Positions 1 through 38,276 of a stretch of DNA of 38,276 nucleotides are shown here, piece by piece. A program made the position numbers and the translations under genes. Each line of letters opens with the position of its first letter. Position 1 is the stretch's first letter. Source of the stretch: an uncultured Clostridia bacterium (GTDB lineage Bacteria; Bacillota; Clostridia; TANB77; CAG-508); the NCBI GenBank assembly GCA_947601495.1, contig CANQGE010000014.1, forward strand, positions 1 through 38,276, written 5' to 3'. Under the pieces are notes generated by a model. The model was not told the DNA's origin. It searched no databases and was given only the letters and a program-made list of their open reading frames with translations.

Positions 1-106
1 GAATCGTTATTAGCGATATAAGGTACTCAAACTATATATTTTTCAAAAAAGTGTGACATATGATTGACTAACATACACACTAGTTAGGCTTTTTTTAAAT
101 TAAATA

Positions 107-135
107 TTGATTTATAAAATTATTTAAAATATAAT
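107..135 (+). promoter_or_regulatory. Sigma-A promoter of the VanW-domain gene
   Basis: TTGATT (107-112), a 17-base spacer and a perfect TATAAT (130-135), about 30 bases before the ATG at 166. Upstream, CTAAC/GTTAG followed by a T run (about 65-101) may be a weak terminator of a gene that ends before the window. Confidence 0.7.
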
Positions 136-165
136 AAGAAATAATTTATAAAATTGAGGGTAATT

Positions 166-1668
166 ATGCCAGATTTTGAAATTTTTAGAGGTAATCCAAA
201 AAGTCTTTTAAAACATTTTAGACATGATAATTTTATTCTTGTTTTTGTCATATTATTAGCAATAGTAATAGGGCTATTTGTTGCTGGAACAATTTTTTTC
301 TATATTAGTCAGCAAAATAGTGATGTTATACAATCAGGAGTATTCATAAAGAATATTAATGTTTCAGGACTAACAAGAGAAGAAGCCATAAAACATGTTA
401 ATGAAGAGCTTTCTAATCAAATGAACGACCACATTGAACTTACATATAAAAATCATAATTATTATGTGGAAATAGAACAAATAGAAGCTAAATTTGATGT
501 TGAGGCTTCTGTTGATTATGCCCTTAATTTAGCAAAACATGGAACATTTCTAGAAAATTTATATCAATACATATCTATTTTATTAACTAAAATTAATATA
601 GACCCAAAACTTACATATAATGATGAAGCACTAACTTCATATTTAGAAACAATAGAAACATATCTTCCAGACCAATTAGAACAATATGGATATTATTTAG
701 ATGAAGACGAACTCTTTATAACAAATGGTGTAAATGGTGCTGGAATAGAATATGATGATTTAAAAAAGATGATAATAGATGCAATACAAGACATTAGCTA
801 TTCTCGAGGATATATTCAAATTCCAACATACACAAAATATCCAGAACCAATAGATGTTGATGCAATTCATCAAGATATTTATAGAGAAGTTCAAGATGCA
901 TATTTCACAACAGAACCTTATGCTGTTTTTGCAGAGGTTACAGGAGTGGATTTCGATGTAGACCTTGTTAAAAACTTTATAAAAGAAAATCCAAATGCTC
1001 AAGAATATGAAATACCTTTAACCTACACTGAGCCTAACGTTACTGTAAATGATTTAGGAAGAGAAGCATTCCCAGATTTAGTAGGTTCATATGCTACAAA
1101 ATATGTTACAAGTAACAGAGATAGAACTACTAATTTAAGATTAGCAGCAAGCAAAATAGATGGAACTGTTGTAATGCCGGGAGAAATTTTTTCATATAAT
1201 AAAGTTGTTGGAAAAAGAACAATAGCAGCAGGATATAAAGAAGCAGCAATTTATCAAGATGGAGAAGTAACATCAGGACTTGGAGGAGGAATTTGCCAAA
1301 TTTCAACAACATTATATAATGCAGCTATTGCAGCAAATATGGAAATTGAAACAAGAAGAAATCACATGTTTGTACCTTCTTATATAGAAGCTGGTAAAGA
1401 TGCAACTGTTGTTTGGGGGTCAACAGACTTTAAATTTAAAAATAGAAGAGATTATCCAGTAAAAATAGAAGCATCTGTAGAAGGTGGAATTGCTAGAGTA
1501 AACATATATGGTTTAAAAACAGATGATGAATATGACATATCTTTATATACAAGAACTATAAAATCTACAGCAACAACTTTAGTTGTAGAATCTTATAGAG
1601 AATATAGAAGAGATGGACAAGTTGTTAAAAGAGATAAATTATATACAGATACGTATAAAAAGCAATAA
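166..1668 (+). CDS. VanW-domain membrane-anchored protein
   Basis: This is a cell-envelope protein of the VanW family, found next to vancomycin-resistance and cell-wall genes; its biochemical role is not established. I chose the ATG at 166 because GAGGG sits 5 bases before it; the in-frame TTG at 154 would place that ribosome site inside the gene. One membrane segment spans about residues 22-48, with a short cytoplasmic N-terminus and a large outer part. The middle (about 60-300) looks like the peptidoglycan-binding-4 type domains that usually precede VanW. The VanW domain follows from about 335, with the typical GEIFSYN and GGGICQIST motifs (the latter near 372). It lies 12 bases ahead of trmB and is probably cotranscribed with it. 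Confidence 0.85.
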   Translation: MPDFEIFRGNPKSLLKHFRHDNFILVFVILLAIVIGLFVAGTIFFYISQQNSDVIQSGVFIKNINVSGLTREEAIKHVNEELSNQMNDHIELTYKNHNYYVEIEQIEAKFDVEASVDYALNLAKHGTFLENLYQYISILLTKINIDPKLTYNDEALTSYLETIETYLPDQLEQYGYYLDEDELFITNGVNGAGIEYDDLKKMIIDAIQDISYSRGYIQIPTYTKYPEPIDVDAIHQDIYREVQDAYFTTEPYAVFAEVTGVDFDVDLVKNFIKENPNAQEYEIPLTYTEPNVTVNDLGREAFPDLVGSYATKYVTSNRDRTTNLRLAASKIDGTVVMPGEIFSYNKVVGKRTIAAGYKEAAIYQDGEVTSGLGGGICQISTTLYNAAIAANMEIETRRNHMFVPSYIEAGKDATVVWGSTDFKFKNRRDYPVKIEASVEGGIARVNIYGLKTDDEYDISLYTRTIKSTATTLVVESYREYRRDGQVVKRDKLYTDTYKKQ

Positions 1669-1680
1669 AATGAGGTAAAA

Positions 1681-2334
1681 ATGAGAATTAGAAGAAAGAA
1701 ATGGGCAAAGAAAGAACTAGAAAAATCAAATTTTTATATAGATAAACCACAAGAATTTAAAGGAAAATGGAAAGAAAAGTTTAATAATAATAGTAGTGCA
1801 TTACACATAGAACTAGGTTCAGGAAAAGGACTTTTTATTTCAAACCTAGCTTCTAAAAATCCAAACATAAACTATATTGCGGTAGATATGATAGAAGCAA
1901 TGCTTGGATTATCTAAAAGAAATATTGAAAATGCGTATAATTTTCAAAATCCTAATAATCTTTTTTTAATTAGAGCAAACATAGAACAAATATCAGATGT
2001 TTTTGAAAAGAAAGATGAAGTAGAAAGAATATACATAAATTTTTGTAACCCATGGCCTAAGAAAAAACATAATAAAAGAAGACTAACACATCCAAAACAA
2101 TTAATTCAATATAAAGAATTTTTGAAGCCAGGTGGAGAAATATATTTTAAAACAGATTCAGATGAACTTTTTGAAGCAAGTTTACAATACTTAAATGAAA
2201 CTGGATTTAAAATTATTTCAAAAACATATAATCTTCACGAAGAAAACATTTTTGAAGAAAACATAATAACAGAACATGAAAAAATGTTTTCAGAAGAAGG
2301 AATAAAAATAAAAGCTTTAATTGCAAAGCTATAA
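1681..2334 (+). CDS. trmB: tRNA (guanine-N7-)-methyltransferase
   Basis: TrmB transfers a methyl group from S-adenosylmethionine to N7 of G46 in the variable loop of tRNA, in the cytoplasm. The 217-residue length is normal for the family. The SAM-binding motif LHIELGSGKG lies at about 41-50. The family hallmark NFCNPWPKKKHNKRRL is near 120-135 and YFKTDS near 157-162, both part of the TrmB active-site surface. The ATG at 1681 follows a GAGGT ribosome site that begins only a few bases after the VanW-gene stop. The VanW-trmB pairing is likely an operon but carries no clear functional link. Confidence 0.95.
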   Translation: MRIRRKKWAKKELEKSNFYIDKPQEFKGKWKEKFNNNSSALHIELGSGKGLFISNLASKNPNINYIAVDMIEAMLGLSKRNIENAYNFQNPNNLFLIRANIEQISDVFEKKDEVERIYINFCNPWPKKKHNKRRLTHPKQLIQYKEFLKPGGEIYFKTDSDELFEASLQYLNETGFKIISKTYNLHEENIFEENIITEHEKMFSEEGIKIKALIAKL

Positions 2335-2344
2335 TTTAAAGCAT

Positions 2345-2373
2345 TTGTCATATATTTTTAAAATAATTTTAAT
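2345..2373 (+). promoter_or_regulatory. Probable sigma-A promoter of the GldA/F/G-type ABC operon
   Basis: TTGTCA (2345-2350), a 17-base spacer and TTTAAT (2368-2373), in the 98-base gap between trmB and the ABC operon. Each box has one mismatch to consensus. Confidence 0.5.
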
Positions 2374-2432
2374 ATTATTTTAAGGTTATATATATAAAAT
2401 TTAATAAAATTATAAAAGAGGAGGACAAGACT

Positions 2433-3704
2433 TTGTTACAGGTAAAAAATGTTACTAAAAAATACGGTAATTTTTATGCCGTAAGAAATATTAACTTCGA
2501 AGTCAATGATGGAGAAATAGTAGGATTCCTTGGACGTAATGGAGCAGGAAAAACAACTACTATGAACATGATTACAGGTTTTATTGATCCAACAGAAGGC
2601 GAAATAATTGTAAATGGTTATAATGTTGAAACAAAACCTCGAAAAGTAAAAAAAGAAATTGGCTATATGCCAGAAGGAACACCATTATATTATGATTTAA
2701 CAGTTAAAGAATTCATAACATATATGGCTGAGCTTAAATTAATTCCTAAAAAAGATAGAAAAGCAGCAATTGAAAAGGTTATTGAAAGTACAGGGCTTAA
2801 AATAGTTGAAAATTCATTAACTAGAAACTTATCTAGAGGATATAAACAAAGAGTAAGCTTAGCTGGTGCAATTGTTGGAGATCCTAAAATATTAATTTTG
2901 GATGAACCAACTGTTGGACTAGATCCAAAACAAGTTATAGAAATAAGAGAGCTTATTAAATCTTTTGGAAAAAATCATACTGTATTTATTAGTTCACATA
3001 TTTTATCAGAAATTAGACAAATATGTGATAAAGTTATTATTATAGACAAAGGTGAAATTATTTCAGTAGATACACCAGAAAACCTAGAAAATAAAACTAC
3101 TGATACAAATGTTTTAAAAATAGTTGTTGATGATTTAAATAATAAATTCACTTCTTTAAAAGATGAAATTCCTGAAATTAAAGAAATAAAATTTGTTAAA
3201 GAAAATGAAGAAGACAAAACAAAAGAATATATAGTTGAGGCTACTTCTAATAAAGATATAAGAAAAGATATTTTCTCTAGCTGTGCAAAAAATAATGTAA
3301 CTATTTTAGAAATGAAAAAGCATGAAGCTTCATTAGAAGAGGCATTTATAAAAATAGTAGAAGATAGACCTGAATATAGTAAAAAAGAAATTGAAAAAAT
3401 TCAATATGAAAAAGAGCTTGATGAATTAAGAGAAGAAGAAAAATATAAAAAAGAGGAAAAAGAAAATAGAAAACAAGCTAAGAAAGAAGAAAAAGCACGT
3501 AAAAAAGCAGAAAAAGAAGCGAAAGAGGAAAAGAAAGAAGAAAAAGAAGAGATAAAAGAAGAAACAAAGGAAGAGACACAAGAAGAGGATTTTCCTATTT
3601 CTTGTGGACCTGCGACAAAAGAAGAAGCAAAGGAAGAAATGAAAGAAGAGAAGAAAAAAGAAAAAAAGAAAAAGGAAAGTGAAAATAAAGGAGGAGAAAA
3701 ATAA
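2433..3704 (+). CDS. ABC transporter ATP-binding protein (GldA-type) with a long charged C-terminal tail
   Basis: ATPase of an ABC-2 type exporter working with the next two genes. Walker A GRNGAGKTT is near residue 34, the signature LSRGYKQR near 133, Walker B ILILDEP near 153 and the switch histidine SSHILSE near 187. The start is TTG, set by an AGAGGAGGA ribosome site with correct spacing. A normal GldA-like subunit ends near residue 310. This one continues for about 110 more residues, almost all Lys, Glu, Arg and Asp, broken only by a short FPISCGPAT stretch near 386. The tail is probably helical, coiled or disordered, and its function is unknown. The stop codon overlaps the permease start by one base (TAATG), implying translational coupling. 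The substrate cannot be read from the sequence. Confidence 0.88.
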   Translation: MLQVKNVTKKYGNFYAVRNINFEVNDGEIVGFLGRNGAGKTTTMNMITGFIDPTEGEIIVNGYNVETKPRKVKKEIGYMPEGTPLYYDLTVKEFITYMAELKLIPKKDRKAAIEKVIESTGLKIVENSLTRNLSRGYKQRVSLAGAIVGDPKILILDEPTVGLDPKQVIEIRELIKSFGKNHTVFISSHILSEIRQICDKVIIIDKGEIISVDTPENLENKTTDTNVLKIVVDDLNNKFTSLKDEIPEIKEIKFVKENEEDKTKEYIVEATSNKDIRKDIFSSCAKNNVTILEMKKHEASLEEAFIKIVEDRPEYSKKEIEKIQYEKELDELREEEKYKKEEKENRKQAKKEEKARKKAEKEAKEEKKEEKEEIKEETKEETQEEDFPISCGPATKEEAKEEMKEEKKKEKKKKESENKGGEK

Positions 3705-4384
3705 TGTTAGCCGTTTTAAAGAAAGAATTAAAAACCTATTTAGTAACTCCTATTGGATATATTTTTATAGGCGTATTTTTACTTATTTTTAGTTTATTCT
3801 TTTACATTACAATAATAATGCCTAGAGCAGTTAATTTTGAATATTTATTTTTAAATGGAGCTACAATATTAACTTTTGTTGTACCAGTAATCACAATGAA
3901 AATGTTTTCAGAAGAAAGAAAAAGTGGAACAGAACAATTATTATTAACTTCTCCTAGAAGTATTGTTTCAATCGTTTTAGGAAAATTTTTTGCTGGAGCA
4001 ATAATAATAGCAATAACAGAAGTTTTTACACTTATGTATTTCTTTATTTTAAAATATTTTGGGCATCCATCATTACAAGTTGCAATAAGCACTCTAGCCG
4101 GATTTTTCTTACTATCACTTGCATATTTATCTTTAGGTATGTTTGTATCTAGCATAACAGAAAATCAAATAGTAGCATTTGTAGTTACAGTTGGTGCTTT
4201 TTTGGCAATGTGGTTTTTACCAGATGCGCTTCCAATTTTTGAAGTATTTTCTTTAATATATAAATTTCAAAATTTCTCAATTGGAATAGTTTCTCTATCA
4301 GAAATTATCACATTTGTTTCCTTTATATTACTATTTGTATTGCTTACAATTATAGTATTACAAAGAAGAAAAAGCGGAAAATAA
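3704..4384 (+). CDS. ABC-2 type permease (GldF-like)
   Basis: Membrane subunit of the exporter encoded with the preceding ATPase. The 226 residues contain about six hydrophobic segments (roughly 12-36, 48-64, 90-115, 124-150, 155-178 and 195-220). The conserved cytoplasmic stretch MKMFSEERKSGTEQLLLTSP near 62-81 is typical of ABC-2 permeases of the GldF/NosY type. It starts on the last base of the ATPase stop codon and is followed 20 bases later by the GldG-like subunit. In Bacteroidota the Gld proteins serve gliding, but GldFG-like exporters are common in non-gliding Clostridia, where their substrate is unknown. Confidence 0.87.
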   Translation: MLAVLKKELKTYLVTPIGYIFIGVFLLIFSLFFYITIIMPRAVNFEYLFLNGATILTFVVPVITMKMFSEERKSGTEQLLLTSPRSIVSIVLGKFFAGAIIIAITEVFTLMYFFILKYFGHPSLQVAISTLAGFFLLSLAYLSLGMFVSSITENQIVAFVVTVGAFLAMWFLPDALPIFEVFSLIYKFQNFSIGIVSLSEIITFVSFILLFVLLTIIVLQRRKSGK

Positions 4385-4404
4385 GAGAAGGGAGAATAAA
4401 GAAA

Positions 4405-5913
4405 ATGAACGAAGAAGAAAAAGAAGAGGCGAGCTTAGGAGAAAAAATATCTTTAAAGTTTAGAAAAAAGTTTTTTGTAAGTAAAGCTATAACAATTATG
4501 ATTATTGCAATTTTAGTTGCAGCTTATGTTGCATTAAATTTAATGTTAACAGATATAGATTTACCTCAATTTGATGTAACAGAATATAAAGTTTATACTC
4601 TAAGTGATGCATCAAAAAAAGCAATTGCAAATATAGGTGATAAAGAGATAAAAATATATACTTATGGATATGCTGAAGATTCACAATTTATAAAATTTTT
4701 AAAACAATATAATGAAGTAAATAAAGCAATAACTTATGAAGTTATTAATGATGAATCTGGAAAAGATCTTGTTACAAAATATGGATTAGATTCAGGAAAT
4801 GTTGTTGTAATAATGCAATCAGGAGATTCTGAAAAAATAATAGATTCTTCAGAATTTTCAAGTTATGATTATACAACTTATCAAGCTATTGACATTACTG
4901 AGCAAACATTAACAAATTCAATATTAGCTTTAGCAGAAGAAAATAAACCAACTGTATATTTTGTTGAAGGTCATGATGAAGTAGAATCAGATTTATTAGG
5001 TGTTTTAAAAGGATTCTTACAAAATGAAGCTTTTAACGTAAATACTCTAAACATATTATCAACTGGAAAAATACCAGACGATTGTAGCGTATTAGCAATC
5101 ATGTCACCTAGAAAAGATTTATTAGAATCAGAAGTACCAGCAATAAAAGATTATATAAATAGAGGAGGAAATATTTATTTTTCTCAAGATTTATTAGAAC
5201 AAGGAACAACATTTCCAAATTTCCAATCTATTTTAGATGAGTATGGTGTAAGCGTAGAAAATGGATATATAATGGAAAACTCTACAGACTATTCTACAAA
5301 TATTCCATTTGTTTTCTATCCAACAGTATCAAATTCTCATAAAATTACAGAAGATATTGCCTTAATGGGTCAGAATATGTTACTTGTAGATTCAGGAAGA
5401 TTAAATTTTAAAACAGATGACGAATTAAAAGCTTTAGGCGTTGAGAAAAATGTTTTATTAACTTCCTCAGATGAATCATCTTTTGTAACAGATTTAACAG
5501 CAGATTTGGAAACAGCACAAAAGACTGCACAAGTTGGTTCTTCTAATATTGCTGCTGTGTTAACAAAGAAAATTAACCCAACTTCAGAAGAGGATAAAGA
5601 AGCAGAAGAAGATTCAATTACATCAGAATTAGTTATTATAGCTAATGGAACTTACATTGAAGATGTTACTTATTCAGCATTAGATAGTCAATATCCTATG
5701 TCATATATGGGAAGCAATAAAGATTTTGCATTAAATTCATTTTCATATTTAGGACAAAAAGAAAATATTTTAACAATTAGAAAAGATATGTCAAGTTCAA
5801 CATATACACCTACAGTAGTTCAAAATAGAATAGTTATAGCAATAATAACATTAGTTCCAATTCTTATAATTGTAATAGGACTTCTAGTATGGAGAAGAAG
5901 GAGAAAAATGTAA
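4405..5913 (+). CDS. GldG-like ABC transporter accessory protein
   Basis: Third member of the exporter operon. It has a cytoplasmic N-terminus, a membrane segment near 28-47, a large extracytoplasmic region (about 55-470) and a second membrane segment near 474-495 ending in an RRRRK anchor. The outer region resembles the auxiliary domain of GldG/DUF4350-type proteins, with VYFVEGHDEVESD near 182 and RGGNIYFSQD near 252. The ATG at 4405 has a GAAGGGAG ribosome site. A strong terminator lies just after the stop. The order ATPase, permease, GldG-like protein is the standard one for this exporter type. Confidence 0.85.
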   Translation: MNEEEKEEASLGEKISLKFRKKFFVSKAITIMIIAILVAAYVALNLMLTDIDLPQFDVTEYKVYTLSDASKKAIANIGDKEIKIYTYGYAEDSQFIKFLKQYNEVNKAITYEVINDESGKDLVTKYGLDSGNVVVIMQSGDSEKIIDSSEFSSYDYTTYQAIDITEQTLTNSILALAEENKPTVYFVEGHDEVESDLLGVLKGFLQNEAFNVNTLNILSTGKIPDDCSVLAIMSPRKDLLESEVPAIKDYINRGGNIYFSQDLLEQGTTFPNFQSILDEYGVSVENGYIMENSTDYSTNIPFVFYPTVSNSHKITEDIALMGQNMLLVDSGRLNFKTDDELKALGVEKNVLLTSSDESSFVTDLTADLETAQKTAQVGSSNIAAVLTKKINPTSEEDKEAEEDSITSELVIIANGTYIEDVTYSALDSQYPMSYMGSNKDFALNSFSYLGQKENILTIRKDMSSSTYTPTVVQNRIVIAIITLVPILIIVIGLLVWRRRRKM

Positions 5914-5928
5914 ATCTATTTTAATTAT

Positions 5929-5962
5929 TAAAAAGTGGTATTTTTTAAATACCACTTTTTTT
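5929..5962 (+). terminator. Intrinsic terminator of the ABC operon
   Basis: The arms AAAAAGTGGTA and TACCACTTTTT form an 11-bp stem with a T run, 16 bases after the GldG-like stop. A second weaker hairpin lies at about 5992-6026 (AGAACT/AGTTCT within longer near-complementary arms). Confidence 0.85.
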
Positions 5963-6077
5963 ATAACTTTAGTATACATAATTTCATAAAATATAAGAGA
6001 ACTTCAAAATAAGAGTTCTTTTATATTTTTAAATAATTTTAAAAGTATTTTATTTTCTATTTAGAGGAGGCTTTTTA

Positions 6078-6660
6078 GTGAATCTAGAAGGAAAGAAAAT
6101 AGGCTTTGCTTTTACAGGATCATTTTGTACTTTTAGAAAAACAATAGATGAATTAAAAAAAATAAAGAAAATAAAGGATGTTCAAATAATTCCTATAATG
6201 AGTTTTAATAGTTACAATTTAGATAGTAAATTCGGAAAAGCTGAAGACTTTATAAAAGAAATAGAAGAAATTACAGAAAACAAAATAATTCATACTATAC
6301 AGGATGCAGAACCAATAGGACCAAAGAAAATGTTTGATATTTTAATTGTGGCACCATGCTCAGGAAATACTATTGCAAGACTTTCAAATGACATAATAGA
6401 TACACCAGTAACCATGGCAGTAAAATCACATTTAAGAAATGAAAGCCCAGTTGTTATAGCAATTTCAACTAATAATGCTTTATCTGGCTCTGCAGAAAAC
6501 ATACGGAAGATTACTTAATAGAAAAAATTATTATTTTGTTCCATTTAAACAAGATAATCCTATAACAAAACCTAATTCGATAGTTTTTGATGAAAGTTAT
6601 ATTATAAAAACTGCTGAGTTAGCTTTGGAGTATAAGCAAATTCAGCCATTACTATTATGA
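6078..6660 (+). pseudogene. spoVFB: Dipicolinate synthase subunit B, disrupted by a one-base frameshift
   Basis: SpoVFB (DpaB) is the flavoprotein half of dipicolinate synthase, which makes the spore-core compound dipicolinic acid in the mother cell. It starts at a GTG behind AGGAGG. Frame 1 runs 146 residues (KIGFAFTGSFCTF near 6, AEPIGPKKMFDILIVAPCSG near 76-95, NNALSG near 134), then stops at 6516-6518. The rest of the family sequence continues in another frame as GRLLNRKNYYFVPFKQDNP and ends at 6660. Removing one base near 6490-6505 (for example the C at 6504) restores the expected NIGxLLNxKN motif and a normal length of about 193 residues. No spoVFA is adjacent. This is either a true frameshift or a sequence/assembly error. 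Confidence 0.85.
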
Positions 6661-6703
6661 ATATAACAATATTTATTTAAAACAATATTTATTTTAAAAT
6701 AAT

Positions 6704-6874
6704 AATCTATTATAGTGCTTATATATTACTTTAATAGTGACTTACTGTCGCAATCTTCTTTTAATTAGAAAACATTTTGAATTCAAATAAAGATTGCTCC
6801 AATCGCACTTCGTTTACGCTTCGTTTTCGCTCAAGCGTCACTTATAAAGTAATATATAAGCACTGTAATAGATT
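6704..6874. repeat. 171-bp element bounded by 30-bp inverted repeats (MITE-like or long hairpin)
   Basis: The left arm (6704-6733) and right arm (6845-6874) are complementary at 29 of 30 positions. Pairing continues inward with GTGAC/GTCAC, and GCAATCTT/AAGATTGC forms a nested stem. The inside (about 6797-6836) is GC-richer than its surroundings, with repeated CGCTT/CGTTT words. No ORF is present. It lies in the 400-base gap between spoVFB and the thioesterase gene. I see no clear target-site duplication. It could be a miniature inverted-repeat element, a REP-like repeat or a structured RNA; the rest of the gap is plain AT-rich DNA. Confidence 0.65.
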
Positions 6875-7000
6875 AATTAAAATATATTAAATAATAAATT
6901 ATAAAAGTATAGGTTAATTAAAAAAGTAAAATATGTCTTAATTATAATAGTTGCTAATTTTTAAAGCTTAAACTATATAAAATTTAGCAAAATCAAAATA

Positions 7001-7029
7001 TTGAATCCCAAAAAACTATATGATATAAT
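7001..7029 (+). promoter_or_regulatory. Sigma-A promoter of the thioesterase gene
   Basis: TTGAAT (7001-7006), a 17-base spacer and TATAAT (7024-7029), preceded by TG one base upstream (extended -10). Confidence 0.75.
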
Positions 7030-7061
7030 TCATTCTAAGATTAAAGCAAGGAGATAAAACA

Positions 7062-7787
7062 ATGTTTGTAGAACAAAAATTTATAGTAGGTTTAAGCGAT
7101 ATAAATCCATTAGAAGAATTAACAAATACTTATCTTTTAAGGGTGTTAGAAGATGTTGCTTCAATGCATTCTGAAATTGCTGGATATGGTATTACAGACA
7201 TGGACAAAACTAGAAAAACTTGGATTTTATTATCTTGGAAAGTAAAAGTTATAAAAAGACCATTAGTGAATGATACTTTAAATGTAAAAACTTGGTCTTG
7301 GTCTATAGATAGATTTTATGCATATCGTGATTTTGAAGTTAAAAATCAATATGATGAAGTTATTGCTATTGCTACATCAAAATGGATTTTTATTGATATA
7401 GATAAAAGAAGAATAGTAAAAGTTGAAAAAGAAGTAAACGATAAATATGAACTAGAGCCGGATTATAGAGTTTTTGAAGACTATAATTATGAAAAACTAG
7501 AAGAGCCTAAAACTTACATAAGCAAAACAAGTTTTAAAATAACTAGAAATTTAATAGATATAAATAAACATCTTCACAATATTTATTATTTAGATATTGC
7601 TAAAGAAGCATTACCAGAAGAGGTAGCTTTTTCTAACGAATTAAATGATTTTGAAATTATGTATAAAAAAGAAATAAAACTTGGAGAAACAGTAAAAGCA
7701 ATATATTCAAAAGAAAATGATTATCATTATGTAACAATAAAAAGCGAAGATGAAAAAGAGTTACATGCTATTATAAAGCTAAAATAA
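7062..7787 (+). CDS. Acyl-ACP thioesterase
   Basis: Hydrolyses acyl-acyl carrier protein to release free fatty acid in the cytoplasm. The 241 residues show the two-hotdog layout of this family (PF01643). The first half carries RKTWILLSWKVKV and the substrate-facing WSWSIDRFYAYRDFEV. The second half holds the catalytic-type motif DINKHLHNIYYLDIA near 166-180 (the DxNxHxNNxxYxxW pattern, here with His-Asn and a final Leu-Asp variation). The ATG follows AAGGAG at good spacing. The PAP2 phosphatase gene begins 16 bases after its stop, so lipid or fatty-acid metabolism is a shared theme. Confidence 0.88.
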   Translation: MFVEQKFIVGLSDINPLEELTNTYLLRVLEDVASMHSEIAGYGITDMDKTRKTWILLSWKVKVIKRPLVNDTLNVKTWSWSIDRFYAYRDFEVKNQYDEVIAIATSKWIFIDIDKRRIVKVEKEVNDKYELEPDYRVFEDYNYEKLEEPKTYISKTSFKITRNLIDINKHLHNIYYLDIAKEALPEEVAFSNELNDFEIMYKKEIKLGETVKAIYSKENDYHYVTIKSEDEKELHAIIKLK

Positions 7788-7803
7788 ACTTAAAGGAAAG
7801 AAA

Positions 7804-8448
7804 ATGAAAGAAAAAATAAAGAAGTTTCTAAAGAAAAATTTAAAATGGATAATAGTTTTTTTATGCTTAATATATTTTCTAGAAATAACTGGTGATGTAT
7901 ATGAAAAAGAAATTATGACTAAAGATATTATAGGCTATAAAATTGTATCAAAATTTATGTCTGAGTATATAACACCAATTGCTAAATTTATAACACTTTT
8001 TGGAAGTGCTATTACATTAATTTTATTTAGCATAATATTATGCATAATTTTTAAAAACAAAAAAATAGGAATTTCAATTTTTTTAAATTTAGGAATAACT
8101 GGAGCTTTAAATCAAATATTAAAGCAAATTATTCAGCGTCCAAGGCCAACAGAATTAAGACTTGCAGAGGCATCTGGATATAGTTTTCCATCTGGACATT
8201 CTATGGCAAGTGTAGCTTTTTATGGATTTTTAATTTACTTAATATATAAAAAAGTTGAAAATAAAAAAATAAGAAATATTATTATAGCTTGTTTAAGCAT
8301 TTTAATTATATTAATAGGAGCAAGCAGAATTTACTTAGGAGTGCATTATACAAGCGATGTTTTAGCAGGATTCTTAGTTACAATTTCATACTTAATGATT
8401 TATATAAATATAATTGATGATTACATAGGAACCAATAATAAAGATTAA
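7804..8448 (+). CDS. PAP2-family membrane phosphatase
   Basis: Type 2 phosphatidic-acid phosphatase family; such enzymes dephosphorylate lipid phosphates such as phosphatidic acid or undecaprenyl pyrophosphate at the membrane. All three motifs are intact: KQIIQRPRP (KX6RP) near 106, PSGH near 129 and SRIYLGVHYTSD (SRX5HX3D) near 174. About six membrane segments are visible (first near 14-28, last near 186-202). The 214-residue length is normal. It probably shares the thioesterase promoter. Whether it recycles the wall lipid carrier or acts on phospholipids cannot be told from sequence. Confidence 0.9.
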   Translation: MKEKIKKFLKKNLKWIIVFLCLIYFLEITGDVYEKEIMTKDIIGYKIVSKFMSEYITPIAKFITLFGSAITLILFSIILCIIFKNKKIGISIFLNLGITGALNQILKQIIQRPRPTELRLAEASGYSFPSGHSMASVAFYGFLIYLIYKKVENKKIRNIIIACLSILIILIGASRIYLGVHYTSDVLAGFLVTISYLMIYINIIDDYIGTNNKD

Positions 8449-8465
8449 TTTTCTCTTCTTATATA

Positions 8466-8494
8466 TTGACATTACAAAGCAAAAGTGATATTTT
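8466..8494 (+). promoter_or_regulatory. Sigma-A promoter of the Y-family polymerase gene
   Basis: Perfect TTGACA (8466-8471), a 17-base spacer and TATTTT (8489-8494). Confidence 0.7.
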
Positions 8495-8503
8495 ATTACA
8501 AAT

Positions 8504-8517
8504 AGAACTTATGTTCG
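8504..8517 (+). promoter_or_regulatory. LexA (SOS) operator upstream of dinB
   Basis: AGAACTTATGTTCG matches the Gram-positive SOS box CGAAC-N4-GTTCG with one change at the first base. It sits just downstream of the -10 box and directly before the AAGGAG ribosome site. That is a good place for repression of an error-prone polymerase. LexA itself is not in this window. Confidence 0.75.
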
Positions 8518-8532
8518 TAAAAGGAGAAAAAT

Positions 8533-9747
8533 GTGGAAAGGCAAATTTTGCATGTAGATGTTAATAATGCTTTCTTATCTTGGACAGCTGTTTATATGTT
8601 AAAAAACGGATATCATACAGACATTAGAAAAATACCATCAATCATTGGTGGAGATGAAGAGCGTCGTTCAGGAATTGTTTTAGCTAAAAGCCCAATTGCA
8701 AAAAAGTTTGGAATAGTAACAGGAGAACCAATTTATTTTGCAAGAAAAAAATGCAATAAATTAGAAGTTTTTCCAGTAAACTTTGAAGTTTTTAATAAAT
8801 ATTCAAATGATTTATTTAAACTTCTATCTGAATATACAGATAAAATAGAAAGATTTAGTATAGATGAATGTTTTTTAGACTTAACACATTATTTAAGAGG
8901 AAGAAAATTAATAGATGTTGCTTATGAAATAAATAAAAGAGTAGAGAAAGAACTTAAATTTACTGTAAATGTAGGCGTTTCTAGTAATAAACTATTAGCA
9001 AAAATGGCTTCAGATTTTGAAAAACCAAATAAAGTTCACACTCTATATGAATATGAAATTGAAGATAAAATGTGGCCACTTCCAGTTTCAGAGCTTTTTA
9101 TGATTGGAAGAAAAACAGTTCCAAAACTATACAATTTAGGAATTAAAACAATAGGAGATTTAGCAAAATTAGATAAAGATTTTCTAATTAAAAGGTTTGG
9201 AAAATTTGGAATTATGATGTGGAACTATGCAAATGGCATAGATGATTCAGAAGTTGAAGAGAGAAAAGAAGATCCTAAAAGTATTGGAAATTCTGTTACT
9301 TTACCTAAAGATGTTAATAGTATAGAAGAACTAGAAAAAATAGTTTTAGCATTATGTGAGCAAGTTTCTTTTAGGCTTAGAAAACATAATTTAATAGCAA
9401 ACACAGTAAATGTTCAATTAAGAACTAAAGATTTTAAAGACTATTCTCATCAAAAGCAATTAAAGTTTTCAACATCTTCAACAAAAGAAATACTAGAAAC
9501 TGCAAAAGAAATTTTAAAAGAAATGTATAAAAATGAACCTATAAGATTAGTTGGCGTAAGAGCAGATAATTTGGAAGATAAAAATGAGGTACAACTATCA
9601 ATTTTCAAAAACGATGAAAAACAAGATAAAATAGATTCAGTTTTAGATAATATCAAAACTAAATATGGATATAATTCAATAACAAGAGCAGGAAAATTAG
9701 ATGTAGAAAATATTGTTAAAGGAAAGGAGAAGAAAAATCAATTATGA
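8533..9747 (+). CDS. dinB: Y-family DNA polymerase (Pol IV-like)
   Basis: Translesion DNA polymerase acting on damaged templates. The palm carboxylates are visible: DVNNAFLSW at the N-terminus (first Asp at residue 9) and SIDECFLDL with Asp111-Glu112. A helix-hairpin-helix thumb region (FMIGRKTVPKLYNLGIKTIGD) is near 190, and a C-terminal little-finger domain follows from about 250. The first motif, VNNAF, is the variant common in Clostridia rather than the Escherichia DMDAFF. The start is GTG at 8533, 6 bases after AAGGAG; the ATG two bases upstream is out of frame. The stop overlaps the recombinase start (ATGA). An SOS box precedes the gene. Confidence 0.92.
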   Translation: MERQILHVDVNNAFLSWTAVYMLKNGYHTDIRKIPSIIGGDEERRSGIVLAKSPIAKKFGIVTGEPIYFARKKCNKLEVFPVNFEVFNKYSNDLFKLLSEYTDKIERFSIDECFLDLTHYLRGRKLIDVAYEINKRVEKELKFTVNVGVSSNKLLAKMASDFEKPNKVHTLYEYEIEDKMWPLPVSELFMIGRKTVPKLYNLGIKTIGDLAKLDKDFLIKRFGKFGIMMWNYANGIDDSEVEERKEDPKSIGNSVTLPKDVNSIEELEKIVLALCEQVSFRLRKHNLIANTVNVQLRTKDFKDYSHQKQLKFSTSSTKEILETAKEILKEMYKNEPIRLVGVRADNLEDKNEVQLSIFKNDEKQDKIDSVLDNIKTKYGYNSITRAGKLDVENIVKGKEKKNQL

Positions 9748-10751
9748 TTAATCAAGAAGATAATCCAGAATTTTTAAATGATTTTTTAGCCTATAGTTTA
9801 ACTATATTAAATAAATCTGAAAACTCTGTAAAAGAATACAATTACGATATTGCTCATTTTTTAAAATTTATTAAATTTAAATATAAATTAACAGAAGTAA
9901 CAGATGAAGAATTTATTAAAACTATAAAAATAGATGATTTCGATTTAGAAACCCTAAAGAAAATCACTCTTCAAGACATACATGCATTTCTTCAATATTT
10001 AAAAACTTGTTATCAAAGTAAGCCAACAACACTTGCAAGAAAAGCATCTACAATAAGAATATTTTTTAAATATATGTGTAATAAAACAAAAAGAATACCA
10101 AATAATCCTGCACAAGACTTAGAAAATCCAAAATTAGGACAAAGACTACCAAAATACTTAACATTAGAGCAAAGTAAAGACTTATTAGAGGCAGCATCAA
10201 ATCATGAAAACAATTCATCACATGGAAATCACGACAACACAGAAAGAAATTTTGCTATGATAACAATTCTTTTAAATTGTGGGGTTCGTTTATCTGAGTT
10301 AATTGGAATAAATATTAGTGATATAGATTTTGAAAACAACAAATTAAATGTTATAGGAAAGGGTAATAAAGAAAGAACAATATATCTAAACAATGCTTGT
10401 ATGAAAGCAATTAATTCATATCTTGCTGTTCGTCCAAGAGATGGTGTGAAGTTTAATTCAAGAGATGCATTATTTTTAAGTGAGCAAAAGCAAAGAATTA
10501 GTAGGAGAACAGTGCAATATGTTGTTAAAGAAGAGCTTAAACTTGCTGGAATAGAAAAAGCAGATAAATATTCTGTACATAAATTAAGACATACTGCAGC
10601 AACACTTATGTATAAATATGGAAATGTAGATATTAGAGCTCTTCAGGAGTTACTAGGGCATGAATCAATTTCAACAACTCAAATATATACTCATGTTGAT
10701 AATGATCAAATAAGAAGTGCAGTTGAAAAAAACCCTTTAGCAAATATGTAA
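9744..10751 (+). CDS. XerC/XerD-type tyrosine recombinase
   Basis: Site-specific recombinase of the Xer type. An N-terminal SAM-like core-binding domain covers about 5-125. The catalytic domain follows with Arg182 (CGVRLSEL), the beta-hairpin lysine region GKGNKERTIY near 205, HKLRH near 279, LGHESISTTQIYTHV near 306-320 and its tyrosine near 314. The 335-residue length is slightly above XerC/D, partly because of an insert rich in His and Asn near 152-165. It is translationally coupled to dinB by the ATGA overlap, so it may also respond to SOS induction. It may be a chromosome-dimer resolvase, but no dif site was recognised here. Confidence 0.88.
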   Translation: MINQEDNPEFLNDFLAYSLTILNKSENSVKEYNYDIAHFLKFIKFKYKLTEVTDEEFIKTIKIDDFDLETLKKITLQDIHAFLQYLKTCYQSKPTTLARKASTIRIFFKYMCNKTKRIPNNPAQDLENPKLGQRLPKYLTLEQSKDLLEAASNHENNSSHGNHDNTERNFAMITILLNCGVRLSELIGINISDIDFENNKLNVIGKGNKERTIYLNNACMKAINSYLAVRPRDGVKFNSRDALFLSEQKQRISRRTVQYVVKEELKLAGIEKADKYSVHKLRHTAATLMYKYGNVDIRALQELLGHESISTTQIYTHVDNDQIRSAVEKNPLANM

Positions 10752-10820
10752 TGAAAATAAAGAAATTTTTTAGCTTTATTACTTTTGTGTGACAAATACA
10801 AATCAATTAAGTTACCAATA

Positions 10821-10849
10821 TTGATTCAATATAAATGTAATAATAAAAT
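10821..10849 (+). promoter_or_regulatory. Probable promoter of the repeat-containing hypothetical gene
   Basis: TTGATT (10821-10826), a 17-base spacer and TAAAAT (10844-10849), about 37 bases before the ATG. Confidence 0.55.
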
Positions 10850-10885
10850 ATAATAAATAATAATATGAAAGGATAATATAAAACA

Positions 10886-12352
10886 ATGAATTCATTAAGT
10901 GAGGAAATACAAGCTCTTGCTAAAATAACAGGAAATGATAAAGAATTTATTTATTCAGAATATTCACAAAGGCAATTAAAAGTAATAATGGATGAAATGA
11001 AAAGAATAGAAGAAACTGTAAATCCAAATTGGCCAGAAGAAAAGAAAGCTAGCTATATATATGATATGCTAAGTATGAATGGAGATATTTCTTCGCATCC
11101 TTTATTAGGTCAAGCTCTATTTTTTAAGCATATGATGGATAGACAAGGCATTAAATGCGATTATGTTAGGGAAAACAAAGACGGAAAGCTAAGCACATAC
11201 AATGTTGTAACAACAGAAAAAGGAATTATTACATATAGCGATGAAAATATGAAAAAAATTAAGCCTAAAATTGATTTTATAGATGCTTGGAATAAAAAAT
11301 ATCAAGAATTAATTAGTTCAGGAAATGATAGTAAAACTGCACAAGAACTTACACGTGACATTATGAAACATTATTTAACTAATGGTAATACAGATACTAA
11401 AGATTCAAGTAACCTACATGTGGATATAGATGGAATAAGCCATGGGAAAGTATTTGATTCGTTAATAGATAATTATATAGCAAAGTGTCAAGAAAATCCT
11501 AATCAATCATTACGTTCTAATGGAGAAAGAACTTTTAGAACAGCCATACTTGAAACAATGCAAAAATATGGTCTAGAACAAGCTAGAAAAGCTGTAAGAG
11601 ATTTTGCTATTAGAGGAAATGCTGGTTCTTTTACAAATGATAAAAGATCAAGAACAAATCTTGAACACGAATCTTTTTCTAATGGAGAAGCTCTAGATTG
11701 CATTTTAGAAAGTGCTATCAAGCCACAAGTAATAACCTTTATAAATGCTTGGAATAAAAAGCAACAAGAATTAATGAGTTCAGGAAAAGACAGTAAAACA
11801 GCTCAAGAACTTACACGAGATATTATGAAGCATTACTTATCTAGTGGCAATACAGATAAGCCAAATTTACATGTTGATATAGATAGTGGAGTAACACATG
11901 ACGAAGTTTTAGATTCTTTAATAGATGATTATGTAGCAAGGTGTCAAGTAGAACCTGCTCAAAAGATAAGTAATCCAAGAGAAGTAGCTTTAAGACGTGC
12001 AATACGTGGTGCTATACATGATAAGCATAAACCAGAGCAGATTAAAGAAGCTGTTAGAAGTTTCGTTTTAACTGGAAAATTTAGAAGTGAGGGAATGGGC
12101 GGAGAAAAAAGCATAGATGATTTGAACCAATATACTACACTTGATATTTCTAATGGTGAAGCACTAGGATGCATAATAGATAGCTCTATTCCAAAAACTC
12201 AACAAAAATCAAAATTTTTCTCTAGAAAAGATTTTGAAAAAGTAAGTCCTCCAAGAGATAAAAGCATTTTTTCAAAAACAATGAACTGGATTAAAGATAG
12301 ATTAGCTAAAGTAGTTCACAATCATTTTAAAAATGAAGATGATGGAAGATAA
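10886..12352 (+). CDS. Hypothetical protein with a large internal duplication
   Basis: I do not recognise this 488-residue protein. Residues about 1-125 form a separate N-terminal part containing SSHPLLGQALFFKHMMDRQG. That stretch recalls the helix of transglutaminase-like folds, but no Cys-His-Asp triad is visible. Two long repeats follow, starting with FIDAWNKK at 131 and FINAWNKK at 285 (period 154). Each continues with SKTAQELTRDIMKHYL, an LHVDID stretch, LIDxYxAxCQ and a later SNGEALxCI block. The C-terminus (about 440-488) is basic. There is no signal peptide or membrane segment, so it is probably cytoplasmic. The 89-residue gene that follows by 15 bases is likely cotranscribed. Confidence 0.7.
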   Translation: MNSLSEEIQALAKITGNDKEFIYSEYSQRQLKVIMDEMKRIEETVNPNWPEEKKASYIYDMLSMNGDISSHPLLGQALFFKHMMDRQGIKCDYVRENKDGKLSTYNVVTTEKGIITYSDENMKKIKPKIDFIDAWNKKYQELISSGNDSKTAQELTRDIMKHYLTNGNTDTKDSSNLHVDIDGISHGKVFDSLIDNYIAKCQENPNQSLRSNGERTFRTAILETMQKYGLEQARKAVRDFAIRGNAGSFTNDKRSRTNLEHESFSNGEALDCILESAIKPQVITFINAWNKKQQELMSSGKDSKTAQELTRDIMKHYLSSGNTDKPNLHVDIDSGVTHDEVLDSLIDDYVARCQVEPAQKISNPREVALRRAIRGAIHDKHKPEQIKEAVRSFVLTGKFRSEGMGGEKSIDDLNQYTTLDISNGEALGCIIDSSIPKTQQKSKFFSRKDFEKVSPPRDKSIFSKTMNWIKDRLAKVVHNHFKNEDDGR

Positions 12353-12367
12353 GGAGGAAAAATTAAT

Positions 12368-12637
12368 ATGAATTATGAACAAGCATGTTCTGAAATGAAC
12401 TTTATATTAAATAATTTCGAAGAAGAAGACTTAAAATTAATCCCCAAAAAACTTATAGATTTTTTTGAAAAAAATATGGATAAAGATTATATAGTTAATA
12501 TAGATTTAGATAAACCATTAGATGAACAAAATTTATTAGAAGAAACAAAAGCTTTTATCAAAATTATTGAAATAAATTATTTTACACCACTAGAAGAACG
12601 AAAAGAGAAAGCAGAAAAATTGGGAGTAAAATTTTAA
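12368..12637 (+). CDS. Small acidic hypothetical protein
   Basis: An 89-residue cytoplasmic protein, rich in Glu, Asp, Lys and Leu, with no recognisable domain. Predicted helices include EEEDLKLIPKKLIDFFEKNM and ETKAFIKIIEINYF. A clear AGGAGG ribosome site lies 8 bases before the ATG, and the gene starts 15 bases after the repeat protein, so the two may act together. A terminator closes the pair. Confidence 0.65.
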   Translation: MNYEQACSEMNFILNNFEEEDLKLIPKKLIDFFEKNMDKDYIVNIDLDKPLDEQNLLEETKAFIKIIEINYFTPLEERKEKAEKLGVKF

Positions 12638-12641
12638 GAAA

Positions 12642-12690
12642 AGTAAAAAAAATAAATGTAAATATAAAATATTTACATTTATTTTTTACT
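12642..12690. terminator. Bidirectional terminator between convergent genes
   Basis: Arms of about 22 bases (AAAAATAAATGTAAATAT against its complement) around a 3-base loop, with A and T runs at both ends. It serves the small hypothetical gene on the plus strand and the AIM24-type gene on the minus strand. Confidence 0.8.
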
Positions 12691-12711
12691 TTAAATATAT
12701 GAATAAAATTT

Positions 12712-13398
12712 TTAATTATTACTTCTAGGTGGCATCATGTTAATAATTCTAGTAGCCATATCATTAAAGTTCATTGATTGTAATATGATTTTACCTGGTC
12801 CTGTAAGTTTAGTTAAAAATAATCCTTCACCGCCAAATAAGATATTTTTAAATCCGCTAACTGTTTCAATTTCATATTGAACAGATTTTTCAAAAGCAAC
12901 AACATTTCCTGTGTCAACTAGAATTGATTCTCCAGCTTGTAGTTCTTTAATTACTTCGTCACCATCAATTTCTAAAAATACATTTCCAGTTCCAGTCATT
13001 TCTTGTAAAATAAAACCTTCACCACCAAATAGTCCTGCAGAAAATTTTTTAGTTAATACTACTTGTAAGTCAACACTTTCTTCAGCACAAAGGAAAGCAC
13101 CTTTTTGAGCAATAATTCCTCTGCTATTACTTAAATCATAAGGAATAATAGAACCAGGAACTGTTGTAGAAAAGGCTACAACTTGATTATCACTTTCTGC
13201 TGTATATGTATTCATAAAAAGTGAATCACCAGAAAGCATTCTAGTAAGTCCTTTCATTAAACCACCTTTAGTATTTGTTTCCATTCTAACATTAGGTGAT
13301 TTCCAAGTCATAGAACCAGATTGAGTATAAATACTTTCACCTCTGTTTAATTTAAATTCAACTGATGGAACAGTTTTTCCGCTAATGTTATATTCCAT
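12712..13398 (-). CDS. AIM24/TIGR00266 family protein
   Basis: A cytoplasmic beta-rich protein of the AIM24 (DUF124) family, about 228 residues. In bacteria the function is unknown; the mitochondrial relative is linked to inner-membrane organisation. Typical stretches are GESIYTQSGSMTWKSPNV near 24, the Gly-rich KGGLMKGLTRMLSGDSLF near 48-65 and repeated beta-strand blocks (LFGGEGFIL, then LFGGEGLFL). I place the start at the ATG at 13398 because GGAG ends right against the ATG at 13407, too close for initiation there, but lies 9 bases from 13398. It is monocistronic, with its own promoter. Confidence 0.88.
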   Translation of the reverse strand: MEYNISGKTVPSVEFKLNRGESIYTQSGSMTWKSPNVRMETNTKGGLMKGLTRMLSGDSLFMNTYTAESDNQVVAFSTTVPGSIIPYDLSNSRGIIAQKGAFLCAEESVDLQVVLTKKFSAGLFGGEGFILQEMTGTGNVFLEIDGDEVIKELQAGESILVDTGNVVAFEKSVQYEIETVSGFKNILFGGEGLFLTKLTGPGKIILQSMNFNDMATRIINMMPPRSNN

Positions 13399-13430
13399 AA
13401 TAAACATCTCCTTCTTATTTTTATGAAAAT

Positions 13431-13459
13431 ATTTTATTATTTTATAATGGAAAAGTCAA
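13431..13459 (-). promoter_or_regulatory. Promoter of the AIM24-type gene
   Basis: On the minus strand TTGACT (13459-13454), a 17-base spacer and TAAAAT (13436-13431). It diverges from the promoter of the LPXTG protein. Confidence 0.65.
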
Positions 13460-13487
13460 CAAGACGTAAATAGATGTTCATAATGTA

Positions 13488-13516
13488 TTGATAAATTAAT
13501 AAAAAGATGATAAAAT
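13488..13516 (+). promoter_or_regulatory. Promoter of the LPXTG NlpC/P60 protein gene
   Basis: TTGATA (13488-13493), a 17-base spacer and TAAAAT (13511-13516), with an extended TG before the -10. Confidence 0.65.
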
Positions 13517-13549
13517 CACCTAGTAATTATTTATAAAGGAAGTTTTATT

Positions 13550-15694
13550 ATGAGAAAGTCAAAATTAAATTTAATATCAATAATTTCTATTTTTGTATTT
13601 GCATTAGCAGTTTTCTGTACAGTTTCTAATGCAAGCACAGAATATTATACTGGTGAAAAATCAGATCACACAAGAAAAGAACATTATCTTACAGGCGTTA
13701 CTGAAGAAATGTGTAAATCAGATTATTGGAAAGATAAAACTTTTTTAAACTTAAATGAAGTATTAATGAATTTTGAAACAATTAGTACAATAAATCAAAA
13801 AACAGTTGATGCTAGTGGAACAATGGTATTTGATTTAGAAACATTTAATCCTACATTTAATGCTAATAATAGAAAAGAATCTTTAGCAAGTGAAGCTATT
13901 CCTACTAGAGATTTGTATATTAATGGAGAGAAAATAGATAATCAAGCATATTTTTCAAATATGCAAAATGCAATAAAAGAAACGGGATATACTGAAGCAG
14001 AAGAACCAATAAAATATGGAATTTGTACAAACAGAGCAGATTTAAAATCTTGGCCAACAGATGATGTTGTTGGATATAATCCCACAGATCCAGATGATGA
14101 ATTGCAAAGCTCAGCTATGAATTTAAATGAGCCATTTATAATACAAGCAAAATGCGTAATAGGAGAAAACACATATTATTGGGGATATTCTAATAATTGT
14201 ACTGGATGGGTAAATGCAAAAAATGTTGCAATATGTGAAAGCAAAGAAGATTGGACAAATTATTGGAAAGTAGATATAACTGGAAACAACTTTGTAACAG
14301 TAACTGGAAGTAGAATTGTTTTAAAGTCTGATAGTAGTGAAGAGAATGTTAGTATTATGATTGGAACTATTTTAAAGCTAGTTCCAGAAAATGAAATTCC
14401 AGAAGATTTAATTGGAAATTTAGAAAACAATTACTTAGTATATTTTGCAGGAAATGATGAAAATGGTATTGCAACTAAAAAATATGCTCTTTTAAGTAAA
14501 GACCTAGAATTAAATCAAGGCTTTTTAGAGCTAACACAAAATAATGTTTTAGATGTAGCATTTTCTTGCGTAGGAGATGAATATGGATGGGGAGGAATGA
14601 GTGGAAACATGGACTGCTCACTTTATACTCGTTCTATATATAGATGTTTTGGATTTGAACTTCCTAGAAATACAACTTGGCAACAAAAAGTGCCAGATGT
14701 TTTTAAAGACATATCTGACATGGATGATGAAGAAAAAACAAAATTTATAGCAACTTTACCTGCTGGAGCTTTATTATATTTTCCAGGACACACAATGGTA
14801 TACATAGGAATGGATAAAAATAAAAACTTTGTAGTTAGTGATTTAGGCTCTGTTGCTGATGAGCCAGAAGGTTCAACTGTTGAAACTGTTTATGCGGTTA
14901 CAGTAAATTCATTAGATGTTAAACGTGCAAATGGAACAACTTGGCTTAGAAACCTAAATGGAGTTGTATCTTTTGCTTCTCCAGTAGATATTTCAAAAGC
15001 AACAATTGAATTAGAAGAAGAAAAATTCACTTATGATGGTGAAGAAAAGAAACCAAATGTTATTGTAAAATATAATGATAAATTAATTTATGAGGGCGTT
15101 CATTATGAATTAGAATATTCTAATAACATAGATGTTGGAACTGCAACTATTAATATAACTGGTATAAATAATTTTACAAATTCAGTAGTTAAAAATTTTG
15201 AAATAACAGAAATCAAAGAGCCAGAGGAAGATAAAGATGATGAAAATGGTGAAGGCGAGGATGATGAGAATAAAGATAATCCAGTAAAAGATTCAGAAGA
15301 AGAACAAAATCCAAGTCAAAGTCAAGATCCAAGCCAAGATCAAAATGAAAATGAAAATGAAAATGAAAGCCAAAACCAAACTCAAAATCCAACTCAAGAT
15401 CAGAGTCAAAACTCAACTCAAAACCAGAATCAAAGTCAAAATCAAAACCAAAATTCAAGTCAAAATGAAGATGGAAAAAATAAACAAGAAAATCAATCTC
15501 AAAATAATAACTTAAATCAAAATTCAAATAATTCTAATGCAAAAGAAAATAAAGATGAAACAACAGTTCAAAATAAAATATTACCTAAAACTGGAGATTA
15601 TGTAGCAATTTGTATAGCTTTACTAATAATTTCATTAATAGTATTTATTGTTACTTCAATTTTAATAAAAAAGAATAGCAAAAAAGAAAAATAA
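13550..15694 (+). CDS. Sortase-anchored NlpC/P60-type cell-wall hydrolase
   Basis: A 714-residue secreted surface protein. A signal peptide covers about 1-28 (cleavage near SNAST). An SH3-like region lies near 195-230 (GWVNAKNVAI). An NlpC/P60-like catalytic domain spans about 325-480, with Cys356 in GNMDCSLYTRS and His414 in FPGHTMVYIG; such enzymes cut peptidoglycan stem peptides. Next comes a beta domain with the YDGEEKKPNVIVKYNDKLIY pattern seen in clostridial surface-protein repeats. A low-complexity linker of Gln, Asn, Ser and Glu (about 555-670) leads to the sorting signal LPKTG (678-682), a hydrophobic stretch and a KKNSKKEK tail. The linker should span the wall. A DUF2974-type hydrolase gene follows by 27 bases. 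Confidence 0.85.
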   Translation: MRKSKLNLISIISIFVFALAVFCTVSNASTEYYTGEKSDHTRKEHYLTGVTEEMCKSDYWKDKTFLNLNEVLMNFETISTINQKTVDASGTMVFDLETFNPTFNANNRKESLASEAIPTRDLYINGEKIDNQAYFSNMQNAIKETGYTEAEEPIKYGICTNRADLKSWPTDDVVGYNPTDPDDELQSSAMNLNEPFIIQAKCVIGENTYYWGYSNNCTGWVNAKNVAICESKEDWTNYWKVDITGNNFVTVTGSRIVLKSDSSEENVSIMIGTILKLVPENEIPEDLIGNLENNYLVYFAGNDENGIATKKYALLSKDLELNQGFLELTQNNVLDVAFSCVGDEYGWGGMSGNMDCSLYTRSIYRCFGFELPRNTTWQQKVPDVFKDISDMDDEEKTKFIATLPAGALLYFPGHTMVYIGMDKNKNFVVSDLGSVADEPEGSTVETVYAVTVNSLDVKRANGTTWLRNLNGVVSFASPVDISKATIELEEEKFTYDGEEKKPNVIVKYNDKLIYEGVHYELEYSNNIDVGTATINITGINNFTNSVVKNFEITEIKEPEEDKDDENGEGEDDENKDNPVKDSEEEQNPSQSQDPSQDQNENENENESQNQTQNPTQDQSQNSTQNQNQSQNQNQNSSQNEDGKNKQENQSQNNNLNQNSNNSNAKENKDETTVQNKILPKTGDYVAICIALLIISLIVFIVTSILIKKNSKKEK

Positions 15695-15721
15695 AATTTG
15701 TATTAAGAAAGGATTAATAAA

Positions 15722-16930
15722 ATGGCTAATATTAATGATTATTTATTATGGAGAGGAGATGTTCCAATAAATTCTAATTTTCCATTTAATGAAGTTGACA
15801 GCATGATATTAGCAAGATTTGCTTACATGATTTTTAGCAAAATAGAAATGAATCCAAAAGAAACAATTGGCTCTATTTCAGAGAAAATGAAAGACTTTCC
15901 AAATGAAGAATTCTTATATAATGGAGATAAAGAATTAATAACAAATTTAGGAGCTAGCAATAGATTTAAAAATCTCCTTGTTACTGACTATGTAGAAAAT
16001 GTAGACGAGGAAATAGAAAAGCAATTTGGAGCAATAACAGTTCATTTACCACATTATGAATTATATGTATCATATTTAGGAACAGATTTTAGCATAAATG
16101 GCTGGAAAGAAGACTTCAATATGGCTTTTATGGACAATGTTCCTTGCCAAGTTTCTGGAAAAGAATATTTGGAAATGATTGCAAATAAATATAAATTTAA
16201 AAAGATTAGAGTAGGGGGACATTCAAAAGGTGGTAATGTAGCAATTTATTCTGCAATTACAGTTTCTCATAAAATACAAAACAGAATTATAAAAGTATAT
16301 AATTATGATGGTCCAGGCTTTAGTAAAAATATAATTGAAAAATATGAAACAGATGAAATTATTAATAAAACTCAAACTTACATGCCACAAGATTCAATAA
16401 TAGGAAGACTTTTAAATCATAAAGAAAAAATGTTAATTGCATATAGTACAGAAAAAGGAATTTTGCAACATGATATTTTTTCTTGGCAAGTTATAAAAAC
16501 AGATTTAGAGCAATCTGATAATTATACATCATCAAGTGAAAATATAGATCAAACTATAACAAATTGGCTAGAGAACACAACTGTAGAGCAAAGAAAAGTA
16601 TTTGTAAATGTAATTTTTGAATTGTTGTTTTCTACTAATGCAACTACATTTATGGAGCTATATAAAAATTTTACAACATCTTTGCCTTTAGCATTAGCAA
16701 AATATAAAGAAATTTCTCCTGAAGATAAAAAAGAAGTTGGAGAAATGGCAAAACAGCTTATAACTTATTATGTTGGAACTATTAAAAAACAAGAAATAGA
16801 TAAACTAAATAATATGAAAACAAAATATATTTCAAATACAAAAAATAAAATGAAAGAAATTAATGAGAAAATTATGAGTAAATTTAAAAAAGATAAAAAA
16901 GCATTACCAGAAGAAAATAAAAAGCCTTAA
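15722..16930 (+). CDS. DUF2974 (Mbeg1-like) alpha/beta hydrolase
   Basis: A 402-residue alpha/beta-hydrolase of the DUF2974/Mbeg1-like family, probably a lipase or esterase; the substrate is unknown. The nucleophile elbow is GGHSKGGNVAIY near 164-175, followed by VYNYDGPGFS near 192. The N-terminus NDYLLWRGDVPINSNFPFNEVD is typical of the family, and an acidic residue and histidine for the triad should lie in the PQDSIIG to LQHDIFSWQV region. No signal peptide is visible, and the last 50 residues are Lys-rich. It probably shares the promoter of the preceding LPXTG protein. The stop codon lies inside a bidirectional terminator. Confidence 0.85.
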   Translation: MANINDYLLWRGDVPINSNFPFNEVDSMILARFAYMIFSKIEMNPKETIGSISEKMKDFPNEEFLYNGDKELITNLGASNRFKNLLVTDYVENVDEEIEKQFGAITVHLPHYELYVSYLGTDFSINGWKEDFNMAFMDNVPCQVSGKEYLEMIANKYKFKKIRVGGHSKGGNVAIYSAITVSHKIQNRIIKVYNYDGPGFSKNIIEKYETDEIINKTQTYMPQDSIIGRLLNHKEKMLIAYSTEKGILQHDIFSWQVIKTDLEQSDNYTSSSENIDQTITNWLENTTVEQRKVFVNVIFELLFSTNATTFMELYKNFTTSLPLALAKYKEISPEDKKEVGEMAKQLITYYVGTIKKQEIDKLNNMKTKYISNTKNKMKEINEKIMSKFKKDKKALPEENKKP

Positions 16931-16951
16931 TTTTTTAAGGCTTTTTATTTT
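16914..16951. terminator. Bidirectional terminator overlapping the ends of two convergent genes
   Basis: A perfect 17-bp stem (AAAATAAAAAGCCTTAA and its complement) around a TTTT loop. It contains the stop codon of the DUF2974-type gene and touches the stop of the CotH-like gene on the other strand. Confidence 0.9.
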
Positions 16952-18548
16952 AAAAATTAGAATCTATAAATTTATCAGTAGCTTTTAGTCTTTCTAAAAC
17001 ATATTCTTCAAATTTAGTTAGTTTTTCTTCCTCATCATTATAATTACTATCAACCCATCTAGTTTTATCTCTATTAAATGCACCAGAATCGTAAATCTGC
17101 TTAGAATAATTAGAAATAAGTTCTTTTAAATGTGATTCGGAATAGTAAGTGTTTCGTAGTTCTTTATATCTATTTTTTACTAAATCATTAATTTTAGTAT
17201 CATTTAAATTCTTTAGAGCTCCTATTGCATTTAATTTAAAGTTAATAGTTTCATCAACAGCTACAGCATATTCGTTGGTAAAGTTTTTGCTAGTTTCATT
17301 ATAAACATTTCCCATAGACAAATCATAATCCCAAGGAGTATAGATAAAAACATTTTTATTATTATGTTTTTTTATTGATATGAAAACGTTTTTTAAAACG
17401 TCGGCTTTTGCATTGTCATTTCCTTGAATAAATTCTTGGAACAGATAATAATCTATAACATTGTTTATATCACTTATATTATATAATTCATCTACATTTT
17501 TACTTTGCAAAAGAGTTACATAATAATTTTTTAAATATTGCCAGCCAGTAGCTTCATCTTTAGCTTCATTTCTTAATTCATAATTTGGAAGTTTATTTTC
17601 TTTATATTCTAAAACATGAGATTCAGTTTCATCATATTGATTTTTTGAAAATAGATATTCTTGATTATTATCTATATTTAATTGTTTTTCATCAATACGA
17701 TATCCTAAAGCATAAAGTCCCCAATATTCATTATTTATAAAAAGCTCAAGAAATTTATATTGATTTCCATTAGTTATTCCAAACATATTATTTTTAGCAG
17801 AGGCTTCATACCATAAGTTGCTTGCAAAAACATTTCTAATTTTTTCTTGGTCGTTGTATGCAGCATATAATATCCAATCATCATCTTTTCTCATACCTAA
17901 TAAAGATAGGTGATTTTTTCTTGTGTGATTTCCTAAAGATTCCATTTTTAATGAAAGTTTAAAACATTTTTTAGGAAATACTGCTGATATTTGACCACGA
18001 ATATGCATTTTTCCATCAGACCTTGTAATTCTTTTAGCAGATTTTTTACTATTATCAAAAAGATATAAAGACATGTTTATATCTGATGTTCGAGATAAGT
18101 TATCAATATCATTAGAAGTAATATTTAATATTGGCAAAGTGGTACACCTTAATGCATATATTGTAAATTCAGTATCGTTATATAGCATTATTTCTACACA
18201 ATCATTATTTTCTATTAAATTATCGGTTATTTTTTTATTAATTACTAATTTTAAATCGTCTTTATTAGTTTTATAACTAACAGTTGGATTATATCTATTA
18301 CTATAACTTTCTATTAGGGAATAGTAATAAGTACAATTAACATTATCAAAAAGAAGCTCGTAATCATTGAATTTTAGTGATGTTGTAAAATTTTCATTTG
18401 TCATTGTTCTTTTACTAATTATTTCATTCCAAGTTTCATCACTAACTAATAAATCTTCATAATTACAGCTTTTATGATAAAGAAAGACAGAAAATATTAA
18501 AATTAATAAAATTAATATTATACAAATTAATATAATTTTTTTATTCAT
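16950..18548 (-). CDS. CotH kinase-like protein, membrane-anchored
   Basis: CotH-family proteins are atypical kinases; Bacillus CotH phosphorylates spore-coat proteins. This 532-residue member has an N-terminal membrane anchor or uncleaved signal (about 4-24), so most of it lies outside the membrane. Family motifs in order are KMHIRGQISAVFPKKCFKLS near 185, LLGMRKDDDWILYAAYNDQ near 216, LFINNEYWGLYALGYRIDEK near 270 and the metal-binding FIYTPWDYDLSMGN near 408. It begins 9 bases after the DUF4956 stop and is the last gene of a VTC-DUF4956-CotH operon, a grouping seen in many bacteria. A coat role is possible but not shown by this context. Confidence 0.87.
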   Translation of the reverse strand: MNKKIILICIILILLILIFSVFLYHKSCNYEDLLVSDETWNEIISKRTMTNENFTTSLKFNDYELLFDNVNCTYYYSLIESYSNRYNPTVSYKTNKDDLKLVINKKITDNLIENNDCVEIMLYNDTEFTIYALRCTTLPILNITSNDIDNLSRTSDINMSLYLFDNSKKSAKRITRSDGKMHIRGQISAVFPKKCFKLSLKMESLGNHTRKNHLSLLGMRKDDDWILYAAYNDQEKIRNVFASNLWYEASAKNNMFGITNGNQYKFLELFINNEYWGLYALGYRIDEKQLNIDNNQEYLFSKNQYDETESHVLEYKENKLPNYELRNEAKDEATGWQYLKNYYVTLLQSKNVDELYNISDINNVIDYYLFQEFIQGNDNAKADVLKNVFISIKKHNNKNVFIYTPWDYDLSMGNVYNETSKNFTNEYAVAVDETINFKLNAIGALKNLNDTKINDLVKNRYKELRNTYYSESHLKELISNYSKQIYDSGAFNRDKTRWVDSNYNDEEEKLTKFEEYVLERLKATDKFIDSNF

Positions 18549-18557
18549 ATTTTTATC

Positions 18558-19226
18558 CTATACAATATCTTCTTGATCATATTCAATTATAGAAAATTTT
18601 TCAACAAATTTTTGCTCTTTTAAATCTTTAGTTAAATCCTCAGGATTTTTTAGTAGCATTTCTATGGCATAGTCTAAACCTTTAGAAGTAAAGTTTCTGC
18701 TTTTAATTCTAAATCTTTTTACATGCTTTTTTAAAACATCAACAATATTTTTTTCTTCACAGTCCTTACAGTGAATAACAAGCACATAAGGTAACTTTCC
18801 AAATTTTATATTTTCTAAAACTGCTAAAAGTATTGTTACTGCAATAGAAGTTAGAATTGCTACTTCATATAATTGACAGCCACATATAATTCCAATATAT
18901 ACAGACCAAAGAATATATAACATATCTATTGGATCTTTTACTGCTGTTCTAAATCTTATGATAGCGAGAGCACCAATTGTTCCTAAAGTAATAACAATAT
19001 TAGATTGTAAGCATAAAATTATTGTTGATATGAAAAATGGTAATATTGTTATTAAAATATTAAATTGTTTATTATAAAAACTTCTGTGTGATACAAATCT
19101 GTAAATTAAAAATTCATAAACTGATAATACGAATACAACTAATAAAACAGATAGGGTAGTGGTAACTCCTATATCAATTCCAAATGAATTAAAAATGTTA
19201 TTAAAAACTTCAATTATTCTACTCAT
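18558..19226 (-). CDS. DUF4956 membrane protein
   Basis: A 222-residue membrane protein of the DUF4956 family. About four hydrophobic segments are visible (roughly 20-44, 54-75, 77-90 and 104-140). The conserved TLGTIGALAIIRFRTAVKDP stretch near 80-99 is the hallmark of the family. A soluble C-terminal part of about 75 residues carries CKDCEEKN. The start overlaps the VTC-domain stop by four bases (ATGA). The consistent pairing of DUF4956 with VTC-type polymerases suggests a joint membrane complex; its function is unproven. Confidence 0.87.
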   Translation of the reverse strand: MSRIIEVFNNIFNSFGIDIGVTTTLSVLLVVFVLSVYEFLIYRFVSHRSFYNKQFNILITILPFFISTIILCLQSNIVITLGTIGALAIIRFRTAVKDPIDMLYILWSVYIGIICGCQLYEVAILTSIAVTILLAVLENIKFGKLPYVLVIHCKDCEEKNIVDVLKKHVKRFRIKSRNFTSKGLDYAIEMLLKNPEDLTKDLKEQKFVEKFSIIEYDQEDIV

Positions 19227-19921
19227 AATAAATTACCTATTACTTTCTTTCTTCCTATATAATATTTTGAAAAAGAGGTTTGATTAAATCCTGTTGAACA
19301 AACTATATTTTTTATGTATCCTGGTAAAATATCATCAAATTTTACTTCTAAAATATGATAATTGTGTTCTTGCAAAGGAAAAACTACATAATTTCCAGTA
19401 ATGAAATTATCAATATCATAAGAAGCATTGATGTTTGTATCAATTGTTATACGAATATTTAAAATTGGTTCTATAAAAGCGGTTCTTTCATAGTTAATAA
19501 TTACTTTAGGTTTAAAATTTTTTGTAATAATATCTACTATGAATTCTTTTAGTAGTGCTTTGTCTGTTTTCCAAAAGATATCCATATAATCACTAGAAAA
19601 TATTTGATTAAATTCTTTAGTAGTTAAGCTACATTTTCTTTTATGACATTTTCCAGATAATTTTTCTTTTTTCTCTAAAAATAGATTTGTACTTAAATCA
19701 TTATAATATCTAATTCTCCATTTTGACCTTTTAAAATCACCAGATTCAACTTGTTTTGCTGATGTGTTTTTGTAATCATCAAAATACAAACTATGTATAA
19801 TATAATTTCCATTTTTTGTTGAATTTTCATCGAGCTGTAATAATGGGGAGAGTCTAGATTTTAATAATTCAAGATTGCAATTTGATAAAATATATTTCTG
19901 TTCATTCCTATATTTTTTCAT
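19223..19921 (-). CDS. VTC-domain protein (polyphosphate polymerase-like)
   Basis: A cytoplasmic tunnel-fold protein of the VTC domain family (PF09359). In yeast Vtc4 this domain makes polyphosphate from ATP; in bacteria the product is not firmly known. The charged tunnel residues are present: YRNEQKYIL at the N-terminus, SLYFDDY, KRSKWRIRYYND, LFLEKKEK, HKRKCSL, VIINYERTAF and HILEVKFDD. I choose the ATG at 19921 (232 residues) because GGAGG lies 5 bases before it; the frame extends 16 residues further upstream without a ribosome site. First gene of the operon, divergent from the pyrophosphatase gene. Confidence 0.87.
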   Translation of the reverse strand: MKKYRNEQKYILSNCNLELLKSRLSPLLQLDENSTKNGNYIIHSLYFDDYKNTSAKQVESGDFKRSKWRIRYYNDLSTNLFLEKKEKLSGKCHKRKCSLTTKEFNQIFSSDYMDIFWKTDKALLKEFIVDIITKNFKPKVIINYERTAFIEPILNIRITIDTNINASYDIDNFITGNYVVFPLQEHNYHILEVKFDDILPGYIKNIVCSTGFNQTSFSKYYIGRKKVIGNLL

Positions 19922-19937
19922 AAAAACCTCCGTGCAA

Positions 19938-19966
19938 ATTTTATCATAGGTTTCTAATAAAATCAA
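19938..19966 (-). promoter_or_regulatory. Promoter of the VTC-DUF4956-CotH operon
   Basis: On the minus strand TTGATT (19966-19961), a 17-base spacer ending TGA, and TAAAAT (19943-19938): an extended -10 promoter. It is back to back with the pyrophosphatase promoter. Confidence 0.7.
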
Positions 19967-20003
19967 CATCTTTGCGTATTTTAAAAGAAATTAACATAAA
20001 ATA

Positions 20004-20032
20004 TTGAAAAAAAGGCTAAAAGCTGTTATAAT
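20004..20032 (+). promoter_or_regulatory. Promoter of the pyrophosphatase gene
   Basis: TTGAAA (20004-20009), a 17-base spacer and a perfect TATAAT (20027-20032). It implies a leader of about 240 bases before the coding start at 20281. Confidence 0.8.
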
Positions 20033-20038
20033 AGAAAT

Positions 20039-20280
20039 GTATAGCCTTCATACAGGCTATTTGAAATAGATGTCAAGTTAAAAAGAAGGGAGATGAAGAG
20101 AGCAAACAAAGAGCGAATTTAACTGAATAGTAGACGGTATCAACAACAACGACGACTAGTAACTCTTGAGGCACTCGACTAACTTTAGCGACATAGATGA
20201 CATTGATGGGAGGTAATTCCAATGCACAGCTAATAGAACGTATCTCTGCTAATTGATGACTAAGATAGGAGGCAAGCATA
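20039..20280 (+). promoter_or_regulatory. Long 5' leader of hppA with hairpin and mini-ORFs
   Basis: The leader is GC-richer than the surrounding chromosome. It begins with a perfect hairpin, ATAGCCT/AGGCTAT with a 6-base loop (20041-20060). A short ORF MKRANKERI (20093-20122) has its ribosome site too close to the ATG. A 19-residue ORF runs 20197-20256. A three-codon ORF, Met-His-Ser (20222-20233), lies 8 bases behind a strong GGGAGG. The hppA ATG has its own AGGAGG. I do not recognise a known riboswitch class or a T-box motif. Regulation by leader translation or RNA structure is plausible but unproven. Confidence 0.5.
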
Positions 20281-22434
20281 ATGGTATACCTGATCATTAC
20301 GCTAATCGTGGCACTCACGGCAATTGGATATGCCGTACGCAACTACATTTACCTCAAGGAAGAACTGCCTGAGGGAACTCCGGAAATGGTCCAAATCGCA
20401 CACTTCATCCGCGAAGGCGCGAACACTTTCCTCAGGAAGCTGTATGCCATCGTTATACCGGTAATGCTAGTGATAGCCCTTGTGCTGTCTGGAATGCTGG
20501 ATTTTAGCGTGGCGGTTGCTTTCATCATTGGCACTTTGATGAGCGCTACTGCCGGTATCTTTGGCATGCAGGGAGCTACTCGTGCAAACGTGCGTGTTGC
20601 CGAGAAAGCTAGGACCAGTAGGAACATATTCGAAACCCTCAAGGTTGCCGTTTTGGGCGGAAGCATAAATGGACTTTCCACCATGGGTTTCGCTTTGCTT
20701 GGCCTGGTTATAGTGTGTCTCTTATACTATAAGCAGTTGTTTAGCATTGCTGAAACAACGAATAGCTGGGGAGTTGGGTACATTCCGATATCCCAGATAC
20801 TCACGGCTTACGCCTTGGGATGTTCTGTGATTGCCATATTTGCGCGCGTTGCAGGTGGCATATACACAAAGGGCTCTGACACCGCAGCTGACTTGGTTGG
20901 TAAGACCGAGGAGCGGATTCCCGAGGATGACCCAAGGAATGCCGCTGTTATTGCCGACAACGTTGGCGACAACGTTGGCGACACTGCGGGACTTGGCTCT
21001 GACTTGCTTGAGTCCTTTATGGGCACAATCGTCTCGACAATAGTGTTGCTCATCCACACTATTGTAAGCTATATGGCGATGAACATGGAATTTAGCCAGA
21101 GGCTTTACGAGAAGATGCTCATCTTTCCCATTGTCTTCGTGACTATAGGATTGTTCTCCTGTGAGCTTTCGCTCTTCAGGTTCCTGAAGAAGAAGGCCCC
21201 AGCTGAAGATGAGCCTATCAATCCCCATAAAGAACTGAACAAGTTCACATGGACCTCTGCTGGCCTTACAGCAGCTTTGAATATAGCCTTCACATTTATG
21301 CTGTTTGGAGGCGAGACCACTGGAAGTCTGCCGTTTAGGTTCGGCTTTGCTTCACTAATCATTTCTGCTGTCGTGGGAATCGTCGCGGGTATTGCCATTG
21401 GCCTTATCACAGAAATTTACACCAGCGATGAGAAATCGACAACGAAAAAAATTGTCGAAATTGCTCCCAAAGGGGCATCTTTGGTTATAAATCAAGGTAT
21501 GGCTGGAGCAATGAAATCGGTTCTTCCGATTGTAGTTGTATTGGCCTGCATTGTTCTTATACCATATGCCTGTGCCGGATTTTTGGGAATTGCGATTTCC
21601 GCAGTTGGTATGTTGTCCTTCGTTGCGGCAACAGTCACTGTGGACTCGTATGGACCAATTGCCGACAACGCCGGGGGCATTGCAGAAATGGCAAAGCTTG
21701 GCGATGATGTCCGCAAAATAACCGATATGCTCGACTCTGTGGGTAATACCACGGCAGCAATCGGTAAAGGACTCGCAATCGGTGCTGCTTCTTCTACCAC
21801 GATTGGTATGATGATTGCCTATGTTTATATCTTCAGTCCGCCAACGGCGGAAGTGAGTTTGAACATGATCAACCCTCTAGTTTTCGCAGGACTGCTAGTG
21901 GGTTGCGCGATAACATACTTCTTTTCGGGTATGTTAATCGAGGCAGTAGCCGAAGTCGCTGAGCGGATGGTCCAGGAAGTCCGCAGACAGTTTGCAGAAA
22001 TTCCTGGACTTCGAGAGGGAGAAGCCCTGCCGGACTACAAAGAGTGCGTCGAAATTGCTACTGTGGGAGCTATTAAGGAAATGAAGCTTCCCGCAATTAT
22101 AGCCATCATTTTGCCGATCGTTGGCGGATTCATTATGGGACCGCTATTTGTCGGAGGTATTTTGATGGGGGCAATTTTGTCTGCCATCGTTCTTGCAGTC
22201 TTCTGCGGAAATTCTGGTGGAGCCTGGGATAACGCCAAGAAGATGGTTGAATCTCTTGGCAAAAAAGGCTACCCAGAACACATCGCAACTGTTGTGGGCG
22301 ACACTGTTGGCGATTCGCTCAAAGACACTGTTGGACCGAGCCTGGACATATTTATCAAAATTATGTCCACAGTGTCGATATTGTTCGCCCCCTTATTTTC
22401 TGTTTACAACTTGCTCAATCTATTCGGCAAGTAA
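20281..22434 (+). CDS. hppA: Membrane-bound proton/sodium pyrophosphatase, K+-dependent type
   Basis: Couples hydrolysis of pyrophosphate to export of H+ or Na+ across the membrane. The 717 residues with about 16 hydrophobic segments fit the family. Substrate-site motifs include DTAADLVGKTEERIPEDDPRN, then DNVGDNVGDTAG near 226 and SDLLESF. The GNTTAAIGKG motif near 488 has Ala where K+-independent enzymes carry Lys, so K+-dependence is expected. Whether it pumps Na+ or H+ is not decided. Codon use is strikingly unlike the neighbours, with many CTG, GGC, GCC and CGC codons and overall balanced GC. Together with its own leader and terminator this suggests horizontal gain. It is divergent from the VTC operon, so pyrophosphate or polyphosphate metabolism may link the two. 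Confidence 0.95.
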   Translation: MVYLIITLIVALTAIGYAVRNYIYLKEELPEGTPEMVQIAHFIREGANTFLRKLYAIVIPVMLVIALVLSGMLDFSVAVAFIIGTLMSATAGIFGMQGATRANVRVAEKARTSRNIFETLKVAVLGGSINGLSTMGFALLGLVIVCLLYYKQLFSIAETTNSWGVGYIPISQILTAYALGCSVIAIFARVAGGIYTKGSDTAADLVGKTEERIPEDDPRNAAVIADNVGDNVGDTAGLGSDLLESFMGTIVSTIVLLIHTIVSYMAMNMEFSQRLYEKMLIFPIVFVTIGLFSCELSLFRFLKKKAPAEDEPINPHKELNKFTWTSAGLTAALNIAFTFMLFGGETTGSLPFRFGFASLIISAVVGIVAGIAIGLITEIYTSDEKSTTKKIVEIAPKGASLVINQGMAGAMKSVLPIVVVLACIVLIPYACAGFLGIAISAVGMLSFVAATVTVDSYGPIADNAGGIAEMAKLGDDVRKITDMLDSVGNTTAAIGKGLAIGAASSTTIGMMIAYVYIFSPPTAEVSLNMINPLVFAGLLVGCAITYFFSGMLIEAVAEVAERMVQEVRRQFAEIPGLREGEALPDYKECVEIATVGAIKEMKLPAIIAIILPIVGGFIMGPLFVGGILMGAILSAIVLAVFCGNSGGAWDNAKKMVESLGKKGYPEHIATVVGDTVGDSLKDTVGPSLDIFIKIMSTVSILFAPLFSVYNLLNLFGK

Positions 22435-22454
22435 TAGTTTGCCGTGAAAAAAAG

Positions 22455-22492
22455 CGAAGAGCTCCTTGGGGTAATTCCCAGGGAGCTCTTCT
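22455..22492 (+). terminator. GC-rich hairpin terminator of hppA
   Basis: The arms GAAGAGCTCCTTGGG and CCCAGGGAGCTCTTC form a 15-bp stem with one G-T pair. The T tract after it is weak. Its GC-rich stem matches the composition of hppA rather than the host chromosome. Confidence 0.75.
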
Positions 22493-22521
22493 GCATATTT
22501 TAATAAAATTTTTTTAAAGAT

Positions 22522-22550
22522 TTGATTATTATTAATTGATATGATAATAT
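22522..22550 (+). promoter_or_regulatory. Promoter of the VanZ-like gene and malQ
   Basis: TTGATT (22522-22527), a 17-base spacer with TGA at its end, and TAATAT (22545-22550). Confidence 0.55.
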
Positions 22551-22589
22551 ATTTAAATAGAAATACACAAAAGTAAAGGAGTTAGAAAG

Positions 22590-23009
22590 ATGACAAAATT
22601 CTTATATTGGATTGTTGAGCTAATTTCAAAAGCACATACTTTTATTATGCACATAAACGATACTTATGAATATGAGTTCACAGATAAGGAATTACACTTT
22701 ATAATTATTGGCTTATTAGGAATTTTTTTAATTATTGTAATATATCCAATTTTTAAGTATCTTGCAAAAAAAAATCATTTTCTAACTTTAACAGGAATTT
22801 ATGTTTTTACTTTAATTGTTGTTATAACTTTTGCCATTGAAATAGGACAGAAAATTACCAACACTGGAAATATGGAATTTGCTGATGTACTATTTGGAAT
22901 TACGGGCTTTGTATCGATGTATATTGGACTGGCAGTAATTGTTGGAATTATTAAATTTATAACAAATATAATTAAAAAACATATTAATAAAGAAGAAAAC
23001 AATAAATAA
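22590..23009 (+). CDS. Small VanZ-like membrane protein
   Basis: A 139-residue integral membrane protein with three hydrophobic segments (about 33-56, 64-83 and 101-125). The stretch AIEIGQKITNTGNMEFADVL near 82-101, a Glu-x-x-Gln pair followed by a conserved Asp, resembles the core pattern of VanZ-like proteins. The family is linked to glycopeptide tolerance in some cases, but most members have no known role. A strong AAAGGAG ribosome site precedes the ATG. malQ follows by 25 bases. The family match is tentative. Confidence 0.6.
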   Translation: MTKFLYWIVELISKAHTFIMHINDTYEYEFTDKELHFIIIGLLGIFLIIVIYPIFKYLAKKNHFLTLTGIYVFTLIVVITFAIEIGQKITNTGNMEFADVLFGITGFVSMYIGLAVIVGIIKFITNIIKKHINKEENNK

Positions 23010-23034
23010 AAATATTTACAAAAGAGGAAAATGT

Positions 23035-24354
23035 ATGAAAGAAAAAGGAATTTTACTTCCAATTTTTTCTTTGCCAAGTAAATATGGTATTGGGGATTTT
23101 GGAAAAGAAGCATATGAATTTATAAACATACTAAGTGAAAATAATATGAAGTATTGGCAAATTTTGCCTATAAACGCTTGCGAAAACTTACCATATTCAC
23201 CACAAAGTTATTATGCGTTAAATGAAAGCTATATATCACTAGATATGCTAAAAGAAGAAAATCTGATTGAAAATCCAGAAGTAAGAGAAGACACAGATAG
23301 AGTAAAATACGATAATTTTAAAGAAAAATATTATTATGAAGCTTTTAGAAATTTTACTAAAAATGAAGAATATGAGAAGTTTATCGAAAATAAAGAAATA
23401 GAAGAATATGCTGAGTTTATAAGTGATTTAAAAGGAGAAGAAAAAGACTATCATTTATTTTTGCAATACATAGCAAGCAAACAATGGCTTAATTTAAAGC
23501 AATATGCAAATTCAAAGAATGTGGAAATAATTGGAGATATGCCAATATATCCAACTTTTGAATCAAGTGAAACTAAATACCATCCAGAATGTTTTGAAAT
23601 GGAAAATGGAAAATTTACTTTTGAGTCAGGCACACCACCAGATTATTTCAATTCTGATGGACAAAAATGGAATAGCCCAGTATATAACATAGAAAACATT
23701 AAAAATAATAATTATGAATATTTAGTAAAAAGATTTAAATATTATTTAAAACTATTTGATAAAGTTAGAATAGATTACTTTAGGGGATATGATTCATTTT
23801 TTAAAATACCAATTGGTAAAACAGGAAAAGAAGGCTTTTATGTGGATGGTGTAAGCTATGGATTTTTTGATGAACTATTTAAAAACAAAAACATAAAAGT
23901 TGATAGTCTAATAATAGAGGATTTAGGAGATATAAGAGAAGAAACAATTAAATTAAGAAACCACTATGGATTTACAAGACAAAAAATTTTACAATTTACA
24001 ATAGACTTAAATAACTTATATGACAGAGATAATGAATCAGAAAATGTTTTAGTTTATCCTGGAAATCATGATAATTATACAATATATGGTTGGTATAAAA
24101 CTTTAAATGATGAATATAAAGAAAGATTAAAAGAATTTTTAAGAAGAAATGAATGTTATGATATAAATGTTAATATTGGAATGATGCAATATTGTTCAAA
24201 ATGTAAGGCAAAAATGGCAATAATATCGGTTCAAGATATTTTAGGCTTAGATGACAGTGCTAGGATTAATTTTCCAGGAACAATTTCAGAAAATAATTGG
24301 TCTTGGAAACTTACGAGCTTTGATGATTTTAAAGAAAGAATAAAGGACTTTTAA
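23035..24354 (+). CDS. malQ: 4-alpha-glucanotransferase (GH77)
   Basis: Transfers alpha-1,4-glucan segments between maltooligosaccharides in glycogen or maltodextrin metabolism. The GH77 catalytic triad is intact: nucleophile Asp247 in RIDYFRGYD, acid/base Glu295 in IIEDLGD and Asp346 in GNHDN. The N-terminus GILLPIFSLPSKYGIGDFG is diagnostic. At 439 residues it is shorter than the usual 480-500, with trimming mainly in the insertion between about 110 and 135 and the C-terminal part. The start is the second of two nearby ATGs, in frame behind AAGAGGA. No other glycogen genes are nearby. Confidence 0.9.
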   Translation: MKEKGILLPIFSLPSKYGIGDFGKEAYEFINILSENNMKYWQILPINACENLPYSPQSYYALNESYISLDMLKEENLIENPEVREDTDRVKYDNFKEKYYYEAFRNFTKNEEYEKFIENKEIEEYAEFISDLKGEEKDYHLFLQYIASKQWLNLKQYANSKNVEIIGDMPIYPTFESSETKYHPECFEMENGKFTFESGTPPDYFNSDGQKWNSPVYNIENIKNNNYEYLVKRFKYYLKLFDKVRIDYFRGYDSFFKIPIGKTGKEGFYVDGVSYGFFDELFKNKNIKVDSLIIEDLGDIREETIKLRNHYGFTRQKILQFTIDLNNLYDRDNESENVLVYPGNHDNYTIYGWYKTLNDEYKERLKEFLRRNECYDINVNIGMMQYCSKCKAKMAIISVQDILGLDDSARINFPGTISENNWSWKLTSFDDFKERIKDF

Positions 24355-24447
24355 AAATGGAGGTATATAATTGATTTAATGCCAGATTCAGAAATAGAAT
24401 CTAAATTGCAACAAATTGGAAATAGTGAAGAAAACATAAAAAAGAGC

Positions 24448-24477
24448 AAAACTACCCTTAAATGGGTAGTTTTTTTA
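24448..24477 (+). terminator. Intrinsic terminator after malQ
   Basis: AAAACTACCC and GGGTAGTTTT form a 10-bp stem with a 6-base loop and a run of seven T. Between malQ and this hairpin, GGAGG (24359-24363) precedes an open frame with no ATG until 24379 that reads through the hairpin (ends 24495). It may be a remnant of a gene interrupted when the neighbouring recombinase locus arrived. Confidence 0.8.
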
Positions 24478-24515
24478 TATTTTAAACATAGATAAAAGTA
24501 AAAGAGGTGATATAT

Positions 24516-25460
24516 ATGCTAATAAAAGAAAATATCTTAAATAAGAAAAATAAAAGGAATATTGTATTTGAAATTATTGCAAGTGAATGGCTAAAAATCA
24601 AAGAAAAAGAAGTTAAAAAATCTACTTTTTCAAATTATTTATATATTATAAAAAAATATTTAATTTGTGAGTTTGGAAATATGAAGATAGAGAAGCTAGA
24701 AAAAAATGATTTTAATAAATATATTGATATATTAAGTAAAAAATTAAAATCTAAAACAATAAAAGATATTATTATAATTTTAAAGGCTATTTTAAATTAT
24801 TCAAATGAAAAATACAACAGTAATATAAAAACACAAAAAATAAAACCTCCTAAATTAAATCAAGATGTATTGCAAATATTAAATAGAGAAGAAAAAGAAA
24901 AGCTAACAAAATATTGTGTAAAAGAAAATTCTTTTAAAAGTATTGGAATTATAATATGTTTGAATACAGGATTAAGAATTGGAGAGATTTGCGCATTACG
25001 TTTTAAAGATATTGATTTAGACAAAAAAGAAATTTTTATTAAAAACACATTGCAAAGGATTTATGATAGTACTTTAGAGAAAACCAAAATAATTATTGAT
25101 GAACCAAAAACAAAATCATCAGTTAGATGCATACCAATTTCAAATAAATTATATAACATAATAAAGAAAGTTAGTGATAATCATAATGAAAATGACTTCT
25201 TTCTAACTTGTAATGAAAGGCGATATATTGAACCAAGAATTTATAGGGAATATTTTAAAAAAGTATTAATAAAAAGCAAAATAAAATATCCTTATAAATT
25301 TCACGCTTTAAGGCATACATTTGCGACTGAATGTATAGATGTGGGAATGGATGCAAAAAGCTTAAGTGAAATATTAGGACATGCTAATGTGGATATAACT
25401 CTTAACAGATATGTACATTCATCTTATGAAAGAAAAAAGAAATACTTAGAAAAATTATAA
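24516..25460 (+). CDS. Tyrosine site-specific recombinase, candidate DNA invertase
   Basis: Phage-integrase family recombinase. An N-terminal SAM-like core-binding domain (about 15-105) precedes a catalytic domain with Arg154 (LNTGLRIGE), a lysine in the EPKTKSSVRCIPI hairpin, His263-Ala-Leu-Arg266, His289 (ILGHAN) and nucleophile Tyr299 (NRYVHS). I place the start at the ATG at 24516; the in-frame GTG at 24507 overlaps the AGAGG ribosome site. At about 314 residues it is the size of Xer-like invertases and shorter than most phage integrases, with no Arm-binding N-terminal extension. The gene ends 12 bases before the first of two inverted repeats, which suggests it acts on them. Unlike the XerC/D-type gene at 9.7 kb it has no housekeeping context. 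Confidence 0.87.
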   Translation: MLIKENILNKKNKRNIVFEIIASEWLKIKEKEVKKSTFSNYLYIIKKYLICEFGNMKIEKLEKNDFNKYIDILSKKLKSKTIKDIIIILKAILNYSNEKYNSNIKTQKIKPPKLNQDVLQILNREEKEKLTKYCVKENSFKSIGIIICLNTGLRIGEICALRFKDIDLDKKEIFIKNTLQRIYDSTLEKTKIIIDEPKTKSSVRCIPISNKLYNIIKKVSDNHNENDFFLTCNERRYIEPRIYREYFKKVLIKSKIKYPYKFHALRHTFATECIDVGMDAKSLSEILGHANVDITLNRYVHSSYERKKKYLEKL

Positions 25461-25515
25461 AATAAATATCTAATCTTCAAGTTGATAACTTAAAGACTAG
25501 ATATTTATTTTTTTA
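25460..25515 (+). terminator. Terminator hairpin of the recombinase gene, enclosing the left inverted repeat
   Basis: AAATAAATATCTA (25460-25472) pairs perfectly with TAGATATTTATTT (25498-25510), followed by a T run. The left inverted repeat occupies the loop and folds on itself. Inversion of the segment would carry the right arm away and destroy this hairpin. Confidence 0.65.
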
Positions 25516-25687
25516 TATCATAATACCCATAAAAAAGCAATATTTTTTTCGCTTTTTTTAAAAAACACATAAAATTATTATAAACATTATGAAAATAATA
25601 TTTTTTTATTCGTAATCAACAAATATTTGAAGATTTTCCTTACTTTCAATCTTTTAAAATAAATCTTTAAGTTATCAACTTAAAGAT
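25473..25687. repeat. Candidate invertible segment bounded by 25-bp inverted repeats
   Basis: The left repeat (25473-25497) and right repeat (25663-25687) are inverted copies identical at 23 of 25 positions. Each is nearly palindromic, with 9- to 11-base arms around the core AAGTTGATAACTT (left) or AAGTTATCAACTT (right). As direct repeats they match at only 20 of 25, with the asymmetric centre GAT/ATC reversed, so the inverted reading is the better one. The 165 bases between them are extremely AT-rich and hold no ORF. Arms around a short asymmetric core are the expected shape of tyrosine-recombinase sites, and the recombinase gene lies next door. Confidence 0.75.
25512..25540 (-). promoter_or_regulatory. 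Promoter-like sequence inside the invertible segment, pointing left (OFF)
   Basis: On the minus strand TTGCTT (25540-25535), a 17-base spacer and TATAAA (25517-25512), with TG one base before the -10 (extended -10). It now points back toward the recombinase gene. After inversion it would point right, with its start site just before the other repeat and about 50 bases before the first gene of the cassette. An A/T hairpin (AAAAAAGC/GCTTTTTT, 25531-25558) overlaps the -35. In such AT-rich DNA chance matches occur, so the support is moderate. Confidence 0.5.
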
Positions 25688-25711
25688 AAAAAAAGGAGGT
25701 AATATTTATAA

Positions 25712-25852
25712 ATGATTGATTACTATTGCAAATGTAAAGGGTGTAAATACATAGATCCTACAAACAGAAATGGATATAAGTGGTTTTGCGAATATTATGG
25801 TTCTTTTGAAGATCCCGACGAAGTAAAAGAATGTAAATTTTATCAAGAATAG
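25712..25852 (+). CDS. Small Cys-rich protein, first gene of the switch-controlled cassette
   Basis: A 46-residue ORF beginning MIDYYCKCKGCKYIDP. Cysteines fall at 6, 8, 11, 26 and 41 (CxCxxC, then WFCEYY and ECKFY). The pattern resembles small zinc-ribbon-like proteins of mobile regions, and it could also be a second peptide substrate of the radical SAM enzyme downstream. AAAGGAGG lies 12 bases before the ATG, directly after the right inverted repeat. The TAG stop overlaps the ribosome site of the next gene (TAGGAGG), indicating tight coupling. Confidence 0.65.
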   Translation: MIDYYCKCKGCKYIDPTNRNGYKWFCEYYGSFEDPDEVKECKFYQE

Positions 25853-25866
25853 GAGGTAATCATTAA

Positions 25867-26325
25867 ATGATTAAGGTAGAAGAAGAAAGATTATGTGGTA
25901 AATTAAAAGCCATAGAAATGATTTCAGATGATTTTTTAATTGACAGGATAAATCAGTATGCTAATGAAGCAGGAATACCAGTTACTGTTGAAAAAGGAAC
26001 AATAAAGGTAGGTGGCGGGTTATTTGCAAAGCCCGAACCATGCATTGTTGTATATAATAGTAAATTTCGTTCAAAATACTATAATTATGATATAGTGCAA
26101 AGGCAACAGGGAAACTATGTTTTTATTTCAATTTATTATGCAGGAATTAGTGAAAACTATAAAAGAAAAGTTTTTTCTGAAAATTCTAAAAGTCCACTTT
26201 ATGCAGCCTTAATAAAACCAAATGGTGCAAAACATGAGGCAGAACATGCTTATTATGATATTGTTGAAAGCGTAATAAATGATGCTATTGTTTCATCTGA
26301 AAAGCTTATAAAGCCTAATAGATGA
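25867..26325 (+). CDS. Hypothetical protein, single-domain paralogue of the 27959-29188 product
   Basis: A 152-residue cytoplasmic protein of unknown function. It aligns with the N-terminal part of the membrane protein three genes downstream. Shared features are a MIK start, FLIDRINQYANEAG (paralogue LIEKIYQIAQGEN), a beta strand with repeated Tyr, an LIKPN/VLKPN block and the ending YYDIVESVINDAI (paralogue YYDIATNIISQAI). The domain therefore occurs on both sides of the radical SAM gene. AGGAGG precedes the ATG at 10-base spacing. The last 30 bases are partly duplicated just beyond the stop. Confidence 0.7.
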   Translation: MIKVEEERLCGKLKAIEMISDDFLIDRINQYANEAGIPVTVEKGTIKVGGGLFAKPEPCIVVYNSKFRSKYYNYDIVQRQQGNYVFISIYYAGISENYKRKVFSENSKSPLYAALIKPNGAKHEAEHAYYDIVESVINDAIVSSEKLIKPNR

Positions 26326-26353
26326 TGCTATTGTTTTATCTAAAAAGCTTATA
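26281..26353 (+). repeat. Tandem partial duplication at the end of the 152-residue gene
   Basis: The 30 bases at 26281-26310 (GATGCTATTGTTTCATCTGA and on) recur at 26324-26353 with two differences, a period of 43 bases. The second copy follows the stop codon. It marks a recent slip or duplication just before the radical SAM gene. Confidence 0.8.
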
Positions 26354-26415
26354 TATTAAAATATATTGAATTAATTTAAAGAAATATGGTATCTAAAACA
26401 AAAGTGGAGGAAAAA

Positions 26416-27717
26416 GTGAAGCAATCAAAATACAATATTAAAGTAAAACTACCAAATGAAGAAAAATATTTAATTTATAATACTTTATACAAAGGATTAA
26501 TTTGCATTGAACCAGAATTTCTAGATGCTTTAGAAAATTGTAATAGTAAAACCCAAAAACAAAAAGAGGCTATAGAAAGTTTTAAAGAGCAAAAATTTAT
26601 TATTGAAGATGAGGAAAATGAATTTGAATTTTTAAAATATGAATTTTATAAAGCCATGTTCGATAATACAGAGCTAGTATTAACAATAGCACCAACTCTT
26701 GCTTGTAATTTTAGATGTCCTTATTGCTATGAAACAAGTAGAAGCAAAACTATTGATACTAAAGGAATACATGCCATTGTTGATTTTGTGATAGAAAGAT
26801 ATAAAGAAAACAATTTTAAAAAGTTAAAAGTAAATTGGTACGGAGGAGAACCATTATTAGCAATAAACGAAATAGAAGAAATCAGCAAGTTACTTATAGA
26901 GTTTTCTGAAAAAAATAATATAGAATATACTGCTAGAATGGTAACTAATGGTTCATTAATTAATGAAAATATAATTGAAATATTAAAAAGCATAAAAGTT
27001 AAAGACATACAAATAACAATAGATGGTTTAAAAGAAAACCATGATAAAAGAAGAATTTCTAAAGATGGAAAATCTACATTTGACCTTATAATTTCTAATA
27101 CCAAAAAAGCTATAAAAAGTGGCATTACTGTTGGAATTAGGATGAACACAGATGAAGTAAATAAAGATGATTATTCAAAATTAGTAAAAATATTTGAAAA
27201 CGATAAAGAAGTTTATGTATATATGGGACACTTAAGACAATATGATAATAATCTACGTAAACTAGAATATAATTTTTTTTCAAAAGAACGTTTTAGTAAT
27301 CTAGAATATGAAAATTTTGAAAAAATGAATCGTTCTATTGAAGATTTAGAAAATATCTTAGAATGCAAGAAAATATTTTGTTCAGCGACAATAGATAACA
27401 ATTTCATTATTGATGAAAAGTGTAATGTATATAAATGTTGGAATGATATAGGAAATGATAATAGGATTATCTTTAACCTAATGGAAAAACCAGAAAAAAG
27501 AGAAATAAATAAAATAGAACTAATGAAGTATATGGGATGGAATCCATTTAATCAAAAAGAATGCCAGAAATGTAAAGTGTTTCCTATATGTGCTGGAGGC
27601 TGTGCTTTTGAAACTAATAAAGATAAAGAAATATTTTGCTATCCACCAAAATATAATATAGAAAAATATATATTGAAGTATTATTATGAATTAAAAAATA
27701 TAAATAAAAACACATAA
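26416..27717 (+). CDS. Radical SAM/SPASM peptide-maturase-like enzyme
   Basis: Likely a RiPP maturase that uses S-adenosylmethionine and an iron-sulfur cluster to modify a small peptide. Counting from the in-frame ATG at 26386, the radical SAM motif is Cys107, Cys111 and Cys114 (CNFRCPYCYE), with WYGGEPLL near 149. A C-terminal SPASM region carries Cys346, Cys351, then CQKCKVFPICAGGC (393-406) and a last Cys near 417 for auxiliary clusters. Residues about 20-75 look like the N-terminal part of peptide-modifying members. I favour the GTG at 26416 because GGAGG lies 5 bases before it, whereas the ATG at 26386 has no ribosome site. The 41-residue Cys-rich peptide gene follows by 30 bases. It may belong with clostridial Clo7bot-type maturases, but I cannot confirm this. 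Confidence 0.85.
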   Translation: MKQSKYNIKVKLPNEEKYLIYNTLYKGLICIEPEFLDALENCNSKTQKQKEAIESFKEQKFIIEDEENEFEFLKYEFYKAMFDNTELVLTIAPTLACNFRCPYCYETSRSKTIDTKGIHAIVDFVIERYKENNFKKLKVNWYGGEPLLAINEIEEISKLLIEFSEKNNIEYTARMVTNGSLINENIIEILKSIKVKDIQITIDGLKENHDKRRISKDGKSTFDLIISNTKKAIKSGITVGIRMNTDEVNKDDYSKLVKIFENDKEVYVYMGHLRQYDNNLRKLEYNFFSKERFSNLEYENFEKMNRSIEDLENILECKKIFCSATIDNNFIIDEKCNVYKCWNDIGNDNRIIFNLMEKPEKREINKIELMKYMGWNPFNQKECQKCKVFPICAGGCAFETNKDKEIFCYPPKYNIEKYILKYYYELKNINKNT

Positions 27718-27747
27718 ATAGAACTTGTACGAAGGAGGTGATTTGAA

Positions 27748-27873
27748 ATGGAAGTTATAAAAAGAGCAGAAGTAAATAATAGGTATTCAGACAATTTTAT
27801 TAGAAGAGCAAGCTGTATAGGTTGTTTTTGTGATACTAAAAATTGTGGTGAATGCCCAAAAATATTAAAATAA
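27748..27873 (+). CDS. Candidate RiPP precursor peptide, Cys-rich
   Basis: A 41-residue ORF. The first 20 residues (MEVIKRAEVNNRYSDNFIRR) are charged and could be the leader. The C-terminal part is Cys-rich: Cys23, 26, 28, 33 and 36 in SCIGCFCDTKNCGEC. A very strong GAAGGAGGTGA ribosome site sits at good spacing, better than that of its neighbours, fitting a highly made substrate. It lies 30 bases after the radical SAM gene. The residues after each Cys could serve as thioether acceptors, giving a sactipeptide- or ranthipeptide-like product; this is inference. It is not a SCIFF peptide, which has six Cys in another pattern. No export gene is adjacent. Confidence 0.7.
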   Translation: MEVIKRAEVNNRYSDNFIRRASCIGCFCDTKNCGECPKILK

Positions 27874-27893
27874 TTTAGAAGAATAATTTTTGC

Positions 27894-27924
27894 AATATGC
27901 TACTAAATTAATTGGTAGCATATT
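27894..27924 (+). terminator. Hairpin between the precursor peptide gene and the next gene
   Basis: AATATGCTAC and GTAGCATATT form a perfect 10-bp stem with an 11-base loop, 20 bases after the peptide stop. The T tract after it is short. It may be a partial terminator or an RNA-stabilising hairpin that raises peptide mRNA relative to the downstream gene. Confidence 0.55.
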
Positions 27925-27958
27925 ATTTTATGGTGAGTATATAAGAGAGGTAATGAGA

Positions 27959-29188
27959 TTGATAAAATTAAAAAGATATAAACTTATAAGGAAAATAAAA
28001 ACAAAAAATAAATTACCAGAAATAGAATTGATTGAAAAAATATATCAAATAGCTCAAGGAGAAAATATAGGAATTAAAATAGAACAAGATCAAATAAAAT
28101 TAGATAGCAATGATGCTCAAACCGGAATAACTATAAAAAATTCTGTATATGAAAACAGTTATTACTATTATGTTATAATACAAAACAAAGTGGGTATATA
28201 TAATTTTATATATTTATATATAACTGGAAAAAGTAAAAATTTGGATAATAGTGAAAAATCTAAAATATTAAATGAAAATTCAAAAAAATTGAAAAGAGAT
28301 TTAGACAATAGAGTAGAAAGTGGCAGTAATTTTATTGGACTTGCATTTATGGGGACGAGCATTGCAAAAATAAGATCTATTGTGCTAAAGCCAAATGAGA
28401 AAAAAATTCAAGAGGAAAAGAGATATTATGATATAGCAACTAATATCATTAGTCAAGCTATTATGAATTTTGAAAGTAAATATGGTATATTACTAGAAAG
28501 AGAAAGCAATGACAATTTAGATACAAGCAGAAATACTGTAGAATCAAAATCTAATGTTCCACCAAGTCCAAAAAAACAAATAAAAAAGATGTTAAAAGAT
28601 AAGAATTTCTCAGGAAAAATGGTTGGTTTTGCAATTCTTATGATAATCGTTTTTCTTTTAATAAATGATGGCAAACAGGAAACAACCTATTATTATAATA
28701 CAAATAATGAAACTTCTAATAATTTTAATATTGATAATTCCCTAAGCTATACAATTGAAAATTTGAATTATATAATACCAAATGAATTATATGATAGTAG
28801 TAAATATAATTATATTCCAATGGTACAAGATACGATACGTTGGATTGATTTATCAACAGATCTATTTTATGATGTAGATATATTTTTGGAAACAAATTGT
28901 GAGACAGAAGAAGAATATTATGAAGCCCTTAAAAACTTTGACGAAAATCCAACAATTGGAAAATTAGAAGAAGAAAATATAAATGGAACAATATGGAAAA
29001 AAGCAGAAATATCTTATACTACTTTTAGTGATGAAGGAGAAGAAAATACTATTGAATTTCGCTATTTTGTTAAATATAAAGGTAAATTATATGTAGCAAC
29101 ATTTGTTATAGTACAAGAAGAAAACAACCATAATAATTATGATACAACTATTTTTAGAAAAATAAGACAGTCACTTAAATTTAAATAA
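27959..29188 (+). CDS. Two-part membrane protein: paralogous domain, membrane segment, secreted domain
   Basis: Function unknown. About 409 residues from the TTG at 27959, which has AGAGAGG 8 bases upstream and gives the same MIK start as its paralogue; the open frame extends further upstream without a better start. Residues about 1-170 form the domain shared with the 152-residue protein upstream. A Ser, Asn and Lys linker follows, then one membrane segment (MVGFAILMIIVFLLI, near 220-235). The outer domain (about 265-409) has alternating strands such as YTIENLNYIIPNELYD and FRYFVKYKGKLYVATFVIV. It looks like the PsbP/Mog1-like small domains of clostridial lipoproteins. It could be a sensor or immunity protein of the peptide cassette. 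Confidence 0.65.
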   Translation: MIKLKRYKLIRKIKTKNKLPEIELIEKIYQIAQGENIGIKIEQDQIKLDSNDAQTGITIKNSVYENSYYYYVIIQNKVGIYNFIYLYITGKSKNLDNSEKSKILNENSKKLKRDLDNRVESGSNFIGLAFMGTSIAKIRSIVLKPNEKKIQEEKRYYDIATNIISQAIMNFESKYGILLERESNDNLDTSRNTVESKSNVPPSPKKQIKKMLKDKNFSGKMVGFAILMIIVFLLINDGKQETTYYYNTNNETSNNFNIDNSLSYTIENLNYIIPNELYDSSKYNYIPMVQDTIRWIDLSTDLFYDVDIFLETNCETEEEYYEALKNFDENPTIGKLEEENINGTIWKKAEISYTTFSDEGEENTIEFRYFVKYKGKLYVATFVIVQEENNHNNYDTTIFRKIRQSLKFK

Positions 29189-29264
29189 AAAGAAGTTTAC
29201 TATAACTATGAAGTAAACCTAAATTGTTAGACAAAAAGTTTAGCAAGGAGGATTCTGCTTTATT

Positions 29265-29357
29265 ATGAAAGATGAAATCTCCAGTATTTCTCAAAAAACA
29301 AATAATGTTTTTTTATTAATAATAAAATTTGCAATTTTTAGTCGAAATAATATATAA
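29265..29357 (+). CDS. Possible 30-residue ORF in the gap before the NUDIX gene
   Basis: MKDEISSISQKTNNVFLLII continues for ten more residues and ends at 29357. A strong AAGGAGG lies upstream but 13 bases away, which is long. The 3' end overlaps the NUDIX promoter. The C-terminal half is hydrophobic. It is weakly supported and may not be translated. Confidence 0.25.
   Translation: MKDEISSISQKTNNVFLLIIKFAIFSRNNI
29328..29357 (+). promoter_or_regulatory. Promoter of the NUDIX gene
   Basis: TTGCAA, an 18-base spacer and a perfect TATAAT, ending about 40 bases before the coding start. Confidence 0.65.
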
Positions 29358-29396
29358 TAGTAAAAAAGTGGGGGAAATAAAAAGGAGATGTTTTAT

Positions 29397-29903
29397 ATGG
29401 AAGTTTGGGATTTATATGATGAAAATAAAAATGTAACTGGAAAATATTGCATAAGAGGAAATGAAATTCCAGATAATTATTATCATTTAGTTGTTCATGT
29501 ATGGATAAAGAATAGTGAAGGAAAATATTTAGTTTCACAAAGATCAGAAAGCAGACCTACTTTTCCGTTAATGTGGGAATGTGTTGGTGGTTCAGTATTG
29601 AAAGACGAAAATAGTTTGGAAGGAGCAATAAGAGAAACTAAAGAAGAAGTAGGAATAGACTTTAAGAAATCAGAAGGAAAAATGGTATATAGTGAAATTA
29701 GGAAAAAAGTTGGCGGAAAAAAATATAATGATATTATGGACGTTTGGCTATTTGAATATAATGGGGAAGTTAATTTAAAAAATGCAACAACTGACGAAGT
29801 TAGAGATGTTAAATGGATGAGAAAAGAAGAAATAAAAGAATTACTAAAAAACAATAAATTAGTTCCGACACTAGATTATTTTTTTGATGAAATAAATATA
29901 TGA
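29397..29903 (+). CDS. NUDIX hydrolase
   Basis: Hydrolyses a nucleoside diphosphate linked to another group; the substrate is not readable from sequence. The full Nudix box is present (G-x5-E-x7-REUxEExGU): it runs from GSVLKDE through GAIRETKEEVGI, at about residues 63-85. N-terminal MEVWDLYDENKNVTGK and VHVWIKNSEGKYLVSQRS resemble isopentenyl-diphosphate isomerase-like and YfcD-like Nudix proteins. I place the start at the ATG at 29397 because GGAG abuts the ATG at 29388. Monocistronic, with its own promoter and terminator. Confidence 0.88.
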   Translation: MEVWDLYDENKNVTGKYCIRGNEIPDNYYHLVVHVWIKNSEGKYLVSQRSESRPTFPLMWECVGGSVLKDENSLEGAIRETKEEVGIDFKKSEGKMVYSEIRKKVGGKKYNDIMDVWLFEYNGEVNLKNATTDEVRDVKWMRKEEIKELLKNNKLVPTLDYFFDEINI

Positions 29904-29929
29904 GGGCTTACCAAAAATGGTAGGCTCTT
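29902..29929 (+). terminator. Terminator-like hairpin after the NUDIX gene
   Basis: GAGGGCTTACCA and TGGTAGGCTCTT pair over 12 positions (three G-T) around AAAA, starting at the stop codon. The T tract is weak. Confidence 0.6.
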
Positions 29930-29951
29930 AATATTATAAGGAGTAATAAAA

Positions 29952-30077
29952 ATGCAAATAAATGTAGGATGTTTTTATTTTATAAAAGATTCATTTTTTA
30001 ATATTATAGATGATTTAGAGTTGATGAAAAATATTATATTTTCTAATATTGACAAAATATTAGAACAATTATTATAA
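29952..30077 (+). CDS. 41-residue ORF, possible remnant of a type III TA toxin N-terminus
   Basis: MQINVGCFYFIKDSFFNIID followed by 21 residues ending KILEQLL. A proper AAGGAG ribosome site lies 8 bases from the ATG. The opening (hydrophobic strand, FYFIKD, FF, then a leucine-methionine-lysine-asparagine stretch) reminds me of the N-termini of small clostridial toxins of the ToxN/AbiQ or CptN kind, which are about 150 residues or more. If so this is a truncated copy. No repeat array precedes it here. The match is from memory and tentative. Confidence 0.4.
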   Translation: MQINVGCFYFIKDSFFNIIDDLELMKNIIFSNIDKILEQLL

Positions 30078-30202
30078 CTTTAATCTTTGAAACAATTAAA
30101 AATTATAAATGTTCGTTGAAAATATATAAAATTTATGATATTACAGTAATAGAATAATAAATAAAGTGTTCAATAAAAAATTAAAAGAAAACAGGAGAAA
30201 GA

Positions 30203-31231
30203 ATGAAAAAGTACCAAATTTTAGAAGAATTAGTAAAGTTTAATACTATTAAAGATAAAGACAATAAAAATATATTAAACTATATAGAAAATATTTTAAA
30301 AGAAAAAGGGTTTACAGTTCAATATAAAAGTAAATTATTGATAATGAGTTACGGAAAAAATCCTACATTTGGTTTTCTAGGTCATACAGATACAGTTGAA
30401 TACATAGATGGATGGAATACAAATCCATTTATTCTTACTGATAAAATGGATAAACTATATGGCTTAGGTTCATGCGATATGAAAGGGGGAATAGCTGCCA
30501 TACTCGATGCAATAAATGATATTGATTTAAGCCAAGTAAAAAATGGGATAAAACTATATTTTACATATGATGAAGAAATTAATTTTAGTGGAATTAATGA
30601 ATTAGTAAAAAACAACGAAAAATTTCCCGATTTTATGGTTTTTGGCGAACCTACTAATAATGAGATTGTTATAGGAAGTAAAGGATTATTGCAATTTGAT
30701 TTATATTTTAAAGGTATAAAAACTCATTCTAGTACTCCAGATAAGGGGAAAAGTGCAAATTTAAATGCTATACATTTCTTAAGCGAACTTGAAAATTTTT
30801 ATTTAAAAAACATAAAAAAAGATATAAATATGAATTACGAAATACCTTATACTACTATGAATATAGGACTTTTAAATGGTGGAAGTTCACAAAATTCTAT
30901 ACCTGCAAAATGCTATGCTTCATTAGATTTTAGGTTAATAGATTCTAATCATTCTAAATTAATCTTAGATGAAATTAAAGAGTTATGCCCAAAATATGAT
31001 AGTGAATATAAGATAACAATAAATATAGAACCGTTTATAAATAATGTTAATTTACAAAACAATGGAAAAACATCAAATTTTATTACTGAAGCAAGCTTTA
31101 TAAATTGTAAAAATAAAATAATTTTAGGTTTAGGTCCTATAACAGCTCACGAAATAGACGAGCATATAGATAAAAAAAGTTATGATCAATTAATAAATCA
31201 ATATAAAATCTTAATTAAAAAATTTGCATAA
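30203..31231 (+). CDS. M20-family metallopeptidase (ArgE/DapE-like)
   Basis: Zinc-dependent deacylase or peptidase of the M20 family, cytoplasmic. Metal and catalytic residues are visible: His61 and Asp63 in LGHTDTVE, Asp92 in GSCDMKGG, Glu124-Glu125 in TYDEE, a Glu near 149 in FGEPTN, and His316 in ITAHEIDEHI. The inserted dimerisation domain (about 160-270) includes KGIKTHSSTPDKGKSANLNA. At 342 residues it is slightly shorter than typical ArgE/DapE. The exact substrate (acetylornithine, succinyl-diaminopimelate or another peptide) cannot be fixed, and no arginine or lysine genes are adjacent. A weak promoter (TTGAAA at 30116, TATTAC at 30139) precedes it. Confidence 0.88.
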   Translation: MKKYQILEELVKFNTIKDKDNKNILNYIENILKEKGFTVQYKSKLLIMSYGKNPTFGFLGHTDTVEYIDGWNTNPFILTDKMDKLYGLGSCDMKGGIAAILDAINDIDLSQVKNGIKLYFTYDEEINFSGINELVKNNEKFPDFMVFGEPTNNEIVIGSKGLLQFDLYFKGIKTHSSTPDKGKSANLNAIHFLSELENFYLKNIKKDINMNYEIPYTTMNIGLLNGGSSQNSIPAKCYASLDFRLIDSNHSKLILDEIKELCPKYDSEYKITINIEPFINNVNLQNNGKTSNFITEASFINCKNKIILGLGPITAHEIDEHIDKKSYDQLINQYKILIKKFA

Positions 31232-31242
31232 AATTGTACTAT

Positions 31243-31271
31243 TTGAAAAGATATAACCATTGTTATATAAT
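31243..31271 (+). promoter_or_regulatory. Promoter of the unknown-serpin gene pair
   Basis: TTGAAA (31243-31248), a 17-base spacer and TATAAT (31266-31271). Confidence 0.75.
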
Positions 31272-31321
31272 ATTAATATAAAAGATTTATTAAATAAGAA
31301 TATGAAAGAGGAAAATAATTT

Positions 31322-32281
31322 ATGAGAGATTCAAATAAAAAATGGTTTCAAGCACCAATATATACTAGAAAATTATATTTTAAAAATGCAAGTGAATGTA
31401 TAGAAAGAAAGTGTGGTAGAGGCAAATTTTCTATACAAGAACTATTAGAAAAAATATCACCTAAAAATAATAATTTGAAACATACAATGAGATTAAGCAA
31501 CGTACCAAGAAGTTTAATACATTATGGCAGAAAGGGTGATACAATTGATAGAGATTATATGTTTTATATATATGCTCAAAACTTTATGAGAGAACATTCA
31601 AGTTCTAATACTTTGTTCATTAATTATACTGGTCATTCAGGACCAGTTGCGGCTGCTTTAGCCGAACACAATATTCCAACATACTGGCAAATGGATCTAT
31701 CAGAGGATAATATAGCTGAAGATAGAATACTTGGCCAAATACAAGATTACATTAACATTATAACCAAAAATGAAAACACTAATAATTCAAATCTTGCACT
31801 TATGTTAGAACCACCTCATAGTTTTATTCCAACAGTAATACAATCTGCTTTACCTTCTATAGAGGCATTAAAACTTCAAAAAATAAGAAAAATTGTTATT
31901 TTTACAGAAGATCCATTCGGAGAAGAAACAAATGAATGCCCTAATTCAGATACATTTTTTTTAGGTATAAAAAGTTTTGTTGATAAATTAACTCAGTCAG
32001 GATTTGAAATCGAATTTGTTGGTCTGGATTGCAAAGATAAAAGTCAACAAAATTCTGATTTTATATGTCCTGATAAAGAAAAAATCGTAGATCTTTCTGA
32101 ATATGAACAAAATTTTGATGTAGCTACAATAGAAGCAACAGAACCTTTTACAATGGATAGAAGGGAAGAAGAAACAATTTCAATATCAGAACTACTAAAA
32201 AAAGCTTTGGCTTCTAGTATTTCAAGACATGCTATAGATGAAGAAGAAAAAGAAGATGATGACCACAGCAATGAAAAATAA
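31322..32281 (+). CDS. Hypothetical protein paired with the serpin
   Basis: A 319-residue cytoplasmic protein I do not recognise. The central part has alternating strands and helices, with the conspicuous INYTGHSGPVAAALAEHNIP near 100-119, LALMLEPPHSF near 160 and KIVIFTEDPFGEE near 190. This suggests a Rossmann-like or nucleotide-binding fold without a P-loop. The C-terminus is strongly acidic (DEEEKEDDDHSNEK). A GAGG ribosome site precedes the ATG. The serpin gene starts 16 bases after the stop, so they form an operon, though no functional link is evident. Confidence 0.65.
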   Translation: MRDSNKKWFQAPIYTRKLYFKNASECIERKCGRGKFSIQELLEKISPKNNNLKHTMRLSNVPRSLIHYGRKGDTIDRDYMFYIYAQNFMREHSSSNTLFINYTGHSGPVAAALAEHNIPTYWQMDLSEDNIAEDRILGQIQDYINIITKNENTNNSNLALMLEPPHSFIPTVIQSALPSIEALKLQKIRKIVIFTEDPFGEETNECPNSDTFFLGIKSFVDKLTQSGFEIEFVGLDCKDKSQQNSDFICPDKEKIVDLSEYEQNFDVATIEATEPFTMDRREEETISISELLKKALASSISRHAIDEEEKEDDDHSNEK

Positions 32282-32297
32282 TAAAAAGGAGTTTTAA

Positions 32298-33593
32298 ATG
32301 GAAGAAAATAATAAAAAAAGAAAAATTAAATTAACCACATTAATAGTTATAATATTAATTGTGTTAATACTTATTGCTGGAATAATTATAACAAGATTAA
32401 ATAAAAATATTGATAGTAAAAATGAAGATATGAACACAACACAAATAGTAGATAAAACAACAAATACAAGGATAAATTTTACTTATAATGATTTTGACTT
32501 TAAATTCTTAAAAATGGAAAATAAGAAAAACAACATAGTTTATAGCCCATTATCTATAAAATATGCTTTAAAAATGCTTAATGATGGCGCAAATGGAAAT
32601 ACTAAAACTCAAATTGAGAGTGTAATTGGAGATATAGATTTAGTAAAATATGATAATATAGATAATATATTATCCTTAGCAAATGCATTATATATTAGAG
32701 ATACATATTCACAATATATAAAAGATGAATATAAAGATATATTACTTAATAAATATAATGCTGAAATAAAATATGATGCCTTTAGAAGTGCTGATGATAT
32801 TAATAATTGGATTGAAAATAAAACTTTTGGACAAATAAAAAATATGTTGAAAGATGAAATAGTAACAAATCCAAATAATAAAATGTTTTTAATAAATGCA
32901 TTAGCTATTGATATGGCATGGAAAGATAGATTTGATGAAAATAAAACTCATGGAAGTGAATTCTATTTAGAAAATGGTAATGAAATGACTACAACAATGA
33001 TGAATCAAGTAACAAAAAGTGATAATGTTTCATATTATAAAGATAGCAATGTTACTGCAATTTCAATGGACTTAGAAGAATATGAAAATGAACAAATGGA
33101 ATTTATTACCATTATGCCTAATAATGATCTATCAAATTATGTAAAAAATTTGGAAGAGGATACTTTAAAAAATATAATAAGTAATTTAACATTAGCTTCT
33201 AAAACCAAAAATGGTTTAGATATTTTTATACCAAAATTTTCATTTGATTATGAATTAAGCTTAAGTGATGATTTAAAAAATTTAGGGATAACGGATGCAT
33301 TTGATGGAAATTTAGCTGATTTTTCAAATATGTCAAGCAAAGGATCTCTTTATGTGGGAGAAGTCCTACATAAAGCTAATATTGATTTTTCAGAAAAAGG
33401 AATTAAAGCAGCAGCTGCAACGGTTATTTATATGACTGAGAAAGCTGCAATGCTTAATGAAGATGAGCCTATTGAAGTCAGGATAGATAAGCCATTTATG
33501 TATTTAATAAGAGATAAAAAAGCAGATGAAATATGGTTTGTAGGAACAGTTTATGAACCAAGTTCTTGGGAAAATGATAAAGCAAGCTATTAG
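32298..33593 (+). CDS. Membrane-anchored serpin (serine protease inhibitor)
   Basis: Serpins trap serine or cysteine proteases by a conformational change. Here an N-terminal membrane segment (about 12-31) would display the serpin domain outside the cell, as expected for protection against host or community proteases. NIVYSPLSIKYALKMLNDGA near 77 and FLINALAIDMAWKDRFDENK near 198 are classic serpin blocks. The hinge is EKGIKAAAAT (366-375). The P14 residue is Ile rather than the usual Thr or Ser, while the poly-Ala P12-P9 is kept. The reactive loop continues VIYMTEKAAMLNEDEP, placing P1 around Thr-Glu-Lys-Ala. The closing strand IDKPFMYLIRD follows. 431 residues, normal length. Confidence 0.92.
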   Translation: MEENNKKRKIKLTTLIVIILIVLILIAGIIITRLNKNIDSKNEDMNTTQIVDKTTNTRINFTYNDFDFKFLKMENKKNNIVYSPLSIKYALKMLNDGANGNTKTQIESVIGDIDLVKYDNIDNILSLANALYIRDTYSQYIKDEYKDILLNKYNAEIKYDAFRSADDINNWIENKTFGQIKNMLKDEIVTNPNNKMFLINALAIDMAWKDRFDENKTHGSEFYLENGNEMTTTMMNQVTKSDNVSYYKDSNVTAISMDLEEYENEQMEFITIMPNNDLSNYVKNLEEDTLKNIISNLTLASKTKNGLDIFIPKFSFDYELSLSDDLKNLGITDAFDGNLADFSNMSSKGSLYVGEVLHKANIDFSEKGIKAAAATVIYMTEKAAMLNEDEPIEVRIDKPFMYLIRDKKADEIWFVGTVYEPSSWENDKASY

Positions 33594-33683
33594 TATAGAT
33601 AAATATAGCAAGTTGTATATAAAAGCAAAGAAAAAAATGAACTAAAATGATAAAAATAAAATTAATAATAAAAGGATAACAAT

Positions 33684-35195
33684 ATGAAGAAATATAGATA
33701 TGAAATAATAATATTTACAGTAGATGCAATATGTATGATTCTTGAATTAATTGCCTCAAGAGTAATTTCTCCATATTTTGGAAACTCAAATTTAGTATGG
33801 ACAAGTGTAATAGGAATAATTTTATTGAGTAGCAGTATAGGTAATTATTTAGGAGGTAAAATTGCTGATAGAAAAGAAGTAACTAAAAATTTAAAAATAA
33901 TATTAATGTTTACATCACTCTCAATATTTATTATACCATTGCTACAAAAAATTATATTAAATTTATTATCAAGTACTATACATGATGTAAGAATAGGTGC
34001 AGTACTTGCAGCAATAACACTGTTTTTCATTCCATCATTATTAATGGGAATTTTAACACCGATAATTCTTAAATTAAAATTAGATAGTATTGAAACGGCT
34101 GGAAAAGTTGCGGGAAAAATAACAGCAATTGCAACAATAGGAGGAATAGTAGGAACTTTTTTAGGAGGATTTTTCTTAATACCTAGCTATGGAAGTATAC
34201 ATATTTTGTATGTACTAACGATAATAATTGCGTTGTTAATGCCACTAGTAAATTGCAAAATAAAAGACAAAAGTAATATCTTTACAATAGTAATTACAAT
34301 AGCATCAATTCTTTTAATGATTAGTAATATAAACATAAACAATATAAAAGGAGAAGATGTTTTAGAAGGAAATTCAAAAACAAAAGATGACTATGTTAGT
34401 TATGATACGCAATATGGTAGAGTTCTTATATATAACACAAAAAGAAATGGCGAAAATATTAGAATGTTAGATATAGATAGTGGATACGAATCAGCAACAT
34501 TTACAGATGAAGGAAGACAAAATGATTTAGTTTTTGACTATACAAAATTTTATGACTTAATGTTTAAAGCAAATATACCAATAAAAGATACAATGTTAAT
34601 AGGTGGAGCAGGTTATTCATACCCAAAATATTTTATAAGTAATTATGAAGATAAGAATATGGATGTAGTGGAAATTGATGAAGAAATAACAAATATTGCA
34701 AAAAAATATTTCTATCTAGATAAATTAATACAAGATTATAACATAAACCAAAATCATAGATTAAACTTTATTACTGCAGATGGAAGAACATATTTAAATG
34801 ATACGACAAAGAAATATGATGCAATATTAAATGATGCTTTTTCAGGCTTAGCACCAGTAAAAACTTTGACTACAATAGAAGCAGTACAAAAAATAAAAGG
34901 AGCCTTAAATGAGGGTGGACTATATTTAACAAACGTAATATCTTCTCTAGAAGGAAAAGATTCTAAATTTATAAAGGCAGAAGTAAATACATTAAAAAAA
35001 GTTTTTAAAAATGTATATGTTATACCTTGTAATACAATTACTGAATTAGAAATGATCCAAAATAATATGGTAATAGCATCAGATGATGATATAAACCTAA
35101 CAGGAGTAAATGTTTGTGAATTAAAAATAGATGAAAAAGAAATAGTATTAACAGATGATTACTGTCCAATTGATACACTTGTACCACAAGGATGA
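33684..35195 (+). CDS. Fused membrane/spermidine synthase-like protein
   Basis: A 503-residue protein of the fused MFS/spermidine-synthase type. The N-terminal half has about seven to eight hydrophobic segments (roughly 8-215). The C-terminal half (about 235-480) is a Rossmann-fold aminopropyltransferase-like domain: LIGGAGYSYPKY near 306, VVEIDEE near 328, ITADGRTYL near 364 and LNDAFSGLAP near 382. Whether it makes a polyamine or only uses the fold is unknown; the Asp-rich polyamine-binding motif is not clearly conserved. An AAAAGGATAAC ribosome site precedes the ATG. No other polyamine genes are adjacent. Confidence 0.87.
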   Translation: MKKYRYEIIIFTVDAICMILELIASRVISPYFGNSNLVWTSVIGIILLSSSIGNYLGGKIADRKEVTKNLKIILMFTSLSIFIIPLLQKIILNLLSSTIHDVRIGAVLAAITLFFIPSLLMGILTPIILKLKLDSIETAGKVAGKITAIATIGGIVGTFLGGFFLIPSYGSIHILYVLTIIIALLMPLVNCKIKDKSNIFTIVITIASILLMISNININNIKGEDVLEGNSKTKDDYVSYDTQYGRVLIYNTKRNGENIRMLDIDSGYESATFTDEGRQNDLVFDYTKFYDLMFKANIPIKDTMLIGGAGYSYPKYFISNYEDKNMDVVEIDEEITNIAKKYFYLDKLIQDYNINQNHRLNFITADGRTYLNDTTKKYDAILNDAFSGLAPVKTLTTIEAVQKIKGALNEGGLYLTNVISSLEGKDSKFIKAEVNTLKKVFKNVYVIPCNTITELEMIQNNMVIASDDDINLTGVNVCELKIDEKEIVLTDDYCPIDTLVPQG

Positions 35196-35232
35196 AGTAG
35201 CTGAACAAATGCATTCGATTTATAATTGCTTG

Positions 35233-35261
35233 TTTACATAATAATTATAATATGATATAAT
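35233..35261 (+). promoter_or_regulatory. Promoter of the 35309 gene
   Basis: TTTACA (35233-35238), a 17-base spacer with TGA at its end, and TATAAT (35256-35261). Confidence 0.7.
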
Positions 35262-35308
35262 AAATATAGTGTTTAAAAAATTATAATATATAAGGAGAAA
35301 ATTTATTT

Positions 35309-36250
35309 ATGAAAAAAATAAGAATGCAATACCCATATGATTCGTCAGGAAGAAATCCAAGTTATGATGGTAGACTTCATGATGTACAGCCTACTTCGCT
35401 TTATAGAACAATAATAAGAGGAATACCTTTTTATGTAATGTCATATCATGATTTAACTCTAAATTCTGATATGATTACATTAGTAGTTGATATAAATGGA
35501 CAAATTGCTAAAGTTCCTTTAAGTGACTACTCTACATTTTCTCAGTTCTTAGAAAGTGCAAATTTAACACCAATCTCACCAGAAAAGGTAGATAGAATAC
35601 TTCCAAATGAAGTTGGACTATCTGAGCAAATGGATGCATCTAACTTATTTCCACCGGTCCCACCTACTAAAGCAGCTACATTATTTCCGCCAGTTCCACC
35701 TATTCATCCAAGAGAAAATAATTTTCAAAGTGAAAGAAAAAATGTAATAGATGTTTCTTTATATGTTCCAACAAGAGATAATGAACCAATATGTACTGTT
35801 TATAGACAAAGTCTTATTACAACAGAAGCCTATTATTCATATTATCAAACATTTAAATTTGAAGAAGAACCTCTTTTTAGCGAACTATATCAAGGAATAG
35901 CTAGAAATAGAAGAAAAAACGGAACAGTTGAATTTGATATCGACGTTCCACCTGGAACAACAGCTTCACAAATAGTGTTAGATGAAACTGGAAGAGCCGT
36001 TAAACAACTTCTATTATTGATCCCTGGCACTCATCACTATACTGTTACATATGCAGATACTTTATCAAAACAAAAATATGATGCAGCAAAAAATAGTTTA
36101 AATGCAGAAATAACAGCAAGATTAAGAGACAGAGAAAGTATGACTTCTGCTTTTAGAGGTGGCTTCTCAGGTAGACTTCCAATAGAATTTAGTGATAAAT
36201 TAGGTAAAAAAAGACAATTTGATGCAGAGTATACGAGAAACGGTTATTAA
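35309..36250 (+). CDS. Hypothetical protein with Pro-rich central repeats
   Basis: 313 residues with no recognised domain, signal peptide or membrane segment. The N-terminal part (about 1-105) looks globular. It is followed by a Pro-rich linker with two copies of LFPPVPP (about 114-134). The C-terminal part (about 145-313) includes VEFDIDVPPGTTASQIVLDE and many Arg residues. The duplicated proline motif could bind an SH3-like or similar partner. Monocistronic: its own promoter before it and a terminator after. Confidence 0.65.
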   Translation: MKKIRMQYPYDSSGRNPSYDGRLHDVQPTSLYRTIIRGIPFYVMSYHDLTLNSDMITLVVDINGQIAKVPLSDYSTFSQFLESANLTPISPEKVDRILPNEVGLSEQMDASNLFPPVPPTKAATLFPPVPPIHPRENNFQSERKNVIDVSLYVPTRDNEPICTVYRQSLITTEAYYSYYQTFKFEEEPLFSELYQGIARNRRKNGTVEFDIDVPPGTTASQIVLDETGRAVKQLLLLIPGTHHYTVTYADTLSKQKYDAAKNSLNAEITARLRDRESMTSAFRGGFSGRLPIEFSDKLGKKRQFDAEYTRNGY

Positions 36251-36266
36251 TATAATAAATTATAAT

Positions 36267-36296
36267 AAAGTCCCTATTTTATTTAGGGATTTTATT
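36267..36296 (+). terminator. Intrinsic terminator of the 35309 gene
   Basis: AAAGTCCCTA and TAGGGATTTT pair over 10 bases (one G-T) around TTTTATT, followed by T-rich sequence. Confidence 0.8.
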
Positions 36297-36328
36297 TTTT
36301 TGTCTTTAATAAATTGAAATATACAATA

Positions 36329-36357
36329 TTGACAAACTATTTTTTCTATAGTAATAT
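36329..36357 (+). promoter_or_regulatory. Promoter of the RhuM-Fic gene
   Basis: Perfect TTGACA (36329-36334), a 17-base spacer and TAATAT (36352-36357). The same TTGACA-17-TAATAT form recurs at 38122. Confidence 0.75.
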
Positions 36358-36365
36358 ACAAACAA

Positions 36366-36420
36366 TAGTTCTTAAATATAGTAAAGACAGATATATTATT
36401 AAAAGTAATAATAAGAACTA
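36366..36420 (+). promoter_or_regulatory. Hairpin leader of the RhuM-Fic gene
   Basis: TAGTTCTTA (36366-36374) pairs perfectly with TAAGAACTA (36412-36420), and TATTATTA/TAATAATA forms an inner stem. The structure begins almost at the predicted transcription start and ends about 26 bases before the ATG. It could be an operator palindrome or an RNA element. Confidence 0.55.
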
Positions 36421-36446
36421 AATTTTTATAAAAAGGATGTGTTCTT

Positions 36447-37397
36447 ATGGAAGAAAAGAAAAATGAAATTATAATATTTGAAAATCAAGATGTTAAACTT
36501 GAAGTTAATATGAAAGATGAAACAGTTTGGCTTACTCAAAAACAAATGGCAGATTTATTTGGTAAAGATAGAAGAACAATTACGAGACATATTCAAAACA
36601 TATACAATGATGGCGAATTAGATGAAAATTCAGTATGCTCATTTTTTGAGCATACTGCAAAAGATGGAAAAAGATATAATGTTCAATATTATAATCTCGA
36701 TATGATAATCTCTGTTGGTTATAGAGTTAATAGTAAGCAAGGTATTATCTTTAGAAAATGGGCTACAAATATTTTAAAAGACTATATGTTAAAAGGTTAT
36801 GCTGTAAATCAAAAAAGATTAGAATATTTAGAAAAGACAATAAAGCTTATAGATATTGCTAATAGAATTGATGAAAGATTAGAAGGAAATGATGCAAAAG
36901 AAATTTTAAAAGTAATTGGAGATTATTCAAAAGCATTAGATTTATTAGATGATTATGATCATAGAACTTTAAAGAAAATTGATGGAAATATAGACGAAAG
37001 AAAAGTTGAATATAATGAATGCTTAAAAGTTATAGATAAATTAAGATTTAATCAAGAAAGCTCTTTATTTGCAGTAGAAAGAGATAAAGGATTAGAATCA
37101 ATTATTGGTAATATTTATCAAAGTTTTGCTGGACAAGACATTTATAAAAGTATAGAAGAAAAAGGAGCTAATTTTTTATATTTAATTGTGAAAAATCATG
37201 TATTTGCTGATGGAAATAAAAGAATAGCAGCTACTTTATTTATATATTTCTTGAATTTTTACGGTATTTTATACAAAAATGGAAAACAAACAATAGATAA
37301 TAATACTTTAGCTGCATTAACTTTGTTAATAGCAGAATCAAATCCTAAAGAAAAAGAAATTCTTATAGATTTAGTAATGAATTTTTTAAATGATTAA
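36447..37397 (+). CDS. RhuM-Fic/Doc fusion protein
   Basis: A 316-residue two-domain protein. The N-terminal RhuM-type domain (about 10-125) contains TVWLTQKQMADLFGKDRRTI, which resembles a DNA-binding helix-turn-helix. The C-terminal Fic/Doc domain (about 190-316) carries HVFADGNKR at 251-259, the HxFx(D/N)GNKR motif needed for nucleotide transfer by Fic and Doc enzymes. Such proteins AMP-ylate or phosphorylate targets and often act as toxins, so RhuM may act as a DNA-binding regulator of its own gene. I see no separate antitoxin gene and no clear (S/T)xxxE(G/N) inhibitory helix. A strong promoter and hairpin leader precede it. Confidence 0.88.
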   Translation: MEEKKNEIIIFENQDVKLEVNMKDETVWLTQKQMADLFGKDRRTITRHIQNIYNDGELDENSVCSFFEHTAKDGKRYNVQYYNLDMIISVGYRVNSKQGIIFRKWATNILKDYMLKGYAVNQKRLEYLEKTIKLIDIANRIDERLEGNDAKEILKVIGDYSKALDLLDDYDHRTLKKIDGNIDERKVEYNECLKVIDKLRFNQESSLFAVERDKGLESIIGNIYQSFAGQDIYKSIEEKGANFLYLIVKNHVFADGNKRIAATLFIYFLNFYGILYKNGKQTIDNNTLAALTLLIAESNPKEKEILIDLVMNFLND

Positions 37398-37426
37398 GTA
37401 AAAATTATGAATTATGGAGCTTAAAA

Positions 37427-37942
37427 ATGGATAATTTGAAACAATTTAATAATGAAGAAATTATTAAACTTATACAAAATGGAAAAATAACAATAGCAGA
37501 TATTGTGGATTCAGGAATATGTCCAACCTGTTTTGATAAACAAAATCACAATATTTTATATGGTGATAAAACAGATAAAATGATTTTTGAGAATGATAAA
37601 TTTGAATGTTTTTTAATTGGAAATCCTAGAGCAAATGGTCATACTGTAATAAGTACCAAAAAGCATTATAAAGATATGATGGAAATAGATGATGTAACTT
37701 GTAAGGAAATATTTATATTAGCAAAAGAAGTTATGAAATTTTTAAAAGAAATTTATAATGCAGAAAGTGTATATTTATGTACAATGTGCGATGGGCCAAT
37801 GAATCATTTCCATATACAATTAATTCCTAGATATTCGTTTGAGAAAAGAGGTTCAAAAAATTTTGTAAAACCAAGATTCGAATATATAGAAGACATAAAC
37901 AAGCTTCAAGAATTACGAAAAAAATTTTCTCAAATTAGATAA
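37427..37942 (+). CDS. HIT-family nucleotide-binding protein
   Basis: 171 residues of the histidine-triad superfamily, which hydrolyse or transfer nucleotidyl groups. The triad reads His127-Phe-His129-Ile-Gln131 (NHFHIQLIPRY), the HxHxQ form seen in GalT-like branches rather than HxHxH. An N-terminal CPTC (near 30) may bind metal. A preceding helix contains LCTMCDGPM. The first 25 residues (EEIIKLIQNGKITIADIVDSG) are an extra helix. It lies 29 bases after the Fic gene and has a weak GGAG ribosome site, so it may be cotranscribed. The substrate is unknown. Confidence 0.85.
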   Translation: MDNLKQFNNEEIIKLIQNGKITIADIVDSGICPTCFDKQNHNILYGDKTDKMIFENDKFECFLIGNPRANGHTVISTKKHYKDMMEIDDVTCKEIFILAKEVMKFLKEIYNAESVYLCTMCDGPMNHFHIQLIPRYSFEKRGSKNFVKPRFEYIEDINKLQELRKKFSQIR

Positions 37943-38121
37943 TATTATAGGTATATGTAATACTATTCTTTTTTTCACAAAAGTTTCATAAGGGGCTATT
38001 TTTTGTACCACCATTTGAAGCAAAAGAAGGTACAATTTATATATATTTAAAAAAATATATAAATTTCAATAAATGTTTTGAACGAATTTGAACATTTTTG
38101 TATCTATTCATAAATCCTTTA

Positions 38122-38150
38122 TTGACAATTTATATATTCTATGCTAATAT
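38122..38150 (+). promoter_or_regulatory. Strong promoter before the terminal tandem repeats
   Basis: TTGACA (38122-38127), a 17-base spacer and TAATAT (38145-38150). No start codon with a ribosome site follows it before the window ends, so it likely drives a non-coding RNA. Earlier in this 330-base gap, imperfect AT palindromes (around 38036-38068) are all I see. Confidence 0.7.
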
Positions 38151-38181
38151 GAATATAATAATTAAGAACATCATTGTTTTT

Positions 38182-38276
38182 AATAAATGTGTTTGTCGTC
38201 GCCTCTTTGGCGAGTTATAAATGAGAGAGTGAATAAATGTGTTTGTCGCCGCCTCTTTGAGCGACTAACAAATGAG
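38182..38276 (+). ncRNA. Tandem structured repeats, candidate type III antitoxin RNA (truncated by window end)
   Basis: Two copies of a unit about 50 bases long start at 38182 and 38232, each with AATAAATGTGTTTGTCG, then CGCCTCTTTG and ending AAATGAG. They differ at a few positions, some of which keep a small GC stem (TCGCC/GGCGA in copy 1, GTCGC/GCGAC in copy 2). GC-rich hairpin units in very AT-rich DNA directly after a strong promoter fit ToxI/CptI/TenpI antitoxin arrays. The toxin gene would lie beyond the window. CRISPR is less likely because the whole unit repeats, including the part that would be spacer. Confidence 0.55.

Follow-up and report, generated by a model that had tools for sequence, protein, structure and literature searches.

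Between a tyrosine recombinase gene and a peptide-maturation cassette of an uncultured Clostridia bacterium lie two short inverted repeats, and an earlier note on this DNA had read them as the ends of an invertible promoter segment, i.e. as a phase-variation switch. Is this what the locus is? The window analysed here is a stretch of 38,276 nucleotides with a GC content of 27%; it makes up the whole of contig C14, from a genome of 1.67 Mb and 72.7% completeness. We consider it probable that the window carries a recombinase-linked phase-variation switch, in which a promoter segment inverts and controls the cassette. The proposal is supported by the inverted sites of relatives, by site cores that were found inverted and never direct, by outward-facing promoters and by the presence of both orientations among relatives. 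The features of the locus are listed in Table 1.

Table 1. Features of the candidate switch and of the cassette, with positions in the window.
Feature	Position	Strand	Basis
Tyrosine recombinase, 314 aa, proposed DNA invertase of the switch	24516..25460	+	Pfam, residue alignment, tree
Terminator-like hairpin at the recombinase 3' end; the left site is its core, one outer stem arm lies inside the segment	25462..25508		folding
Left recombination site, imperfect palindrome, core TTGATAA	25473..25497	+	repeat, core and palindrome tests
Putative invertible segment, 165 nt between the 25-nt repeats	25498..25662		repeat search
Candidate sigma-A-type promoter TTGCTT-17-TATAAA, extended -10 TG, leftward	25512..25540	-	position as in nine relatives
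Right recombination site, inverted copy, cassette ribosome-binding site directly 3'	25663..25687	-	repeat and core tests
Ribosome-binding site AAAAAGGAGGT of the first cassette gene	25690..25700	+	read from sequence
46-aa Cys-rich small protein, first cassette gene	25712..25852	+	no family match
152-aa protein, resembles the N-terminus of the 411-aa protein	25867..26325	+	sequence comparison
Radical SAM/SPASM-type peptide maturase	26386..27717	+	profile match
41-aa peptide, Cys-rich C-terminus SCIGCFCDTKNCGECPKILK, candidate precursor	27748..27873	+	no family match
411-aa protein, last cassette gene, hydrophobic stretch like a membrane helix (by eye)	27953..29188	+	sequence

The recombinase matches the Pfam Phage_integrase family with 104 bits, against a cutoff of 27 (9e-30), and has an N-terminal SAM-like domain in addition. 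Its catalytic positions, which we take to be R154, K198, H263, R266, H289 and Y299, all fall in invariant columns of an alignment with three relatives at about 50% (a fifth row duplicates the window protein), and this bears out the earlier statement that the recombinase has all its catalytic residues. In a tree it clusters with the recombinases of genome G072 and of locus L311/L085 (99/90), the latter showing the same layout as the window. L311 is the nearest relative with this layout (54%); it has the same site arms, a different core and a segment of 168 nt. At the G072 locus, whose recombinase is the closest overall (61%), no site pair was detectable. Genome G230 holds five matches to the window recombinase (L286, L288, L289, L290 and L309), two of them equal in score and perhaps copies; three of the five precede pilin-like genes, as judged by eye, and their site sequences differ.

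A repeat search recovered the 25-bp repeat as it had been described, 12 nt past the recombinase stop codon and with its inverted copy 165 nt further on, 23/25 positions being identical after reverse-complementing one copy (23/24 in a 24-nt version). Five closely spaced genes follow, the first ATG standing 24 nt past the right copy. Each copy is itself a near-palindrome, TCTTTAAGTT-GAT-AACTTAAAGA, and the two copies read as direct repeats are still 84% identical, so that the core alone decides whether the pair is inverted or direct. Here the core matches at 7/7 positions in the inverted reading versus 4/7 in the direct one; the asymmetric core is indeed reversed between the copies, as claimed. 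A search of the window's own genome with the 18-mer AAGTTGATAACTTAAAGA, allowing at most 2 mismatches, gave three matches, namely both sites without mismatch and one sequence with 2 mismatches. As the control search with the reversed pattern gave 4 matches, the 2-mismatch matches are put down to chance.

How such repeats are placed across the recombinase family was examined on the best 80 of 546 confirmed relatives in the genome collection, with inverted repeats counted at a score of at least 17. A repeat encloses the recombinase gene in 41/80 of these loci, lies downstream of it in 3 and upstream in 2, and is lacking in 34, while controls placed in the flanking DNA of these loci gave 0/95 enclosing, 5/95 downstream and 90/95 none. 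Enclosing repeats are thus far above control, downstream ones by themselves are not (3/80 of the best 80 versus 5/95), and the downstream class therefore needs the further tests reported below. L085 was classed as upstream in this survey on another repeat, its downstream pair being found later on the same contig (L311). In a further set of 29 classed loci (from 33, no recombinase being found by motif in 4), no inverted repeat was present in 20/29 at the thresholds used and 4 were classed as downstream, one of them, L266, on a 16-bp pair 1151 nt apart that is probably a chance match. The strict palindrome filter called only L311 downstream in its set. The detected site pairs of the family thus mostly enclose the recombinase gene (41/80 of the best 80 of 546), which would then flip together with the segment; the window's own subclade differs in having the segment downstream of the gene. 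In one genome (G014, L040 5078-8567), a family recombinase with long inverted repeats at its locus stands between two opposed genes that weakly match type I restriction specificity subunits.

An orientation-blind test, in which palindromic sites were paired by their arms alone, found a pair in 26/119 rows, with loci L165-L244 and L259-L285 excluded and identical pairs counted once. The cores were inverted in 25 of these 26 pairs, tied in 1 and direct in 0. Five of the 25 inverted pairs are downstream pairs, the window among them, and two of the 25 (L118 and L155) sit in long inverted duplications. The motif AAGT-N5-ACTT, present in the window sites, occurs in 15/49 sites, compared to a mean of 0.03 in mononucleotide shuffles; this count omits 5 of the 41 enclosing loci (L111, L118, L132, L155 and L157), whose repeats are long or cut by an edge.

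Ten loci, window included, share the order recombinase, site, 118-172 nt, site, operon. They were picked for having a downstream site pair, and the pairs of L307, L308, L309 and L286, being below thresholds, were read by eye. The core sequence varies between these loci and agrees within each; as the loci were found as inverted repeats, the informative part is that core agreement exceeds arm agreement. Promoters were scored with a simple sigma-A matrix. The best promoter faces outward in 10/10 loci, its -10 end 10-23 nt from the repeat that it faces, a slot that was defined after the distances had been seen and into which shuffles place their best match in 8-15%. Scores as high were reached by at most 2% of shuffles for 8/9 relatives, and by 5% for L311. 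The promoter points away from the operon in seven loci (window, L311, L306, L307, L308, L313 and L286) and towards it in three (L309, L036 and L113). At L113, 158 nt separate the recombinase stop from the site; the recombinase of L036 (genome G010) is split over two overlapping frames.

Of the ten, the window has the weakest candidate promoter. The number of promoter-like matches between 24300 and 26500 is at chance in a consensus scan (19, versus a mean of 17.1), the best promoter of the segment is equalled or beaten in 74% of shuffles, and 11% of shuffles hold one as good within the 10-23 nt slot; the best rightward candidate scores 5.2 versus 5.8 for the leftward one. The claim of a window promoter therefore rests on the position in relatives. 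It faces away from the cassette, and 15 nt separate the end of its -10 box from the left site. For the leftward promoter-like element proposed in the earlier note, the position agrees with that in the relatives, and the score did not rise above chance. Because the position is shared with relatives, the window as sequenced is best read as being in the OFF state. In-silico inversion places the end of the -10 box at about 25648, just before the right site, in agreement with the predicted start next to the right repeat.

On the minus strand, the hairpin at the left site has a predicted stem of 20 or more pairs. It folds at -18.0 kcal/mol on the plus strand, i.e. in the recombinase transcript, and at -26.6 kcal/mol on the minus strand, in a leftward transcript. 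Upon in-silico inversion the plus-strand hairpin drops to -6.8 kcal/mol and its T run is gone; folding hence confirms the claim that inversion breaks the recombinase terminator. In L311 and L286 the left site is also a hairpin with T's after it. Taken with the window, this makes it seem that one site serves in both termination and recombination.

The switch would then work as follows. The recombinase would pair the two palindromic sites and exchange strands within their identical asymmetric cores, flipping the 165-nt segment in place. In the OFF state, presumably the one sequenced, the segment promoter would fire leftwards into the strong hairpin made by the left site and its flanks, which would stop this transcript and also end that of the recombinase. 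After inversion, with the -10 box ending at about 25648 and transcription starting just before the right site, the transcript would cross the right-site hairpin, which has no T run after it, and continue through the ribosome-binding site into the five genes of the cassette, which would then be ON.

Both orientations are found among relatives. The segment of L307 (genome G334) aligns better with that of L309 (G230) when reverse-complemented (z 5.2 versus 1.5), and so does the second G230 copy, L286 (z 3.5 versus -0.2). The L308 segment is less clear (z 3.5 reverse-complemented versus 2.7), and the L306 segment reached z 3 in neither orientation. In genomes G016 and G019, the same 26-nt site pair surrounds the recombinase, and the recombinase block is oppositely oriented; related TnpB-like and exopolysaccharide sugar-transferase genes lie downstream in both, the TnpB-like match having been computed for G016 only. 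All these comparisons are between species or paralogs, and therefore show a change of orientation in evolution rather than a frequency of switching in cells. TnpB-like proteins are encoded at L037 6308-7501, L038 6439-7632 and L094 1503-2690, those of L037 and L094 having the Pfam Cas12f1-like TNB domain, and L042 and L043 start similarly. In several species this gene is the first after the invertible recombinase block or site pair, before polysaccharide-type genes, and the protein may have been recruited as a regulator.

Could the repeats regulate the cassette as operators, or as two hairpins, with no inversion at all? Their near-perfect palindromy, by which the copies look alike either way, would suit such a role, and downstream repeat pairs are no commoner than in the control. 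The orientation-blind test, with inverted cores in 25/26 pairs, one tie and no direct core, speaks against it, and so do the cores of the ten layout-matched loci, which differ between loci yet agree within each: strand exchange needs this agreement, an operator does not. We hold this explanation to be highly improbable. Inversion might also take place and act on termination instead, the segment working as a terminator or leader-RNA switch that stops outside transcription in one orientation, as in cwpV of Clostridioides difficile (21-bp repeats 195 bp apart, no internal promoter; PMC2784873). The weak score of the window promoter and the change of the left-site hairpin upon inversion are both compatible with this; yet the cassette would need read-through from the recombinase, and nine relatives of the same layout carry promoters in the outward slot, at scores that shuffles seldom reach. 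A switch of this type is unlikely here.

A third explanation is that a mobile element left the repeats as remnants of its attachment sites and that the recombinase is its integrase. In its favour, the chromosome varies after malQ: where the window has 24356-36294, the close species G016, whose aligned blocks share 87-97% DNA identity with the window genome, has 3.2 kb of other genes. This variable stretch neither begins nor ends at either recombination site, however; the repeats form an inverted pair separated by 165 nt, unlike direct repeats that flank an element, and no tRNA gene was found in the window. An empty site with these repeats at its borders was not observed either. An Rfam search of the window gave nothing at gathering scores. 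On the close inverted repeats, the missing tRNA gene and the mismatched ends of the variable stretch, the mobile-element explanation was rejected; it is hardly credible. The preferred reading is that of a promoter segment inverted by its neighbouring recombinase.

What would such a promoter control? The nearest NCBIfam model of the maturase is the Clo7bot maturase (TIGR04334), at 297.8 bits for a cutoff of 600, which by sequence makes it a relative of this family and not a member. Its relatives are distant and few, in 8/384 other genomes of the order at E 1e-20. The best match among 385 order genomes is partial (41%, with stops), on a G366 contig (L251) where three Cys-rich ORFs of 30-43 aa lie upstream of it, and which also encodes an AgrB-like protein and an ABC transporter, both below their models' cutoffs. 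The two Cys-rich ORFs flanking the maturase block in the window, of 46 and 41 aa, gave no family matches. The cassette product is likely a modified Cys-rich peptide, for which the 41-aa ORF appears the better precursor candidate. The 411-aa protein matches the 152-aa protein at its N-terminus (34%). The 152-aa protein was found in 0/55 other relatives and in no plasmid record, the 411-aa protein in 0/390 other genomes of the class, and the cassette DNA was absent from the phage records searched. Structure models made without alignment were too poor, with a mean pLDDT of 44 (152-aa) and 34 (411-aa).

The layout-matched relatives carry other cargos. As judged by eye, these include pilin-like proteins, further secreted proteins and an operon of polysaccharide type; a protein with a VWA domain and a gene cluster in which a MutS_I-domain gene occurs together with a reverse transcriptase were also seen. 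Among the adjacent operons examined in the recombinase family, a cassette of radical SAM and Cys-rich peptide genes was seen only in the window. A radical SAM motif scan of 212 recombinase loci (80, 40, 12 and 80 viral, partly overlapping) gave 2 matches. That of L131 is, as judged by eye, far from a peptide cassette. The other is on a viral contig (L239 3853-10697), where a radical SAM gene of 458 aa is found near the gene of a 281-aa protein that contains 41 cysteines, and some 3 kb away from a distant integrase (27%) that is surrounded by a 15-nt inverted pair; the claim of a unique cargo is therefore limited to operons adjoining recombinases. At L036 (G010:C2:36000-52000, 2627-9238, minus strand), a two-frame recombinase with a downstream site pair is followed by an ON-facing promoter, TTGACA-17-TAAAAT. 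The gene behind this promoter has a MutS_I match; more distal are a reverse transcriptase and, as judged by eye, genes for an Avd-like and a pilin-like protein. This locus resembles a diversity-generating retroelement that an invertible promoter would control.

Most of the invertible promoters known so far stand in front of genes for surface structures. Like the window, fimS of E. coli is a short invertible promoter segment near its recombinase genes, fimB and fimE, but it is a 314-bp element with fimbrial cargo. The Mpi switches of Bacteroides fragilis are likewise invertible promoters between inverted repeats that set operon expression ON or OFF; unlike in the window, one recombinase serves at least 13 switches, with capsule cargo at seven. 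In C. difficile, recV is located away from the flg and cwpV switches. The window has instead one recombinase beside one site pair, and an internal promoter is proposed. The flg and cwpV switches, where RecV acts, also combine a tyrosine recombinase with 21-bp imperfect inverted repeats, around segments that measure 154 and 195 bp, similar in size to that of the window, and precede an operon or gene; RecV acts at more than one switch, and flg and cwpV have no internal promoter (PMC5386303, PMC2784873). The Mpi-controlled switches are mentioned in PMC5386303. In Clostridia, invertible segments near tyrosine recombinases are known and their flipping has been seen in reads (PMC11892184). Inverton group 139 with invertase group 35 likewise has a tyrosine-type recombinase near short invertons, with orientation shifts measured from reads, e.g. 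in Clostridium sp. D5 (PMC11892184). The layout therefore agrees, as the earlier note had it, with clostridial and Bacteroides switches of the same kind.

The window fits a known kind of Clostridia switch, and it is the cargo that stands out. The words peptide, bacteriocin and radical SAM are all absent from the main text of PMC11892184. In the open-access literature, no phase-variable RiPP was the subject of any of the titles listed, no text contained both inverton and RiPP, and nothing was found on Clo7bot. We would give even chances to the fuller picture, in which a RiPP-like pathway, its cassette absent elsewhere in the genomes searched, operates only in those cells that a dedicated recombinase has switched on, and one site also serves to terminate both the recombinase transcript and that of the OFF-state promoter. 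A switch in front of a peptide-maturation cassette would mean that only some cells of a clonal population produce a secreted or signalling peptide, which may help to explain the apparent silence of such clusters. The family also offers a search rule: a recombinase, a palindromic site with inverted core, and an outward promoter at a short fixed distance from the repeat.

Two minor observations concern the window itself. Just past the variable stretch, at 36447-37397, a RhuM-type N-terminal part is fused to a Fic domain (Pfam). Across the 3' end of the 152-aa gene, at 26267-26352, there is a 43-nt direct duplication (91%) that looks recent.
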